Positions 1-64,000 of a DNA stretch of 64,000 bases are shown here, piece by piece. The first letter of the stretch is position 1; every line of letters begins with the position of its first letter. The position numbers and the translations under genes are program-made. Source of the DNA: Methanooceanicella nereidis (lineage in GTDB: Archaea > Halobacteriota > Methanocellia > Methanocellales > Methanocellaceae); assembly GCF_021023085.1 (NCBI RefSeq), contig NZ_PGCK01000003.1:62001-126000 (forward strand), in the 5' to 3' direction. The notes under the pieces are model-generated. The model worked only from the letters and a program-made list of their open reading frames with translations, was not told the origin of the DNA and searched no databases.

Positions 1-301
1 GAATAAGCACGCCTGCGAGCCATACGTATGAGGCGCTTATATCCTCCTCGTCTACATAGCAGATGCCCAGGTTATTGATACATGTGTATTTTTCTGTTGG
101 CCTGATCTCCGTTATCCAGTGATTTACGGAAGAATAGCTATCCGGATAATTATTTTTTAGATATTCAAGGGCAAAGTTGACATTGCTCTTAAAATCCTCA
201 TCGCCGTATATTACGGGCGCGCCGCTAGAATGGAACACCGTGTCTGATTGATAGGCCATGCTAATGCCTGCGGCAGAGATTATCGCCCCCGATAAAGCCA
301 A
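1..301 (-). CDS. hypothetical secreted or membrane-anchored protein, 3' part beyond the window
   Basis: An open frame runs from about 301 to the left edge without a stop, so the C-terminus is missing. It begins with a hydrophobic, signal-like stretch (LALSGAIISAAGI), then a polar region with DTVFHSSGAPVIYGDEDF. The start is unclear: a TTG at 301 or an ATG at 259. The frame is open a little further upstream with no ATG, GTG or TTG, and a GGGAG stretch lies near 343. I do not recognise a family. Codon use (GGC, ATA, AGG) matches the neighbours, which supports coding. Confidence 0.5.
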   Translation of the reverse strand, partial: MALSGAIISAAGISMAYQSDTVFHSSGAPVIYGDEDFKSNVNFALEYLKNNYPDSYSSVNHWITEIRPTEKYTCINNLGICYVDEEDISASYVWLAGVLI

Positions 302-746
302 ACCGATAAGCAGCGCATGGAAATAGCCAGCGCTGCTTATCCGCTCCCTGACAAGAAGAGCTATCTATATACCCCCAATTACTTACATTATTGCAATTAG
401 TATATAATAATTATGTTCATTAAATCAGAAAATATAAGAATAAAATAACGTCCCCCTTAAAGCCTGTGATAAAAAATACTTGGATGGCGTTATGGTGTTT
501 TTATTCTATTGACTATATCTATGAGGTCTATTTTTTAACCATGATCTCCAATGACAATTACTTAAGCTCCAAAAAACATGTATCTTAATTTATGTCCTCG
601 AAAAAATTGTCATTTATCAATAAAATGCCCGGACAGGCCTTATTAAGCCTAAATCTTATACCTTTCTTAATAATGTTCCCATATTAACCCAAACCTTTTT
701 ATTCTTGACAACGATTAGCATAGTATCATACGAATTGGAGGATAAG
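302..746. other. AT-rich intergenic region between divergent genes
   Basis: About 445 bases of AT-rich sequence without a convincing gene. It must carry the promoters of the left-reading partial gene and of the glyA-like gene; a possible TATA element for the latter is near 652-662 (AATCTTATA). I see no repeat or strong hairpin. Confidence 0.5.
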
Positions 747-2021
747 GTGTTGAACCCGGACGTCAAGACTATAATCGATGCCGTAGAGGGGAGCCAGGAG
801 CTCTTTAAATATTCGCTGCCCATGATAGCCAGCGAAAATATCACCAGCCCGATAGCAAGACAGGTATTATGTTCCGATCTCGGCCACAGGTACGCGGAGG
901 GCCAGGTAGGGCACAGGTTCTACCAGGGATGCGGTTTTGTGGACGTAATAGAAGGAAAAGCTGTCGAGCTCTCAAAAGAGATCTTCAATGCGCCCCATGC
1001 TAATGTACAGCCAATATCGGGCGTTAACTGTAACATAGCAGCGTTCTTCGCGCTCACAAATCCCGGAGATAACATAATGGCACTTGCCGTGCCCTGCGGA
1101 GGCCACATAAGCCACGCAAAATATTCGGCCGCCGGCATCTGCGGATTAAAGGTTCACACTCATCCATACGACTACGACACGATGAACATCAATGTTGATA
1201 AGATGATCAATGACATCAGGCGCATAAAGCCGAAAGTCGTCGTGTTCGGAGCAAGCTTATTCTTATTCCCGCATCCCGTCAAGGAGGCAAGGGAAGTGTG
1301 CGACGAGGTAGGAGCGTCAATAGTGTATGACGGCGCACACGTACTCGGGCTGATAGCGGGAGGGGAGTTCCAGGACCCGCTGAAAGAGGGCGCGGACGTA
1401 TTGACCGGCAGCACCCATAAGACCTTCCCGGGACCGCAGGGCGGCATGATATTATGTAAGGAAAAATACGCGGCCGAGATAGACGAGGCAGTATTCCCGG
1501 GCACAGTGAGCAACTTCCACTTACATCATAAGGCGGCTCTCGCGATCACGCTCGCGGAGATGAAACAGTTCGGAAAGGACTATGCGAGGCAGATAGTCAA
1601 GAACGCGCAGGCGCTGGGAGCGTACATGGATGACATGGGCTTCAACGTCCTCTGTAAGGACCTCGGATACACTAAGTCCCATCAGGTCGCAGTCGACGTA
1701 TCAAAGATCGGCGGCGGAAGCGTTATAGCGCAAGACCTTGAAAGAGCGAACATCATCGCCAACAAGAATTTATTCCCGTGGGACGATGTACATACCACGG
1801 ACAATCCGTCAGGATTACGTCTCGGCACGCAGGAACTGACCAGGCTCGGGATGAAGGAGCCTGAGATGAAAGAAGTGGCCAGGTTTATCAAGAGAGTAGC
1901 CATCGATAAAGAGGAACCCGAAAAGGTTAAAAAGGATGTAGTACTCTTTAAGTCTCAGTATCAAACAGTTAAATACTGTTTCGATGGCGAAGGTGCCTAT
2001 GAGTTTTTTAAACTCAGGTGA
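747..2021 (+). CDS. glyA: serine hydroxymethyltransferase family protein (PLP-dependent)
   Basis: Fold type I PLP enzyme of the SHMT family, about 424 residues, the usual length. SHMT moves the serine hydroxymethyl group to a pterin carrier, giving glycine. Visible family features are the N-terminal [10 protein letters not shown] motif, the PLP-ring motif YDGAHVLGL near residue 193, and the Schiff-base lysine in [13 protein letters not shown] near residue 225. Canonical SHMTs have TTTTHKTLRGPRGG, so this is a divergent branch whose substrate may differ. The start is placed at GTG 747 (TTG 750 is equally possible) because GGAGG at 737-741 lies 5-8 bases upstream; the frame extends to a TTG at 705 that has no such site. 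serB follows 3 bases downstream, tying the pair to serine metabolism. Confidence 0.78.
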
Positions 2022-2024
2022 TTT

Positions 2025-2714
2025 ATGAAGGAGGCAAGCTGTTCTAACGATAAAAAACTTATAGTTTTTGACATGGATTCTACTATTATCGACGCCGAAG
2101 GCATAGTCGAACTAGCGCGTGCCAACGGTGCCGGCGATTACGTTGAACAGGTCACTATACGTACGATGAACGGCGAGCTGAACTTCGAAAATGCGCTTAA
2201 AGAGCGAGTAAAGCTAATCGGCGGGCTGCCCGAAAAGGCAGCAAAAGAAGTAGCAGAGAATGTCCCGTTAATGACCGGGGCCGAAAAGTTGATAACCGAG
2301 CTGAAGAGTATGGGTTATCGCACAGCCCTAGTTTCTGCGGGCTTCACGATCATTGCGGACCTAATCGGCCGCAAGCTCGGCATGGATCATGTCTGTGCAA
2401 ATGAGCTAGTGATCCAGGACGGCAGGGCAACCGGAGAAGTCCGGGGGCCGTTGACGAAGCAAAATTCGAAGAAGGAGGTTCTCGAGAATATTTGCAAACT
2501 GGAAAATATCGACCCCCGAGATTGTATCGCAGTGGGCGACGGTTCTAACGACCTTTGCTGGGTCGGCGTGGTAGGCACTTTCATAGCATTTAACGCCAAA
2601 CCCGTTGTCAAACGCGCTGCCGATGTTGTCGTCGAGGGCAAAGATCTGGGGTCTTTGATCCCTATAGTAAAACAGGAGGAAGACAAACGACATGCTAAAA
2701 GAACTGCAAGATAA
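2025..2714 (+). CDS. serB: phosphoserine phosphatase (HAD superfamily)
   Basis: HAD phosphatase of the SerB type, 229 residues, predicted to hydrolyse O-phosphoserine to serine in the cytoplasm. Motif I is VFDMDST, with nucleophile Asp16 and general acid/base Asp18. Motif II is the serine of LVSAGF near residue 104, and motif III/IV is GDGSNDLCW with the Mg-binding aspartates. It starts 3 bases after the SHMT-family gene, and its 3' end overlaps the coiled-coil gene by 23 bases, so the three are probably one operon. The extended C-terminal tail is basic. Other small-molecule HAD substrates are possible, but the motifs and context favour phosphoserine. Confidence 0.85.
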   Translation: MKEASCSNDKKLIVFDMDSTIIDAEGIVELARANGAGDYVEQVTIRTMNGELNFENALKERVKLIGGLPEKAAKEVAENVPLMTGAEKLITELKSMGYRTALVSAGFTIIADLIGRKLGMDHVCANELVIQDGRATGEVRGPLTKQNSKKEVLENICKLENIDPRDCIAVGDGSNDLCWVGVVGTFIAFNAKPVVKRAADVVVEGKDLGSLIPIVKQEEDKRHAKRTAR

Positions 2715-3552
2715 AAAGACAAAATACCTCAAAGAGGCTGAGGAGTTAAAGAACAACCGTAACGAGTGGAACTCCAAGGCCAGTACATTCTCAAAAAGGA
2801 GGGATGAATTAAACAAGAAGACTAAGGAGCTTATAGAGCAAGCACAGGATTACCGCGTAAAGAGGGACGAATTCAACAACCAGGTCGGCAGCAACAAAGA
2901 CCTGAGGAACGAACTTAACGAGAAGGCCAACGAGGTCTACGCAAAGGTAGACGCACTGAGAAAGAAGGATAACGTTGGCACAGGACGCTCACTCAACGAA
3001 CTGAGGAAAGAGATCGACCACCTCGAGTTCAAACAGCAGACCGAAGTTCTCACCACCGAGAAGGAACGCGCCCTTGTAGACAAGATCTCCGAATTAAAAG
3101 AAGAGTTCAGGAAGAAGAAGGAACAGTTAGAGCAGAACCATGAACTGAAAGGCTTACTTGGCGAAGCTCAGGGTCTCAGGGACCAGGCATCCGAATTCCA
3201 TAAGAAGGTCAAGGAGAACGCTGACCTTGCACAGGAGTACCACGACAAGATGATCGAGTGCTTCCGCGAGGCTGACAAGACCCGTGCAGAGGCAGACGCC
3301 CAGCACAAGGAGTTCGTAAAGGCACAGGAGACCGCCGACGAGTACCACAAGCAGTTCTTGAAGATCCAGAAGGAGATCCGCGACTTCGATAAGGTCATTG
3401 TAGGATTAAAGAAGAAGGCAAAGACCGAGAAAGAGTCCAAGGACAAGGTCGAGTACAAGAAGCAGGCAGAGGATGTTTTCGCCCAGTTCAAGGCTGGAGA
3501 GAAGCTCAACACCGAAGACCTGTTACTGTTACAGCGCTCCGGGTTCTTGTAA
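2692..3552 (+). CDS. archaeal coiled-coil protein (COG1340-like)
   Basis: A 286-residue protein that is almost entirely highly charged heptad repeat (Lys, Glu, Arg, Asp, Asn) from the N-terminus to about residue 265, with no membrane segment and a short C-terminal tail ending LLLLQRSGFL. This matches the conserved archaeal coiled-coil family COG1340, which often sits next to serB; its function is unknown to me. The ATG at 2692 lies inside the serB reading frame and is preceded by GGAGG at 2675-2679, so translation is probably coupled to serB. No enzymatic motif is visible. Confidence 0.8.
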   Translation: MLKELQDKKTKYLKEAEELKNNRNEWNSKASTFSKRRDELNKKTKELIEQAQDYRVKRDEFNNQVGSNKDLRNELNEKANEVYAKVDALRKKDNVGTGRSLNELRKEIDHLEFKQQTEVLTTEKERALVDKISELKEEFRKKKEQLEQNHELKGLLGEAQGLRDQASEFHKKVKENADLAQEYHDKMIECFREADKTRAEADAQHKEFVKAQETADEYHKQFLKIQKEIRDFDKVIVGLKKKAKTEKESKDKVEYKKQAEDVFAQFKAGEKLNTEDLLLLQRSGFL

Positions 3553-3580
3553 ATTCATTAACGCTTAATAAATTACTACT

Positions 3581-3598
3581 AGGTTCCTTCGGGGACCT
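3581..3598 (+). terminator. hairpin with UUCG tetraloop after the serB operon
   Basis: A 7-bp stem (AGGTTCC / GGGACCT, one G-U pair) closes a C(UUCG)G tetraloop, the exceptionally stable type, about 30 bases after the coiled-coil gene. An AT-rich stretch with short T runs follows. It is best read as a 3'-end or transcript-stability hairpin. Confidence 0.5.
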
Positions 3599-3972
3599 AC
3601 AAAATTCTTTAATATTTTGATAGGGTAGCTGAGGCTGCATCTTTTTACAGGTTCTGAGCATTCCAGTGCTCTATGGATCTTTTGTGCTATGTTTTGAAAG
3701 TCTGAAGGTTTATGATCTTATTGTCGTACGGATATTATTGACAGTGATGTAGCAGGCTGTGCATCATGCTTTCAGGCACAGGAAACAGCATTATGTTCTC
3801 AGGCATTCTCTATAGAAAATGTATCTGATCTTTTTCCATTACAATACCTTGTTAACAATCCATGAGAGAAACTTTATAATATACAAAAGACAAGAACTAT
3901 CTGGATATCCATAGCGGATGTCAATGTTTATGATAAGTCCACAATCCTGACACATCAAAGGGGTAAAAAACT
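3599..3972. other. intergenic region upstream of the DUF373 gene
   Basis: About 370 bases with only very short open frames. It must contain the promoter of the DUF373 gene; a TATA-like TTTATAATATA lies near 3871-3881. Nothing else is recognised. Confidence 0.45.
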
Positions 3973-5079
3973 TTGGACATGTTAATTATCTGCATCGATA
4001 AAGACGATGATATAGGTGTAAAAGCCGGTGCGAAAAGCCCTGTGATAGGCAGGGCCGCTTGCCTTGAGACAGCCTGCAGGCTGGGAACAGCGGACCCTGA
4101 AGACTCCGATACCAACACGATATTCGGGGGCATACAGGTCTATGACGAGCTTCGGTCCCAGGGCTATGAGGTAGAGATAGTGTGCATAGCCGGCCACAGG
4201 GATGTAGGCTTGAAGTCGGACAGGTCTATAGCGATGCAGCTTGACAACCTCATTTTAAAGTTCCCCGCGGATAAGGCAATCGTGGTGAGCGACGGCGCGG
4301 AAGACGAATCCGTTATGCCCATCATACAGTCGCGCATAAAGGTCGAGTCCGTAAAAAGGGTCGTGGTCAAGCAGGCGCAGAACCTTGAGAGCACCTATTA
4401 TATAATCAAGCAGCTGGTTAACGACCCCAAAGTCGCAAGGGTCATATTCATACCGCTCGGCGTCACGTTCCTTGTCTATGCGGCATCGTCACTCATGTCC
4501 ATGCCGAACGCAGCGCCCGTGGCGATCGCTACTCTCATAGGCAGCTATCTTTTATACAGGGGACTTAGCCTTGACGAGATCATCGAGACTTTCATATCCA
4601 ACCTTAAAAGCTCCTTCAGCGAAGCTAAGCTGACCTTCGTCACATACCTGATCTCTCTCATACTTATGATCATGGCGGTGATACAGGGGGCATGGGCCGT
4701 ATGGAACGAGGTCAACGATACTAACGCAGTGCCGCCAGGATACATCGATCTCGCAGCCATCTTTTTCAACTCCTCGATATGGTGGTTCGTCGGCGCGTTC
4801 CTCGCGATAGTCATAGGATGGATCATAGACGCTTACATGGACGAGGACGAATCCCTGTACAGGTACCTTGCCACACCGTTCTTCCTGATAGCGGCGGGCC
4901 TGCTGGTCTGGGGAGGCACGAATTATATCATAGACATGTCCATCGCATGGGACATGGCGACAAAGAACCTGGGCCTGTCAATACTGGGCGCCGTGATAAT
5001 CAGCTATGTAGGCGTACAGTTCGCGAACTACGTCAGGCGCATAACACAGTACAGGACAGTAGAGGTCATCGACTTCTGA
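3973..5079 (+). CDS. DUF373 family archaeal membrane protein
   Basis: A 368-residue protein of the archaeal DUF373 family. The N-terminal soluble domain (1-155) opens with LIICIDKDDDIG and contains the conserved ...AGAKSPVIGR... and NTIFGGIQVYDEL segments. The C-terminal half has about six hydrophobic segments between residues 155 and 350, so the protein sits in the membrane with a cytosolic N-terminus. The function is unknown. The TTG at 3973 is chosen over the ATG at 3979 because GGGG at 3960-3963 is 9 bases from the TTG and 15 from the ATG. Confidence 0.85.
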   Translation: MDMLIICIDKDDDIGVKAGAKSPVIGRAACLETACRLGTADPEDSDTNTIFGGIQVYDELRSQGYEVEIVCIAGHRDVGLKSDRSIAMQLDNLILKFPADKAIVVSDGAEDESVMPIIQSRIKVESVKRVVVKQAQNLESTYYIIKQLVNDPKVARVIFIPLGVTFLVYAASSLMSMPNAAPVAIATLIGSYLLYRGLSLDEIIETFISNLKSSFSEAKLTFVTYLISLILMIMAVIQGAWAVWNEVNDTNAVPPGYIDLAAIFFNSSIWWFVGAFLAIVIGWIIDAYMDEDESLYRYLATPFFLIAAGLLVWGGTNYIIDMSIAWDMATKNLGLSILGAVIISYVGVQFANYVRRITQYRTVEVIDF

Positions 5080-5179
5080 CCTTAAAGGGGTTCTAAGTCT
5101 CCCGGGAAGATCAAGAATATTTTATAACTGTTAAGGTGAAGTTATTCACCACTAAGGGCTCTAAAGTCCACTATTTTTC

Positions 5180-5370
5180 ACCACTAAGCGCACGAAGGCG
5201 AACAAGGGCACGGTTTCCAACCACTAAGCGCACGAAGGCGAAAAAGGAACACAAAATTTTTTAAAAGTATATGTTAATCTTCTAAAAGAGTCCTTTGTGT
5301 ACCTTGTTTGCCTTTGTGCGCTTTGTGGTTGGAAACCGTGTCCTTGTTCGCCTTTGTGCGCTTTGTGGTT
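5180..5370. repeat. large imperfect inverted repeat (76-nt arms, 38-nt loop)
   Basis: The left arm (5180-5255) and right arm (5294-5369) are reverse complements at 68 of 76 positions by eye, with no gap. Each arm is itself a tandem pair of a 26-nt unit (CCACTAAGCGCACGAAGGCG plus AA-rich end) starting at 5181 and 5221, 40 bases apart. Degenerate partial copies occur outside both arms, near 5147-5157 and 5381-5402. The element lies between the 3' ends of convergent genes. A transcript through it would form a very long hairpin. It has no coding capacity and no clear target-site duplication. Confidence 0.85.
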
Positions 5371-5507
5371 AGCAGTATAGTGTTCCTTCGTGTTCTTTTG
5401 TGATGGATACCCCTTTTTTCTTTTCGAATGCTTCCACACAGTAAACTGTAACACTGATAAAACTACACACTACATATGGCCTTAATAAAATTTATACTAA
5501 AAAAGAT

Positions 5508-5852
5508 TCACATTTTTTTGTATTCTTTTTTCTCATAATTTTCAGTCGGGACGCAGCTCTCGTCTATCGGCGTGCAATATTTTAGATCGCCTATCTGCTT
5601 CCTGTAAGCGGACTGCTCGTATATTATGTCCTCTTTACGTTTTTCACGGGCCTTAACATCTTCTCTGGCATGTTCTATCCATTCTTCGGCCTGTTTTCTG
5701 GTCATGCCGCGATCCATGAGGTTCTTTACCCTCTTTTCATATGGTATGTTCTCGTCTACGAGGGGGTCAGTCGTGTCCAGCCTGTTCTCGACGTCTACCT
5801 CCGTATCGTACATCGATTTCCCGAAATCGGACTTTCTTCCCACTCCTGCCAT
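5508..5852 (-). CDS. hypothetical small charged protein
   Basis: A 114-residue soluble protein rich in Glu, Lys, Arg and Asp, with a predicted helical middle (MTRKQAEEWIEHAREDVKAR, residues about 50-69). No membrane segment, cysteine cluster or known motif is recognised apart from two C-terminal cysteines. A strong ribosome-binding site (GAGGAG, eight bases before the ATG at 5852) supports translation. It stands alone between the large inverted repeat and a divergent gene. Confidence 0.6.
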   Translation of the reverse strand: MAGVGRKSDFGKSMYDTEVDVENRLDTTDPLVDENIPYEKRVKNLMDRGMTRKQAEEWIEHAREDVKAREKRKEDIIYEQSAYRKQIGDLKYCTPIDESCVPTENYEKKEYKKM

Positions 5853-6066
5853 GTTCTCTCCTCATTAATTTCTTATGCGGTTTAAGGTTGTACCGGATAA
5901 TGTTTAAGGTTCACCGCAAAAAACAGCAGACATTTTACGCGAAAAAACCCTTATAGCGATAAAATCAAGGCTTCTTGCCTTATCTGCGCGGCCAATAAAA
6001 TATTTGTAACTGTTAATTTCGCTTTATATTTTGATAAATTCTAATTTTATACGCTCTAATCTTTAT

Positions 6067-6516
6067 ATGTGGGACTCATCGAGACCTGAAAGAGTTGACG
6101 GAGGTATTTATCTGGATCACGAAAGTATGGACGCTATCTGCGAAAGCGTAGCCGGCTCGCTTGGATTTAAGATAGAGCACAATATCAATCTGGGGGTCGG
6201 AAGGATCGACCAGGTATGGTCAAGGCAGGAACACCCTAATCTTCCCGAAATGAAGTTCGCCGTTCAAATATTAAATGAAAGCGGGGATATAGATCCCGAC
6301 ATCATCACTACGAACGCCATGAGGTCATTATGGAGCGATTGCGATCATCTGATATTCGTCGTGCCTGACTCGGGCACACAAAAGTCTATACAGGGAAAGA
6401 TCAGATCGTTCGACTCCATAGGCGGGTTCCTGCAGCTGCATAAATACATAACCACAGTTACTCTGGCCGAATTGACCAAGGGCACAAAACACGCGGCGAC
6501 AGAAGCACGGGCATGA
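6067..6516 (+). CDS. hypothetical protein, possibly a restriction-endonuclease-like fold
   Basis: A 149-residue soluble protein from ATG 6067. A TTG at 6031 would extend it by 12 residues, but a TATA element (TTTATATTTT, 6023-6032) lies there, so the shorter start is preferred. The segment GRIDQVW...MKFAVQILNES resembles the D-(x)n-(E/D/Q)xK-like core of PD-(D/E)XK proteins; that is weak inference. It ends 34 bases before the phosphoribosyltransferase gene and may be cotranscribed with it. Confidence 0.55.
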   Translation: MWDSSRPERVDGGIYLDHESMDAICESVAGSLGFKIEHNINLGVGRIDQVWSRQEHPNLPEMKFAVQILNESGDIDPDIITTNAMRSLWSDCDHLIFVVPDSGTQKSIQGKIRSFDSIGGFLQLHKYITTVTLAELTKGTKHAATEARA

Positions 6517-6550
6517 CCTGTTAACGTTCAAACATTCTTCGAGGCATAGT

Positions 6551-7189
6551 ATGAGATTTAAGAATAGATCACAGGCCGGTAAAATGCTCGCCAAAGAACT
6601 TTCGGCCTATAAGGGCGAGAATGTCATAGTGCTGGCTATACCTATGGGCGGTGTTCCGGTAGGCTATGAAGTGGCAAGAGAATACAGGGCTCCTCTTGAC
6701 CTGGTAATGTCCAAAAAGATCGGCGCCCCTTTTAATCCTGAGCTCGCTATCGGCGCAGTGACATGGAACGGGGCCGTGATGGTGGACCAGGAACTGGTGG
6801 ATAGGTGGCAGGTTCCCCGGGATTATATTCGCGGCGAGTCCAATAAGATACTGGCGGAAATGAACTCGATGCTGGACGAGCTTCGCGTCGGCCAGGGCAA
6901 TTTCCCGAAGCTGTATGGCAGGATAGTCTTCATCGTGGACGACGGTATCGCAACCGGCTCGACAATGATGGCCGCCGTTGAGGCGATACGCGATATGGGC
7001 CCGAAGGATGTGGTGATCGCTACCCCTGTACTGCCATCCGAGCTTGTCGATACTCTGAGATACGTCGCTCCCACCGTCTATGTTCATGCGGCGGATGATT
7101 TTGAGGCGGTAGGGCAATATTACGAGGAGTTCGAGACTCTCAGCAATGAACGGGTAAAAGAATATTTGTTGCTTGCCAACCAGGCCTGA
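6551..7189 (+). CDS. predicted phosphoribosyltransferase (COG1926-like)
   Basis: A 212-residue type I phosphoribosyltransferase. The PRPP-binding loop is VFIVDDGIATGSTMMAA near residue 130: acidic pair, then a glycine/threonine/serine loop. The N-terminal part, IPMGGVPVGYEVAREYRAPL and MSKKIGAPFNPELAIGAV, is typical of the COG1926 group often annotated as phosphoribosyltransferase or dienelactone-hydrolase-associated protein. The acceptor base cannot be told from sequence. The start is the ATG at 6551. Confidence 0.8.
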   Translation: MRFKNRSQAGKMLAKELSAYKGENVIVLAIPMGGVPVGYEVAREYRAPLDLVMSKKIGAPFNPELAIGAVTWNGAVMVDQELVDRWQVPRDYIRGESNKILAEMNSMLDELRVGQGNFPKLYGRIVFIVDDGIATGSTMMAAVEAIRDMGPKDVVIATPVLPSELVDTLRYVAPTVYVHAADDFEAVGQYYEEFETLSNERVKEYLLLANQA

Positions 7190-7300
7190 TAAACACCGGC
7201 CTGATCTTATATTTCCCGACGACGCAGGCTTTTCTCGGATAGGTTATTTGCCGTCATCTATATACCATTACATAATCTATGTAAGTTTGTAGTGTGCATC

Positions 7301-8569
7301 ATGGCGCTCGAAGTTGACCTTATACTCATTCAGAAGCTTTTCACGTCCCTGATCATAGGCCTTATCATCGGCCTTGAGCGGGAGATCGCCCAGGATAAGG
7401 CCGACCGTATCAAATCAGCGGGCCTTCGCACCTTTGGAATAGCCGGGCTTTTAGGGGGTACGGCAGCATTCCTGGCACAGACTGAGCCTTTTGTATTCGT
7501 CGGCGCGCTATTATGCATGTCGATCCTTGTGGCAGCGGCTTATTACCGGTCGACTATCCTTGAGCCTCATCTGGGCTTCACTACCGAGCTAAGCCTGATA
7601 CTCACGTTCCTGCTTGGCGGCATGGCCTACTTTCAGGACGCTGTCGCGGTCATTTTGACTATACTTGTGACCATTTTACTGGCATTTAAGCAGCCGCTTC
7701 ATGAGTTCAGCCATAAGATACCCAAGGACGAATTCTATGACTCTCTGAAATTCGCTCTCATAGCCATCGTTATATTGCCTATCCTGCCGAACAAGACCTT
7801 CGGGCCGATGGACTTTTTTAACCCTCATGAGATATGGCTGGTTGTCGTCCTGATCTCCGGCATAAGCTTTGTAGGCTATTTCCTTGTTAAATGGTTCGGG
7901 CCCTACACCGGGCTGGCCATGACCGGCGTAGTGGGCGGGCTCGCGTCAAGTACGGCCGTAACGACGACCATGGCGGCGAGGACAAAAGAGCTAAAGGGTA
8001 TGGAATATTCGGCAATGGTGGCCGCCACTCTCGCCAATGTCATCATGCTGATCCGGGTATCTTTCCTGGTATCCGTGTTCTATCCTATACTTCTGACCCG
8101 GCTATACCTTCCCATAGGTTTCATGTTCCTGGCAGGGCTGGGGGTAGCGGCTTACTTCTATATGAACGCCAGTAAAGAGATCGCAAGCACTAAGTCCATA
8201 CAGATCAAGAGCCCGTTCAGGATCCTTCCCGCCTTAAAGTTCGCGGCGTTCTTCGTCATTATCCTGCTAATATCAAAACTGGCATCCGCATACATAGGAA
8301 GCTCCGGCCTTTACCTGACCTCGCTGATAGCAGGGCTCGCGGATGTCGACGCGCTGACAATATCCGCGGCACAGCTTGCATCGCAGGGATTGGCAGAGCC
8401 GTTCGTTGCGACCACAGCGATACTGCTAGCAGTGTTCATGAACCTTGGCGTGAGGATAGTTTACGCTTACTATCTTGGCACAAAAAAATTCGGGATGTAT
8501 ACTATAGGGATGGCGGCGGTGATGGTTGCCGCCGGAGTTTTAGTCGTGATGCTGATGTCCTATGCGTAA
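7301..8569 (+). CDS. MgtC/SapB family membrane protein with DUF4010 domain
   Basis: A polytopic membrane protein of about 422 residues. The N-terminal 140 residues carry the MgtC/SapB signature IIGLIIGLERE...KSAGLRTFGIAGLLGG. The remainder matches DUF4010, with the glycine-rich FVGYFLVKWFGP and GVVGGLASSTAVTTTMAAR motifs and about a dozen hydrophobic segments overall. The family is linked to magnesium homeostasis or stress, but the transported substrate is unknown. ATG 7301 is preferred to the GTG nine bases upstream. Confidence 0.85.
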   Translation: MALEVDLILIQKLFTSLIIGLIIGLEREIAQDKADRIKSAGLRTFGIAGLLGGTAAFLAQTEPFVFVGALLCMSILVAAAYYRSTILEPHLGFTTELSLILTFLLGGMAYFQDAVAVILTILVTILLAFKQPLHEFSHKIPKDEFYDSLKFALIAIVILPILPNKTFGPMDFFNPHEIWLVVVLISGISFVGYFLVKWFGPYTGLAMTGVVGGLASSTAVTTTMAARTKELKGMEYSAMVAATLANVIMLIRVSFLVSVFYPILLTRLYLPIGFMFLAGLGVAAYFYMNASKEIASTKSIQIKSPFRILPALKFAAFFVIILLISKLASAYIGSSGLYLTSLIAGLADVDALTISAAQLASQGLAEPFVATTAILLAVFMNLGVRIVYAYYLGTKKFGMYTIGMAAVMVAAGVLVVMLMSYA

Positions 8570-8574
8570 CACTG

Positions 8575-11500
8575 TCAGCTTCTTTTTCTTGACCGTGTGC
8601 ATGCTATGAAGATCACACATATCAGAGCTATGATCCAGCCGAACCCGGGTGTCGCTGGATGGTCTGCCGCTCTCTTAAAGACAATGTCCGCGGGAATCCC
8701 GGTATTCTCTATCATCTGTATCACCGTGTTGTTGGCGGTATCTATCACCGATATGCTTCCTCTGCCATTGTTGCCCAAATTGTTAATGACGTATGCATAT
8801 CGGCCTTCCGGGTCTACGGCAACTTTATACGGGACCCTTCCCACACTTATATCTTTTATTATGCTGAATGAGGACGTATCGATGGCCAGCGCATGATCGT
8901 TATCCCTGTCAAATAATACGACGTACAGGCATTTCCCATCAGGCGTGATATCCATGCTGGTAGGTATCGCCATCAAATTGGTCGCTCCTGTGATCTTCAG
9001 GCTCCCGGCATCCATGGATAGTATCCGTCCCGCCGGATACAATGAATTGGGGCTGCAGGCAATGTACAGTCTCTTATCGTCCGGGCTTATCACTATGTCC
9101 TGAATGCCGGAGAGAATATTTTCGGAGGCTAGTATTTTACCCGAGGCTATATCCATAACGCTTATGTTACTCTCCGTCCTTTCCGGATCGATGCTATTAT
9201 AAAATATCAGCTTACCGCTATGATCTAGCTTTAGTTTCATAGCTATCTTTCCGGTCTCTATGGACCTGACCGTTTTTCCTGTTAAGGCGTCCGCGACATG
9301 GATATCGCTACTATCAGGATCTGAGCTGTTGTAAAAGGTATAGTATATGTACTTACTATCCGGACTAACTGTAAAATAATGTAACCTCTCGGCCAGGTAC
9401 GCGCTTGAAACTACTGAGTTCGAACCCGTATCTATTACCGATATGTTGCCGCCAGTATAGCAATAAATTTTGTCCCCGGGACCGTCAATGGCCATTTCAA
9501 GCACGGGACATTCAGCATCTATATTGCCAATGATCCCGTTTCGTGCAACGTCTATGACCAACATGCTGTTTGAGTTTCTTATCGGCACATATGCATATCC
9601 GGCAGCTCCCTGCCCGAGAGCTTCTTCGCCTGCTGGTTTGATGACGTTCGAGAGGCTGGTAACAGAAACAGGGGACTTACCTGTATCCGAGCAAAACATT
9701 AGCGAGTTCGTCCCGGTATCAAGCGCGAAGAGCTTATCTCCCGCCCTGTCGGTAACATAGGCGATTTTACCGTCCCTGCTTAACGCAAGACCGCACAGTT
9801 CTCCGCTATCCGTTCCGCTAACAGGCATATACTCGCTTATGTCTATCAAAGCCGTCTCAAACTGTTTTTCAGGGTATATCACTGTGAGGATGCCGCTGTC
9901 ACTCGTCGATAAAAATAATTGGTTCCCTTCGGGAGAGATTGCCATATCCAGAGGTAAACCGCTTATCTTATGCGTCGATGTTACCCGGCATGTCCCTGTA
10001 TCTATGGCGGTGAGGAGCGATCTTTTCCCGTTCACTCCCCCTGCCACGTAGAGACACTTCCCGTCAGGACTGATCTCCAGACAAACAGGGCGAGATATTC
10101 CTTCTATATTATCAATGACCTTTCTGGATCTGATGTCTATGACAGATATGTTATCGCTGCCGTAATTTGCGACGTATAGCCTGTCAGCACCCGGAGTAAC
10201 GGCGATATCAGAAGGCATTTTCCCGACATCTATCGATGCTACCTGTCTTTCGAACCTCGTGCTTATCACCGAAACATCGCCGTCTAAAAAGTTAGCGACG
10301 AATACGCGTGAACCGTCAGGCAGGGCTGCGGCACTCTTCGGCATTCTGCCCGTTTTAATGCTGGACAGGACCGTTTCCTTTTCCGTATCGATCACGCACA
10401 GGTCATCGCTTCGGTCATTTATGACAAAGAGCTTGCTTCCGTCATTGCTAACGATGGCGCATGCCGGACCGTTCCCGGTCTTTAATTCTCTCACGGTGCC
10501 ATTCACATGGTCAAATATGGAAACGGTATCGTTAAAATAATTACAGACAAATGTCTTTCCCTCTATCGAGACATTTCCCCTTTCATCCCGCCCTGGCGTA
10601 ATTATCTGTTCCGTGTCCTTATCGGGTATCAAGACGATTTTTCCTGGATTGACGTCCATGCTGATCCTGTCTACGATCTCATTCGTCAAGGTGTCAATAA
10701 CCAGTATGGTGGAGTTATCCTCATCCGTGACATAGAGACGGTCTCCTTCAGGATATAGCTCCATATCTCCCGGCCGCCAACCTGCATTGATCACGGCAGC
10801 TTTTTCCCCGGCCGGAATATCGTATACGGTAACGTTGCCCGGAGAGTTTACATAGATACGCTTGCCGTCCGGGGTAATGAGAGTGCTGTAGCTTATCTCT
10901 TCCATCGGTATCCTGTCCAGTACGCTATTGGTGGATCCGTCAATGACGATCATATCCATGATATTATCATGAAGGCTCAATTCGGATATGTAGATCCTGG
11001 ACCCGTCCGGGCTTATCCTGACATTGGCTATGTATCCGTCGGCAGGTATCTTTACTATCTCGCTTCCCGTCATGGCGTCTAGCACGACGATATTACTATT
11101 CTTATCATACGGTCCCTGGTTATCGGCAATGTATAGCTTCCTGCCGTCAGGGCTCAAACCTATGCTGCGAGGCGATTCGCAGGTCTTAAGGATATTTACG
11201 GACTTTGTCCCGAGGTCAATAAAATGGACGGTCCCATTAAAATAATCAATAAAATAAGCCCGGTCCCCGGCCGAACTTATCACAAGATCTTCAGCCAGAG
11301 TACCCACGAATATGCTCGATATGACCTCGTCGGTCGAAATATCGATGACTGAAATGGTCCAGTCGTTCAATGTCACATATATTTTCTTTAGATCTTTATC
11401 GGCTACGGCATCAAAAGGATAGCATCTAAGGTTTATTCTTTTAATGACATTCTTCGACCCTGTATCCAGTACGATCATGCTGGCGTTATTATGATCACAA

Positions 11501-12576
11501 ACATACAGATACGGAGACTTAGTATCGGCGGGCGTAGCGACATTTTCCGGGCCGTCAACGGCAATAATGCACCTCGGCACGTTCCCGACCTTTACGGAGC
11601 CTGTAACCTTTCCGGTGTCAAGGTCTATGACATGTATGACATTTTTCGCTTCGTTGGTCGCGTAAAGGCTTTTTTCTTTTACCGCCGATCCATAAAGCTT
11701 ATCGCCTGTATCGATAGATAAGACTTCCTTACAATCCGCAGCATCAATGATCGTGATGTCATACGTGTTTGTCAGGTACATGTAAGCCCCGTCATCGCTG
11801 AGGCTCATGCTAACAGGCCTTTTTGAGAGATCTATCTCATTAACGATATAGCCTGTATAGACATCGATGGCCCTGAATTGATATTGGTAATCTCCATCAA
11901 GACATACGGTGTATAATCGCTTACCATCAGAGCTTAATTTGCAGTCCATGGTATACTTACCGCCGTCTATCGACTTTACCACGTTATTCGACGACGTGTC
12001 GATGACGATCATTTCACTCGCCGAACCGTCATACAGGGCAACATATGCATATTTTCCGTCGGGAGAGATGTCCACGCTCATCGGCGTCTTTCCGGTGTTC
12101 ATTCCCGTGATCATCCTGTTATTTTCGAGATCGAGCACGTAGATCGCGTCACCGGACCCGGCAGCATAAGCCATCTTCCCGTCCGGCATGATCGCGATAT
12201 CGTTCACGCCCGAGCTCAGGTTGATCTTAGCTATGACGTCATTTGTCGCGGCGTCTATGACCGCTATTCCACCTATGTTCAGGCCTGCATATATCCTGCT
12301 CCCGGAAGGGTTGGCTAATACGCATTCCGGCCTGCCGTCAAGCTGGATCCCGGTGATCACCTTATTGCAGGAAGCGTCTATGACGTAAATGTCGTTATCA
12401 TAATAATTACAAACATACAGGAAACCAGAGGGCGTTGCTAAATTTACGCCAGGCGAGCTATTTTCTGCATGAACCGTCCAGCTTAATGCGCCCGGTACCA
12501 GCAGGCCTATAATAATGGCGGTAACGATAAAAAATTTAGGAATATGCCATTTTGACCGGCATGTCCTGCTGCGCAT
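8575..12576 (-). CDS. giant secreted beta-propeller (YVTN) surface protein with PGF-CTERM-like tail
   Basis: About 1,333 residues. The start at ATG 12576 is chosen because GAGG lies 7 bases upstream; it gives a classic signal peptide (basic MRSRTCRSKWHIPK, hydrophobic core, cleavage near VHA). The body is built of roughly 42-residue YVTN-type blades (pattern: YVxNYxxDxVSVID, then ...P..I..SPDG..). New domain starts (FLYVCNYYDND, YLYVCDHNNAS, TFVCNYFNDT, YAYVPIRNSNS) recur about every 310 residues, which suggests four tandem seven-bladed propellers. The C-terminus has ATPGFGWIIALICVIFIAC then RSRKRS, the PGF-CTERM architecture processed by archaeosortase A. It is probably a cell-surface protein whose ligand is unknown. 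Confidence 0.85.
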   Translation of the reverse strand: MRSRTCRSKWHIPKFFIVTAIIIGLLVPGALSWTVHAENSSPGVNLATPSGFLYVCNYYDNDIYVIDASCNKVITGIQLDGRPECVLANPSGSRIYAGLNIGGIAVIDAATNDVIAKINLSSGVNDIAIMPDGKMAYAAGSGDAIYVLDLENNRMITGMNTGKTPMSVDISPDGKYAYVALYDGSASEMIVIDTSSNNVVKSIDGGKYTMDCKLSSDGKRLYTVCLDGDYQYQFRAIDVYTGYIVNEIDLSKRPVSMSLSDDGAYMYLTNTYDITIIDAADCKEVLSIDTGDKLYGSAVKEKSLYATNEAKNVIHVIDLDTGKVTGSVKVGNVPRCIIAVDGPENVATPADTKSPYLYVCDHNNASMIVLDTGSKNVIKRINLRCYPFDAVADKDLKKIYVTLNDWTISVIDISTDEVISSIFVGTLAEDLVISSAGDRAYFIDYFNGTVHFIDLGTKSVNILKTCESPRSIGLSPDGRKLYIADNQGPYDKNSNIVVLDAMTGSEIVKIPADGYIANVRISPDGSRIYISELSLHDNIMDMIVIDGSTNSVLDRIPMEEISYSTLITPDGKRIYVNSPGNVTVYDIPAGEKAAVINAGWRPGDMELYPEGDRLYVTDEDNSTILVIDTLTNEIVDRISMDVNPGKIVLIPDKDTEQIITPGRDERGNVSIEGKTFVCNYFNDTVSIFDHVNGTVRELKTGNGPACAIVSNDGSKLFVINDRSDDLCVIDTEKETVLSSIKTGRMPKSAAALPDGSRVFVANFLDGDVSVISTRFERQVASIDVGKMPSDIAVTPGADRLYVANYGSDNISVIDIRSRKVIDNIEGISRPVCLEISPDGKCLYVAGGVNGKRSLLTAIDTGTCRVTSTHKISGLPLDMAISPEGNQLFLSTSDSGILTVIYPEKQFETALIDISEYMPVSGTDSGELCGLALSRDGKIAYVTDRAGDKLFALDTGTNSLMFCSDTGKSPVSVTSLSNVIKPAGEEALGQGAAGYAYVPIRNSNSMLVIDVARNGIIGNIDAECPVLEMAIDGPGDKIYCYTGGNISVIDTGSNSVVSSAYLAERLHYFTVSPDSKYIYYTFYNSSDPDSSDIHVADALTGKTVRSIETGKIAMKLKLDHSGKLIFYNSIDPERTESNISVMDIASGKILASENILSGIQDIVISPDDKRLYIACSPNSLYPAGRILSMDAGSLKITGATNLMAIPTSMDITPDGKCLYVVLFDRDNDHALAIDTSSFSIIKDISVGRVPYKVAVDPEGRYAYVINNLGNNGRGSISVIDTANNTVIQMIENTGIPADIVFKRAADHPATPGFGWIIALICVIFIACTRSRKRS

Positions 12577-12714
12577 ACATCCGCCTCTGGTCATTGCGAT
12601 AGAATCGATTATGGTGAGATATATAGTTTCTCTCACGATCGATATACTTCGACAGTAAGGCTTCATTATCAAAATTCTTATAGGCCTAAAAACTTGTGAT
12701 TTTCCCGGCGCTTA

Positions 12715-13518
12715 CTATACTCCCCAGTATACTCGCTTTACGCTGGTCTTTTTCTTATAATAGTACCCGAAGAGAAGCCCGGCACCGAGCCCTGCAAGAT
12801 GGGCGGCGTGAGCGATCCCGTCTCCCGTAGGCAGGAATACGAGGTCTATCAAAGCGAATATTATCACAGCGTACACTATCTTCATCGGTATGAAGTAAAG
12901 GTATATCACCAGGTCCGGCATCAGCACTGCAAGCGAACCCATCACTCCGAAAATCGCTCCGCTGGCACCTATAACGGACGTTCCCGGGAATATCATCACC
13001 TGTGCCAGCCCTGCCAGGATGCCTGAAGCGAAAAACACGAGAAGGAAATTACCCGTCCCTATGCGGCGCTCCAGTAAAGGCCCGAAGAAGAACAATACCA
13101 GCATGTTAAAGAAAATATGGGTAAAATTGCCGTGCAGGAAAATATGGGTGATCAAGCCCCACGGCCTCAGGAGCAGATTTTCTCCGCCTCCAAGCGAAAA
13201 GAAGGATGTGAACCATCCTCCAAGTATCATCTGTAAAATAAAGACCAGTACTGTAAACAGTATGATCCCGTATGCATAATATCCCTCATAAGGCAGCTTG
13301 ACCGACGGGATCTTCGACCTGCCTCTTTTTACGGGCTGCGCAGGTCTTCTTTTTTGTGCCTGAGGATCGAACCATGTGCCGTTCTTTAACCTGACGAGAC
13401 CCGGGCATTCATGGTACTCCGGTAACCTGTGCGCCGAGCAATAGGTGCCTCCGCAATACCTGCATTTAAAAGGCAAAAGCTCATAAGTCCCACAATAGTC
13501 GCATCTGTTTTCAGGCAT
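12715..13518 (-). CDS. rhomboid family intramembrane serine protease with AN1-type zinc finger
   Basis: A 267-residue protein. Residues 5-38 form an AN1-like zinc finger (CDYCGTY...FKCRYCGGTYCSAHRLPEYHECPG). About six membrane segments follow from residue 80. The rhomboid catalytic serine is in GASGAIFG and the histidine in GIAHAAHLAGL; HIFLHGNFTHIFFNML is the conserved HxxxN-type loop. Rhomboids cleave transmembrane helices inside the bilayer. The zinc finger faces the cytosol and may bind partners or substrates. The gene stands alone and the start is at ATG 13518. Confidence 0.9.
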   Translation of the reverse strand: MPENRCDYCGTYELLPFKCRYCGGTYCSAHRLPEYHECPGLVRLKNGTWFDPQAQKRRPAQPVKRGRSKIPSVKLPYEGYYAYGIILFTVLVFILQMILGGWFTSFFSLGGGENLLLRPWGLITHIFLHGNFTHIFFNMLVLFFFGPLLERRIGTGNFLLVFFASGILAGLAQVMIFPGTSVIGASGAIFGVMGSLAVLMPDLVIYLYFIPMKIVYAVIIFALIDLVFLPTGDGIAHAAHLAGLGAGLLFGYYYKKKTSVKRVYWGV

Positions 13519-13606
13519 CTAATGACCATGAATTAATTAAGAGTTAACGTATAAAAAGATTAGCCGGGCATTTATATTTATATTTCATGCCCCGGCGGAT
13601 ACCTTA

Positions 13607-14143
13607 TTACTGTTTACGGTCAAAGTATGGACTTTTTCCCGAGACGCTCAACGGAAGCCCATACGCGATCCTGACGTTTTCGTTCTTGAAAAAGCCCAGG
13701 TTAAGCGCGGCCCTGCCGATGCTGAACATCATCCTGTTATCTATGTGGTGAGCGGCTGCGACGGCAGCTGCCGATGATAGCGCTATGCCAAGGTCTCCGG
13801 CACTTACCGCGCATACGTTCGAGCCTTTTGCGTTCTCTGCGCAATTCGCGTACCCGCAATATCCGCATACCGGTATGTTTAGCTGGACCGGGTTCTGCCC
13901 GAAAAGTACGATAGCCTTTGAAGCGTCCACGTTGCCCGCGTCCCTTTCAAAGAACTTTACGCCGTCCTCTTTCGCGACACGTCTCATCTCAGCCGATATC
14001 TTCTGGATGTCATCACCCGTCACTACAAGCGTGAAAAGGTTGTCTATTCCCTTTGCTTTCGGGGCAGTCCTCGCGGCGGCGCATATTAATGCCGCTACTG
14101 TCTCCACAGCCCTGTCCTCCATATCGTTACCGCTTAATATCAT
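13607..14143 (-). CDS. DUF2148 ferredoxin-like domain protein
   Basis: A 178-residue soluble protein of the DUF2148 family (COG4739). The N-terminal AARTAPKAKGIDNL motif and the cysteine-rich CGYCGYANCAE segment in the middle suggest an iron-sulfur site. The function is unknown; the family is common in strict anaerobes. ATG 14143 is chosen because GGTGA, complementary to the 16S 3' end, lies 8 bases upstream; that site overlaps the alternative ATG at 14158. Confidence 0.85.
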   Translation of the reverse strand: MILSGNDMEDRAVETVAALICAAARTAPKAKGIDNLFTLVVTGDDIQKISAEMRRVAKEDGVKFFERDAGNVDASKAIVLFGQNPVQLNIPVCGYCGYANCAENAKGSNVCAVSAGDLGIALSSAAAVAAAHHIDNRMMFSIGRAALNLGFFKNENVRIAYGLPLSVSGKSPYFDRKQ

Positions 14144-14363
14144 GATGATCGTCACCATTGGTCTTTAGTGAATTTCTTATTACATTTTTATGTCTACTAT
14201 AGTTATCTTCGCATAAAGCTCTTCTTTTACTATCGGTCGATGTGGCATCCGCATTAATGATACTGGCAATCATACATCTTGATAGGGTTGTCTCATCAGG
14301 CATTGTGGTAATGTTAAAAATTCGTATGGTCTTTATCATCGCATCATTATTACTTTCAGGCGA

Positions 14364-16268
14364 TCATGACAGTGCGGGCAGCGTGACCACAAACCTGGTG
14401 CCATGCGAATGATCCCCGGGGACACGGTCTTCCACCCTGAGTTTACCCTTAAAGTCGTCGACGAGCATTTTTATCAGGCATAATCCGAAGCCTTTACCCC
14501 TTGCCCTCGTATCGGCTATGTTCAAGCGGTCGAATAATGTCTTTTTAAGCTTGTCCGGTATTCCGGGGCCATTATCCTCCACTGCCACTTCGAAGTACTC
14601 TTTACCCTCGTCTATGGCAATGTTCACCCCGACATTGATCGTTAAAGGCCCTGTTGAGTGCTTGACTGCGTTTCCGATAAGGTTAATGAAAACATCCCTG
14701 AGCAATTCGTTGGCCTCTACAAAATAGCCCTTAACAGGCGTATAGTTGATCTTAACATCCCTGTTCGGTATATGCTGGAATTGGGAAACAACTTCTTCGA
14801 GTATCTTTCCCACATCCAGGATCTCCGGCGTGTACAGGCCCATCTTCTCCCGCTGCAATTTCCTGACATTGCCAATAAGCCTTGAGCTGTTCTGCAACGA
14901 TTCGATGGCCCTTTCCACCAGGTCAATATGGCAGGATTCGAGCTTTCCTTCACACTTCAATATGTTATGGGCCAGCTCCAGGTAACCCATAGTGATCTGG
15001 TTCATATTATTGATATCATGCCCCATCAAGTCGACGTAAAGCTCGGCCTGGGCTTTAGAGTCTAACAAGGCCTCTTCGACTAATTTCCGCCTTGTGATGT
15101 CCTGGATTATCCCGTACATCCATTCCGGATTTCCATTAATGTCTCTTCTTATCTTATCAAATACCCAGCTTACGTAACGTATGGATCCGTCAGGCATCAT
15201 TATACGGTAGTCGAATCCCCTTAACTTATCCTCATAAATTGCCTCTTTTAAATATCTGCTGATCAGCTCTCTATCCTCCGGATGGACATTGTTCATGACC
15301 CATTCGAACGTTGGCTGAAATTCCTGAGGATCATGGCCAAATATCCTGAATACCTCGTCAGACCAGTTTATTTCGTTATTTTTTAAGTTCCATGCCCAGT
15401 TACCGACATGGGCTATGCTCTGGGCCCTAGAAAGAATTGCGCCGCTCTTTTTCAAAGCCTGTTCAGATCTCTTACGCTCTGTAATATCCTGCATCGTCCC
15501 GAACACCTTTACAGGCTTGCCGTTATCGTCATGAATGACTTCGCCCTCGCTATGGATCGTGCGTATCGAGCCATCGGGCTTAACTATGCGATAATCAAAA
15601 CTATAGTTACGCCCATCATGCAAAATGGATTCGCGATTTTTTATCAATAGTTCTCTATCGTCGGGATGAATGAATGAGAAAAACGTGTCAAAAGTGACTT
15701 TTTCCGCATGAGGCTTTAAACCAAATATGTGATATTGTTCATCGGACCACTTCACTTCGTTTTTGGAAATATCCCAGTCCCAGCTGCCCAGGCGTGCGAC
15801 ATGCTGCGCCTTTGCGAAATGTAGCTCGCTCTCCCGCAGCGCCTCTTCGACACTTTTTCTTTCATTTATTTCATTTCTCAGCGATTCATTGATGTCTTTA
15901 AGCTCTTTAGTTCGCTCTTGAACCTTTAACTCCAGCGTATCACGTACTTTACGTAAAGAATCCTCAGAGCTTTTTAGCTTATCGCATAACTTATCCTTCC
16001 TCTCGGCGATCATCCCGATAACATATGCTATTAGAATGAAGGATAATGTCCTTAAAAACGGGCTATATGTGAACGAGCCGAGAACCATATCATTTATCAG
16101 TATATGGATAACGCCCAGGATTATGGCGACATAGACCGCCTTTTTATAATACCAGATCGCTGAAAGTATGATCGGGATATAGAAAAGATGTGTGTAAACG
16201 ATGTCTACTCCCCATATCACGTTCACGAAAATGGCAAGAAAAATAGCTACGACTATCGTTAAGCTCAA
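14364..16268 (-). CDS. membrane sensor histidine kinase with two PAS domains
   Basis: A 634-residue kinase. Order: about four membrane helices (1-90), a coiled coil (95-145), two PAS/PAC domains (about 150-270 and 280-400, each ending in a QDITxRK PAC motif), an atypical His box (LMGHDINNMNQ), and a HATPase domain with N box NLIGNAVKHS, G1 DNGPGIPD and G2 GKGFGLCLI. It should autophosphorylate in response to a cytosolic or redox cue. No response regulator is adjacent, so the partner lies elsewhere, as is usual for archaeal orphan kinases. The signal cannot be named. Confidence 0.9.
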   Translation of the reverse strand: MSLTIVVAIFLAIFVNVIWGVDIVYTHLFYIPIILSAIWYYKKAVYVAIILGVIHILINDMVLGSFTYSPFLRTLSFILIAYVIGMIAERKDKLCDKLKSSEDSLRKVRDTLELKVQERTKELKDINESLRNEINERKSVEEALRESELHFAKAQHVARLGSWDWDISKNEVKWSDEQYHIFGLKPHAEKVTFDTFFSFIHPDDRELLIKNRESILHDGRNYSFDYRIVKPDGSIRTIHSEGEVIHDDNGKPVKVFGTMQDITERKRSEQALKKSGAILSRAQSIAHVGNWAWNLKNNEINWSDEVFRIFGHDPQEFQPTFEWVMNNVHPEDRELISRYLKEAIYEDKLRGFDYRIMMPDGSIRYVSWVFDKIRRDINGNPEWMYGIIQDITRRKLVEEALLDSKAQAELYVDLMGHDINNMNQITMGYLELAHNILKCEGKLESCHIDLVERAIESLQNSSRLIGNVRKLQREKMGLYTPEILDVGKILEEVVSQFQHIPNRDVKINYTPVKGYFVEANELLRDVFINLIGNAVKHSTGPLTINVGVNIAIDEGKEYFEVAVEDNGPGIPDKLKKTLFDRLNIADTRARGKGFGLCLIKMLVDDFKGKLRVEDRVPGDHSHGTRFVVTLPALS

Positions 16269-16640
16269 AATGATCAGTTTAAACCTGTCGTATCCATGTT
16301 CGCTGATGATGATACCTCTTCAGTGACGATCTTATGTTCGCTTGAATTTTGATCCTTTGAGATAAGGATATAAATTTCAACCGGTTTCCCGGGTCAATTG
16401 TCAAGTCTATATTTTTAATTATTATATATTTGCTGTATCGGGCAAGTCACGTTATGGTCAGTCATAGGTTGTTTGAAAAGCATATAATCTTGTTATTAAA
16501 ATATATGATCGGGGAGTCTTAAAAATATTCTAAAAACAATGACAAATATCACAGGATGTGCATATTATCATAAGAGCTCTTCCGCCGCGTTCGTCGATAA
16601 GGCCATGTGACGAAAGGGCAGCCGGGGATTTTAGTTGATA
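16269..16640. other. intergenic region, no gene seen
   Basis: About 370 AT-rich bases between the sensor kinase promoter and the 3' end of the membrane ferredoxin gene. No open frame with a ribosome-binding site and no strong hairpin was seen. Confidence 0.45.
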
Positions 16641-17414
16641 TCAGTCACCTTTTTTGCCTGCAATATTTATCTTCGCTTCAAGCGCATCTTTTTTGCAGAC
16701 GCTGAAGCAGCGTCCGCAATAGTAGCACTCACTCATGTCCGAGCCTCTATACGGCTGCGATGTCGGGCATTTTTTCTTGCATGCCCCGCAATCGTTGCAA
16801 TTCTCATTCATCCCGATCTTCAGGAGGCTGAACCTTGATACGAGACTGGCAAGCGCACCGAACGGGCATATCCATGCACACCATGGCCTGTACACAGATA
16901 TGGCTGTAATGGCGATGACCAGGAAAACCGCAGCCTGGTACAGGGACGGGTTTAAGGAGAACGCTCCGAATGGATCTATCTTTATGTATAACGGAGAAAA
17001 TATTCCCACGATGATGAAACCGATCAGGATCACGGCCCTGACCTTGCCCGAAACCTCTGTATGGGGTTTTACCTGTTTTTTCCTGAAGCGGGACATCAGT
17101 TCCTGGATCGCGCCAAGCGGGCACACATACCCGCAAAATATCCTGCCCGAGAACAGGACTGTCAGCAATAATATCAGTATGCCTGCCACATGTACCGGGT
17201 TAACTTTTCCATGTCCAAGTCCATAGGCTATCTGTTGTATGGGCGCTATCGGGTTCGGAAGGCCGCCTAATAATATGCCGGATACAAAAACGGATATGAT
17301 CAGAAAGAACAGGCCGGCCTTATCATTCATTTTTTTCTTCATGAATAGTATGGCTATTACGGTGATAACGGCTATCGTGTAGCCAAGACCGATGAATGGT
17401 AAGGGGATGTTCAT
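16641..17414 (-). CDS. membrane-bound 4Fe-4S protein (NapH/polyferredoxin type)
   Basis: A 257-residue protein with about five membrane segments, two membrane-edge cysteine motifs (CGYVCPLGAI and WCAWICPFGA), and a C-terminal soluble domain with two [4Fe-4S] motifs (CNDCGACKKKCP and CYYCGRCFSVCKK). This is the NapH/MauN/CcoG-like architecture that passes electrons between membrane carriers and soluble proteins. The physiological partner is unknown. It is divergent from a TrmB regulator over a 68-base gap, a plausible regulatory pairing. Confidence 0.85.
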   Translation of the reverse strand: MNIPLPFIGLGYTIAVITVIAILFMKKKMNDKAGLFFLIISVFVSGILLGGLPNPIAPIQQIAYGLGHGKVNPVHVAGILILLLTVLFSGRIFCGYVCPLGAIQELMSRFRKKQVKPHTEVSGKVRAVILIGFIIVGIFSPLYIKIDPFGAFSLNPSLYQAAVFLVIAITAISVYRPWCAWICPFGALASLVSRFSLLKIGMNENCNDCGACKKKCPTSQPYRGSDMSECYYCGRCFSVCKKDALEAKINIAGKKGD

Positions 17415-17482
17415 AGTAGTAACTCTGCATGGTCATATTTATAAATAGTGTAACTTCTATAAGGTAAAATGGGATAAATATT
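17415..17482. promoter_or_regulatory. shared divergent promoter, membrane ferredoxin / TrmB
   Basis: The 68-base gap contains the perfect palindrome TATTTATAAATA near 17435-17446, which can serve as a TATA element in both directions. A GTAACT sequence occurs on each side (about 17420 and 17450), possible half-sites for the adjacent TrmB-type regulator. Confidence 0.4.
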
Positions 17483-18274
17483 ATGATGCTCGATGAAAAG
17501 ATGCTCGATACTCTCCAAAGAATGGGGTTGACCTACTACGGGGCCAGCGCATATATGGCCCTGGTCGAAATGGGCCCTTCGGCCGCTGCCAGGATAGCCG
17601 AAGAGTCCGGCGTGCCGAGATCAAAGATATATGAAGTGCTCAAGAGGCTTGAGGAGGAGAACTGGGTGAAGGTCGAGAAAGGGAGGCCGCTCACTTATAA
17701 GGCCAATCACCCCCGCGACACCATCGAGGAGAGGAAGTCTATATTATACTCTGACATCGATTACGCATCCACTGAACTATCCCGTGTCTATGAGCATCAT
17801 ATAGAAAAGGACGCCCCTAAAGTATGGCAGTTCAGGGGTATGGATAACATACTGTCCAGGGAGCTTGACATGATGTCCAGGGCAAAACAGGAGATCATAT
17901 TTCTGGGAGCGCTATACTCGCCTGAGGAGATAGACCAGATAAAAAAGCACATGTCCAGGGCAAAAAGGAAAGGCATCAGTGTCCGGATAATAACAAGGCC
18001 TGCGCTATCGCTTAAGGACCGGACCGTTGATCTTGTGAAGGAGTTCTCGCCCGTTGTTCCCGACATAAAACTGTTAAAGACGCCTTTCATCAAGTTCGTC
18101 GTGATCGACGGTAAAGAGATACTGATCATGTTCTCAAAGGTCTCCGAGGATGTCCCTGACCTTGATAACGTGGTGGCGATATGGACCCCTAACCGGGACA
18201 TCGCATCGCTGATGCAGAGTAATTTTAATATGATGTGGGGAATTGCGGAGCCTGTTGAGATCGGTGCCCGATAA
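17483..18274 (+). CDS. TrmB family transcriptional regulator
   Basis: A 263-residue regulator. An N-terminal winged helix (about 1-75; YYGASAYMALVEMGPSAAAR, RSKIYEVLKRLEEENWV) is typical of TrmB. A coiled segment and a C-terminal PLD-like effector domain (about 110-250) follow. TrmB proteins usually sense sugars or redox and metabolic ligands; the ligand here is unknown. It is divergent from the membrane ferredoxin, its most likely target. The start at ATG 17483 (or 17486) has no strong ribosome-binding site. Confidence 0.88.
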   Translation: MMLDEKMLDTLQRMGLTYYGASAYMALVEMGPSAAARIAEESGVPRSKIYEVLKRLEEENWVKVEKGRPLTYKANHPRDTIEERKSILYSDIDYASTELSRVYEHHIEKDAPKVWQFRGMDNILSRELDMMSRAKQEIIFLGALYSPEEIDQIKKHMSRAKRKGISVRIITRPALSLKDRTVDLVKEFSPVVPDIKLLKTPFIKFVVIDGKEILIMFSKVSEDVPDLDNVVAIWTPNRDIASLMQSNFNMMWGIAEPVEIGAR

Positions 18275-18305
18275 ATATTTTAAACTTTTAGAAAAAATGA
18301 ACACT

Positions 18306-18331
18306 GGCATTGAGCCTGTGATCTCAATGCC
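18306..18331. terminator. bidirectional terminator hairpin
   Basis: A perfect 9-bp inverted repeat (GGCATTGAG / CTCAATGCC) with an 8-base loop lies between the 3' ends of the TrmB gene and the convergent zinc-ribbon gene. Confidence 0.6.
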
Positions 18332-18336
18332 GATCC

Positions 18337-18501
18337 TCACGGCTTACTCTCGCAGTCAAAGCAGTACGTTTTTTCTTTGATGTCCGTATAGAACTCTTTA
18401 CCGCATTTTGCGCATACTATTTTCCTGAATCCCAGGTCCTTGTTCGGCGATGCTCTCATGAAATCGCTCAGATCGAGGCCGCAAAAGCACTTCTCTGCCA
18501 T
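18337..18501 (-). CDS. small zinc-ribbon protein (54 aa)
   Basis: A 54-residue frame with the cysteine pattern CFC near the N-terminus, then CAKCG and CFDC, consistent with one or two zinc sites. GGTGA lies 6 bases before the ATG at 18501, a strong ribosome-binding site. It is 99 bases downstream of the HMA protein on the same strand and may be the last gene of the cooS transcript. The function is unknown; such ribbons often contact nucleic acid or proteins. Confidence 0.65.
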   Translation of the reverse strand: MAEKCFCGLDLSDFMRASPNKDLGFRKIVCAKCGKEFYTDIKEKTYCFDCESKP

Positions 18502-18600
18502 AGCTATTCACCACTGAAACTTTATTTTTCCGGAATGATATAGATTTTGTCACTTTAAAAAGGTGAATTAATATCTATCATGCCTGTAGTCAGGACGCTA

Positions 18601-18831
18601 TCATTGTCTGATCTCTTTTACCTTATATCCCATATCCTGTATCGCTTTGACAAGATCGTCGACCTGCGCTGCACCGGCATCATATGTCACTCTGCTTTTA
18701 CCGGTGGTATAAATGACTTCTGCGTCTACGACACCGGGGACCTTTTTCAGGCCATCTCTGATAGTCTCGGCACAATGGCCGCAATGCATGCCTTCGATCA
18801 CCATGACTACTTTCTTTTGTTCAGCAGACAT
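18601..18831 (-). CDS. heavy-metal-associated (HMA) domain protein, CopZ-like
   Basis: A 76-residue single HMA domain with the metal-binding loop GMHCGHC (cysteines near 17 and 20) and the usual beta-alpha-beta-beta-alpha-beta hydrophobic pattern. It is a small cytosolic metallochaperone; copper is the common ligand in the family. Placed 77 bases downstream of cooS, it could serve a nickel or other metal role for CO dehydrogenase, which is inference. GGTGA lies 4 bases before the start. Confidence 0.85.
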   Translation of the reverse strand: MSAEQKKVVMVIEGMHCGHCAETIRDGLKKVPGVVDAEVIYTTGKSRVTYDAGAAQVDDLVKAIQDMGYKVKEIRQ

Positions 18832-18908
18832 TTGTTCACCATAAAAATATTATGTCACTATGTAGTGATTATGTTTTCCAAAAAAGAGAGGCGGCATTAA
18901 TACCGCCA

Positions 18909-20798
18909 TCATATTCCAAGCTTCTGGCGCTTCGACATTATGTGGCCGTATATCGCATCTGCCGCTTTGACAGGGTCCTGCTCTACGTTGACCTTGCCTC
19001 CTGTAAGGTCTTCTACGACCTCGGTCAGCACCTTCGTGACAAGCGGGCTACCGGTCACCGGTGGTATAGGCCCTACATGCGTGAATAGTCCGCCCGCGAC
19101 AGCGTATGTGCCGTATACTACGGCCTTTTGCTCAAGATACTCCGGCGCGCTCGCAGCTACGGGCAGGTCAGGCACGTCGACGCCAAGTGCCTCAGCAATG
19201 GCGGTCACTACGAGATATATCCTTGAAATGTCCGTACAGGTGCCGAAGTTAAGTACCGGCGGTATTCCCAGGGACTTGCATACGGCCTTGAGGCCATCTC
19301 CTGCCTTATCCGCGAACGACGGGTCACAGAACCCTGCGGACTGGAAGTCGCTGGAGACGCATCCTGCGCTGACGACCAGTATATCCTTCTTAACGAGCTC
19401 CTCCACAAGTTTCGTGGATGTCTTGCCCTGTCCGTTCTTACAGTTGGTGCAGCCTACTACTGCTACTATCCCCTTTATACTGCCGTTCTTGATGACGTCC
19501 AGAAGGGGAGCTACGGAACCGCCAAGGGCTCCTGTTATGGACTCAAGGGAGAACCCGACGACTGCGTCAGAACATCCTGTCGGTATTGTCACAGATTTCC
19601 TCGACCTGTATGACTCTACGGCCTGCCTTATGATCTCCTTCGCCTGCTCTTCGGCAGCCGAAGCGTTGAACTCCACCGGGGCGCTGCCGTTGCTCTGCGT
19701 CCTTACAAGCCCGGATACCGGCACTATCTTACCGCCGTATTTCGCGACATATTCTCCCATTACGGGAAGCGTACAGTTCATGTCTGCCATTACAAGGTCT
19801 ATTGCACCGGTAGCGAGAATGAACTCTTGAGAGGCCCAGTTGCCTAACTGTCCTTCGACACCTTCTGCGGCCACGCCGGCTCTCTGTATAAGCTCCTGGC
19901 CGGTGTCCATTGAACCATATACTTTGATACCCTTTGCGCCGGCCGATCTCGCAAGCTCTATCATTTCGGGGTATTTCGAGACCTTAATGACGGCCATGCC
20001 CATCATCGGCTCATGGCCGTGTGCGATTATGTTTACCGTGTCCCTGTCTATGATGCCCAGGTCCGCCCTTGTCTTAACTATGGAAGGAGTGCCAAACACT
20101 ATATCGTGCAGCATCTCTATCGACAGGCAGACATAATTAGTGGATATCGCCATCTTCATGGCTTTCAACAGAAGATCCACTGCATCCGAGTTGATCGAAG
20201 TGGCTGTCCTTACCAGGTTGTCCCGTATCTCAGAGTTCAGGCCTCCTCCAAGTATGCCGAGTTTCTTCCATACTTCAATGCGCTTCCCGGGCGCGAAAGC
20301 CATCGCGACCCTTGAAGGCTCGTCGGAGCCCTTTCTCAATTCTGCAAGCAGGAAGTCCGTTAAGTCCAATGCGAGGGAATGCGGGCTTACCCCGGCGGTC
20401 TTGAATCCCAGCTTGCCTGCGAACTCATAGAGCTTTTTCTCGTCGGATATCCTGAATACAGGGCTGCCTCTCGCCGCGGCCTTTAACGTATTAATCATCT
20501 CCTCAAGATGATATGCGTAGGAAGCCGCTCCCATGGCTGTCTGCCTGAGCCAGTTCCTGGCGACAATGGTATCGGCGTTCGCGCCGCATATGCCGAACGG
20601 CGCGTTCGGGGTTATCCTGCATGGGCCGTGGCTGCACAGGTGGCAGCAGACGCCGGAGCCTCCGAATGTGCATATCGGCTTCCTCGCCTCGTATCTTTCG
20701 AACACTGTCATGCCGTTGTCGCCGACTATCTTCCTGTGCATCTCGTTTACCGGTTCACTTACCGATACTTTTTCCTGGATCTTTATTTCAGAACTCAT
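18909..20798 (-). CDS. cooS: anaerobic carbon monoxide dehydrogenase, catalytic subunit
   Basis: A 629-residue Ni-Fe-S CO dehydrogenase of the CooS/hybrid-cluster family that oxidises CO to CO2 (or the reverse) in the cytosol. The N-terminal cysteine set (FGGSGVCCHLCSHGPCRI, then GICGANADTIVARN) binds clusters B and D. Cluster C ligands are expected in CTNCKNGQG, SAGCVSSDF and NFGTCTDISR. Length is typical. No cooF or CODH/ACS subunit is adjacent, so the electron acceptor is unknown. The divergent V4R regulator and palindromes upstream suggest dedicated control. Confidence 0.95.
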   Translation of the reverse strand: MSSEIKIQEKVSVSEPVNEMHRKIVGDNGMTVFERYEARKPICTFGGSGVCCHLCSHGPCRITPNAPFGICGANADTIVARNWLRQTAMGAASYAYHLEEMINTLKAAARGSPVFRISDEKKLYEFAGKLGFKTAGVSPHSLALDLTDFLLAELRKGSDEPSRVAMAFAPGKRIEVWKKLGILGGGLNSEIRDNLVRTATSINSDAVDLLLKAMKMAISTNYVCLSIEMLHDIVFGTPSIVKTRADLGIIDRDTVNIIAHGHEPMMGMAVIKVSKYPEMIELARSAGAKGIKVYGSMDTGQELIQRAGVAAEGVEGQLGNWASQEFILATGAIDLVMADMNCTLPVMGEYVAKYGGKIVPVSGLVRTQSNGSAPVEFNASAAEEQAKEIIRQAVESYRSRKSVTIPTGCSDAVVGFSLESITGALGGSVAPLLDVIKNGSIKGIVAVVGCTNCKNGQGKTSTKLVEELVKKDILVVSAGCVSSDFQSAGFCDPSFADKAGDGLKAVCKSLGIPPVLNFGTCTDISRIYLVVTAIAEALGVDVPDLPVAASAPEYLEQKAVVYGTYAVAGGLFTHVGPIPPVTGSPLVTKVLTEVVEDLTGGKVNVEQDPVKAADAIYGHIMSKRQKLGI

Positions 20799-20821
20799 AA
20801 CATCACCATATATTTAGTATG

Positions 20822-20932
20822 AATACGAACAATTCGTATTATTACGAACATGTATAATAACCTGTTGGTATTTTAAAGAAAACGGGGCCGACATTAGTTC
20901 TTTTTTTCCGAACTGTTCGGAATGTGCGAACA
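20822..20932. promoter_or_regulatory. paired operator-like palindromes between cooS and the V4R regulator
   Basis: Two palindromes share the plan CGAAnnnTTCG: AATACGAA-CAA-TTCGTATT (20822-20840) and TTCCGAA-CTG-TTCGGAA (20906-20922). Each is followed 18-19 bases on by a further CGAACAT half-site (20845 and 20927). A TATA-like ATATTAATA for the regulator abuts the second unit. They are likely binding sites for the adjacent HTH protein, controlling both genes. Confidence 0.6.
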
Positions 20933-20961
20933 TATTAATACTTTAAGTAAAAAATGAGAAT

Positions 20962-21702
20962 ATGATGTCCCAGGAAAAGGTCGAGATATACTCAACAAAA
21001 AAAGGCATTATAGCTGTCGACAGTCCCGTAAAGAACAGGATACTTCAAAAGCTTCAGGAAAGGGAATTATCTTTCGAGGAACTGATAAGGGTGTGCGGAA
21101 AGGCTAAATCCACGATGTCGGTACACCTGAACGACCTTCTAAAAATGGGACTTATATACAAGCGCGTGGACCCGGTAGACCGTAGAAAAAAGTATTTTGG
21201 CATCAACTCCGACCTTATCGTAAGCTCCAGCCCTCCAGTGACGCTGCATTATATTAAGATATTGAACACGGTACCGTCTTTCAAAGGCGACAAATATGGG
21301 TTCCTGAGATCGCTTTTCCATCTCATCAGATGCGGAATGGAGTCATACGGCATCGATACGAGGCCTGCGTTAAAAAAGATAGGCCACGATGTCGGGAGCA
21401 TGCTGGCGCCGTCGTTTAAGTCTTCAAAGCTGCCTGATCTTCTCAATGAGGTAGCGGCTTTCTGGAAAGAGCAGGGACTTGGAAAGGTCCATGCCGAAAT
21501 GGGCGTCTTCCCGACCATCATAGTGGAAGATTGTTTCGATTGCGGCACATTGCCTGATGTGGGCCGTACCGAATGCTCGCTGGACGAAGGCATACTGGAG
21601 GCCATCATTGAGGAAAGGCTGAAAGTAAAATGTTCCGTCGACGAGATCGAATGCCATGGGACGGGGCATGATCACTGCAAGTTCGAAGTGAAAATATTCT
21701 AA
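20962..21702 (+). CDS. HTH transcriptional regulator with V4R domain
   Basis: A 246-residue protein. The N-terminal winged helix (about 15-80; ELSFEELIRVCGKAKSTMSVHLNDLLKMGLI in parts) is ArsR-like. The C-terminal half is a V4R (4-vinyl reductase) domain with conserved cysteines in EDCFDCGTLPDVG, a later KCSVDEIEC and the final GTGHDHCKFEV. V4R domains bind hydrophobic or metal-linked ligands. Divergent from cooS across paired palindromes, it is the probable regulator of CO dehydrogenase. Start at ATG 20962. Confidence 0.88.
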   Translation: MMSQEKVEIYSTKKGIIAVDSPVKNRILQKLQERELSFEELIRVCGKAKSTMSVHLNDLLKMGLIYKRVDPVDRRKKYFGINSDLIVSSSPPVTLHYIKILNTVPSFKGDKYGFLRSLFHLIRCGMESYGIDTRPALKKIGHDVGSMLAPSFKSSKLPDLLNEVAAFWKEQGLGKVHAEMGVFPTIIVEDCFDCGTLPDVGRTECSLDEGILEAIIEERLKVKCSVDEIECHGTGHDHCKFEVKIF

Positions 21703-21849
21703 GGATATATCGGCCTGTTCCTTTCACTCCGAGCTTAATCACCCAGGCATAACGTATTAAAACCACGTACAGTAAATCAGAATTGATCCTGTCGGACAAT
21801 GATCATTTAAATCTGCTAATTTTGTATATGGCATACAGGGTTTCCAATT

Positions 21850-22305
21850 TCAAACGGTCTTTTCTTCTTTTAGCTTCAATACTTCCTCGCCGACTTTTTT
21901 CCCGAGTTCTCTTAAATGTTTAACGGCATCTCTGCCCGGCGCCTTTAATGCATTGTATCCCGGCGCTACGATCTTTATATCGTGATAAAGCATTTCAGTC
22001 TCCAGCCTGTGGAGGTTCCCTCCGTTCCATTTGTATGTTCCGAAAGCGGCTCCGACCTTGCCGTACATCCTTACGTTCTTTAGCTTTCCGTTCAGGAACT
22101 CTCTCATTCTCCCCGAATAGTTATTGTTCACGCACGGAGAGCCCAGAATGACTCCATGGGCTTCCCTCAAGTCATTCTCCGTGGCTTCGCTCACATTTTT
22201 CAACATGGCTTCCGCACCGCTTTCCAAAACCCCTTCGTAGACCTCTTTTGCTGCTTTTTCCGTATTACCGGATATTGTATCATATATGACTATCACGTCG
22301 ACCAT
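21850..22305 (-). CDS. flavodoxin family protein
   Basis: A 151-residue flavodoxin-fold protein. The FMN phosphate-binding loop is YDTISGNTEKAA near residue 8, and the ring-contact loops include LGSPCVNNNYSG and AFGTYKWNGGN, all in family order. It is an electron carrier or small flavoprotein; partners are unknown. It is divergent from the TrmO-FmdE gene, with AT-rich DNA containing two inverted repeats between them. Confidence 0.88.
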   Translation of the reverse strand: MVDVIVIYDTISGNTEKAAKEVYEGVLESGAEAMLKNVSEATENDLREAHGVILGSPCVNNNYSGRMREFLNGKLKNVRMYGKVGAAFGTYKWNGGNLHRLETEMLYHDIKIVAPGYNALKAPGRDAVKHLRELGKKVGEEVLKLKEEKTV

Positions 22306-22390
22306 AATTCCTCCCGGGAGCGGCCAATTGCAATTGACCGTTTAGGTAACCGATGAACTACATAATATATTTATAAAATTATTATATATT

Positions 22391-22471
22391 TAGTGTTTAC
22401 TAAATCAGCGGCACAGATTATGTCCAAATTTTTTATATACAATTACTTACTGATGTTTAGTAAGTTATATT
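22391..22471. promoter_or_regulatory. inverted repeats upstream of the TrmO-FmdE gene
   Basis: TTTAGT-GTTT-ACTAAA (22391-22406 region) and ACTTACT-GATGTTT-AGTAAGT (22445-22465 region) both embed TTTAGTAA-type half-sites. The second contains ATGTTTAGTAA, also present (reverse complement) upstream of the left-reading modA at 39027-39038. These are possible operators of a shared molybdenum-linked regulator. Confidence 0.35.
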
Positions 22472-22565
22472 AACATATAGTATAAGGACAGTAATTTATT
22501 TATACGTTCACAAATGAACTAATTAAACGAACTATTCAATTATTTAGGGTAAGGGGAAGGTCATA

Positions 22566-23396
22566 ATTAGATTTGAGGACTTATCAGTAATTCCTGTAGG
22601 TACCGTACATTCCGTAATAAAGCTAAAGGATGATATGCCGGTTCAGGGTGTTACTGCCGATATAGAGGTATTCATGGAATACGTCGATGCTATGGAGGGT
22701 ATCGAGGATTATAGCCATCTCTTTATTCTTTCCTGGCTGCACGAAGCCGACAGGGACGTCCTGAAAGCCACGCCCAGAAAGATATCCCCGGAACTTCCCG
22801 AAAAAGGCATATTTTCTATGAGGTCGCCTTCGAGACCTAACCCTATAGCGCTTACGCCCGTCACTTTACTTGGCAGGTCAGGCCGGTTCCTTCACGTCTC
22901 GAACATGGATGTGATAGACGGGACGCCAGTACTGGACATAAAGCCTTACCATGCGGGATGGGACTGCATATTCTCCGCAAGAAACCCTGATAAAACCGAA
23001 AAGATAAAAAAGATGATGCCGAAAGACCTCAAAGAGAGCTTTAAAAGGGAAGCTTTTAACTATCATGGCGAGCTGTGCATAGGACTGGCCGTCGCGGTAC
23101 GTATGGCAATGGTCGCTAACCAGGCTCTCGAGACTGACCTCAGGGTAGAGAACGTAGGCATTGTGATTGGAAAAAATCCATGCATATCCGATTCGCTGAT
23201 AGGTATCACAGGCGCAAGGCTCGGTACCCACAGGCTGCTATACAACCTTAATCCAAAGATCACGATGGCGAATGACTCTTATTCCATATTCAACGATAAG
23301 AAGACAATAATATTCAAGCTCAAGCGGTTCATGAAAGACTTTTTCGGCGTGCTTGAATGCGACGCCAACGACCTGTTCAACATAGAGGTCATATGA
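22566..23396 (+). CDS. TrmO (TsaA/UPF0066) domain fused to an FmdE-like domain
   Basis: Residues about 1-145 are a TrmO-type domain: VGTVHS, MRSPSRPNPIALTPV and DGTPVLDIKPY motifs of the SAM-dependent tRNA t6A N6-methyltransferase family. Residues about 155-275 resemble FmdE (YHGELCIGLAVAVRMA, GKNPCISDSLIGITGA). The first canonical start is ATG 22635, but the frame upstream encodes the conserved first strand PVGTVHS and contains no ATG, GTG or TTG after the in-frame stop at 22545. I therefore place the start at ATT 22566 (ATA 22563 possible), 5-9 bases after AGGGG/AAGG. This is uncertain. It heads the molybdenum gene region. Confidence 0.7.
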   Translation: MRFEDLSVIPVGTVHSVIKLKDDMPVQGVTADIEVFMEYVDAMEGIEDYSHLFILSWLHEADRDVLKATPRKISPELPEKGIFSMRSPSRPNPIALTPVTLLGRSGRFLHVSNMDVIDGTPVLDIKPYHAGWDCIFSARNPDKTEKIKKMMPKDLKESFKREAFNYHGELCIGLAVAVRMAMVANQALETDLRVENVGIVIGKNPCISDSLIGITGARLGTHRLLYNLNPKITMANDSYSIFNDKKTIIFKLKRFMKDFFGVLECDANDLFNIEVI

Positions 23397-23422
23397 TAAA
23401 AAGTATTATATGATCTTAAACA

Positions 23423-24652
23423 TCAAAGCAGGTTCACTGTAACGTTCTCTCCTTCTTTCAGGTTATCCCGGGCCATGAAGTATCCGTCCGCCACAAGCGA
23501 CCTCGGCGATGCGGATATGATGGACACGCCGTATTTTCGCCCTGAGAACAATTCCAGCGACGAGCCTTCATAGCCTAAGGGCACAGCTTTACCATCCCTT
23601 ATCTCCACATAGACGATATAATCAAACCCTTTTGAGTAAAACTCTATGTCCTTGCTGACAGGAAGGTCGACCTTTACTCTTCTGGTCTCTCCCATTATGA
23701 ACCTCCGCACTATCAGTTCCATCGCGGTATATGCACCGGTCGGCTTACCGGGAAGAGAGAATACTGGCTTATCGTTGTAATAAGATACTAGAAGAGGCTT
23801 TCCCGGGCGAATCCTGTATCCATGGAAAACGACGCTGCCGCCTTCTATGATAGTAGAGACAATGAAATCCTTCTTCCCCACCGATACGCCGCCTATGGTC
23901 ACCACCATGTCATAGTCCTTCGTGACCTGTTCAATGACGGATACAGTCTCTTCTTTATTATCCGGTATCACGCCAATATGCTCGGGCTCGCATCCCCAGG
24001 TCTCAAGCATAGCACACACCATCGGCGCGTTCGTGTCCTTTGTCATGCCGTTCTTGATCTCGTTACCCGTCGACACCACGGCTACTTTTATCTTTTTATA
24101 GGCCTCTATCGAACTAACGCCCGTAGCATGGAGTATCCCTATCGTCTGGGGCCTTATAACACTGTTCTCATACAGGATCGTCTCTCCTGTTTTAAAGTCC
24201 GAGCCTGCTTTGACGATATGGGTCCACGGTTCCAGTGATATGCCTTTCAGCATATCGTCCTCGATAACGGCATCTTCAATCTTTAATACTGCATCTGCAC
24301 CTTCCGGTACGAAAGCGCCTGTGGCCACGTACCGGGCTTTGCCCTTTCCCAGTACTTTTCCGGGCTCATCGCCAGCATATATATCCTCCTGCAATGCCAG
24401 CGGATACCTGTCAGATGTGCTTATGGCGTATCCGTCCATGATCGAAATGTTATGCATGGGAGACGATATCGCAGATATGACGTCTGATGCGAGTCTTCTG
24501 TTCAGCGCTTTTTTTAGCGATATTTTTTCGACCGGAAGCTCTAAGAAAAATTTTTCTCTCATCTTATCGATCATTTCATAGGCCTTTTTTATAGGCACCA
24601 TCATCCGGCCATTTTCCGGCATCACAGGGTTATCGTGCTCCGCCAGTATCAT
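23423..24652 (-). CDS. moeA: molybdopterin molybdenumtransferase MoeA
   Basis: A 409-residue MoeA, which inserts molybdate (or tungstate) into adenylylated molybdopterin. Domain order is normal: N-terminal MoeA domains with SPMHNISIMDGYA and TGAFVPEGADAVLKIED, then the MoCF-biosynthesis domain with VVSTGNEI and TIGGVSVGKKDFI, then domain IV with FSLPGKPTGAYTAM. Its ATG overlaps the fdhD stop by 4 bases, so the two are translationally coupled. In the window it serves formylmethanofuran dehydrogenase; nitrogenase uses a different cofactor. Confidence 0.93.
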   Translation of the reverse strand: MILAEHDNPVMPENGRMMVPIKKAYEMIDKMREKFFLELPVEKISLKKALNRRLASDVISAISSPMHNISIMDGYAISTSDRYPLALQEDIYAGDEPGKVLGKGKARYVATGAFVPEGADAVLKIEDAVIEDDMLKGISLEPWTHIVKAGSDFKTGETILYENSVIRPQTIGILHATGVSSIEAYKKIKVAVVSTGNEIKNGMTKDTNAPMVCAMLETWGCEPEHIGVIPDNKEETVSVIEQVTKDYDMVVTIGGVSVGKKDFIVSTIIEGGSVVFHGYRIRPGKPLLVSYYNDKPVFSLPGKPTGAYTAMELIVRRFIMGETRRVKVDLPVSKDIEFYSKGFDYIVYVEIRDGKAVPLGYEGSSLELFSGRKYGVSIISASPRSLVADGYFMARDNLKEGENVTVNLL

Positions 24653-25497
24653 GGAACATTCTCCCTTATGGTCCCGATGTCTTTGATCCTTTCAGGAACG
24701 CTGTATATCTGCATCCTCGGCGGCCTGGCAAAACAAATAAGCGTCATGTTCAGCTTCCTGGCAAGCTCTATGCCTGTGGTGAAAGGCGCTGTATTACTGA
24801 TAATGACGGGTATTCCTGCCCGGTAAGCCTTTGCCACCATCCCCGCCGGCATTCTGCCCGTACATACCATAAAGCATCCGGAAAGGTCCCGGCCATCAAG
24901 AAGGGCTTTACCGACTGCCTTATCAATAGTGTTATGTCTTCCCATGTCTTCCGCATAGGATATGAGGGAGCCCATTTTGTCGAAAATAATGGTGCAATGG
25001 GTACCTCCGGTCGTCTTCCATAACACCGCAAGATCGTTGATCAGCTCGATGGAATGAAATATCATATCCTTACTCAGGGATATGTCCGACTTTACCGGTC
25101 CTTCAAGACTCATCCATGAAGACCTTACTCCTACGCATCCGGAGCTTCTTATTTCCATCCACAGGCCTGGGTCGTCTTTATCGAATTCGGGTACTTTGAC
25201 AAAAATATCTGGCCAGTTTATCTCGACGCTTTCTATCCTGTCAATCGACCTGATCAGGCCTTCACATATCAGGTAGCCATACACGAATTCCTTAAGGTTT
25301 GACGGCGTAATGGTCAGGCTCGCGACCCGGGCACCGTTTAAAATGATATTAACGCTCTCCTCCACGCAGACTTCTACGTCGACTCTGGTTACGGCATCCC
25401 TGTCCACTCTTGTGACCGTATATGAATTAGTAAGATCTTTATTCTCATTTCCTCTTTCATGAATGCCGTTTATGCTACCATTTTCCATCAGACTCAT
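24649..25497 (-). CDS. fdhD: FdhD family sulfurtransferase for molybdopterin enzymes
   Basis: A 282-residue FdhD, which passes sulfur to the bis-MGD cofactor of formate dehydrogenase-type enzymes. Family motifs are GYLICEGLI, YAEDMGRHNTIDKAVGK and CTGRMPAGMVAKAYRAGIPV. The catalytic loop reads SSGCVGVRSS, so only the first of the two cysteines of the E. coli CxxC is present. It is coupled by a 4-base overlap to moeA. No formate dehydrogenase is seen, so the likely client is the nearby FwdB. Confidence 0.9.
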   Translation of the reverse strand: MSLMENGSINGIHERGNENKDLTNSYTVTRVDRDAVTRVDVEVCVEESVNIILNGARVASLTITPSNLKEFVYGYLICEGLIRSIDRIESVEINWPDIFVKVPEFDKDDPGLWMEIRSSGCVGVRSSWMSLEGPVKSDISLSKDMIFHSIELINDLAVLWKTTGGTHCTIIFDKMGSLISYAEDMGRHNTIDKAVGKALLDGRDLSGCFMVCTGRMPAGMVAKAYRAGIPVIISNTAPFTTGIELARKLNMTLICFARPPRMQIYSVPERIKDIGTIRENVP

Positions 25498-25707
25498 TCC
25501 TTCATACCCGTTTTCAATTTTAAAAACACATCCATACCGGACAATGTTGACGTGTGGCCGGTCAATTTATGTGAATTGTTTAGGATAAATCAGGGTTAAG
25601 ATTTACTAAATAGTTATCGGTTATGATTTCATTATATTAAATATGTAAACATATTCAATAACAATGTCCTTATGTTCATTTATATTTTTTAAAAATGATA
25701 ATTTTAG

Positions 25708-25890
25708 TCAAGGCCTGTCATATTCAATATCGAGGTCCATAGAGTCGATAGGATATGATCTGATAAACTCATGGACGGAAAAAAGATTCAATTTATAATC
25801 ATCGACTAACAGGCAATTTTCCGGTACTTCAAAAGAATGCTCATCGTTCAGATCATATTCAAAAACGAACTGTATTGAGCCGGAATCCAT
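25708..25890 (-). CDS. hypothetical acidic small protein (60 aa)
   Basis: A 60-residue acidic protein beginning MDSGSIQFVFEYDL and ending DIEYDRP, with no cysteine cluster or membrane segment except a single Cys. It starts 26 bases after the second fdhD gene on the same strand, so it is probably the last gene of fwdB-fwdD-fdhD2. The ribosome-binding site is weak (GGAAAAGAG). Real but unrecognised, or possibly spurious. Confidence 0.45.
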   Translation of the reverse strand: MDSGSIQFVFEYDLNDEHSFEVPENCLLVDDYKLNLFSVHEFIRSYPIDSMDLDIEYDRP

Positions 25891-25916
25891 ATTATCAACT
25901 CTTTTCCAGGGTTATT

Positions 25917-26726
25917 TTATTGCAGGTTATCAAAGCCGGTAAGGCCTTCATGCATTAATCGGGCGTATTTTTCCCTTTTATCCTCAAGACCGGTGATGCG
26001 CTCTTCGCCGCTATAGATGTCTATCTTCGGCATGAACGGGAAAGAAACAAGCGTCATAGAAAACTTACGGGCTAGCTCCACTGCCTTGCTTGAAGGGCTT
26101 GCCCAGGTAATGAACACCGGTATGTTCGCCCTGCGCGCTTTCCTGACCATCCCTGCCGATGCCCTTCCTGTACACATGAGGATAGAGCCATTCAGGTCAA
26201 CGCCATTTAAAACAGCCTTTCCGACAGCTTTATCGACGGCGCAGTGCCTGTCCTCGTCCTCTGCATAGGATATTATTCCTCCGTATGGGGTAAAGATCGC
26301 GGAACAGTGAGTGGCTCCTGTCATCCTTGCTATTTTAGCAAGCTCTTCCAGGCGCATTCGGCAATGGTATAATATTTTATGGTCGATCGATACTTCGATG
26401 AAGGGATCAAAAAAATCACATGAAGCCTGTCCAGCCTTATCCCCGCCGACGAGCACATCAATAGAGCTGTCATGCGGTTCAAAGCTTATGACGTCGCCGA
26501 TACTGCCTATGAACCCTTCGCAAAACAAATGTCCGTAGGCAAGGGCTTCGATATTATCGGGGGTCGCCATGAAGGATGCGACTCTTTTACCGTTAAGCAA
26601 TATCCTGAACTTTTTTTCCGGGCAGACTTCTATGTTCGACCATCGGGCAACATCACCACATATATCCAGCACTCTATATTTCGAGGTTGTCTTACTTCCA
26701 TATGGGTATGAGACTTCGGGATACAT
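25917..26726 (-). CDS. fdhD: second FdhD paralogue, linked to fwdBD
   Basis: A 269-residue FdhD-family protein diverged from the copy at 24649. It keeps AYGHLFCEGFIG, YAEDEDRHCAVDKAVGKA and CTGRASAGMVRKARRANIPV. In place of the catalytic CxxC loop is QASCDFFDPF, one cysteine in a changed setting. Only 24 bases separate it from fwdD upstream, so it is almost certainly cotranscribed with formylmethanofuran dehydrogenase subunits. The likely role is cofactor sulfuration or delivery specific to FwdB, which is inference. Confidence 0.85.
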   Translation of the reverse strand: MYPEVSYPYGSKTTSKYRVLDICGDVARWSNIEVCPEKKFRILLNGKRVASFMATPDNIEALAYGHLFCEGFIGSIGDVISFEPHDSSIDVLVGGDKAGQASCDFFDPFIEVSIDHKILYHCRMRLEELAKIARMTGATHCSAIFTPYGGIISYAEDEDRHCAVDKAVGKAVLNGVDLNGSILMCTGRASAGMVRKARRANIPVFITWASPSSKAVELARKFSMTLVSFPFMPKIDIYSGEERITGLEDKREKYARLMHEGLTGFDNLQ

Positions 26727-26750
26727 GTGGGCTGCCTGCGTGGTACCAGT

Positions 26751-27176
26751 TTAGTCCTCAGCCTTTTCCTTCCAGATCTTGTGCATATTGCCGCCGAAGT
26801 ACTCCTGTCTCATCAGGGTGACAGGATCAAGGACGGGGCCGTTGCACTTTTCGATGTCGACCTTCAGGTTCTTGTAGGTCGGGCTTCCCGTACTTTCGGT
26901 GTATACCGTAACGACGATGTTGGCCCATACTCCTCGCGGGACGAAGACCTCTCCTCTCTGCTGCGTGTTGGTCTTTTTCGCCCTGAGGACGACGCTGTCT
27001 CCATACTCGTTGGTGATGCGTACGAACCATGGCCTTCCGAGGGCGTCAAAGTCCTCCGGGTTGATGTTGCAGTACGCGGCCTCGCGCATGTATCCTTCGG
27101 CATCTGCGAACGTCTTGCCGCCCTTGATTATGGCGCCCTGGTAGACTGTTGAACCGGTGTTAAGAGTTATCTCCAT
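26751..27176 (-). CDS. fwdD: formylmethanofuran dehydrogenase subunit D
   Basis: A 141-residue molybdopterin-dinucleotide-binding domain protein, the C-terminal-type MGD domain carried as a separate subunit in Fwd/Fmd. Motifs include ALGRPWFVRITNEYGDSVVL and VFVPRGVWANIVV. The complex reduces CO2 to formylmethanofuran, the first step of methanogenesis, or the reverse. The start is set at ATG 27176 because GAGGTG lies 6 bases upstream; the frame extends 11 codons into the fwdB 3' end. fwdB ends 10 bases upstream. Confidence 0.9.
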   Translation of the reverse strand: MEITLNTGSTVYQGAIIKGGKTFADAEGYMREAAYCNINPEDFDALGRPWFVRITNEYGDSVVLRAKKTNTQQRGEVFVPRGVWANIVVTVYTESTGSPTYKNLKVDIEKCNGPVLDPVTLMRQEYFGGNMHKIWKEKAED

Positions 27177-27186
27177 GTCATCCACC

Positions 27187-28557
27187 TCACTGCTTTGCCT
27201 CTCTGGCATCCTTCTCTGCTTTCTTCTTCTTTACGATCTCGAACAGCTGCTTCAGAGTGTGCTCGTTCGATTCGGTGAAGTCAAATGGCGGCTTTGTGAA
27301 GCTTCTCGCGTAGATGGGCACGTTGTCCATCCTGTAGAAAGTGCCTTCACATTCCATTCCGTCGAATACGCCCGGCAGAATGATGTCGCTCATGAAAGCG
27401 TTAGTTCCGGGGGAGGTCTCTATTGCTATCATCGGGATCTTGGCGAGCCTTTCGACAGCCTTCTTAGGAAGGTGCCCTCCAAGGTTTGCGCACATGACGA
27501 TCATCGCGTCAACTTCTCCACGGGACAGGGCATCCACACAGGAGTATTCTCCCGGCTGATACCTGGGGATACCTCTTGAGAAGTCCACTGCGAACGGGAA
27601 GCCGTGCGTCCAGGCTAACACCTGGTTGAAGCCTGCCACATTGCAGTGCCCTCTGTTAGCGTTGATCACGAACTTTGTGAACTTGTTGCATTCATGGGTG
27701 AATCTCATCGCTATCGCTGCGTTGTAGTGGTGGCCCCTGCTGCTCGCTATGCCCAGTCCGACCCATATTACTCCGAACTTGCATTCCTTTACCATCTCAG
27801 CCATCTTGTTGAGGGTCTCTCTTGACACTCCTGTGACCTCTTCCACGGTCGGGTGCGGCTCCTCGCCTCTCAGCATGGTCATAAGTGCATCGATGAGCTC
27901 ATGATCCTTTCCGGGCTTTAGCTGGACGTGAAGGTCAGCGGCCTCGCAGGTCGGGCTCCTTCTCGGGTCTACGACGATGACTTTCCTGCCTTTGAAGCCC
28001 TGCTCTGTCCAGAAGCCTCTGGCGAACTGGGAGTGGCGGCTCATGTGCCTCGGGTGCGAGTCTGCCGGGTTGCATCCCCAGTATATGTTCAGGTCTGCCC
28101 TGTTCTTGCATTCTCCGAGGGTGGAACCTACCTGCCCCGAAAGCTGCAATCCCATGATTGTGGGACCGTGGCAAATGGTAGCGTTACCATCTACTAAACC
28201 GCCGAGGTATTCAGCGATCTCGATACCTACTGCCATCGCCTCGTTAGACGTTTCGCTTCCCATGAAGAAGAAAGGCCTCTTTGCGTTGACCAGTATATCG
28301 GCGGTCTTTTCAAGCGCCTCGTCCCACGAAGCCTCTTCTCCGTGGACAAGCGGCTTTGTAAGCCTGTGGTGGCTGCGGAGCTCCTGGAACTTCGCATCTC
28401 CCATAAGGCAAGCGTTCTTGGTCAGTACCGCATCGTCCGTAAGCTCGATATAAATATCATCGCAGGACATTCCGCACACCGGGCAGGTCACATCTGTACA
28501 CGTGATCTTCTTCCCGTCTTTCTTTACAACATTTTCTTCGACTACCTCTGAGATCAA
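27187..28557 (-). CDS. fwdB: formylmethanofuran dehydrogenase subunit B (Mo/W catalytic subunit)
   Basis: A 456-residue bis-MGD oxidoreductase subunit. An N-terminal CPVCGMSCDD motif fits the [4Fe-4S] site. ATICHGPTIMGLQ holds the cysteine expected to ligate Mo or W, and NIYWGCNPADSHPRHMSRHS is the MGD-binding loop. It is a cysteine, not selenocysteine, form. TTG 28557 is the start: GAGGTG sits 6 bases upstream. Only subunits B and D are here; A, C, F and G must be elsewhere, so this may be a second isoenzyme. The divergent tfx suggests the molybdenum (fmd) form. Confidence 0.93.
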   Translation of the reverse strand: MISEVVEENVVKKDGKKITCTDVTCPVCGMSCDDIYIELTDDAVLTKNACLMGDAKFQELRSHHRLTKPLVHGEEASWDEALEKTADILVNAKRPFFFMGSETSNEAMAVGIEIAEYLGGLVDGNATICHGPTIMGLQLSGQVGSTLGECKNRADLNIYWGCNPADSHPRHMSRHSQFARGFWTEQGFKGRKVIVVDPRRSPTCEAADLHVQLKPGKDHELIDALMTMLRGEEPHPTVEEVTGVSRETLNKMAEMVKECKFGVIWVGLGIASSRGHHYNAAIAMRFTHECNKFTKFVINANRGHCNVAGFNQVLAWTHGFPFAVDFSRGIPRYQPGEYSCVDALSRGEVDAMIVMCANLGGHLPKKAVERLAKIPMIAIETSPGTNAFMSDIILPGVFDGMECEGTFYRMDNVPIYARSFTKPPFDFTESNEHTLKQLFEIVKKKKAEKDAREAKQ

Positions 28558-28735
28558 GAGTTACACCTCTAACCTTTGTGAACGTGATCATCCCGATCAG
28601 GGATGAAAGCGCGAAGGGAAGGAAAGTCGTCTGACGATACATTCGCTGCGCGTTGCGGACGCAGACAGTGACGATCGCCACAAAAACTTCCCTTTTGCCT
28701 TCAAGTTAAATGTTTTATCTTAAGTGTCATTTATA
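28558..28735 (-). promoter_or_regulatory. fwdB promoter and GC-rich structured leader
   Basis: Reading leftwards, a TATA element (CTATATAAAT, about 28730-28739) predicts a start near 28705, leaving a leader of about 145 bases that is far more GC-rich than the flanks. It can form AAGGGAAG/CTTCCCTT (8 bp, about 28688-28695 with 28614-28621), an internal CTGCG/CGCAG stem, and a perfect 6-bp hairpin CATCCC-TGATC-GGGATG (28589-28605) just before the ribosome-binding site. It is a candidate regulatory RNA; no known riboswitch class is recognised. Confidence 0.4.
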
Positions 28736-28979
28736 TAGTTATCCATATCGATTGACAATTTTTTGAAAATTAACTATAAGTGATATACTTTAAATTATTA
28801 AATATATATAAAAAAAGAAATAACATTACATAGAAGCCATTATTGAAATTATTATTTATATAATATTACAAATATATCAAATATTTCCTTGATATTCTGC
28901 AGAGACCGGATTAAACTGCTCTAGTCAAAAACTATATATCGAACGTTTTTACAAAACTATTAAACACTTGAGGAAGGCT

Positions 28980-29396
28980 ATGAGGGAACACGAAAAAGAT
29001 ATGCTTCTTACAGAAAAGCAGGTAGAGGTATTAAAATTAAAGAAAAAAGGACTATCCCAGGCGGACATCGCAAGGAAACTGAAGACGACCAGGGGTAATA
29101 TCTGTATCATTGAGAATACTGCTTTAAAGAACATTGAAAAGGCTAAAAACACCTTAAAGTTCTACAGGGCACTTGAAGCGCCGATATGGATCACTGTTCC
29201 GGCAGGCACGGACCTTTATAAGATACCTGAGATCATATTTACGGAAGCGGATAAAAAAAGGATAAAGATAGCCATAGATTCAGCCATGGTCATCGTGAAG
29301 CTCAAGACAGAGGTCCAGGATAAGATCCACGGAAGGCTGACTGTGGACGAGATAGAAATATCCGTGGACGAACACGGAAATATGTCTATATCCTGA
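28980..29396 (+). CDS. tfx: Tfx family DNA-binding protein
   Basis: A 138-residue protein. The N-terminal HTH (LTEKQVEVLKLKKKGLSQADIARKL in parts, residues about 8-33) is followed by a conserved archaeal C-terminal domain with APIWITVPAGTDLYKIPEIIF. In Methanothermobacter, Tfx binds downstream of the promoter of the molybdenum formylmethanofuran dehydrogenase operon fmdECB. Here it is divergent from fwdB, the same functional pairing. ATG 28980 is preferred to the TTG at 28968: GAGG at 28970-28973 overlaps that TTG and lies 6 bases before the ATG. A TATA element is at about 28931-28939. Confidence 0.92.
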   Translation: MREHEKDMLLTEKQVEVLKLKKKGLSQADIARKLKTTRGNICIIENTALKNIEKAKNTLKFYRALEAPIWITVPAGTDLYKIPEIIFTEADKKRIKIAIDSAMVIVKLKTEVQDKIHGRLTVDEIEISVDEHGNMSIS

Positions 29397-29421
29397 GCGA
29401 GAGTCCTTATTGATCTTAAAA

Positions 29422-29442
29422 ACCGGAGCTAGAAAGCCCGGT
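29422..29442. terminator. hairpin between convergent tfx and fmdE
   Basis: ACCGG / CCGGT stem with an inner GCT / AGC pairing and an AGAA loop lies in the 49-base gap between convergent tfx and fmdE-like genes. It is a likely bidirectional terminator. Confidence 0.5.
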
Positions 29443-29445
29443 CTC

Positions 29446-30078
29446 TTACGCGGTCTCTTTATCGTAGTAGGACAATGCTCCGCATCCGCGGCAAACTCCG
29501 TTCTCGATAGTGTTCTCCGGCACCATCTCTCCGCACCGGGGACAGGTTGTAGAGCTCCATTTCTGCTTGGGGGTGAACCGTACGTTAACGGGGTACCATG
29601 AAAGAATATCTTTTCCTGCCGTCAATATCTCGTCAAGAAGATCCGAGCCTGCTACGCCGCCCTTGAAAGCGGGATCGTTCCTGTACCACAGGTTCAGTGT
29701 CGGATATTTCTTTACTTTTTCAGCATCAATGTATACCCTGATTCCGGGTGCTGTCTTATCTTCGCTAAACCTGTTCACCGTGATGGCAAACCTTCCTGTA
29801 TCAATGACCCTCAGCCTGTGGTTGCCATATGTGCAGTGAATGATCACCTGTAACGCGTCAGGGGCGCATTTAGCCGTCTCTGATACGGCATATAGCCTTT
29901 CTCCAGGCACTGCGCCAAGTTTCTCAAGGGCAAGGTCGACCATGAATGTGCTGATGAGCAGGCCTGCCGCAGGGAATGTATGAAACTTTACGCATTCGCT
30001 GATGTATTCCTTGATCTTTTCGTCTACCTCTAGATTATCCATCTTAATCTTTAGATCTTTCAGGTCGTATTCTTCCAT
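29446..30078 (-). CDS. fmdE: FmdE-domain protein with C-terminal zinc ribbon
   Basis: A 210-residue protein of the FmdE family. The N-terminal domain has VKFHTFPAAGLLISTFMVDLAL in place of the more usual CxxHG-type motif, then SETAKCAPDALQV and TYGNHRLRV. The C-terminus is a zinc ribbon (CPRCGE...CRGCGA). FmdE copurified with Mo formylmethanofuran dehydrogenase, but its biochemical role is unclear. It stands between tfx and the molybdate transporter, so a molybdenum link is likely. Confidence 0.88.
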   Translation of the reverse strand: MEEYDLKDLKIKMDNLEVDEKIKEYISECVKFHTFPAAGLLISTFMVDLALEKLGAVPGERLYAVSETAKCAPDALQVIIHCTYGNHRLRVIDTGRFAITVNRFSEDKTAPGIRVYIDAEKVKKYPTLNLWYRNDPAFKGGVAGSDLLDEILTAGKDILSWYPVNVRFTPKQKWSSTTCPRCGEMVPENTIENGVCRGCGALSYYDKETA

Positions 30079-30180
30079 GACTAATACCTGAACAGGGTGA
30101 TTATTGTAACTTATATAAACATTTTTGTTAAAAAATCAAATTTGTTTAATGTATGTGTTAAGCAATAATATTATATTCTA

Positions 30181-31305
30181 TTATATCTTTTCTTCTTCAT
30201 CAGTCTTACCGGCTTTTTTTGGTTTGAAGAATAAATAGTACAGGACGTAAGCCACTATTCCTGCCGCCAGGCCGGCCGTCGCGTCCACTATCATGACTAT
30301 CACGCCCATCATGACAGTGATTATCAATATATCGGTCTTCAATGCGTTCTTTAATAGCTCCGCGCCCGCAAAGAACAGCAGCGTGCCAAGTATTCCTATC
30401 GGTATGACCGCAAGCATTTCCGACGTCGATATGAATGACAGTAAAATAAATACTGTCCCTATCATTATATTGGCTCCTCCGGTCCTCGCTCCAAACTTAT
30501 AATGGGCGGCCATGCCCCCTGCGCCGTGGCACATAGGGAAACCGCCCATGAATGGCAAGGTGACGTTCACGACCCCTATGGACAAGGATAGTTTCTTATT
30601 AGATATCTTTTCTTTGAAAAGGTCTGATGCCAGCAGGCTTGTCGCCAGTACGGCATTGGTAAGGGTAAGCGGTATCTGGGGGATGCCCGCCTTATATGCC
30701 CCGCTGACGACCTCTCCGATCGTCGGGACATAGAGGTCCAGCGGTATGTTCAGGTTGACAGGCGGCTGGCCGTGGGCATATATCCCGTAAAGGATCCCTA
30801 ATATGAATATAATGAGCGCACCCGGGAAATTCAGGTCTTCTGTCCTGTCGTTAAAGTATTTCGAAGCCACGAATATCAGCACTGCAAGTATGCCTATCAG
30901 CATATCCTGGTAAATGTACTGGCCGCCTTTGAAAATGAGCACGAACGCAAGGCCAAGCTGCACGCCTCTGATAAGGCTCAGGGGGAATATCTTCTCAATA
31001 TAGTTTATGATCCCTGTTATGGCGATCAGGATAAAGAACAGCCCTACAAAAAGTCCTGCTCCGATTATCTCTCCCTGGGTGAGGCCCACTGAGATGATGA
31101 TCGCTCCTACTACCTTAAGAGGCTCTACGGCTACGGGCAGCTTGAAGATCACTCCGGTGAATATATAGAAAAGCCCGAACATCAATAGTATCGGCCCCAG
31201 CTTCATATCCGCGATGCTGACCGCTACAAGGACGAATGGTATAATTGTGCCAAGGTCTGCAAGAGACCCCGTGAACTCGGGCAGCGTGAACTTATGTTCC
31301 GGCAT
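30181..31305 (-). CDS. MOT1-type molybdate/sulfate transporter
   Basis: A 374-residue membrane protein with about ten hydrophobic segments of the SulP-related MOT1 family. Diagnostic motifs are SLADLGTIIPFVLV near the N-terminus, AVEPLKVVGA, and GGFPMCHGAGGMAAHYKFGARTGG (quoted in part) in the middle. Plant and bacterial MOT1 members import molybdate with high affinity. It is followed upstream on the same strand by mop, 54 bases away, so a Mo-uptake/storage operon is likely. It provides a second uptake route besides the ABC systems. Confidence 0.85.
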   Translation of the reverse strand: MPEHKFTLPEFTGSLADLGTIIPFVLVAVSIADMKLGPILLMFGLFYIFTGVIFKLPVAVEPLKVVGAIIISVGLTQGEIIGAGLFVGLFFILIAITGIINYIEKIFPLSLIRGVQLGLAFVLIFKGGQYIYQDMLIGILAVLIFVASKYFNDRTEDLNFPGALIIFILGILYGIYAHGQPPVNLNIPLDLYVPTIGEVVSGAYKAGIPQIPLTLTNAVLATSLLASDLFKEKISNKKLSLSIGVVNVTLPFMGGFPMCHGAGGMAAHYKFGARTGGANIMIGTVFILLSFISTSEMLAVIPIGILGTLLFFAGAELLKNALKTDILIITVMMGVIVMIVDATAGLAAGIVAYVLYYLFFKPKKAGKTDEEEKI

Positions 31306-31359
31306 ATGTGTAATAATGCGCTTATTGATTATAAGCTATTATGATTTTGCGGGATGGTT

Positions 31360-31563
31360 TTACTTTTGTATCATGACGGATGTCGATTTGATCAGCGCCG
31401 TCACTTTGTCCCCGACTTTTAATCCAAGCTCTTCTGCAGCATCCTTAGTTATCACGGAAATTACCTCGATATCGCCAGACTTGACGATTATCTCCGCCAC
31501 GACTTCACCTTTTTTAATCTCTTTAATAGTACCCGGGATCTTATTGCGTACACTGACTTTCAT
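31360..31563 (-). CDS. mop: molybdopterin-binding (Mop/TOBE) protein
   Basis: A 67-residue single TOBE/Mop domain (SVRNKIPGTIKEIKKGEVVAEI, in part, then ISVITKDAAEELGLKVGDKVTALIKSTSVMI), the canonical length of molbindins. Such proteins form hexamers that bind molybdate or tungstate for storage and homeostasis. It is the first gene of a pair with the MOT1 transporter. Its upstream region has repeats and a GC-rich hairpin. Confidence 0.93.
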   Translation of the reverse strand: MKVSVRNKIPGTIKEIKKGEVVAEIIVKSGDIEVISVITKDAAEELGLKVGDKVTALIKSTSVMIQK

Positions 31564-31754
31564 GAATTATCTCCTCATATTCAGTTGTTCAGTCGTCATT
31601 ATTAATTTTATCCAGAATATCTTTATAATATTTTATATAAAAATATGAATTGTTTATCATTTTTAATATACATTTATATACTGGTTAACAAAATACTTAA
31701 ATAAATGTAAATACATTTAGATATCAGACAAAAGAGAAAAATAAAAACGCACCA

Positions 31755-31833
31755 GTACAATTATGGGGGCAGCTTCTCCGCCCCCATTAATGGTACAATT
31801 ATTTTAAGTTAAAACAATTATGGCAGCATCTCA
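31755..31833. repeat. GC-rich hairpin plus short direct repeats upstream of mop
   Basis: ATGGGGGC-AGCTTCTCC-GCCCCCAT (31763-31787) is a perfect 8-bp stem. GTACAATTAT occurs at 31755-31764 and again at 31793-31802. ACAATTATGGGGGCAGCTTC (31757 on) recurs near 31815 as ACAATTATGGCAGCATCTC, a near copy lacking three Gs. It lies about 190-270 bases upstream of mop and 100-180 upstream of the methyltransferase gene. It is a regulatory or transcript-end structure of unknown role. Confidence 0.45.
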
Positions 31834-31933
31834 TAATCAAAATCAATAAACTTTTACTTACTGTTAAAAAACTTTTTAAAACATATGCGCATATCGTAAA
31901 GTAATAGACCGGTCACAGGGCGGAGAAAAGATC

Positions 31934-32563
31934 ATGAATAGATACGATAAGAAAAAGTCCAAAGAATTTGACATGATCGCTAAGACTGCGTTTGCCCCTA
32001 TATATCCGGTGATAGCGCAGCAGATCGTGGATAGGTGCGGCGTGCGTACCGGCATTTGCATAGATGCAGGCAGCGGACCTGCTCTGCTGGCTATCGCACT
32101 GACAAAAATGACCGCCCTGAAAACCTATTCCATGGACTCCTCCGAAGATATGCGCGAGATAGCAGCGGAAAACATAGGCGCCGAAGGGCTATCTGACAGG
32201 ATCGTCACCATTAGGGGTGACGTACAGGATATGCCCTTTGAGGATGGCTTCGCGAACCTTGTTGTAAGCAGGGGCTCATTTTTCTTCTGGGATGACCTTG
32301 TAGCTGCCTTTAAAGAGATATATCGCGTCCTGAGTCTCGGCGGCAGGGCATATATCGGCGGAGGCTTCGGTAACGCAGAACTGAGGGCAAGGGCAGCTGA
32401 AGAAATGAGAAAAGTGGATGAGAAATGGGAAGACGGCGTGAAGAAACGATTTGAAATGTGCAACGCCGGGCGCTTCCATGGCATCATGAGAGACGCATAT
32501 ATACCCGATTACGAGATCATCGACGACGAAACAGGATTCTGGATATTGTTCAAAAAAGCATAA
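31934..32563 (+). CDS. class I SAM-dependent methyltransferase
   Basis: A 209-residue Rossmann-fold methyltransferase. Motif I is CIDAGSGPALLAIAL near residue 37, motif II/III around YSMDSSEDM and RGDVQDMPFEDG, then VVSRGSFFFWDDLVAAFKEIYRVLSLGG. The substrate is unknown. It starts after GGAGAAAA and is followed after 15 bases by a TrmO-family gene, so the two are probably cotranscribed; the pairing hints at a shared modification pathway. Confidence 0.88.
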   Translation: MNRYDKKKSKEFDMIAKTAFAPIYPVIAQQIVDRCGVRTGICIDAGSGPALLAIALTKMTALKTYSMDSSEDMREIAAENIGAEGLSDRIVTIRGDVQDMPFEDGFANLVVSRGSFFFWDDLVAAFKEIYRVLSLGGRAYIGGGFGNAELRARAAEEMRKVDEKWEDGVKKRFEMCNAGRFHGIMRDAYIPDYEIIDDETGFWILFKKA

Positions 32564-32578
32564 AAAGAGGAAATGACC

Positions 32579-33070
32579 ATGGAAATCAAGTATAAGGTAA
32601 TAGGCATAGTACACTCGGAGTTCAAGGATAAAAAAAGTACACCTATACAGAGCATATTTAGCGAATCAAAGGGCACTGTTGAGGTATTCCCTGAATATGC
32701 GGAAGGTCTGAAGGACATTGATGGTTTTTCGCATCTCTATCTTATCTATCATTTTAATCAGGCTGAGGGCTGTATGCTGGTGCAAAAGCCTTTTGTGGAC
32801 GGCTCTAAGGAGAGGGGTATATTCTCGATAAGGCATTTTAACAGGCCGAACCCGATAGGCATATCTCTCGTAGAATTAAAGGGGGTAAAGGGCAACATAC
32901 TCGAGATAGACGGTGTGGATATACTGGATGGCACACCTCTTCTCGATATCAAGCCATATGTCAGGCAGTTCGACCACAGGGACGATGTCCGTTGCGGATG
33001 GGTGGATCAGAAGAACATGGAAGATCATAAAGGAAAGAAATTCACCCCTGAAGGGCTGGAAGAAAAATAG
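32579..33070 (+). CDS. TrmO/TsaA (UPF0066) family protein, copy 2
   Basis: A 163-residue TrmO-family protein with IGIVHSEF, ERGIFSIRHFNRPNPIGISL and DGTPLLDIKPYVR. In E. coli, TrmO methylates N6 of t6A37 in tRNA-Thr. Archaeal members often sit in molybdenum gene neighbourhoods, and the substrate of this copy is not established. The start is ATG 32579, 8 bases after GAGGA, rather than ATG 32573, 3 bases after it. It shares most motifs with the copy at 34194. Confidence 0.88.
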   Translation: MEIKYKVIGIVHSEFKDKKSTPIQSIFSESKGTVEVFPEYAEGLKDIDGFSHLYLIYHFNQAEGCMLVQKPFVDGSKERGIFSIRHFNRPNPIGISLVELKGVKGNILEIDGVDILDGTPLLDIKPYVRQFDHRDDVRCGWVDQKNMEDHKGKKFTPEGLEEK

Positions 33071-33097
33071 GTTCAGTTATCCTTAAAATGGTGATGG

Positions 33098-33129
33098 CAG
33101 GGATCATCAGGAAAAATAGCTCCTCCCTG
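33098..33129 (+). terminator. possible terminator after trmO copy 2
   Basis: CAGGG / CCCTG outer stem with an inner AGGA / TCCT stem and a bulge, followed by T-rich DNA (ATATTTTATTATTC...). It lies about 30 bases after the gene. Confidence 0.4.
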
Positions 33130-33319
33130 ACATATTTTATTATTCTTTAATTCTTTTTCCTTTTATGTCCATGATAAATGGTCACGCTGTCGGATCACTG
33201 TTTTCCGATAGCGATATCCGAATGCTTTTCTCAATGTTATTTATCTATTCCTTCTATGATCAAAAATGAAATACCTTGACCTGGATTCCTTTTTATTGTG
33301 TTAATCTATTTTATTAAAC

Positions 33320-33353
33320 AAAATATCAATGTTTAACATAATAGTAAAATATA
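33320..33353 (+). promoter_or_regulatory. promoter of the right-reading mod operon
   Basis: TAGTAAAATATA (33342-33353) is a TATA element about 25 bases before ATG 33375, which predicts a leaderless transcript. TCAATGTTTA (33326-33335) just upstream is identical (reverse complement) to 39032-39041 upstream of the second modA, where TAGTAAAATATA also recurs. Confidence 0.5.
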
Positions 33354-33374
33354 TGTATGGTCATTGAGTATTTT

Positions 33375-34178
33375 ATGACCATGAATTATCGTGGTCAGAA
33401 TATAACCAAAATCTCGATCCTTGTTATAGTAGTGATTCTGGTATCCATATGCGGATGCACGACCGTAAACAGCGGCGATGGACCTTCACTCCTTGTATAT
33501 TGCGGGGCGGGGCTGAACGAGCCGATGGATGAGATCGCTACAGCTTTCGAACAGGAGCACGGCGTGAAAATAGAGTTCAACTATGGCGGTTCAGGGGCGC
33601 TGTTAAGCCAGATGGAACTAACAAAAAAAGGCGATGTGTACATGCCAGGCTCGACCGATGATTTCAACATGGCGAAAAACAAAAGCTTCATAGATGGCGA
33701 CGGGAAGCTCGTGTTCTATCATACGCCAATAATAGCCGTACGAAAGGGCAACCCCGAAAACATCGCCTGCCTGAATGACCTCACCAGGCCCGGATTAAAG
33801 ATAGCGCTGGGCGATAACCAGTCCAATGCCATAGGAAAGCTTTGCGATAAGATGCTGGCAAAGAACGGGATAAAGGCAGGTGTGGAGAGTAATTTGGTGA
33901 CGCGTGCTGCCACAGTGAACGAGCTCGTCACATATGTGACCACTGGCCAGGTAGACGCCGTAATAATCTGGGAAGACCTTTACGACCCTGAAAATATGGA
34001 GAAGGTAACTATTCCTAAGCAGCAAAACATCATTAAGGTCATTCCGATCGGCGTGCTATCTTTCTCCGAAAATAAGGTCACCGCCGGTGATTTCATAGAT
34101 TTTGTAGCGTCAGATGAAGGAAAGGCCATATTTAAAAAATACGGGTTCGTAGCATACCCTGATCCTGAATATAGTTAA
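33375..34178 (+). CDS. modA: molybdate/tungstate ABC transporter substrate-binding lipoprotein
   Basis: A 267-residue ModA/WtpA-type protein. The N-terminal hydrophobic segment ends in a lipobox (SICGC), so the mature protein is anchored by a lipidated cysteine outside the membrane. LLVYCGAGLNEPMDEIATAF and NYGGSGALLSQMELTKKGDV (in part) are typical of the family's anion-binding lobes. ATG 33375 (or 33381) is chosen from the TATA position rather than the frame's ATG at 33357. It is followed by a trmO gene, modB and modC. Confidence 0.88.
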   Translation: MTMNYRGQNITKISILVIVVILVSICGCTTVNSGDGPSLLVYCGAGLNEPMDEIATAFEQEHGVKIEFNYGGSGALLSQMELTKKGDVYMPGSTDDFNMAKNKSFIDGDGKLVFYHTPIIAVRKGNPENIACLNDLTRPGLKIALGDNQSNAIGKLCDKMLAKNGIKAGVESNLVTRAATVNELVTYVTTGQVDAVIIWEDLYDPENMEKVTIPKQQNIIKVIPIGVLSFSENKVTAGDFIDFVASDEGKAIFKKYGFVAYPDPEYS

Positions 34179-34193
34179 ACGGAGGAATATTTC

Positions 34194-34670
34194 ATGTCCC
34201 ATATGTATGATGAGATAGGCGTCATCCACTCTGAATTCAAAGAAAAGGAAAAGACCCCTGTACAGAGCGCTTTCAGTAAAGCGTGGGGAACTGTCGAAGT
34301 ATTCCCCGGGTATGCGGACGGGCTTAAGGATATTGAGGGTTTCTCTCATATCTTTTTATTATATCATTTTGACAGGGCTGACGGGAGCGCGATCTCTGAA
34401 AAGCCTATAGTCGACGCAAAAGGGGAACATGGTGTTTTTGCCATGAGGCATTTTAACCGCCCCAATCCCATAGGGCTCTCGATAGTCGAACTAAAAGGTG
34501 TCAGGGGAAATATCCTCGATGTATGCGGGCTGGACATACTGGACGGCACGCCGCTTCTCGACATTAAGCCATATATCAGGCATTTTGATGTCATGGAAGG
34601 CATCAGGAACGGATGGGTTGACGAACAGCACATGGGCGCCATCAGGGACAAAAGCGTAAAGCCCGCTTAG
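34194..34670 (+). CDS. TrmO/TsaA (UPF0066) family protein inside the mod operon, copy 3
   Basis: A 158-residue protein with IGVIHSEF, EHGVFAMRHFNRPNPIGLSI and DGTPLLDIKPYIRHFD. GGAGG lies 8 bases before the ATG at 34194, only 15 bases after modA and 15 before modB, so it is embedded in the molybdate ABC operon. It is closely similar to the copy at 32579. It is a putative SAM-dependent methyltransferase by family. Its placement suggests a molybdenum-related role or Mo-dependent expression. Confidence 0.88.
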   Translation: MSHMYDEIGVIHSEFKEKEKTPVQSAFSKAWGTVEVFPGYADGLKDIEGFSHIFLLYHFDRADGSAISEKPIVDAKGEHGVFAMRHFNRPNPIGLSIVELKGVRGNILDVCGLDILDGTPLLDIKPYIRHFDVMEGIRNGWVDEQHMGAIRDKSVKPA

Positions 34671-34685
34671 ATCAGTGGTAAAAAA

Positions 34686-35486
34686 ATGGTATCATCACGT
34701 GGAAGCCTGGCGCTGAAAGTACTGACAACTTCCTCGGGATTCGCACTGACACTGTTCATATTTTTGGTAATATCGAGCATACTGGCGTTCCCGTCGACGG
34801 ATGAACATGTCTCGGCCATATTATCCGATGAGATCTCTTTTGCTGTCCGGCTTAGTATCGAGACGTCGGTCATATCCACGCTGCTGTGCATCATAATGGC
34901 CATACCTGCCGCATACGCTCTTGCCAGGTACGACTTCCATGGCAAGGCTGCCGTGAACGCTGTCATGAACGTCCCGCTGGCGCTGCCTCCTCTTGTGGCG
35001 GGCGTAGGGCTTCTGATATTCTTTGGCATGACGCCTTTCGGAAAACTACTTTCCGGCGCCGGTATGGAGTTCGTTTTCACTCCCGCAGGCATCATAGTGG
35101 CACAGTTCTTTATGAATGCCCCTTTCATGGTCAGGATAATGAGGTCGACCATAGAAAGCATAAACCCCCGATATGAGCACGTGGCAAAGACGCTTGGATG
35201 TGATGATCTTCAGGCGTTCTGGCGGGTCACGATGCCGATGTCGAGGAACGGGCTGCTCGCGGGCGCTGTCATAACCTGGTCAAAAGGGATAGGCGAGTTC
35301 GGAGCTGCGCTGATACTGGCCGGTGCCACCCGCATGAAGACCGAAATACTGCCTGTATCCGTATTCCTTAACATGTCATGCGGGAACCTTGACCTGGCAA
35401 TATCCGCCGCTTCCATCATGATAGTGATATCACTTATCTCGCTTCTCATATTCGAAAAGTACGGCAGGGCCGGCAGCGTATACTGA
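34686..35486 (+). CDS. modB: molybdate ABC transporter permease
   Basis: A 266-residue permease with about six membrane segments and the cytoplasmic coupling (EAA) loop AKTLGCDDLQAFWRVTMPMSRNG (in part) that contacts the ATPase. PLALPPLVAGVGLLIFFG is a conserved ModB segment. It lies between trmO copy 3 and modC in the same operon. Confidence 0.92.
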   Translation: MVSSRGSLALKVLTTSSGFALTLFIFLVISSILAFPSTDEHVSAILSDEISFAVRLSIETSVISTLLCIIMAIPAAYALARYDFHGKAAVNAVMNVPLALPPLVAGVGLLIFFGMTPFGKLLSGAGMEFVFTPAGIIVAQFFMNAPFMVRIMRSTIESINPRYEHVAKTLGCDDLQAFWRVTMPMSRNGLLAGAVITWSKGIGEFGAALILAGATRMKTEILPVSVFLNMSCGNLDLAISAASIMIVISLISLLIFEKYGRAGSVY

Positions 35487-35500
35487 CAGGAGGGTCCGTC

Positions 35501-36541
35501 ATCTTAAGATTGATAGGCGTCTCAAAGAAACTTGGCGAGTTCTCATTGAAGGACATCCGGCTTGAAATAGGCGAGAACGAGTACTTTATGATACTTGGCC
35601 CGTCAGGGACCGGCAAGACCATCCTCCTGGAGACCATTGCCGGCATATACCAGCCGGACAGCGGGAATATTATGATGAATGGCATCGACATCACCCGATC
35701 GCCCCCCAGGGACCGGAGGATTGGCATGGTCTATCAGGACTTCATGCTGTTCCCACATCTTTCGGTTCTTGATAACATCGCATTCGGGCTCAGGTCATAC
35801 AGGGCATCGCCGGATGAGACGAGGAAAAGGGTCGAAGAGTGCGCTGAACTGCTGAACATTTCCGGTCTCCTTCACAGGTATCCTGCAACTCTTAGCGGGG
35901 GAGAACGCCAGAGGACCGCTATCGCGCGTGCACTGGTCATCAGGCCCGGCGTACTTCTGCTGGACGAGCCGCTAAGCGCGCTTGACGTTAAGACTCGATA
36001 CATGCTTCAAGAAGAGCTAAAAAAGATACATAAGGTGACAGGGACCACGATCGTCCATATTACTCATAATTTCGAGGAAGTGTTCTCTCTTGCGGACCGT
36101 ATTGCAGTCATGGACAACGGGGCCATAGTGCAGGTCGGAAAGCCCGACGAGATCTTCAGGAGGCCGGGATGCGCATTTACTGCAGGTTTCGTTGGCATGG
36201 ATAACGTCGTCCCGGGCGAAAGCCGTATAGAGAACGATATGTCTATTATTAGATCGAACGGGATGACGATAGTATCAACGGTACAAATGAACGGTACTGT
36301 GAACGCTTGTATTCGCCCTGAGGACATCTTAATATCAAAGACTTTGTCTTACGGCCACGAGAACGTTTTGGCCGGTAAAGTGGAACGGGTCATTAATAAC
36401 GGCCCGTATTACCGTGTCATTGTGCACGCCGGCGTACAGTTGACCGCGATATTGACCAGGCGGGAAGTAGTGATGTCGGAGATCAAAGAAGGCGCGACAG
36501 TATACCTATCATTCAGTGCATCCGACGTACATGTTTTTTAA
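35501..36541 (+). CDS. modC: molybdate ABC transporter ATP-binding protein with TOBE domain
   Basis: An ABC ATPase of about 346 residues: Walker A GPSGTGKT, Q-loop VYQDFMLFPH, signature LSGGERQRTAIARAL, Walker B VLLLDEPLSALD, H-loop HITHNF, and a C-terminal TOBE domain (about 265-346) that senses oxyanion. The first canonical start is TTG 35510, 15 bases after the AGGAGGG at 35488-35494. ATC 35501 is 6 bases after it and gives exactly the N-terminal length usual for ModC (six residues before VSKK). I therefore favour ATC, with moderate doubt. Confidence 0.85.
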   Translation: MLRLIGVSKKLGEFSLKDIRLEIGENEYFMILGPSGTGKTILLETIAGIYQPDSGNIMMNGIDITRSPPRDRRIGMVYQDFMLFPHLSVLDNIAFGLRSYRASPDETRKRVEECAELLNISGLLHRYPATLSGGERQRTAIARALVIRPGVLLLDEPLSALDVKTRYMLQEELKKIHKVTGTTIVHITHNFEEVFSLADRIAVMDNGAIVQVGKPDEIFRRPGCAFTAGFVGMDNVVPGESRIENDMSIIRSNGMTIVSTVQMNGTVNACIRPEDILISKTLSYGHENVLAGKVERVINNGPYYRVIVHAGVQLTAILTRREVVMSEIKEGATVYLSFSASDVHVF

Positions 36542-36597
36542 GCATACTGTACTCTGCCTCACCACTTCATTAGATATTTTAAGGGTTTGAAGAGCGA

Positions 36598-37308
36598 TCA
36601 GCTGTAAAAATTATCGATAAAATCGTTATGGCCTTTTCGCAAGACTTCGGACGGCTCGCCTGAAGCGGCCACTCTGCCCTGGTCCATGATATATACCATC
36701 TCCCCAAGCTCTACCGCGTCCTTAATATTGTGGGTGACGATGATACATGGCAGCCCTGTCTCTTTTAAAGACGACCTTAGCTCCGCCCTCATCGATACCT
36801 GCGTCTTTACGTCAAGCGCGCTTAGCGGCTCATCGAGAAGCAGTATGTCAGGCTTGATGACCAGGGCCCTTGCCAGAGCCACTCTCTGTTTTTGCCCTCC
36901 GGAGAGCTTTATCGCTTTTTCATTCCTTAACTCCCACAGTCCCACAGAATCCAGCTGGGCTTTTACCCTGTTCTTTATGTCATCTGCTGTCATCTTTTTC
37001 ATCCTGAGCCCAAAAGCCACGTTATCCATGACAGTCATATGCGGGAACAGCGCGTAGTTCTGGAAGACATATCCGATGTTCCTCTTATTGAGGGGCACGT
37101 CTATGTTAGAACCCGAGTCGAAGAATTTCCTGCCGGACACCTCTATGGTGCCCGAGTCCGGCGACAGTATGCCCGAGACCATGTTTAGCACAGTGGTCTT
37201 TCCGGATCCGTTATTGCCCATGAGCACGAGCGTCCTGTGGCCATTAAGGCCGATGTCCACGTTGAGCTCGTAATCCCTGAGCATCTTTACTGTCTTAATC
37301 TTTAGCAA
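36598..37308 (-). CDS. modC: second molybdate-type ABC ATP-binding protein, no TOBE domain
   Basis: A 236-residue ABC ATPase: Walker A GNNGSGKTT, Q-loop VFQNYALFPHM, signature LSGGQKQRVALARAL, Walker B ILLLDEPLSALD, H-loop IVTHNI. It ends after the nucleotide-binding domain, so it lacks the regulatory TOBE domain of the other ModC. It overlaps modB2 by 14 bases in a left-reading modABC operon that is convergent with the first. Confidence 0.9.
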   Translation of the reverse strand: MLKIKTVKMLRDYELNVDIGLNGHRTLVLMGNNGSGKTTVLNMVSGILSPDSGTIEVSGRKFFDSGSNIDVPLNKRNIGYVFQNYALFPHMTVMDNVAFGLRMKKMTADDIKNRVKAQLDSVGLWELRNEKAIKLSGGQKQRVALARALVIKPDILLLDEPLSALDVKTQVSMRAELRSSLKETGLPCIIVTHNIKDAVELGEMVYIMDQGRVAASGEPSEVLRKGHNDFIDNFYS

Positions 37309-38116
37309 CTATCATTCGCCTCCTTGTAAGGATCTTTACAATGGCAATGACTGTAAACGACGTGATGACAAGTACTATGGATAAAAATAATGAAGCGTCT
37401 ATATCACCCTGCATGGCCGTGTATATGGCGAGAGGCATCGTCTGTGTCCTTCCCTGAAAGTTGCCGGCGAACATTATCGTCGCTCCGAACTCCCCGAGAG
37501 CGCGGGCCCATGTCATTATCGCGCCGGATATCAGCCCGTTCATGGCTATAGGCACGGTGATATAGAAGAACGTATACACTCTCGATGCTCCCAGGCTCCT
37601 TGCAGCGTTCTCGAAGGACCTGTCGACGTCCTCAAAACTGGTCCTCGCCTGCCTGATAAAGAATGGCGAGGCTACGAACACCTGTGCCATGACCACGGCT
37701 ATTGTGGTGAAAGCCAGCGTGACACCAAATAAGTTCAGGTATTCTCCAAGGACACCTTTTCTGCCGAACGCCATCAGAAGCGCTATGCCGGCCACTGCCG
37801 GCGGCATCACGACGGGCAGGTCCAGCAAAGTATCCACAAGTTCTTTCCCCGGGTATCTATAGCGTGCATTGATGAACGCGACCGGCGTCCCGATTATTAT
37901 CACAATAATAGTGGTCGCTATGGTGGTCAAGAAGCTAAGTTTTAAGGCTTCAATGACAACGGGCTCGTTCAAGGAACTAATGAACGACTCCGGCGACGTT
38001 TTGATAAATAGCGATACCACCGGCAGGGATATGTAAATAATGATGATGGCGAATATCAAAGATACGATGAGAGAGGCCGGAGTTATCCGGATCCTCCTCA
38101 TCAGGCCGGCCGCCAT
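37295..38116 (-). CDS. modB: second molybdate-type ABC permease
   Basis: A permease of about 273 residues with six hydrophobic segments, the PVVMPPAVAGIALLMAFG segment and the EAA loop AARSLGASRVYTFFYITVPIAMNG (in part). The frame opens at 38152 inside modA2, but AAAGGGG at 38128-38134 sits about 11 bases before ATG 38116, so the later start is preferred. It overlaps modC2 by 14 bases. Confidence 0.88.
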   Translation of the reverse strand: MAAGLMRRIRITPASLIVSLIFAIIIIYISLPVVSLFIKTSPESFISSLNEPVVIEALKLSFLTTIATTIIVIIIGTPVAFINARYRYPGKELVDTLLDLPVVMPPAVAGIALLMAFGRKGVLGEYLNLFGVTLAFTTIAVVMAQVFVASPFFIRQARTSFEDVDRSFENAARSLGASRVYTFFYITVPIAMNGLISGAIMTWARALGEFGATIMFAGNFQGRTQTMPLAIYTAMQGDIDASLFLSIVLVITSFTVIAIVKILTRRRMIVAKD

Positions 38117-38132
38117 GTTTTTACGGTCCCCT

Positions 38133-38975
38133 TTATACTCCTGTGAAGCCATATTTTTCCAGTATAGCCTTACCTTCAGACGATTTCACAAAGTCCACAA
38201 ACTTCTTCGCCGAGTCCTGGCGGCCGGATTCATCGAGCACACCTATGGGATATACGGCTATGACGTTAAGGTTGTCCGGTATGGATATGATGTTCACTTT
38301 TTCCTTGTATTCCTGCGGTACGTCAGACACGTACACGAAACCTGCGTCCGCCTCTCCGAGCGCTACCTTGGATACTACCATCGTAACGGTCGTCTCTTTG
38401 GATACAACGTTGTCAAGCACTTTTTGCTTATACTCCGGTCCATATGCCGAGTCGTTGCCCATCTTGTCGATGATCTGCACCGCATATGCGCCTACGGGGC
38501 ATTCCGGTGTACCTATGACTATCTTCACTCCCGGGTTAGCCAGATCAGAAAGCGTGTTGACATTGGCCGGGTTGTCTTTCGGGGTTATGACGCAGAGCTT
38601 GTTGTTCGCGAAGTTGACAACGGTATCATTTACCATGTATCCCGCGTCCTTGACCGCGTTCATGTGCTTCGTGGACGCTGATGCAAATACGTCGGCGTAT
38701 GCGCCCTGTTCTATCTGGGTCCTTAATGCCTGGCTCCCGTCAAAATTGGTCACGACATCAATGTTCTCGTTGCTTGCCATGAAAGCGTTCTTCATTTCAG
38801 TAAAGCAGTCGGTCAATGATGCTGCCGCGAACACTGTCAGTTCTATCTTTTCAGTCGGCGTCTCTGTTGCCCCCGGTGTGGCCGTAGGGCCTGTACCGGT
38901 CGTGCATCCAGACACGATAATGGTGATGGCCAGCGCGATGATCGCAAGACCTATCATTGATCTCTTTTTGTTCAT
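38133..38975 (-). CDS. modA: second molybdate ABC transporter substrate-binding lipoprotein
   Basis: A 280-residue ModA. A signal segment ends in the lipobox IVSGC, then a Thr/Pro linker (TGPTATPGATETPTE). The binding domain opens with ELTVFAAASLTDCFTEM, the classic ModA start, and contains QGAYADVFASAS. It is distinct from the first modA, which lacks AAASL, so the two systems may differ in oxyanion preference (molybdate versus tungstate). GGGAGG precedes the ATG. Confidence 0.92.
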   Translation of the reverse strand: MNKKRSMIGLAIIALAITIIVSGCTTGTGPTATPGATETPTEKIELTVFAAASLTDCFTEMKNAFMASNENIDVVTNFDGSQALRTQIEQGAYADVFASASTKHMNAVKDAGYMVNDTVVNFANNKLCVITPKDNPANVNTLSDLANPGVKIVIGTPECPVGAYAVQIIDKMGNDSAYGPEYKQKVLDNVVSKETTVTMVVSKVALGEADAGFVYVSDVPQEYKEKVNIISIPDNLNVIAVYPIGVLDESGRQDSAKKFVDFVKSSEGKAILEKYGFTGV

Positions 38976-39152
38976 TGTTATCCTCCCAATGTATTGTCAT
39001 TCTTTATGAACGAACTTTATTTATATTTTACTAAACATTGAGGTAAAAATTAATTATTTAATTAATTTTTATAATACATTAACACATATAGTAAAAGGTG
39101 ATAAAAAAATAAACTTATTAAATATTTCCTTTTACCAATTTTTTCATTTTTA
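38976..39152. promoter_or_regulatory. modA2 promoter region
   Basis: Reading leftwards, TCAATGTTTA (39032-39041) leads into GTTTAGTAAAATATAAA, a TATA element some 50 bases before the gene. The same decamer and the TAGTAAAATATA core occur before the other modA. The rest is AT-rich with no gene. Confidence 0.45.
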
Positions 39153-39338
39153 TCATCGGCTCTCATATAATATTTCTATACGGGCATGACATACACATGC
39201 CACACATATTATTATTCCAGGTGCGCTATTGACATTTCCTTTGCACCGCACATGTCGTTGGTATCCTGATGGTCGACAGGCTCGAATACACTCTCCCGCA
39301 TATTTTAAGCACATTGAGCAGTGAAGATAATGTGTCAT
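39153..39338 (-). CDS. doubtful cysteine-rich small frame after the AnfO-like gene
   Basis: A 61-codon frame whose ATG overlaps the AnfO-like stop (ATGA). It has seven cysteines (HCSMC, ECIRAC, RCKG, ICVACVC). The codon choice (several CGA, CAA) is unlike the neighbours, and a GGCATG/CATGCC hairpin (39183-39201) lies inside it, so it may be untranslated 3' sequence of the nif operon. Confidence 0.2.
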   Translation of the reverse strand: MTHYLHCSMCLKYAGECIRACRPSGYQRHVRCKGNVNSAPGIIICVACVCHARIEILYESR

Positions 39339-39961
39339 CCATTGGCAGCCATTTTCACTATCCTTACCCTGAACTCGTTCTTACCTGACTGGCCGGTCTC
39401 GAAGACGAGTCCACTGCTTACCGCTTCCACTTCTATCCATGGAGGGACGTGGCTGCAGATGATCACAAGGGAGCGGAAACCGCCTTTTCGGATAAACTTC
39501 TGGAGAACCTGCTTGCTGGTGACATCCGCGTTCCCCTGTATCCCCTTGATAGAAATATAGAAGTTGCCGGGGGTTATTTCCTCGGGAGCAGGTAAGCATG
39601 GCGCAGCCTGGTCTTTTTCCATGGCCCGTTCCTTTTCTTCCTGCTGCCATACATGTTCCAGAAACTCCGAAGGCTTCCCGTCAAATTCCCACACGCTGCA
39701 CCCCGCCTTTTCCAGTTCAAAGAACGGGACGCCTGCGGCTGACTTTGCGACGAATATCCTGCACCCGTCAAGGAATTGCAGCATTTCACCCATATTCAGG
39801 CGAAGTTCTCGTATCCCCTTTACCCGGCCCATAGAAAATCCCTTTTCCCGGTCAATTTCCCATGAACCCTGTGCACGGCGAAAAACGACTATGTTCCCCG
39901 GCTCGTCCAGCAAAGTGCTCGAGCCGTCGTCTCCCAGAAATACAGCTATCTCCTTTGCCAT
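39335..39961 (-). CDS. AnfO-like nitrogenase accessory protein
   Basis: A 208-residue protein matching the AnfO family in its ends. The N-terminus is KEIAVFLGDDGSSTLLDEPG, and the C-terminal region has TSKQVLQKFIRKGGFRSL then IICSHVPPWIE. The acidic, Pro-rich middle is variable. AnfO was described with iron-only nitrogenase; here it ends a molybdenum nif operon, 25 bases after the ferredoxin gene. Its biochemical role is unknown. Confidence 0.7.
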   Translation of the reverse strand: MAKEIAVFLGDDGSSTLLDEPGNIVVFRRAQGSWEIDREKGFSMGRVKGIRELRLNMGEMLQFLDGCRIFVAKSAAGVPFFELEKAGCSVWEFDGKPSEFLEHVWQQEEKERAMEKDQAAPCLPAPEEITPGNFYISIKGIQGNADVTSKQVLQKFIRKGGFRSLVIICSHVPPWIEVEAVSSGLVFETGQSGKNEFRVRIVKMAANG

Positions 39962-39986
39962 CTTACACTCCCGATCGCAACGATCC

Positions 39987-40304
39987 TCATAATACCAGGC
40001 GTTCTACGACTTTACCGCCTTCGATGTGTTCGTCCATGATCTCGGTAACATCGTCTGCCGTTACAGACTTATACCAGATATTGTCGGGATATATCACGAC
40101 TATCGGCCCCTTTTCACATATCCCGAAGCAGCCGGTGTTAGTAAGGAAAACTTCGCCTCCGAGCTCGCGCTCTTCTATCTCTTCCGTGAACCTCATCATG
40201 ACGTCGACGCCTTCCTTAGTATGGCAAAAGCCTTTTTGCTGGCCGGTGGGGCGGGAGCTTGTACAAATAAATATATGTTTTGAGGGTTTCTGCATATCAT
40301 TCAT
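39987..40304 (-). CDS. thioredoxin-like [2Fe-2S] ferredoxin
   Basis: A 105-residue ferredoxin of the thioredoxin-fold type (Clostridium pasteurianum 2Fe-2S / NuoE-like). The N-terminal strand is HIFICTSSRPTGQQKGFC, and the second cysteine pair is in TNTGCFGICEKGPIV. It overlaps nifN by 8 bases, so it is part of the nif operon. It is a likely electron donor or structural partner of the nitrogenase system. Confidence 0.88.
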   Translation of the reverse strand: MNDMQKPSKHIFICTSSRPTGQQKGFCHTKEGVDVMMRFTEEIEERELGGEVFLTNTGCFGICEKGPIVVIYPDNIWYKSVTADDVTEIMDEHIEGGKVVERLVL

Positions 40305-41694
40305 CTCCTTCTATCGCTGCCTCTTGCATTCTCGATCCTTTAGTCAGTTCATCCTTCTTCTTCTGCCGATACGACGCATACTTTCTTTCCAGCAGCGTGT
40401 TTGTGAAACGGTCCAGGAAAGCAAGGGTGCCGGCATATCCTGCCGAGAGTATCCTCTGCCCGCCCATCCTGTCATGTATGGGGAACCCGACACGCACGAC
40501 AGGGATGCAAAGATGTTCTGTCAGGAATTTACCGCCTGAGTGTCCTATGGCCACGTTTGCCCCTGTACTAACTGCAGCTTCATATATTGCCGTAAAATCC
40601 GCATCTTCGAGGAATATGGGCTGCTCCTCTGCTTCGGCAAGCAGCATTTTTACCCGCGCCATAAGCCGGCCGTTCCTGGTCCCGGTGGCGATGACCGCAG
40701 GCATGGCGCCATTTTCCGCACATAACGCAGCGAACGCATAGACCAGCTCGGGCTCTCCATATATGACCGGATGGCCTTCTGCGTTATATTTGTGGGAATC
40801 TGCCATCGCGTCGAGAAGCCATCCTCTTTCCAGGGCCAGATAGTCGGGCATCAGACGCCCGCTGATCCTCGACAGGGCCTCTATGAAACGATCCGTGTTC
40901 TCAAGGCCGAAGGGCAGCGGAAGGTCTATCAGCGGCACGCCGTATTCCTGCTGCAGGTACAGCCCCGGCGACAGGTCATCAGGGCATGTCAGGCCGAACT
41001 GTATCGTGGCCCGGGCTCCTGCCATGCGGGAAATATCCCGGGTCCGGGTACCGCCGAGAGGTATCTTAAGGTATTCGCCGCCGAACGGCCTGTCCAGTGT
41101 CATGGAATAGTCCGGTATAAGCGTATACTCCAGCCCGGTCATGTCCAGGATGCGTTTTATTTCCCGGATGTCGGCAGGGCTTATGTGCGGAATTATCACG
41201 TTGATGCCCGAATGCTTTGCTACAGGCCTTGCATAATGCCTGATGATCTCCTTTGTGGCCGCCCAGAATCCTTCCGTATGGCTCCCGCTGTAACTGGGGG
41301 TTGCCACCGGGATGATATCCACGCCCCTGATGTCATGATCCTTGATGTACGACTGGATCATCCGCTCCATGTCCTCGCCGATGGTCTCCGCAAGACAGGT
41401 CGTAACCACCCCCAGGACTTTAGGCTGATAAACCCTGAGAACGTTGTCCAGCGCTTTCCGCAGGTTTGCTTCGCCGCCGTAGATGGTCTGTTTCTCGTTC
41501 AGGGCGGAAGACGCGATGTCTATCGGCTCGTTATAGTGCTCGACGTTCGACAGGCGAATGTACGTGCTGCAGCCCTGCGATCCATGTACCAGCACCATGG
41601 CCTCCTCTATTCCTTTGAATGCGACCACACCGCCAAGCGGCATACATGTCTGGCACTGGTTCTCGCTGACCATCTTCGCTCGCATATCGCTCAT
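40297..41694 (-). CDS. nifN: nitrogenase cofactor scaffold protein NifN
   Basis: A 465-residue NifN, partner of NifE in the scaffold where the NifB-derived cluster matures to FeMo cofactor. Conserved features are QCQTCMPLGG, LVHGSQGCSTYIRL and TTCLAETIGEDM near the N-terminal third. ATG 41694 overlaps the nifE stop (ATGA), a coupled start; the frame could extend 37 codons into nifE. The [2Fe-2S] ferredoxin gene overlaps its 3' end. Confidence 0.92.
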   Translation of the reverse strand: MSDMRAKMVSENQCQTCMPLGGVVAFKGIEEAMVLVHGSQGCSTYIRLSNVEHYNEPIDIASSALNEKQTIYGGEANLRKALDNVLRVYQPKVLGVVTTCLAETIGEDMERMIQSYIKDHDIRGVDIIPVATPSYSGSHTEGFWAATKEIIRHYARPVAKHSGINVIIPHISPADIREIKRILDMTGLEYTLIPDYSMTLDRPFGGEYLKIPLGGTRTRDISRMAGARATIQFGLTCPDDLSPGLYLQQEYGVPLIDLPLPFGLENTDRFIEALSRISGRLMPDYLALERGWLLDAMADSHKYNAEGHPVIYGEPELVYAFAALCAENGAMPAVIATGTRNGRLMARVKMLLAEAEEQPIFLEDADFTAIYEAAVSTGANVAIGHSGGKFLTEHLCIPVVRVGFPIHDRMGGQRILSAGYAGTLAFLDRFTNTLLERKYASYRQKKKDELTKGSRMQEAAIEGDE

Positions 41695-43082
41695 AGCCGC
41701 ACATCCCTTACGCTGGTGTTTTTCAGGTGTTTCCATACAGGTGAGCAGGCCGTGGTATGGACTTCCCGGGCGAATTTCACGGCACCCTCGAATCCAGCCA
41801 GGCAATCTTTACGGTCATGGTTATGGTCCACAAAGCCGACGCCCAGCTTATAGGCAAGGAAGCGCTCTTTGACTCCCCCGGCCATGAAGTCGACATCTTT
41901 TTCCCGCAGGAACCTTTCCAGCTCGGCGGGATTGGCATCGTCGATGATTACCGTACCTTCGCTCAGCATGCCGCTCAGGTTTTCATATTCCTCCTTTTTG
42001 CCCGTCTGCGTCCCGGTGAGGACGATCTCCACGTCCAGCTCCTTTAGCTGGCGGATGATGGCAGCGGCCTTGAAAGCCCCGCCTACGTAGATGGCCGCCC
42101 GCTTGCCTGCAAGCTTTTTCCTGTACTTTTCGATGACAGGCCGGACATGGCTCGATTCTCTCTCGATGAGCGCTTCTGTACGGCGTTTGATATCTTCGTC
42201 CCCGTAAAAGTCCGCGATCTTCCTCAGGCTTTCCGTCGTGTTTTCCGCGCCGAAAAAGTTCACGTCCATATACGGTGTGCCGAACGTCTGCTCCAGTTTC
42301 ATCGCCACATAGTGCATGGAGCCTGTGCACTGCACCAGGTTCAGGCATGCTCCAGGCGCCTGTTTCAAAGCGGCCACGGTGGAATCCCCTGTGAATGCCA
42401 CGTTGATCTCTATGCCGATCTCCTTCAGGTATCTCTCGACGACCCATTTCTCTCCGCCGAGGTTATACTCCCCCAGGAAGTTCAGCTTGCGGGTAGGTTC
42501 GATGTGTACCCCGTCTTTAGGGGTGATCAGCTTCAGCAGCGCATCAGCGGCAGCCCTGTACCCGACGATCTTGTTCCCCGACTTAAATCCGCTCGACTCG
42601 ACCGGTATGACATCGATATTATGCCTCAGCGATGCCTCTTTGCAGACGGAGATGATATCGTCGCCGATGACGCCGACGACGCACGTAGAATACACGAATA
42701 CTGCCGGAGGAGCGTACTTAGCGACTATTTCATCAATACAGGCAGCCAGTTTCTGCTCTCCCCCGAATATGATGTCCCTTTCCTTCATATCGGTAGAAAA
42801 ACTGTTGCGGTACATTTCCGATCCGCTTGAAAGGCTTCCCCGGATGTCCCACGTGAACGCGGCACAGCCTATGGGCCCATGGACCAGGTGGACGGCATCC
42901 GTTACCGGGTTTAAGACCACTCTTGCCCCACAGTACACGCAAGCCCTTTGGCTGACCGCTCCCGCCAGGCTGTCGCTGCTGCAGCTGATATTGCCTTTGC
43001 TTTTACCCTTTGTCAGGATGGAATCCTTTCTGTCCTCGATGTATGCTTCGGCACCGGCCGGCTGTGAACAGTACGTATCCAT
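41691..43082 (-). CDS. nifE: nitrogenase cofactor scaffold protein NifE
   Basis: A 463-residue NifE. The cluster-binding cysteine motifs are RACVYCGARVVLNPV and LVHGPIGCAAFTWDIRGS, with STCVVGVIGDDI and NLVQCTGSMHYVA further on, mirroring NifD (alpha Cys88 and Cys154 equivalents). GGGAG precedes the ATG at 43082. It forms the alpha2beta2 scaffold with NifN, to which it is coupled by a 4-base overlap. Confidence 0.93.
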   Translation of the reverse strand: MDTYCSQPAGAEAYIEDRKDSILTKGKSKGNISCSSDSLAGAVSQRACVYCGARVVLNPVTDAVHLVHGPIGCAAFTWDIRGSLSSGSEMYRNSFSTDMKERDIIFGGEQKLAACIDEIVAKYAPPAVFVYSTCVVGVIGDDIISVCKEASLRHNIDVIPVESSGFKSGNKIVGYRAAADALLKLITPKDGVHIEPTRKLNFLGEYNLGGEKWVVERYLKEIGIEINVAFTGDSTVAALKQAPGACLNLVQCTGSMHYVAMKLEQTFGTPYMDVNFFGAENTTESLRKIADFYGDEDIKRRTEALIERESSHVRPVIEKYRKKLAGKRAAIYVGGAFKAAAIIRQLKELDVEIVLTGTQTGKKEEYENLSGMLSEGTVIIDDANPAELERFLREKDVDFMAGGVKERFLAYKLGVGFVDHNHDRKDCLAGFEGAVKFAREVHTTACSPVWKHLKNTSVRDVRL

Positions 43083-43112
43083 TTTTTCATCTCCCTCATC
43101 GTTAAGGACCGA

Positions 43113-44480
43113 TCATAAGATCAGTTCGTAGTCTTCATCCGTGCAGTCCCTGTCACGCCTCTCAAGGAGAGCGTTACTGATCATCTCTATCAGGCGCAGG
43201 CATCCCCTGTAGCCGACGATGGGCATCAGGTAGTGGACCGCCCTGTCGAATATCGGGAACCCGACCCTGACCAGAGGCACATCCTCAGCCCGCGCAATAT
43301 ACTTGCAGTGGGTGGTACCAATCAGGAGGTCTACAGGGTTCTCCATTATCCATTTGTGAAGTTCAAAGAGGTCTCCTTCAGCCCTGACGACGCAGTCCTT
43401 GATGCCGGACTGTTCAAGCATATGCCTGATCTCGGTCTCGAACCGCGAGCCGGGGGTACCTGTCATGACATAAGCAGGTATCATTCCCATTGTCAGAAGG
43501 AACTCGGTCAGCGGGACCACGATGTCCGGATCGCCTGCCACTGCGACTTTCTTCCCCTGGTAGTGGAAGTGCGTATCGATCAGTGTATCGACGACCTGTC
43601 CGCGCTCAATGGTCATGGACCGGGGGACTTTCATGCCAAACCCGTCTTTCAGGGCCATGATGAGGTCATCGGTAGCCTTAAGGCCGACGGGTATCTTCAG
43701 GGGAACGCAGGGCACACTGCATTTTTCCTGCAGCAGCGCACCGGCTGCTTCGGAAGACCATGCCCCGAGGGCCAGGGTAAGCTTCGAGTTACCGGAATCG
43801 CGGATCTCTGCCACTGTGGCTCCGCCCTCCGGGTACATCTCATACTTGTCCGTCAGCGGTGAATCGACCACGTCGGAGGTATCCGGGAACATGGTCAGGT
43901 CTATGCCTAGCTCCCTGACAATGCGCTTGATCTCACGCATGTCGCCGGGGTTGACAAAGCCGGGCAGGATATTTACACGTTCCTTTTTTGCCGTGCCGTC
44001 AGACTCGGCAAGATAGGAGACCATCGCTTTGCACATGTTCGAGAACCCGGTGATATGGGACCCCTGGTAGCTGGGAGTGTTGGCATGGATTACGACCTTG
44101 CCTTCCGGGACCTCCGACTGTTTGATGATCGTCGGAATATCGTCGCCTATCGTCTCGCTCAGGCAGGTCGTGTGTACCGCCATTATTTCCGGGTTATAGA
44201 TCTTGAACACGTTCTTTATTGAAGTCTTAAGGTTCGCAGCGCCGCCGAAGACCGATGCGCCCTCGGTGAAGGAGCTGGATGAGGCGAGTATCTGGTCCCT
44301 GAAATGCCTGGTAAGGCCCATCCGGTGGTAAGCGCAGCAACCCTGCGAACCGTGGCTGTGGGGCAGGCATCCGTGTATGCCCAGCGCGGCATACATGGCC
44401 CCGATCGGCTGACATGTTTTTGCAGGGTTGATCTTTCCTGCAGTGTGTTCCACTTTTCTTGTGGGGATACATTCAAGCAT
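43113..44480 (-). CDS. nifK: nitrogenase molybdenum-iron protein beta chain
   Basis: A 455-residue NifK, the short form without the N-terminal extension of Azotobacter, matching the Clostridium/methanogen group. P-cluster cysteines are in AKTCQPIGA, HGSQGCCAYHRM and TTCLSETIGDD. ATG 44480 follows GGAG of the nifD end by 8 bases and lies 5 bases after the nifD stop; the frame runs upstream into nifD. Confidence 0.95.
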   Translation of the reverse strand: MLECIPTRKVEHTAGKINPAKTCQPIGAMYAALGIHGCLPHSHGSQGCCAYHRMGLTRHFRDQILASSSSFTEGASVFGGAANLKTSIKNVFKIYNPEIMAVHTTCLSETIGDDIPTIIKQSEVPEGKVVIHANTPSYQGSHITGFSNMCKAMVSYLAESDGTAKKERVNILPGFVNPGDMREIKRIVRELGIDLTMFPDTSDVVDSPLTDKYEMYPEGGATVAEIRDSGNSKLTLALGAWSSEAAGALLQEKCSVPCVPLKIPVGLKATDDLIMALKDGFGMKVPRSMTIERGQVVDTLIDTHFHYQGKKVAVAGDPDIVVPLTEFLLTMGMIPAYVMTGTPGSRFETEIRHMLEQSGIKDCVVRAEGDLFELHKWIMENPVDLLIGTTHCKYIARAEDVPLVRVGFPIFDRAVHYLMPIVGYRGCLRLIEMISNALLERRDRDCTDEDYELIL

Positions 44481-44485
44481 TTTTA

Positions 44486-46093
44486 TCACTCCTTGCTCTT
44501 TCCGTCTTCCCACGGGGCTGTGACCAGTTTCCATGCGGGGGTGGTCACAGCGTTCGCGACCTCACGTGCGAATGTCATAGCCCCGTTAAAGCCGGCATAT
44601 GGGCCGGTATAATCATACGAATGCAGCTGTCTGGACGGGACACCGAGCTTGTGGGCGATGTACTTATCCCTGACACCCGTGAGGATCAGGTCCGGCTTTA
44701 GCTTCCTGACCAGCTCCTCGAACTCGTAATGGTTAATATCGTCGATTATGACCTCCCCGTCTTTCATGTCCGGGTTCATTCCCTCATAGTGGCCAAGCGG
44801 GACGTTTTTCTTGATCTCCTCGAATTTCTCTTTCGTCAGGTTCAGGTAAACATGCGCATCCTGGTAGAGCTCTTCATCGGGCTTCAGATGAAGCTCCGGG
44901 ATGTTCCTGGAATCGGCGTCGCTCTTGATTGTGGGAATGACCTGTCGGCCTTCATAGTCATCACGATGAGCGAACTCATAACCGGCGACGATCATTTCCA
45001 TACCAAGGTCGCGGAGCAGGTGCTGGTAGTGGTGACTTCGCGACCCTCCGACGAACCCGAAGGCGGTCTTGCCATTCAGGATCTTACGGTAGTGCTCTAT
45101 CACCGGTTCGACGATGGCCAGTTCCCTGGCGATGACCTCCTCCGTCCTCCCGATAAGTGCCTCGTCATTGAAACACCGGGCGAGCTCACGAAGGGTCTTG
45201 CAGGTCGCGTCGACCCCGATGAAGTTTACCTTCAGCCACGGCATGCCGTATTTTGTCTCCATCATCTCGGCGATATAGTTGATCGACCTGTGGCACTGCA
45301 CCAGGTTCAGGTCGGCCAGGTGCAGGTTCCTTATGTCAACGTAGCTGCTATCCCCGGTCATTATACCGTTCACCGTGTACCCTATGTCTTTGAGGATACG
45401 CTCGATCTCCCACCCATCGCCACCGATGTTATACTCCCCGAGGATGTTGATGACATAGTCCCCCGGTTTTCTCTGAGTGCCTTTGCCGATGACATGCTCC
45501 ATGATATTGTTGTTAGCTATGTGGTGGCCTGCCGACTGGCTCACGCCTTTATATCCTTCGCAGTTGAAAGCCAGGACCTGAATGCCATGGCGTTCCTGCG
45601 CCGCTCTGGCTACGGCGCCGATGTCGTCACCGATGAGGCCTACCGGGCAGGTAGCGGAGATCGTTATAGCCCTGGGATGGAACATCTCGACCACTTCGTC
45701 TATCATCCTGGACAGCTTTTTCTCGCCGCCGAACACTATGTCCGGCTCCTGCATATCCGTGGTAAAGCAGAGCGTGGAATAGATGTTCTCCTTTGGCGTG
45801 GTGTCGTCCGCCCTCGCCTTATTGCGTCTCGTTCCCCAGGAGTAGTATGCGCAGCCGACAGGGCCGTGGACTATGTGTACCATGTCCTTTATCGGCCCCA
45901 CCACTACACCTTTGCATCCGGCGAAACAGCAGCCACGCTGCGATATGATGCCGGGTATGGTCCTGGTGTTCGCCTCGATCTGCTGGCAGGCTTCCGCCGA
46001 ATTTTTAATGAGCAGATGCTTTTTCCTGTTCTTCTTGACCGTATCAGGGTAGGTAGCCAGCAAATCCTCCATTCCTTTTTCCGTGATCGCCAT
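44486..46093 (-). CDS. nifD: nitrogenase molybdenum-iron protein alpha chain
   Basis: A 535-residue NifD, the catalytic subunit carrying FeMo cofactor. P-cluster cysteines are in RGCCFAGCKG, GPVGCAYYSWGTRRN and SATCPVGLIGDD. Cofactor ligands are the Cys in NLVQCHRSINYI and the His in QLHSYDYTGPYAGFNG. CEGYKGVSQSAGHH holds the substrate-site Gln and His. It has the insertion of about 50 residues (after GYEFAHRDDYEGR) and the GGSRSHHY loop typical of Clostridium-like group III Mo-nitrogenases. AAGGAGGT precedes the start. Confidence 0.96.
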   Translation of the reverse strand: MAITEKGMEDLLATYPDTVKKNRKKHLLIKNSAEACQQIEANTRTIPGIISQRGCCFAGCKGVVVGPIKDMVHIVHGPVGCAYYSWGTRRNKARADDTTPKENIYSTLCFTTDMQEPDIVFGGEKKLSRMIDEVVEMFHPRAITISATCPVGLIGDDIGAVARAAQERHGIQVLAFNCEGYKGVSQSAGHHIANNNIMEHVIGKGTQRKPGDYVINILGEYNIGGDGWEIERILKDIGYTVNGIMTGDSSYVDIRNLHLADLNLVQCHRSINYIAEMMETKYGMPWLKVNFIGVDATCKTLRELARCFNDEALIGRTEEVIARELAIVEPVIEHYRKILNGKTAFGFVGGSRSHHYQHLLRDLGMEMIVAGYEFAHRDDYEGRQVIPTIKSDADSRNIPELHLKPDEELYQDAHVYLNLTKEKFEEIKKNVPLGHYEGMNPDMKDGEVIIDDINHYEFEELVRKLKPDLILTGVRDKYIAHKLGVPSRQLHSYDYTGPYAGFNGAMTFAREVANAVTTPAWKLVTAPWEDGKSKE

Positions 46094-46110
46094 TTTTCAT
46101 ACCTCCTTGT

Positions 46111-46530
46111 TCACCATATCGCCGCTTCGCCCGATTCGCCTGTGCGCACACGCACTGCGTCGATCACGGGCATGATGAATATCTTACCGTCGCCTACTTT
46201 ACAATCCGTCCTGTTAGCCTGCATGATGGCCTCCACGATCCTGGGAACATCCTCGTCATGCGCAAGGATCGTGAACAGGCGCCTCGGGAACATGCGAGTT
46301 CCGTCCAGGAAGTCGGTGACCAGCTTTTCCGTCGCACCGGATTCGGTGACATCGTCGAAGTTCATCGACATAAGCTGCGACTTGCGTTTTGCGATGACCT
46401 CGGGATCCTTGACCAGCTTTCCTCTTCCATGGACCTTGACTGCCGTGAACCCCGCGACACCCGCCTCCACCAACGCCTTTTTAGTTGCGCCCGTCCTGTT
46501 CATTCGTACGATCGCCATGATCTCCTTCAT
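46111..46530 (-). CDS. nifI2: PII-family nitrogenase regulator NifI2
   Basis: A 139-residue PII-like protein with KEIMAIVRMNRTGATKKAL at the N-terminus, an extended T-loop region (PEVIAKRKSQLMSMNFDD) and the C-terminal CKVGDGKIFIMPV. NifI2 with NifI1 binds nitrogenase directly and inhibits it after ammonium addition, sensing 2-oxoglutarate and ATP. The start is ATG 46530 (or 46533), just after GGAG; the frame runs back into nifI1. It lies between nifI1 and nifD, the diazotrophic methanogen order. Confidence 0.93.
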   Translation of the reverse strand: MKEIMAIVRMNRTGATKKALVEAGVAGFTAVKVHGRGKLVKDPEVIAKRKSQLMSMNFDDVTESGATEKLVTDFLDGTRMFPRRLFTILAHDEDVPRIVEAIMQANRTDCKVGDGKIFIMPVIDAVRVRTGESGEAAIW

Positions 46531-46543
46531 CATAACACTCCTT

Positions 46544-46870
46544 TTACAGGCCTTTCGCGCCGCTTGAAATGGTGTAGGCCTCTTCAACAGGGCTGATAAA
46601 GACCTTACCATCGCCGAATGCTCCCTTTTCGCCCGTCCTGGCGGTCTGAAGGATCACGTCGACCACTTTATCTTTATCCTCGTCCGGGATCGCCATCATA
46701 ATGAGGGTCTTGGGTATCTCATCATAGACCATACTGCCTATCTTGATCCCTTTTTGCTTGCCGCGGCCCACGACATCCACTACGGTCGCGGCATGGAATC
46801 CCGCTTTTGTCAGCTCAGCAAGCACAGCGTCTTTCTTTTCAGGCCTGATTATTGATCTGATCAGCAACAT
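46544..46870 (-). CDS. nifI1: PII-family nitrogenase regulator NifI1
   Basis: A 108-residue PII-like protein with LLIRSIIRPEKKDAVLAEL, a T-loop region around GRGKQKGIKIGSMVYDEIPK, and GAFGDGKVFISPVEEAYTI at the C-terminus. It forms the NifI1-NifI2 complex for post-translational switch-off of nitrogenase. ATG 46870 is chosen because GGAG lies 8 bases upstream; two in-frame codons (ATG 46876, GTG 46879) overlap or abut that site. Confidence 0.93.
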   Translation of the reverse strand: MLLIRSIIRPEKKDAVLAELTKAGFHAATVVDVVGRGKQKGIKIGSMVYDEIPKTLIMMAIPDEDKDKVVDVILQTARTGEKGAFGDGKVFISPVEEAYTISSGAKGL

Positions 46871-46894
46871 TGTCATCACTCCTCTCTTATCCGT

Positions 46895-47834
<940 letters not shown>

Positions 47835-47844
47835 TTCTCCTCCG

Positions 47845-47890
47845 AGAATGTAACGGATACATTCTTCCTACTTTAAGTATTTAAATATTT
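47845..47890 (-). promoter_or_regulatory. nif operon promoter with palindromic operator at the start site
   Basis: TATTTAAATA (47878-47887) is the TATA element. About 26 bases towards nifH lies the palindrome AGAATGTA-ACGGA-TACATTCT (47845-47865), whose centre coincides with the predicted transcription start. This is the usual position for a repressor such as NrpR, although the sequence is not the published GGAA-N6-TTCC or GGTA-N6-TACC consensus. Confidence 0.55.
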
Positions 47891-48233
47891 CTATCATAAA
47901 GTATCACAATAGCTTACCATCCGGGTATAATTTTGGAATAAAAATTCAATTTTATTATGACCTGATACCATTGACGTATATGTTTTTATGAACTCTTATG
48001 CTATACATTCATAATTTTTAATCAGAACTCACAAATTATTGTATTAACAAAAAATCATAAAGATCGATATTAAATTAAAAAAGATTTACATAAGGCTTAT
48101 TGTTTACAATTATATCCTTTCATAAAATTATGGCAATAAAATTATAAAATTAATTATTACACACTTTTACGATTTAAATTCAATAATTTTTACAAAAATC
48201 ATTATTATATTACATGGAGAAAGTAATAATGCT
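47891..48233. other. AT-rich divergent intergenic region
   Basis: Strongly AT-rich DNA between the nif promoter and tspO. TACC-ATCCG-GGTA (47915-47927) is a short palindrome. No gene seen. Confidence 0.45.
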
Positions 48234-48710
48234 ATGATAAGTGATCGCTTAAAACTCGTTATTTCTCTGGGCATATGCTTACTTGCAGGAATTATCGGAG
48301 GCGCTATCACTGCGCCGAACATAATGACCTGGTATGGTACTCTCATAAAACCGTCATTTTCGCCTCCGAACTGGCTATTCGGCCCTGTCTGGACTATACT
48401 GTACATCCTGATGGGGGTAGCATTATTCCTTATATGGAAAAAGATCAATGAAGCTCCTGAAGCTAAGACTGCCATCGCCTTTTTCGGCATCCAGCTCGTG
48501 TTGAATTTCTTCTGGTCACTGTTCTTTTTCGGGCTTCACTCCATATCTCTCGCGTTTTTGGATATAGTCCTATTGCTTATCTTTATCATTCTAACGACGA
48601 TGAAATTCTACCGGATAGATAAGACGGCAGCATATCTGATGGTACCATATCTTCTATGGGTATCGTTCGCGACCATATTGAACCTGTCTTTACTGTTGCT
48701 AAACCCATAA
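48234..48710 (+). CDS. tspO: TspO/MBR family membrane protein
   Basis: A 158-residue protein with five predicted membrane helices. Family motifs are WYGTLIKPSFSPPNWLFGPVW (in part) and QLVLNFFWSLFFFG. TspO homologues bind tetrapyrroles and other hydrophobic ligands; the role in methanogens is unknown. It is the first gene of a possible pair with the kinase-like gene 33 bases downstream. Confidence 0.92.
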   Translation: MISDRLKLVISLGICLLAGIIGGAITAPNIMTWYGTLIKPSFSPPNWLFGPVWTILYILMGVALFLIWKKINEAPEAKTAIAFFGIQLVLNFFWSLFFFGLHSISLAFLDIVLLLIFIILTTMKFYRIDKTAAYLMVPYLLWVSFATILNLSLLLLNP

Positions 48711-48743
48711 TTTTTTAAATATTCTATATTAACAATATGTACA

Positions 48744-49472
48744 ATGGACCCCGGGGAAAATAATTCAGTTACTGGTAAACATTATTTTAACATAGACATG
48801 GACTTCTTAGTCTATGAAGCCATGAGAAAACTTCTTCACGTAGCATGGTCATTTATCCCGTTGCTGTATTATTTTTGCCTTACAAAGAACGATGTTTTGA
48901 TCTTACTGGCCCTGATACTGCTGGTATGGGTATCCCTGGAGATCCTGAGGCGTAAAGATATCAATGTCATCCCGGTGAGATACCTGAGGGAACATGAAAA
49001 GAACGGGCTCCCCATAGGCGCTTTCTTTCAGCTCATGTCATTTTTCCTTGTCGTTATGCTATTCGATAAAGAGATCGCCATCCTTGCCATGATGTTCAAC
49101 TGCATAGGCGATTCGGCCACTGCGATGGCCGGCGCAGCGATGTATTCCTACATAGGTAAAGAAAAGACCGATATACGTGTCTTTGACGTGAGGTCGTTTA
49201 AATTAAGCCTGAAAAGGGTCGGAGAGGACTTTAGGTTTGCTGCCCGTAATTATAAGTCGCCTGTATTGATGGCGATCATGTTCGCGACATGTGCCATGAT
49301 CTCTACGGGCTTATACCCGGATATGTCTGCCTTAGTACTAATAGCAGGATCTGCCGGCGCTGCGATCGCCGACGGTATACCATGGAGATTCTTCGGAGTC
49401 ACCATAGATGACGACCTGACTATCACGATAATGTCAGCAGCGTTTATGTCCGCCGCTTATATGGTCGCATGA
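48744..49472 (+). CDS. dolichol/phytol kinase-like membrane protein
   Basis: A 242-residue membrane protein with about six hydrophobic segments. MRKLLHVAWSFIPL and FNCIGDSATAMAGAAM match the CTP-dependent polyprenol or diacylglycerol kinase family (SEC59/DGK1-like). It would phosphorylate a lipid alcohol. It is convergent with carS (8-base gap), another archaeal lipid gene. The exact substrate is unknown. Confidence 0.75.
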   Translation: MDPGENNSVTGKHYFNIDMDFLVYEAMRKLLHVAWSFIPLLYYFCLTKNDVLILLALILLVWVSLEILRRKDINVIPVRYLREHEKNGLPIGAFFQLMSFFLVVMLFDKEIAILAMMFNCIGDSATAMAGAAMYSYIGKEKTDIRVFDVRSFKLSLKRVGEDFRFAARNYKSPVLMAIMFATCAMISTGLYPDMSALVLIAGSAGAAIADGIPWRFFGVTIDDDLTITIMSAAFMSAAYMVA

Positions 49473-49480
49473 ATGCCGGG

Positions 49481-50035
49481 TTACCAGGGAACCTTCTTTT
49501 TCCCTATCCTGAAGCCTATGATATTGCTTAACAGGTGCAGCGGGGGAGTTACCAGGATCGCCATGATTATGACCCATATGGTAAAATTACTGGCGAACCA
49601 TGCAGGGTCGAAAATATATGTCAATAGCCAGGCACCTGCGACAAAATCAAGCTGATCAGCGCCAGGGAGCATCTCTCCTCTGTCAAAACCTATACGCCTT
49701 TTTATGAAACTCTTCGTCATATCGCCTAACAGGGCACCTACCGGCATAGTGATGATGGCGATATAGGATGCCGTTATCAGCGCGTCTCCCGCAGCGTTCG
49801 TAAAGTGCGGGGCGATGTACGGGAGCGCCATTATCTGGGCCGCGCCCATTATAGCGCCGCACAGCGAGCCGTTTATGAAACCTTTATAGGTCTTACCGTC
49901 TCCAAGGATCCTCTTTTTATCAAAAAAGTTTTTTCCGAGGTCTATAGGTGTGCCGCTGCCAAGTAGCGTGGCGCAGACATTGGCTGTGTACGCAGGCACC
50001 ATTAACCATAAAGCTATGAGCAATATTTCTATCAT
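49481..50035 (-). CDS. carS: CDP-archaeol synthase
   Basis: A 184-residue membrane protein of the DUF46/CarS family, which transfers CMP from CTP to digeranylgeranylglyceryl phosphate to give CDP-archaeol. About five membrane helices are present; motifs are GSGTPIDLGKNFFDKKRILGDGKTYKG (in part) and GDMTKSFIKRRIGFDRGEMLPGADQLDF (in part), the catalytic cytosolic loop. Length is typical. Confidence 0.93.
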   Translation of the reverse strand: MIEILLIALWLMVPAYTANVCATLLGSGTPIDLGKNFFDKKRILGDGKTYKGFINGSLCGAIMGAAQIMALPYIAPHFTNAAGDALITASYIAIITMPVGALLGDMTKSFIKRRIGFDRGEMLPGADQLDFVAGAWLLTYIFDPAWFASNFTIWVIIMAILVTPPLHLLSNIIGFRIGKKKVPW

Positions 50036-50295
50036 GTTTCGCCGCCATCCCCGTATATGACGATAATGACAATAAATGTCACCTGATATAAAACTAATCG
50101 TTTATAAATATGATTATGATATGGAAAAAAATTTGGTCCGGATAAAATTTACGTCTGAAAAACCGGCCATCAATATAATAATTGCATTATTCCATCCATA
50201 CATTACCTGATTTCACCATAAATTTATTTATGAATTAATACCACTCTAATAGATTAAACATTCATCAAATTATCATTTGATAAGGGGGTAAATTT

Positions 50296-50970
50296 TTGAA
50301 AGATATGAAAAAGATACTGATGCTTGCTCTGATCCTATCAGTCGTCGTGGCTTTCAGCGGATGTATATGCTGCTGCGGATTGGACGGCATGCTGAGCAAG
50401 TTCAAGAAGTCCGTAACAGAGATATCATTCCCTTCCGAGATAACTATCGGCGGCAAGACTTACAAAAAGGTCTATACTAACGAATATATCGGCTCGTCAG
50501 CAGTGAAGTCCCAGGTCAAGAGATTACTGCCGAAACTGGGCTACTCGGGATCCGAGTTCCTGGACCCGGTAGACTCTTTCGTCGACATGACCGGGATCAC
50601 AGAATATAAGTCTTTCAAATATGCCGGTTCAGGCCCTACTCAGGTAGTAGCGGGTTTTGTCGGCAAGGTTAGCAGCCCGCTTACCGCGACTGCCAATTAC
50701 GAGAGCGTCAAACAGATAGTGAATTCCGGCCTCTCGATGGCGAACGACCCGGGCCAGAATCCCGGAGGTGTGCAGGACATCTCGTATGAGGGCGGATTAG
50801 GTGTCGGCGATGGCGGCGATAAATATAAGGCCAAACTGTTCGGGCAGGACTGCTATGTCGTCGTAACAAAATATAGCAACATGTTCGTCTCGACCTATTC
50901 GCTGGAATCGTTCGAAGCGGCAAAATCTGCCGTCGAGATGGCTATAGCGCAGATCGACAAGGCAGCTTAA
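50296..50970 (+). CDS. hypothetical lipoprotein
   Basis: A 224-residue exported protein. The N-terminus is basic, then hydrophobic, ending in a lipobox (AFSGC) followed by an unusual CICCCG cluster. The mature part is soluble, with no known domain seen. TTG 50296 is the start: GGGGG at 50284-50288 is 7 bases upstream, while ATG 50305 would be 16 away. It is followed by a strong terminator. Confidence 0.75.
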   Translation: MKDMKKILMLALILSVVVAFSGCICCCGLDGMLSKFKKSVTEISFPSEITIGGKTYKKVYTNEYIGSSAVKSQVKRLLPKLGYSGSEFLDPVDSFVDMTGITEYKSFKYAGSGPTQVVAGFVGKVSSPLTATANYESVKQIVNSGLSMANDPGQNPGGVQDISYEGGLGVGDGGDKYKAKLFGQDCYVVVTKYSNMFVSTYSLESFEAAKSAVEMAIAQIDKAA

Positions 50971-50977
50971 ATATGGT

Positions 50978-51003
50978 CCGGCCATATGGCCGGCATTTTT
51001 TCC
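50978..51003 (+). terminator. intrinsic-type terminator after the lipoprotein gene
   Basis: CCGGCC-ATAT-GGCCGG, a perfect 6-bp GC stem (50978-50993), is followed by CA and a run of seven Ts. It begins 8 bases after the lipoprotein stop. Confidence 0.75.
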
Positions 51004-51014
51004 CTGGTATTTTA

Positions 51015-51572
51015 ATGGTGACCATACCAAACATCATCACGGGATTCAGAGGCCTGCTTATCCTGCTGATAGGCGTATGTTTCTTTTCATATTCGCCTGA
51101 GAACGACTATCTCCGGCTCGTGGCCGCCGGCCTGGTGGTACTGGCCATCATATCTGACATACTGGATGGAAAAATCGCGCGTAAATTAAACCAGGAAAGC
51201 TACATAGGCGGCATAATGGACGCCGCCGTGGACATGACAGGCTTTGTTCTCGGGTTTTTGTTACTGTACTTTATCGATACCGGCATGAGATTCCCTGCAT
51301 GGATGGTGTTCGTGGTCGTGGGCAGGGAGATCGTCGTCTACGGATTCTTTTTATATATAATAATTTTAAAGGGCAGGCTGGACAAGCGCCCGCATGCTCT
51401 CGGAAGAATTAACAGCTTTCTGCTGGCAGTATCAATAATCTGCCTGCTGCTCCAGTTCGAATACTCTATGATGATCTGGGCTGCTGCGGCGATCCTTACC
51501 GTATTATCAGGTATAGAGAATATTCACGGGGGATACAAATTTTTACATTCCTCGAGAGATACTGCAGCCTGA
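51015..51572 (+). CDS. CDP-alcohol phosphatidyltransferase family protein
   Basis: A 185-residue membrane enzyme with about five helices. The catalytic motif D-G-x2-A-R-x8-G-x3-D-x3-D is present as SDILDGKIARKLNQESYIGGIMDAAVD (read in part). It exchanges the CMP of CDP-archaeol for an alcohol such as serine, inositol phosphate or glycerol phosphate. ATG 51015 is chosen because the frame's ATG at 50973 lies before the terminator hairpin. With carS nearby, the likely substrate is CDP-archaeol. Confidence 0.88.
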   Translation: MVTIPNIITGFRGLLILLIGVCFFSYSPENDYLRLVAAGLVVLAIISDILDGKIARKLNQESYIGGIMDAAVDMTGFVLGFLLLYFIDTGMRFPAWMVFVVVGREIVVYGFFLYIIILKGRLDKRPHALGRINSFLLAVSIICLLLQFEYSMMIWAAAAILTVLSGIENIHGGYKFLHSSRDTAA

Positions 51573-51658
51573 TCTTTATTTTTATCATACGGATAAAATT
51601 TATTTGTGATGCTGTCGCTACTTAATTAATTAAACAGAAATCCTATGGAGGCCTTATC

Positions 51659-52609
51659 ATGATACCAGTCGATGAGACACTTTTAGTCCGTATAATCGAG
51701 GAAGCGAGCCCTTCTGTCGTTAACATCAACACCGTCGTTCTTATACGGGACGCTTACATGAACGTTTACCCTCAGCAGGGCATGGGTTCCGGCATAATCA
51801 TAAACTCTAAAGGCTATATTTTGACCAATAACCACATCGTCGAAAATACCCAGAGCATGATAGTAAGCATGATGGACGGGACGAAACTCGAAGGCAAACT
51901 CGTAGGTACGGACCCCATGACCGACATAGCAGTCGTAAAAGTCGATAACGGCAAGAAAAAGCTGCCGGTAGCTAAGATCGGCGACTCGGACGAGCTAAGG
52001 ATGGGACAGCTTGCGATCGCCATCGGGAACCCGTTCGGCTTTATGCTCAGGGGGCCGACGGTCACAGTGGGCGTCATCAGTGCCCTGAACAGGACTATAC
52101 AGGGTGAAAGGGGAGTGTATGAAAACATCCTCCAGACCGACGCGCACATCAATCCCGGCAACAGCGGAGGCCCTCTGCTGAACAGTAAGGGCGAAGTGAT
52201 CGGGATGAACTCAGCTAACCTGCCGTTCGGACAGGGTATCGGGTTCTCCATACCTATCAAAGCGGCGATGCAGATAGCAAAAGAGCTCATCGAGCATGGT
52301 AAGGTAATAAGGCCATGGCTGGGCATACTGGGAATAGGGCTTACTAAAGAGATCGCCGACTATTATCATCTGCCCGTGTCAGAAGGCGTACTTGTCACCA
52401 GGGCTTTCGAGAATAGCCCGGCAGGCCAGAGGGGCATCACGTCCGGGGATATAATCCTGAGCGTGGATGGCATCACGGTGAAAGATATGAGTGAACTTGC
52501 AGGATATGTGCGCAAGAAAAAGATAGGGGATAAGATAAAACTGACCATAAAACGGGGAAGCCTGCAGGGTGATGTGGATATAATCCTTGCCGAAACGCCT
52601 CAAATGTAG
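51659..52609 (+). CDS. S1C (HtrA/Deg family) serine protease with PDZ domain
   Basis: A 316-residue trypsin-like protease. The catalytic triad is visible: His in LTNNHIVEN, Asp in MTDIAVVKV, Ser in NPGNSGGPLL. A single PDZ domain covers about 220-310 (VTRAFENSPAGQRGITSGDI, in part). There is no signal peptide or membrane anchor, so it should act in the cytosol in protein quality control. GGAGG lies 9 bases before the ATG. Confidence 0.92.
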   Translation: MIPVDETLLVRIIEEASPSVVNINTVVLIRDAYMNVYPQQGMGSGIIINSKGYILTNNHIVENTQSMIVSMMDGTKLEGKLVGTDPMTDIAVVKVDNGKKKLPVAKIGDSDELRMGQLAIAIGNPFGFMLRGPTVTVGVISALNRTIQGERGVYENILQTDAHINPGNSGGPLLNSKGEVIGMNSANLPFGQGIGFSIPIKAAMQIAKELIEHGKVIRPWLGILGIGLTKEIADYYHLPVSEGVLVTRAFENSPAGQRGITSGDIILSVDGITVKDMSELAGYVRKKKIGDKIKLTIKRGSLQGDVDIILAETPQM

Positions 52610-52643
52610 GTATAGAAGGCTCTCAGGGCCGACAGGCTATACA

Positions 52644-52677
52644 ATCTTTACATACGGGCATGTAAAGATCTATCTAT
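52644..52677 (+). terminator. terminator after the HtrA-family gene
   Basis: ATCTTTACAT-ACGGGC-ATGTAAAGAT, a perfect 10-bp stem (52644-52669), is followed by CTATCTATTTTTT. Confidence 0.65.
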
Positions 52678-52897
52678 TTTTTAAAGGCAGTGACCCATTT
52701 ACCGTTATGGTATTGTCGGGATTTTACCGGGACTCTATATTCACAGGGGCATCATATTAGATCGATGGGATAAAATCAGGCAATATTGTGCCTTCGTTGC
52801 AATGGGCTTTTTAGTTGTATCTTTTTGGGTATTGATCCTATATTATTTTCATAAAAACCATAATATTCCTATAATAATTCCAGATTTATGCTTACCG

Positions 52898-52931
52898 AAA
52901 TAATATTATGCTTATAGGTCGACCTATAAGC
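52898..52931 (+). promoter_or_regulatory. rubrerythrin promoter with perfect 22-bp palindrome
   Basis: AAATAATATTATG supplies a TATA element, and GCTTATAGGTCGACCTATAAGC (52910-52931), a perfect palindrome of 22 bases, covers the predicted start site 16 bases before the ATG. It is a likely operator for an oxidative-stress regulator. Confidence 0.65.
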
Positions 52932-52946
52932 TACTGGTGACCAACC

Positions 52947-53525
52947 ATGAACAAGACTCTTGAGAACGTTACAAAGGCATTCGTAGGCGAAAGCCAGGCG
53001 AGGAACAGGTATACTTTCTATGCCAGCACGGCAAGAAAAGAGGGATACGAGCAGATCTCCGAAGTATTCACGATCACCGCCGATAACGAGAATGAGCATG
53101 CGGAATGGTTTTTCAAATTCCTGAAACAGCTTAACGGAGGAGAAAAGATCGACCCTATGATAGTTGAGGCAGTAGCCCCGACGACGTGGGGCACCACGAT
53201 AGATAATCTGAAAGCGGCGATAGCTGGCGAAAACGAGGAGCACACGAAGCTATATCCGGAATTTGCCAGTATAGCGGAGCAGGAAGGGTTCAAGGACATC
53301 GCTAACCGGATAAGGTCCATAGCGATCGCTGAAACTCATCATGAGGAAAGATTCGCTAAAGTGCTAAAGGAACTGGAAGCAGGTACGTTTTTCAAGAAGA
53401 GCGAGCCTGTATGGTGGTTCTGCAGAAAATGCGGGTATAAGCACTATGACACCGAGCCTCCTGCAAAGTGCCCTTCATGCGATCATGAAAGGTCTTACTA
53501 TCAGAAGATGTGCGAGCAATTCTGA
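52947..53525 (+). CDS. rubrerythrin
   Basis: A 192-residue rubrerythrin. The N-terminal ferritin-like domain holds the diiron ligands ([50 protein letters not shown]), and the C-terminal rubredoxin domain has CRKCGY and CPSCDH. It reduces hydrogen peroxide in anaerobes. GGTGA lies 6 bases before the start. The superoxide reductase gene follows 8 bases after its stop. Confidence 0.95.
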
Positions 53526-53533
53526 GCAAGGTG

Positions 53534-53914
53534 ATGAAGATAACTGAATTGAACCAGGTCTATAAATGTAATGTATGCGGCAATCTGGTAGAGGTCATGC
53601 ACACAGGCGCCGGCCAGCTCGTTTGCTGCGGGCAGCCGATGCAGCTGATGAAGGAGAACGCTGTGGATGCCAGTAAAGAGAAGCATGTACCAGTGGCAGA
53701 AAGGGCCTCACCTACACTGAAAGTGAAAGTGGGGTCGATCCCCCACCCGATGGAAGAAAAGCATTACATAGAGTGGATAGAGGTCATAGCCGGCGAAAAA
53801 GTATACCGCAGGCAATTAAGGCCCGGGGACAGGCCGGAAGCAGAATTCGAGGTCCCTGAAGGCAATGCTCAGGTCAGGGCTTATTGCAATCTTCACGGGC
53901 TCTGGAAAGCATAG
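53534..53914 (+). CDS. desulfoferrodoxin (superoxide reductase)
   Basis: A 126-residue protein with an N-terminal desulforedoxin domain (CNVCGN...LVCCGQPM) and the catalytic Fe-His4Cys domain ([32 protein letters not shown]). It reduces superoxide to peroxide, which rubrerythrin then removes. ATG 53534 is chosen from the family length; a GTG at 53510 inside the rubrerythrin frame is the alternative. Confidence 0.94.
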
Positions 53915-54660
53915 ATCATTTATTTTATTATCTATTTTTATATTTTTTCAAAACACTATTCATAGCTCTGATGTTTTCCTTTTATCAAAATAACGGCATA
54001 TATTTGCGACTCGCCGCATTCGGGGTAATTTTTTTAATATAATGTTAATTTTATACTTAAAATGACTATTTTTCTCATTTATACACATAATATATCATTA
54101 TAGACTAAAATGCCCTAAATAGTCAAAATATAGCCTGTTTTCATGAGCCGCCACAAAAAATAAATCAAATTTTTCATTAATACACTAATTTTAACCCTAT
54201 CCGGTAAAATAACGGTGAAATTAAGCATCATTTTTTAAATATCGAAGTATATGGCCTCGATCTATCATCAGGGATAGATTTATGATTATTTGCCCTGTAA
54301 TAATTTATTCTATAGGTTATAGTGGCGTAAAATGATAAATACATGTTAATTTCTTGAAATATCGAAAATCATAATGTTATAACCTGTATAATGTCATTAA
54401 TGGCTTTATTTTTGTCCTAAAAGAAAATATTTCAGGTTATTAAGTCCCATTGTCATAATTAATGATTTTTGAGGGTTTTAAAGATACGAACTACCTCTAT
54501 GACGGCATAACTAAATAAAATGAGGTTATTTTGGTGATTAATTTCAAAATCGTTCATTTTTGGCTATGATATGGCATTAATGGATTTAGATTATCATAAA
54601 TTTTCGGACTTTTTTACTATATAATGTTTATTATTAAAAGATAATCAGGGGACGGCACCC
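53915..54660. other. 746-base AT-rich region without a gene
   Basis: Long AT-rich stretch with only short frames. GGTTAT or ATAACC recurs (about 54316, 54380, 54436, 54523), and TCATTAATGGCTTTAT (about 54393) resembles GCATTAATGGATTTAG (about 54574). No hairpin of note or RNA family is recognised. Confidence 0.5.
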
Positions 54661-54675
54661 AAAAGTTTAAATATA
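54661..54675 (+). promoter_or_regulatory. BRE/TATA promoter of the AdoMet decarboxylase gene
   Basis: AAAAGTTTAAATATAC is a near-ideal archaeal BRE-TATA. Its TATA centre (about 54670) is 29 bases before ATG 54699, so the transcript is probably almost leaderless from that ATG. Confidence 0.6.
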
Positions 54676-54698
54676 CAGCATGAATATGCATGCCGCAC

Positions 54699-55142
54699 AT
54701 GAAGACTAATTACTCACCAACCGGAGAATCATGGGGACTCTTAGTGAGCCTCGACTTATTTGGATGCGACCCGAACGTCATAAACAGCGGAAAAGAACTC
54801 GAGAAATATGTAGTTGAGCTTTGCGACGTTATCAACATGAAGCGCTACGGCCCGTGCCACTGTGAACTTTTCGGAGAGGCAGGCACCCCGCTCGCAGGCT
54901 ACTCGGTATTTCAGTTCATAGAGACCAGCTGTATCAGCGGGCACTTCTCAGCCTCTGACAACTCAGCATACGTCGATGTATTCAGCTGCTCCGAATTCGA
55001 CCCTGTGGTCGTCGAGGAGTTCACAACGAAGTTCTTCAAGTCCGAGAGCTGCATAAAGACCGTTACCCCGAGAATGTATGACCCCAGAGTAAGACCGGGC
55101 AACTGCTGCTCTTGTGGCTCAAAGGTAAAGCAGGACGCATAA
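54699..55142 (+). CDS. speH: S-adenosylmethionine decarboxylase proenzyme
   Basis: A 147-residue class 1-type AdoMet decarboxylase, a pyruvoyl enzyme made by self-cleavage that feeds aminopropyl groups to polyamine synthesis. The processing region reads FIETSCISGHF, so the cleavage serine (about residue 77) is preceded by Thr rather than the usual Glu, and His82 and Cys97 (VDVFSC) match the catalytic His and Cys. The C-terminus is cysteine-rich (NCCSCGSK). The start follows the TATA position; ATG 54690 is too close to it. Confidence 0.8.
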   Translation: MKTNYSPTGESWGLLVSLDLFGCDPNVINSGKELEKYVVELCDVINMKRYGPCHCELFGEAGTPLAGYSVFQFIETSCISGHFSASDNSAYVDVFSCSEFDPVVVEEFTTKFFKSESCIKTVTPRMYDPRVRPGNCCSCGSKVKQDA

Positions 55143-55165
55143 ACGGATCGAGTAATTCAAATAAG

Positions 55166-55280
55166 CTTCATCCGGGATGAAGGCCCTTGCAGCCCATCGG
55201 GCATGCGGCTATGCATTAAACGGCAAGCTGCAAGGAGTAAAACCTCTTTTAGGTAATCTTAGCCATAGTTAACGGCTATA
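55166..55280 (+). ncRNA. candidate structured RNA downstream of speH
   Basis: A run of mutually compatible stems: CTTCATC-CGG-GATGAAG (55167-55183); a 9-bp stem CCTTGCAGC (55186-55194) with GCTGCAAGG (55228-55236) enclosing GCAT-GCGGCT-ATGC (55202-55215); ACCT-CTTTT-AGGT (55243-55255); TAGCC...GGCTA (55261-55279). GCCC-ATC-GGGC (55193-55203) competes with the 9-bp stem, giving two alternative folds. It is GC-rich in AT-rich surroundings and has no open frame. Family unknown. Confidence 0.4.
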
Positions 55281-55328
55281 TGGCAAAATTTATTATATGA
55301 TCAAGGCATCGCCAATCCGTATCACAGT

Positions 55329-55342
55329 CCCGTTCACGGGAT
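55329..55342 (+). promoter_or_regulatory. short hairpin upstream of the alanine dehydrogenase-family gene
   Basis: TCCCG-TTCA-CGGGA, a perfect 5-bp stem, lies 70 bases before the gene, in the same structured stretch as the RNA candidate. It may be a terminator of the upstream transcript. Confidence 0.35.
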
Positions 55343-55411
55343 AATTTTATTTTGTATCGTGTATATAATTTAACGTATACGCATTTTGCGCTTCATGCTG
55401 GAGAGTTATCT

Positions 55412-56389
55412 ATGGCACGGCTATTATCCATGGAAGATGTTAAGCGGACCATTACGATGGACGATGTTTTACCTGCGGTCGAAGAGGTCTTTAAGGAATA
55501 CGCGCTGGGAAAGACGTACATGCCCAGCAAGATATACCTGGATATACCCGGATATGGCGATTTCAGGGCGATGCCGTCTTACGTGCCTTCCATAAATACG
55601 GCAGGGCTAAAATGGGTCAACGTGCATCCGGAAAACCCCCGGAAAGGTATACCGACAGTAATGGGTACCATAATGCTGAGCAAGCCGGAGACCGGGGAGA
55701 TCTTATCTATTATGGACGGGACCTATGTCACGGACATGAGGACCGGCGCTGCAGGCGGTGTTGCCGCAAAATATCTCGCGAGAAAAGACACGTCAGTCAT
55801 CGGCCTCGTCGGCAGCGGAGAGCAGGCTTGGACGCAGATGCTGGCCTATAAATGCGTTTTTGGCGACAGGATAAAGCTCGTAAAGGTATACAGCAGGACA
55901 TTATCTCATGCGGAAAAATTCGCAAAAAGAGTGCAGGATAAAATGGGATATAATGCAAAAGCATTTGAAAAATGCGAAGATGCCGTGGATGCCGACCTTG
56001 TGGCTACCGTGACCCCTGCCCGTTCGCCGGTAGTTATGTCGGGATGGATCAAGCCCGGCACTCACATCAATGCCATTGGAGCTGACGCACCTGGAAAGCA
56101 GGAGCTTGAGACTGAGCTGACTCTCAGGTCCAGGATATTTGTGGATTCCTATGACCAGACATCGCACAGCGGCGAGATAAACATACCATGGGGCCAGGGC
56201 CTTTTGAATGAAAAGATGCTCGCAGGAAGTATCGGCGAGGTCATAGCCGGGATAAAGCCGGGAAGGACCGATGATGAAGAGATAACTATCTTTGATTCAA
56301 CGGGGCTGGCTATACAGGATATGGCCACGGCGCATATCGTATATGAAAAATCTATGAAAGGTAATATGGGAACGGAATTTAATTTTTGA
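55412..56389 (+). CDS. ornithine cyclodeaminase / archaeal alanine dehydrogenase family protein
   Basis: A 325-residue NAD(P)-dependent enzyme of the OCD/mu-crystallin family. The N-terminal part carries the substrate Arg/Lys region (MPSKIYLDIPGYGDFRAMPS, in part, then GLKWVN), and the Rossmann motif is IGLVGSGEQAWTQM; DGTYVTDMRTGAAGGVAAKYLA is a family signature (in part). Archaeal members are alanine dehydrogenases, others cyclise ornithine. GGAGAG lies 8 bases before ATG 55412; the frame extends 20 codons upstream. Confidence 0.88.
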   Translation: MARLLSMEDVKRTITMDDVLPAVEEVFKEYALGKTYMPSKIYLDIPGYGDFRAMPSYVPSINTAGLKWVNVHPENPRKGIPTVMGTIMLSKPETGEILSIMDGTYVTDMRTGAAGGVAAKYLARKDTSVIGLVGSGEQAWTQMLAYKCVFGDRIKLVKVYSRTLSHAEKFAKRVQDKMGYNAKAFEKCEDAVDADLVATVTPARSPVVMSGWIKPGTHINAIGADAPGKQELETELTLRSRIFVDSYDQTSHSGEINIPWGQGLLNEKMLAGSIGEVIAGIKPGRTDDEEITIFDSTGLAIQDMATAHIVYEKSMKGNMGTEFNF

Positions 56390-56496
56390 ATCTTTAAATG
56401 CTAAAGTCTGTAAAAAATATTATTTTTTTATATGGAAAACTTTATTTTGGGAACTGGATAGCTTATCATATAACTCTTGTGGGTTGGGGGTATTAT

Positions 56497-58278
56497 ATGG
56501 TCGGTAAAAACTTGAGGGTAACTTTATCAAGCTCAGTATCACGAAATCTTGTGCTTGCTGTCCGTTGTTTATTTTCGATGATGATCATAGCTTCGCTATT
56601 TAGCGCCAGCTTCATAGGATCAGTATCTGCACAGGCGATAAGTGTATCAGATACTGATATTAATATTCAGGGTTCGGTAACGCCGGCCGGTTCAATGAAC
56701 GGTATGTCCGTATCCGGTGTAACGATATCCAACTCATCCAAGCCTTTTGCCTATGTCAGCGGTTATTATGACCATAATATCTATGTCATTGATTATATCA
56801 CCGGTACTGTTATCGATACTATATCAGTCGGGTCGGACACATTTTGCATAGCTTTCCATCCTTCAGGAGAGTTTGCTTATGTTACTACTGACCGCAATAT
56901 TCTGGTCATCCGTACCTCGGATCATTCTATTGTGAAGGATATACCGACGAGCTACCAGGGGAGAATGATCGCATTCAATCCCGGCGGAGAATATGCATAT
57001 GTAACTAGCTATTTCTTCACTGGCGACTACTCAGACATCATTAGTACGTCGGACCATTCTATCGCCGCTCGAACAGATATTAAACTATACTCCAGCGGTG
57101 TTGCATTCCATCCCTCAGGAGAGTATGCATATATTACCGATTGGAACAATGACAGCGTATATATCATTCAAACTTCCGACCACAGTACAATAGGCTGTAT
57201 ACCGGGCATGTCAGACCCTTATAACGTCGCTTTTAGCAAGACCGGGAATGTCGCTTACGTTACTAACTATAATATCGGCATGGTCAGCGTCATTGATACC
57301 TCAACAAGTAGCGTTATCCATAATATTACGATACCTGGTTGCAATGGAACTAACGGGCTTGCAGTTGACCCTTCCGGCAATTTCATATATGTGACAGATA
57401 AAAGCATGGGGTACGGTCTATGGGTGATCGACACTTCTGACTATTCCATTGCTAAGAACCTGACAGTATGCCAGTCCCCGAGAAACCTGGCAATAGACCC
57501 GTCGGGCAAAGTGGCCTACGTCCCGTCCAGCATGAATAGCAGTATGTTCGTTATCGATACTTCCAGCCACTCGGTAGTTGATAGCGTTTATCTTGGATCA
57601 GGAGGTTCATGGCATGTTGCGTTCAATCCCGCCGGTGACTACTATCCGCCGGAAATATCTTCCACATATCCGTCAAAGGGGGCAGCGAACGTCGGGATCA
57701 CCAGTGTCATAAAAGCCACTTTCAACGAACCTATCGACACCTCTATAATAAACGGCTCTACCCTCACCGTAGTTGACGATAACGGGAGCGTTGTTACAGG
57801 TAATGTTACATGTTCAGGAGCCGATGTGATATTTACTCCTACAAAACACCTGAACTATACTACAACATATACGGCGACCATAACCGGTGTGAAAGATCTT
57901 CTGGGATTTGAGTTCGAAGGCAAGTATTCCTGGTCTTTTTCCACAGGACAATATTATCCTCATGTGTCAGTAAAATGCCCGCCATCATCTGGTATTTCTT
58001 ATATATTCGAGAATGGGGAGCTTGTCGACACTCTTACTAATAGCACGGCCTCCCCGACGCCTTCTCCGGTCCCGACTCCCGCGCCGACTGCACAGCCGAC
58101 GATCGAGGCCACGGCTACCCCCGTACCTACGATGATACCTTCGTCCACGCCGGTAGCTACTCCTCCTGTACAGCCATCTGATATTGACAATGATGGCGGT
58201 ATCTGGATGTGGATATTGTTGTTCGGAGTGGCCATATCGGCAATAAGTGCCTATTTCCTGCTGTTCAGGAAAAAATAA
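56497..58278 (+). CDS. secreted YVTN beta-propeller protein with Ig-like domain
   Basis: A 593-residue surface protein. A signal peptide ends near VSAQA. One seven-bladed propeller with YVTN-like blades (residues about 80-385; PSGEYAYITDWNNDSVYIIQ is one) is followed by a Big_5-type Ig domain (about 390-490; YPSKGAANVGITSVIKATFN), a Pro/Thr/Ala linker (PTPSPVPTPAPTAQPT) and a C-terminal membrane helix with RKK. It lacks the PGF motif of the larger protein. GGGGG 5 bases before ATG 56497 sets the start. Confidence 0.87.
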   Translation: MVGKNLRVTLSSSVSRNLVLAVRCLFSMMIIASLFSASFIGSVSAQAISVSDTDINIQGSVTPAGSMNGMSVSGVTISNSSKPFAYVSGYYDHNIYVIDYITGTVIDTISVGSDTFCIAFHPSGEFAYVTTDRNILVIRTSDHSIVKDIPTSYQGRMIAFNPGGEYAYVTSYFFTGDYSDIISTSDHSIAARTDIKLYSSGVAFHPSGEYAYITDWNNDSVYIIQTSDHSTIGCIPGMSDPYNVAFSKTGNVAYVTNYNIGMVSVIDTSTSSVIHNITIPGCNGTNGLAVDPSGNFIYVTDKSMGYGLWVIDTSDYSIAKNLTVCQSPRNLAIDPSGKVAYVPSSMNSSMFVIDTSSHSVVDSVYLGSGGSWHVAFNPAGDYYPPEISSTYPSKGAANVGITSVIKATFNEPIDTSIINGSTLTVVDDNGSVVTGNVTCSGADVIFTPTKHLNYTTTYTATITGVKDLLGFEFEGKYSWSFSTGQYYPHVSVKCPPSSGISYIFENGELVDTLTNSTASPTPSPVPTPAPTAQPTIEATATPVPTMIPSSTPVATPPVQPSDIDNDGGIWMWILLFGVAISAISAYFLLFRKK

Positions 58279-58283
58279 GACTT

Positions 58284-58302
58284 GAGCGGGCCGATCCCGC
58301 TC
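58284..58302. terminator. bidirectional terminator
   Basis: GAGCGGG-CCGAT-CCCGCTC, a perfect 7-bp GC-rich stem, is followed on the + strand by CTGTTTATTTTA. It lies between convergent propeller and photolyase genes. Confidence 0.7.
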
Positions 58303-58311
58303 CTGTTTATT

Positions 58312-59691
58312 TTATGCGTATGCCTCCGCGTATTCTTTATACCCCGTCTTTTTAATGTACTCGTCCATGTCGAACTTTCTTCTCGCGCCGTCTGTGGTCA
58401 TATATCTTAATTTTCCAATGACAGGCCTCTCCTTGAACGCCCTGTCATGCTTCCCGAAGCACCACATTATCCCGGCATAGCTGTTCGGGCACCTGCCGTC
58501 TATCTCATACTTATCGTTCAGGTAAAGCATACATTCGAGGGCTTTCTCAGGTGTCTTCGTCCATTCTATGATGCACTTGCCCCAGAGCATTCTCATGTAT
58601 CCCGCCATCTTCCCGGTCCTGACCATCTCGAACTGGCATGCGTTCCATATTTCATCGTGCGTCTTTGAGCTTTCAAGCTCTTCAAGCGAATAGTCATATT
58701 CTCTTTTGTCTTTTCTGTGATCTTCGATAGTTTCCCTGGCCCAGTCGGGCAAAGACTCAAACGTCCTGTACTTTCTATCATAGAATGTGAAATTTTCGGC
58801 CAGTTCCCTTCTAACAAAAGCCTCTTCGATAAAAGCCTTAATTCCTTCTTTGTCTCCGCCGCTGTTCTTCACTTCATATACCATGCTCACCGGAGATATC
58901 TGTCCGAACCTCAGGTAGGGGCTCATGTTCGAAGTCGATTCTTTTTCGGGATGGTTCCTCTCTTCCGCGAAAATGTCCAGCTTATCGTCGATGAACTTTT
59001 GCAGGGTAAGCCATGCCTGCACCTCCCCGCCATGATACAGGGGAGACGGAGGCACTTTTTCAATGCCAAGTTTTTTCATGGTCCTGCTAATATCGATATT
59101 GTCCGTATCGCTTGATACCTCGACCTCTTTATGGTTTTTTAGATCGACCTTCTTTGCCGGCCTTAAATATTTTTCAAGCAGGTCCATAAGTTTCGGCCGG
59201 ATCGTATATGCCGCATATTGTTCTCCCGGGATCTCTCTGACCGGCACGATCACATTGGAATCAACCTGATATAACGGTACCTTCAGCATTTGAGCTGCAG
59301 CATCCCGCCTGTCCCTGCCGTGATTAAGATGGGATTCGTCGGTCACTACGAGCGAAGCGTCACATTCCATCGATACTTCGGCAGCGTTCTCCATCGAGCT
59401 GCCGTGCCTTATGCAGAATGTCGCGCCTATGGTCTCAAGCCCGTTCGCAACGTCCTTGAGCCCTTCAAGCATAAAAGTGAAGTTACGCTCATTTGCGAGG
59501 GGTATCGAGGGATCGATAGAATAAAAGACCATTAGCGGCTGGTCCAGCGTATTCGCCCTTTCTACGGCAAGCTCCAGGGCAGGGTTATCCGATACACGCT
59601 GGCTCGACTGCATCCAGTACATGACACATTCGCCGTCATGCTCACTCACATTATTTAATTGCGTTATTCGTTTTTCAATGAGAGGATCCAT
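58312..59691 (-). CDS. phr: class II deoxyribodipyrimidine photolyase
   Basis: A 459-residue class II CPD photolyase, which repairs UV pyrimidine dimers using light and FAD. Class II features are VMYWMQSSQRVSDNPALELA near the N-terminus, SPYLRFGQISP in the FAD domain, and WNACQFEMVRTGKMAGYMRMLWGK (in part) and DGRCPNSYAGIMWCFGKHDR (in part) near the C-terminus. ATG 59691 lies about 30 bases after a TATA element, so the transcript is probably leaderless. Confidence 0.94.
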   Translation of the reverse strand: MDPLIEKRITQLNNVSEHDGECVMYWMQSSQRVSDNPALELAVERANTLDQPLMVFYSIDPSIPLANERNFTFMLEGLKDVANGLETIGATFCIRHGSSMENAAEVSMECDASLVVTDESHLNHGRDRRDAAAQMLKVPLYQVDSNVIVPVREIPGEQYAAYTIRPKLMDLLEKYLRPAKKVDLKNHKEVEVSSDTDNIDISRTMKKLGIEKVPPSPLYHGGEVQAWLTLQKFIDDKLDIFAEERNHPEKESTSNMSPYLRFGQISPVSMVYEVKNSGGDKEGIKAFIEEAFVRRELAENFTFYDRKYRTFESLPDWARETIEDHRKDKREYDYSLEELESSKTHDEIWNACQFEMVRTGKMAGYMRMLWGKCIIEWTKTPEKALECMLYLNDKYEIDGRCPNSYAGIMWCFGKHDRAFKERPVIGKLRYMTTDGARRKFDMDEYIKKTGYKEYAEAYA

Positions 59692-59843
59692 GCATGAGTA
59701 TCGTATCTTACGGCTTTTAATTTTTATAACGATTAGGGCGGAAGCCAATATTTTTAACGGATGTCTATATATTTTATAGGCAACGTATTATATTTCTTCT
59801 ACTTCATCAATATACTAAAATATCAAAACAGGAAGACGCGCAG

Positions 59844-60701
59844 ATGCTCATAGACACTCATACACATACGGACCTGAGCGACGGGCTTGAGGACACCGGG
59901 ACCGTCCTATCAAAAGCAGCGGCCATGGGAATGGATATTATAAGCATCACCGACCATGACTGCATAAAGGCATACCCGAAAGCATTTACCATAGCGGAGA
60001 GCTACGGAATTCACATGGTGCCGGGCGTGGAGCTTACGACAAAGAACGAAAAGGGTTGTAACTGTATCCATATCGTCGGGCTGGGCATCGATACGGGCAG
60101 TGAAGTTTCCGCGGTGCTCGAAAAGATCACGAAGTCCTTCGAAGACTCGGAGTGGGGCTTTCTGGAAAACGTCAATAAGTTCATGTCGGAGAGACATCCC
60201 GGCTGGATACCCGCTACAAAAATAAAGCCCAGCGTGTTTCGAAATACTATCGAGAGCGCAAATCAGCAGGGCATAAATATCTCTGAAAAAGAGATGATGG
60301 ACATCATATTCAACCCGGACCTGTGGGTGCCTATCGAGTTCGAGATAACGCTTGAGGACGCGGTCTCCTATATCAAGGATTGGGGCGGCGTGCCTGTCCT
60401 TGCACATCCCTTCGACTTCAGCAACGATGTCAACGTGGTCTTAAAGAGGTTTTTGGATGCCGGCGGAGAAGCCATAGAGGTCTGCAAATACAGATATAAG
60501 GCCAGGACAGAAATGCTGTCCACATTGCCCGTCACCGAGCTCGTTAAAAAAGAGCGGGAGATGAACCTCTGGACGATCGAGCAGGCAAAAAAGCACGGCC
60601 TCAAGATCACGATGGCCTCGGACCATCATGACGATACCCGCGTCATGGGCATGAACCCGGAAGAATATGGCATCGATATTATGTGGTTATACGACCTATG
60701 A
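59844..60701 (+). CDS. PHP domain phosphoesterase
   Basis: A 285-residue PHP-domain protein. Metal-binding motifs are DTHTHTDLSDG (residues 4-14), SITDHDCIKAY, PGVELTT, and the late VLAHPFDF and ASDHHDDTR. Such proteins hydrolyse phosphoesters (for example histidinol phosphate or nucleotides) with two or three metals. The substrate is unknown. It is followed after 26 bases by a NifX-like gene. Confidence 0.9.
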   Translation: MLIDTHTHTDLSDGLEDTGTVLSKAAAMGMDIISITDHDCIKAYPKAFTIAESYGIHMVPGVELTTKNEKGCNCIHIVGLGIDTGSEVSAVLEKITKSFEDSEWGFLENVNKFMSERHPGWIPATKIKPSVFRNTIESANQQGINISEKEMMDIIFNPDLWVPIEFEITLEDAVSYIKDWGGVPVLAHPFDFSNDVNVVLKRFLDAGGEAIEVCKYRYKARTEMLSTLPVTELVKKEREMNLWTIEQAKKHGLKITMASDHHDDTRVMGMNPEEYGIDIMWLYDL

Positions 60702-60727
60702 TATTGAAGGCACAGGAGTGAAAATAC

Positions 60728-61051
60728 ATGAAGATCTGCATACCGAAGGAAGGGGAAAACATTTCACAGCATTTCGGGCAATCACCCGAGTTCGCGATAT
60801 TCACTATAGAGAACGGGGCAGTGATCAGTAAAGAAATACTGAAAAGCCCGGGGCATAACCCGCACATCCTGCCGGAGTTCCTCGCGGGACTTGGCGTCAC
60901 CCACATAATAACCTGCGGAATGGGGAAAAAGATGCAGGAGATGTTCTTGCCTTTCAATATCACTGTCTATACAGGCGTGATCGGCAAGGTCGATGATACT
61001 ATACAAAAATTCCTTGAAGGAAGCCTGTTTTTCGGACAGCAGCCTGTATAG
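60728..61051 (+). CDS. NifX/NifB-type cofactor-binding domain protein
   Basis: A 107-residue single dinitrogenase iron-molybdenum cofactor-binding domain. MKICIPKEGENISQHFGQSP at the N-terminus, then GVTHIITCGMGKKMQEMF and VIGKVDDTIQKFLEG. Family members bind Fe-S or Fe-Mo clusters, or belong to orange-protein complexes. AGGAGTG precedes the ATG. It is close in sequence to the gene cut by the window end. Confidence 0.9.
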   Translation: MKICIPKEGENISQHFGQSPEFAIFTIENGAVISKEILKSPGHNPHILPEFLAGLGVTHIITCGMGKKMQEMFLPFNITVYTGVIGKVDDTIQKFLEGSLFFGQQPV

Positions 61052-61230
61052 GCCGTGCCGTCATGAAATACTCAACTTCTTTTCAAAACATTTTTACTTT
61101 TATATCAGGAACTTAACTAAAGATCAGTTATGGTCACCATCTTTTTGCCTTCTGCGCTCCCATGAAAAAGTTTTAGATGATCTTGACAAGACCTGGCTCA
61201 TAATATCTATTTTTGGATCGAAGTTCTTGC
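61052..61230. other. intergenic sequence before the large inverted repeat
   Basis: AT-rich sequence with no gene, leading into the repeat. Nothing distinct recognised. Confidence 0.4.
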
Positions 61231-61438
61231 GTTGTTCCTGTCGGATGGCAGGTAGACAACTAACCTCACAGAAACACGGAAACACAATTTTTTTTCGAAT
61301 TCAAGGGCACGAAAACTCAAATGTTCTGTGAATAAGTTTTTGGTGTTTTTTGAGAACTTAAAAAATTCATATAAAAAATTTTTGTGTTTCTGTGTTTATG
61401 TGAGGTTAGTTGTCTACCTGCTATCCGACAGGAACAAC
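61231..61438. repeat. large inverted repeat (57-nt arms, 94-nt loop)
   Basis: The left arm 61231-61287 and right arm 61382-61438 are reverse complements at 54 of 57 positions by eye, starting GTTGTTCCTGTCGGATGGCA and containing GGTAGACAACTAACCTCACA. The arms continue into T- and A-rich stretches. The loop is AT-rich, with no long frame. The inner part (CACAGAAACACGGAAACACA) has the same purine-rich, CAC-spaced character as the repeat at 5180-5370. It may be a MITE-like element or structured transcript region. Confidence 0.85.
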
Positions 61439-61648
61439 ACTAAAAAACTTCATCTTAAAAACCGGGAAGCACAATGCGTTTTTCTTCATTAAAACCCTGG
61501 CAGGAACCCGCTCATAAGAGATTTCATGGTGGAAAACCGTGTCGTTTGTTGCCTTCTTTCTCTGAGTGAACATTAAATTCTTTACTCTAACCAAAAAGTT
61601 TATCTATTTGTCGCATATGAGTAATATTTAGAAATGGAGCGTATACCA

Positions 61649-61993
61649 ATGAGCATCTGTATAACAGCCATGGAAGATAACATCGACTGTAAAGTCGATC
61701 AGAGATTTGGCCGATGCAAGTATTTTATATTTGTCGACCCGGAGACGCTGAAATATGAAGCGATAAACAATCCCGCGCTCAGCGAATCGGGGGGCGTGGG
61801 GATCAAGGCGGCATCTGCCGTGCTAAAATACTCCCCTGAAGCTATCATAACCGGCCTGATCGGAGATAACGCGATCAAGGTCCTGCAGACCGCCAATGCC
61901 GGTGTTTATTCCTGTAAAGACGTCACGGTCAGGGAAGCCGTGGCACTGTACAAAGACGGAAAGCTGGAACGGCTTGATACTGCCAACAATTAA
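61649..61993 (+). CDS. NifX/NifB-type cofactor-binding domain protein
   Basis: A 114-residue protein of the same family as the gene at 60728. ICITAMEDNIDCKVDQRFGRCKYF opens the domain (read in part) and GLIGDNAIKVLQTANAGVYS closes it. GGAG, 9 bases before ATG 61649, sets the start; the frame's ATG at 61634 contains that site. It is followed by DUF5320 and two MinD-ferredoxin genes. Confidence 0.9.
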   Translation: MSICITAMEDNIDCKVDQRFGRCKYFIFVDPETLKYEAINNPALSESGGVGIKAASAVLKYSPEAIITGLIGDNAIKVLQTANAGVYSCKDVTVREAVALYKDGKLERLDTANN

Positions 61994-62010
61994 AAAAGGA
62001 GGACATAAAG

Positions 62011-62211
62011 ATGCCAGGAAGAGATGGGACCGGGCCGATGGGAATCGGTCCAAGCGGAAGAAGGCTTGGTCCTTGCAGGGACCTGCCCGCAGATAAAGAG
62101 AAAAACACGACACCCGTCGAAAACGAGGGAAAGGCCCTTTTCGGCGTAGGACGCGGCGGCAAGCCGCGCGGTTGCGGTATGGGACGCTGCGGAGGCTGGA
62201 GAAGGGAATAA
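62011..62211 (+). CDS. DUF5320 family small protein
   Basis: A 66-residue basic, glycine-rich protein with PGRDGTGPMGIGP at the N-terminus and GCGMGRCGGWRR at the C-terminus, matching the DUF5320 family found beside NifX-like and MinD-ferredoxin genes in anaerobes. The two C-terminal cysteines may bind a metal. AGGAGG precedes the ATG. Confidence 0.8.
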   Translation: MPGRDGTGPMGIGPSGRRLGPCRDLPADKEKNTTPVENEGKALFGVGRGGKPRGCGMGRCGGWRRE

Positions 62212-62230
62212 GCCCGCCAGGAGGAAAAGG

Positions 62231-63088
62231 ATGCACATAGCTATAGCAAGCGGAAAGGGCGGCACTGGTAAATCTACCGTGGCCTCGAACATGGCGTTCG
62301 CCTTAAGTGAATCTGGATATGATGTCACTCTGGCGGACTGCGACGTTGAAGGCCCCAACCTTCACCTTTTCCTCCAGGGCGGAGAATATGATACGGAGGA
62401 CGTCACCGTAAAAATTCCATTGATCGACAGGTCCCGGTGCACATATTGCGGTAAATGCGCAGAACTGTGTAAATTTAACGCCATATCATGTTTTCCGGGG
62501 CACATGCTCGTATTCCCTGAGCTATGCCATTCCTGCGGAGGATGTGTCATTGCCTGTCCTGAAAATGCAATAACTGAACAGGAGCGTAAGGTCGGAGCGA
62601 TAAAAACGTCTTATCCGCCCTTATCCGGGAAGATCAAACTTATAACCGGTATCCTGAACGAAGGCGAGCATTCGTCGGTCCCCGTGATCGATCAGGTCAA
62701 AGAACGCCTGAAAGACGCGGACCTGGCCCTGATAGACGTGGCTCCAGGCACTTCATGCAACATGGTCGCAGGAGTGAGGGGATGTGATCACTGCATCCTT
62801 GTCACGGAGCCGACGCCTTTCGGACTTCATGACCTGAAGCTCGCTGTAGAAGTGTTAAGAGAGATGGGGATACCCTTCAGCATCATCATAAATAAAAGCC
62901 TTGGGGAAGACCGCATAATCGAGGACTACTGTAATGGGGAAGGCATAGAAGTGCTTGAAAAGATACCTTACGACGGAACAGTTGCAAAGCTTTACAGCAT
63001 CGGTGTGCTGCCTGCCTCAAAAATGCCGGGGCTTTCAAAAATGTTCCTTTCTATGTTCGAACGGATAAAGGCCGGTGATAAGCAATGA
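62231..63088 (+). CDS. MinD-superfamily P-loop ATPase with inserted ferredoxin domain (first)
   Basis: A 285-residue ATPase of COG1149. Deviant Walker A SGKGGTGKST (residues 8-17), switch residue region DCDVEGPNLH, then an inserted two-[4Fe-4S] ferredoxin (CTYCGKCAELCKFNA and CHSCGGCVIACPENA, about 74-115), and the MinD core VAPGTSCNMV. Such ATPases load or release Fe-S or Mo clusters in Mrp and orange-protein systems. It overlaps the second copy by 4 bases. Confidence 0.92.
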   Translation: MHIAIASGKGGTGKSTVASNMAFALSESGYDVTLADCDVEGPNLHLFLQGGEYDTEDVTVKIPLIDRSRCTYCGKCAELCKFNAISCFPGHMLVFPELCHSCGGCVIACPENAITEQERKVGAIKTSYPPLSGKIKLITGILNEGEHSSVPVIDQVKERLKDADLALIDVAPGTSCNMVAGVRGCDHCILVTEPTPFGLHDLKLAVEVLREMGIPFSIIINKSLGEDRIIEDYCNGEGIEVLEKIPYDGTVAKLYSIGVLPASKMPGLSKMFLSMFERIKAGDKQ

Positions 63089-63975
63089 CCTTCCAGATCA
63101 CAGTGGTCAGCGGCAAAGGCGGTACCGGCAAGACCACATTGACCGCATCCCTTGCATACCTGCTAAAGGATATCGTGGTGGCTGACTGTGATGTCGACGC
63201 CTCGAACCTGCACCTCCTCCTGGATCCCGTCGTGAAGGAAAAAAAGCCGTACTATGGCCATAAAATTTCCGCAGTCGACGAAGAGCTATGCACCGGATGC
63301 GGTCTTTGTGAAACGAATTGCAGGTTTGGAGCTATTAAAGTCGATGAAGGCCTTAAGGCTCACATAGACAGTATAGCATGCGAGGCATGCGGCGTATGCA
63401 GCTTTGTGTGCCCTGCCGGCGCGATAAAACTAGAAGACCGTCCGACAGGAGAAGTGTACATTTCCGATACGGATGTATGCCCTATGGTTCATGCCCGGCT
63501 TAATGCCGGCGAAGGCACCGCGGGTAAGCTTGTCACGATGGTGCGGGAAGAGGCCTGTAAGATCGCCGGCAAGGACGGCATGGTGCTGATAGACGGCCCT
63601 CCTGGCATAGGATGCCCTGTCATAGCGTCGGTGGCAGGAACTAACATAGCCGTGATAGTCATAGAGCCTACGGTGTCGGGTGTTAACGACTTTAACAGAG
63701 TCCTGAGCGTTGTAAATCGATTTAAGGTCAAGCCCTGTGTCTGCATAAACAAGTATGACCTTAACCTGCATTACACCGAATGCGTAGAGGGCTACTGTAA
63801 AGAGGCCGGGATCAGAGTTCTCGGAAGGGTGCCGTACGACAGGGAGGTCTATGACAGCATATGTGACGGCATCGTCCCGGTAAAAGGCGTACGCGATGAG
63901 ATCAAAGCATATTACGTTAACATATTTGAAAATTTAAAAAGACTGATAGACGAGATAAGGAGTGAAAATAAATGA
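63085..63975 (+). CDS. MinD-superfamily P-loop ATPase with inserted ferredoxin domain (second)
   Basis: A 296-residue paralogue of the previous gene: Walker A SGKGGTGKTT, DCDVDASNLHLLL, ferredoxin insert CTGCGLCETNCRFGA and CEACGVCSFVCPAGA, and IDGPPGIGCPVIA. The two adjacent, coupled copies suggest a heterodimer. Its stop overlaps the ATG of the next NifX-like gene. Confidence 0.92.
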   Translation: MTFQITVVSGKGGTGKTTLTASLAYLLKDIVVADCDVDASNLHLLLDPVVKEKKPYYGHKISAVDEELCTGCGLCETNCRFGAIKVDEGLKAHIDSIACEACGVCSFVCPAGAIKLEDRPTGEVYISDTDVCPMVHARLNAGEGTAGKLVTMVREEACKIAGKDGMVLIDGPPGIGCPVIASVAGTNIAVIVIEPTVSGVNDFNRVLSVVNRFKVKPCVCINKYDLNLHYTECVEGYCKEAGIRVLGRVPYDREVYDSICDGIVPVKGVRDEIKAYYVNIFENLKRLIDEIRSENK

Positions 63976-64000
63976 AAGTGTGTATACCAAAGGAAGGGTA
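63972..64000 (+). CDS. NifX-like protein, start only
   Basis: The first nine codons (MKVCIPKEG) are visible before the window ends; they closely resemble MKICIPKEG of the gene at 60728. The ATG overlaps the previous stop (ATGA), so it continues the operon. Confidence 0.7.

Follow-up and report, generated by a model that had tools for sequence, protein, structure and literature searches.

Described relatives of the TrmO-domain proteins

The best-studied relatives of the archaeal TrmO-domain proteins are tRNA enzymes, represented by Escherichia coli TrmO (also known as TsaA or YaeB), the tRNA m6t6A37 methyltransferase, whose TrmO_N beta-barrel binds AdoMet via residues that have been tested by mutation (Q25, R92, D125 and K136) and whose C-terminal domain, which carries the DPRxxY motif, is also required, with Asp194 and Arg196 both being needed (PMC4132733). 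The same study reported that archaeal homologues are devoid of this C-terminal domain, that m6t6A was undetected in archaeal tRNA, and that seven TrmO paralogues occur in a single methanogen (PMC4132733). Since the solution of E. coli TrmO in 2014, when its archaeal homologues were set aside as probably different, the archaeal proteins have remained without a known function, and automatic annotation still names all of them tRNA methyltransferases. The closest fold and solved relative of the proteins described here is AF0241 of Archaeoglobus (PDB 2nv4, UPF0066), which was crystallised with AdoMet and is itself without a known function.

A second described system is that of the UPF0066-FmdE (i.e., TrmO-FmdE) fusion proteins, which were listed already in 2010 in a paper according to which most FmdE genes are located near metal transporters (PMC2954224). 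The third is represented by the molybdate and tungstate importers of the ModABC/WtpABC type and by the MOT1 transporters, and the operon analyzed in the current study is of this type while additionally carrying TrmO genes. A TrmO-like gene in the interval from modA to modB is not known from textbook mod operons. Furthermore, no paper on a linkage of TrmO, TsaA or UPF0066 genes to mod or moaE was found in the open-access literature. What is new in the association reported below is the functional link of a known family, while neither the fold nor the system as such is new.

TrmO-domain genes of the window and the genome

The analyzed window is a 64,000-nucleotide stretch (contig NZ_PGCK01000003.1, positions 62,001 to 126,000) of the Methanooceanicella nereidis genome, which comprises 3.19 Mb in 41 contigs. 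A sequence-only reading of this window had noted three TrmO/TsaA-domain genes within 12 kb, and this was confirmed, coordinates included, as all three exceed the curated cut-offs: the copies starting at 22566, 32579 and 34194 scored 100, 134 and 127.3 bits, respectively, against PF01980 (cut-off 26.8) and 117, 136 and 134.6 bits against TIGR00104, the NCBIfam TrmO equivalog model (cut-off 93.25). The third copy (34194 to 34670, plus strand) encodes a TrmO_N-only protein of 158 aa and is flanked by modA and modB; the 15-base gaps reported on both of its sides are exact, since modA ends at 34178 and modB starts at 34686. The second copy (32579 to 33070, plus strand), the upstream neighbour of the same modA, also encodes a TrmO_N-only protein and shares 60% identity with the third. 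Its best start is the ATG at 32579, eight bases after a GAGG motif, while the mechanical open reading frame runs from 32573.

The first copy (22566 to 23396, plus strand) combines TrmO_N with a C-terminal FmdE domain that is genuine but partial, as it matches PF02663 with 34.2 bits (cut-off 22.9) across 61 of the 133 model positions. It thus has the same architecture as the known UPF0066-FmdE fusions, from which the locus differs in that the FmdE part is incomplete and the mod-linked copies are unfused. Because no ATG, GTG or TTG codon precedes the conserved N-terminus of this fused protein with its first strand (22566 to 22640), position 22566 falls on an ATT codon, which agrees with the length of homologues and appears to be either a rare ATT start or else a sequence error.

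The count of three stands for the window and not for the genome, which contains five PF01980 genes, the fourth and fifth being located on other contigs. Each of these off-window copies has lost one AdoMet residue (Q to R in one, R92 to C in the other). The presence of multiple copies is not unusual as such, given the seven paralogues already reported in one methanogen. One off-window copy adjoins a putative dCTP deaminase gene, the identity of which was judged from sequence, while the fifth copy, i.e., that with the R92 to C change, is the last gene of a nickel/oligopeptide-type ABC operon (L007 5561-10867, contig 8 of genome G000) that also includes a class I methyltransferase gene.

Fold, AdoMet site and the missing C-terminal domain

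The 34194 protein was modelled with AlphaFold2 on an alignment of 36 sequences, with a resulting pLDDT of 87. A fold search with this model returned AF0241 in complex with AdoMet (2nv4) as the best PDB match (E 5e-14, TM 0.92 by target), followed by TrmO of Pseudomonas aeruginosa, a YaeB-like protein of R. palustris and YaeB of Haemophilus influenzae. The mod-linked proteins share with E. coli TrmO the TrmO_N beta-barrel and its AdoMet site: all four residues are present in the three window copies, in 73-74 of the 74 mod-linked rows and in all 20 moaE-linked rows of the alignment. Unlike the E. coli enzyme, they possess neither the DPRxxY motif, found in 0 of 74 mod-linked open reading frames, nor an LGGN-type motif ahead of GVFATR. 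The corresponding domain TrmO_C (PF18389) was found in 0 of 100 Halobacteriota genomes, with the E. coli control being positive. The mod-linked genes differ from their E. coli counterpart also in their placement in Mo operons and in occurring as several copies per genome.

The molybdenum locus

The region between 22 and 39 kb of the window represents a dense Mo locus. Downstream of the TrmO-FmdE gene, the minus strand encodes MoeA, which inserts Mo into molybdopterin (23423 to 24652; PF03453, PF00994), two FdhD-family maturation proteins for Mo enzymes (24649 to 26726; PF02634, 227 and 161 bits), and the FmdD and FmdB proteins of formylmethanofuran dehydrogenase, a molybdopterin enzyme (26751 to 28557; PF01568, PF00384). 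These are followed by a Tfx-type regulator gene on the plus strand (28968 to 29396; PF14601, 91 bits) and, on the minus strand, by genes for a stand-alone FmdE with a Cys-rich C-terminal part (29446 to 30078; PF02663, 96.7 bits) and for a MOT1-type molybdate transporter (30181 to 31305; PF16983, 165 bits). The neighbourhood of the fused copy, i.e., the presence of MoeA, FdhD and FmdB genes beside it, is kept in the same-family genome G001 and partly in G006.

A plus-strand gene group then begins with a class I AdoMet methyltransferase gene (31934 to 32563; PF08241, 63 bits), which is apparently co-transcribed with the 32579 copy. This methyltransferase, which the sequence-only reading had mentioned as the preceding gene, is not a conserved neighbour, as weak relatives of 31-33% identity lie within a few genes of TrmO in only two of the approximately 160 loci annotated with that query; the two genes were therefore rejected as a two-gene unit. 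The 32579 copy is followed by a ModA-type substrate-binding lipoprotein gene (33357 to 34178; TIGR01256, 95.2 bits versus a cut-off of 62.5), whose product has molybdate-binding proteins as its nearest solved structures, by the 34194 copy, by a ModB-type permease gene (34686 to 35486; TIGR01581, 238.5 versus 210.3, and TIGR02141, 181.6 and thus just below its cut-off of 182.6) and by a gene for a ModC/WtpC-type ATPase with a TOBE domain (35510 to 36541; PF00005, PF08402), all on the plus strand. The top model for this ATPase is that of tungstate WtpC (424.6 versus a cut-off of 440), while ModC scored 202 versus 285. The importer encoded between 33357 and 36541 is consequently predicted to carry molybdate or tungstate, with MOT1 and the Mo-gene neighbours indirectly backing molybdate.

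A second modABC operon occupies the opposite strand from 36598 to 38975 (modC 36598-37308, modB 37295-38152 and modA 38133-38975), its modA scoring 156 bits against TIGR01256 and its modB 220 bits against TIGR02141 (cut-off 182.6). This operon, the MOT1-type transporter and the stand-alone fmdE gene were all absent from the sequence-only reading. In the window, no tRNA genes were found and no Rfam match to an RNA switch was obtained at the gathering threshold. The second mod operon is followed by a nif-type cluster (39335-47719, minus strand), the terminal gene of which encodes AnfO (PF09582), a family that takes its name from Fe-only nitrogenase, and adjoins a gene for a small 2Fe-2S protein.

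Conservation of the modA-trmO-modB order

Searches of 296 Halobacteriota genomes, performed with the mod-linked TrmO and, separately, with the neighbouring ModA as queries, showed that 49 of the 70 close modA homologues are immediately followed by a TrmO gene on the same strand, at a distance of at most 400 bp; this corresponds to 45 of 59 genomes, while about 0.02 such cases would be expected by chance. Annotated loci with precisely the order modA-trmO-modB numbered 49 and came from eight families and no fewer than 22 genera, and this order extends to modA-trmO-modB-modC in conserved loci; the arrangement is therefore widespread and not unique to this strain. The junctions, as measured on uncorrected open reading frames, are mostly -4 to +50 bp or overlapping, and many relatives also carry a MOT1 gene divergently upstream of modA-trmO-modB-modC. 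An adjacent TrmO gene is missing from 21 of the 70 close modA homologues, which indicates that TrmO is dispensable for that importer. The largest group among these belongs to the family coded f3, whose sampled genomes with a close modA all lack the neighbouring TrmO gene, while the remainder is spread across several other lineages.

Links to molybdenum genes in other lineages

Members of the Methanobacteriota were found to possess one close TrmO homologue each, which adjoins a conserved open reading frame of approximately 145 aa that was identified by Pfam, in two examples, as encoding the large molybdopterin synthase subunit MoaE. When MoaE was used as query, 20 of 30 sampled TrmO loci in this phylum had moaE within two genes. 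In Methanofastidiosum loci, TrmO is followed by MOT1 with ModABC nearby, and one of these loci additionally has MoeA and MoaA in the vicinity. A small bacterial sample, consisting of plasmid records only, contributed two proteobacterial cases, namely a Comamonas plasmid with the order tsaA-modA-modB-ABC ATPase and an Indioceanicola plasmid with the order modA-tsaA-ABC transporter-TOBE. On the other hand, 97 of the 204 rows of the archaeal TrmO set were without a Mo neighbour by the queries used, and other members of the fold may thus perform other tasks. A wider partnership of TrmO with ABC transporters was also considered and is unsupported outside the mod clade, where an ABC ATPase was near in 9 of 70 cases, i.e., at background level.

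Phylogeny

The tree of these 204 rows was built fast and contains many weak branches, for which reason it was used for clustering only. The mod-transport label changes 16 times on this tree compared to about 60 times in shuffles, and one supported set of 70 rows comprises 61 mod-linked copies and nine unlinked ones, some of the latter being seen with a flank of only 1.5 kb. Both the 32579 and 34194 copies fall in a four-row set with the single copies of two same-family genomes (support 96), and the pair consequently looks like a local duplication. In the tandem TrmO-ModA-TrmO operons of family f4, the upstream copies group together and apart from the inner copies, and the tandem layout therefore has more than one origin.

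Proposed function and alternative explanations

The analysis demonstrated the fold, the AdoMet site, the loss of the tRNA domain, the conserved location of a TrmO gene between modA and modB, and an independent link to moaE in another phylum. On this basis the 34194 and 32579 genes probably encode AdoMet-dependent beta-barrel methyltransferases (class VIII) that consist of TrmO_N only and form a subfamily dedicated to Mo/W and distinct from the m6t6A enzymes, the best reading being that this subfamily is mis-annotated as a tRNA enzyme. The FmdE fusion and the MoeA, FdhD and FmdB neighbours of the 22566 gene point to the same role. That the function of the mod-linked proteins is tied to Mo/W appears very likely, and that they are true methyltransferases rather than passive AdoMet binders is likely. 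As for the putative substrate, a Mo/W-cofactor molecule or protein is slightly favoured over RNA, while a pterin or cofactor small molecule specifically is a rather doubtful candidate. The suggestion of a different or Mo-linked function made from the window sequence is thus upheld for the Mo linkage, which is seen both in the wide occurrence of modA-trmO-modB and in a second phylum, and a function unlike that of E. coli TrmO is probable, the tRNA-binding C-terminal domain being missing.

It may tentatively be proposed that the mod- and moaE-linked proteins catalyse an unrecognised AdoMet-dependent step in the supply of the Mo/W cofactor, e.g., one in which a pterin, a dithiolene intermediate or a Mo-handling protein is methylated. 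The TrmO_N enzyme would be produced together with the molybdate importer or MoaE and, in the cytoplasm, would use AdoMet to methylate a target needed upon the arrival of Mo; this target would most likely be an intermediate of the Mo/W cofactor route or a handling protein, and least likely RNA. The placement in Mo operons and beside moaE provides the first concrete and testable assignment for the archaeal homologues, namely to Mo/W metabolism. If it is correct, the Mo/W supply of methanogens, on which formylmethanofuran dehydrogenase, formate dehydrogenase and nitrogenase depend, involves a methylation that features in no current pathway; if the step is indeed one of cofactor supply, the enzyme would fill a gap in archaeal Mo/W metabolism and be the first methyltransferase of class VIII to act on a substrate other than RNA.

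The alternative that survives best, although unlikely, is that of a regulatory AdoMet-binding module, which would sense AdoMet, or methylate a regulator or RNA, and thereby set the expression or activity of the Mo importer, with no metabolite being made. The position of the gene within a transporter operon would suit such a module, as would the zinc-finger-like domain present on some FmdE fusions and the regulatory or metal-sensing roles proposed for FmdE (PMC2954224). However, the mod-linked proteins are without a DNA-binding domain and retain the AdoMet site in its entirety, also those residues without which the E. coli enzyme is inactive.

It is more improbable still that the genes encode true t6A methyltransferases of archaeal tRNA, with those in Mo operons tuning the translation of ANN/threonine codons upon Mo import, as in the 'Mo-sensing tRNA switch' that had been suggested for this locus. 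Passage of the equivalog cut-off by all copies, an AdoMet site identical to that of E. coli TrmO and the tRNA activity of the best-studied relatives are all in keeping with this explanation, while the absence throughout of the C-terminal domain that the E. coli enzyme needs, the lack of detected m6t6A in archaeal tRNA and the multiple divergent copies in each genome argue against it.

A third explanation, in which the enzyme takes part in making or modifying a small metal ligand that serves the uptake of metals in general, Mo being one of them, has a very low probability. It would accommodate the fifth copy in its nickel/oligopeptide-type operon with a class I methyltransferase gene, the roseobacter plasmid tsaA genes that lead ABC operons, and a plasmid on which a TrmO-lyase domain fusion is part of a biosynthesis-like cluster; against it stand the background frequency of ABC ATPases near TrmO outside the mod clade and the absence of a conserved biosynthetic partner from the mod operons. 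Mere co-location, in which the gene hitch-hikes in the operon and has no Mo-related function, is the least credible of all. In its favour, the f3 genomes show that the operon may lose the gene; against it, the order is kept across eight families, moaE provides a second and independent Mo partner, bacterial examples exist, and tandem TrmO-ModA-TrmO arrangements occur at least twice separately.

Further fusions and plasmid-borne genes

Besides the Mo/W-dedicated methyltransferases proposed above, a number of other TrmO_N genes were encountered. Fusions of TrmO_N to a DJ-1/PfpI domain (L043 7049-8086 and L135 3512-4549), which come from two genomes of family f9, lie beside two MoeA genes and an ABC transporter, while TrmO-FmdE fusions at L145 4069-5169 and in L147 adjoin genes for a siderophore/B12-type ABC transporter and a ParA-like ATPase. 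On a plasmid of Salmonella serovar India (NZ_CP022016.1; L169 379-6700), a gene joining TrmO_N to an adenylosuccinate-lyase-like domain belongs to a cluster that also comprises genes for a MoeB/ThiF protein, a MoaD/ThiS protein, a dehydrogenase and an ABC transporter, and that looks like a small-molecule pathway. Finally, an archaeal-type second tsaA gene adjoins the quinolone-resistance gene qnrA6 on the IncC-type plasmid NZ_CP086440.1 (L164 6986-7465), one of a class of clinical plasmids, and is probably a passenger from the chromosome of the qnrA donor.
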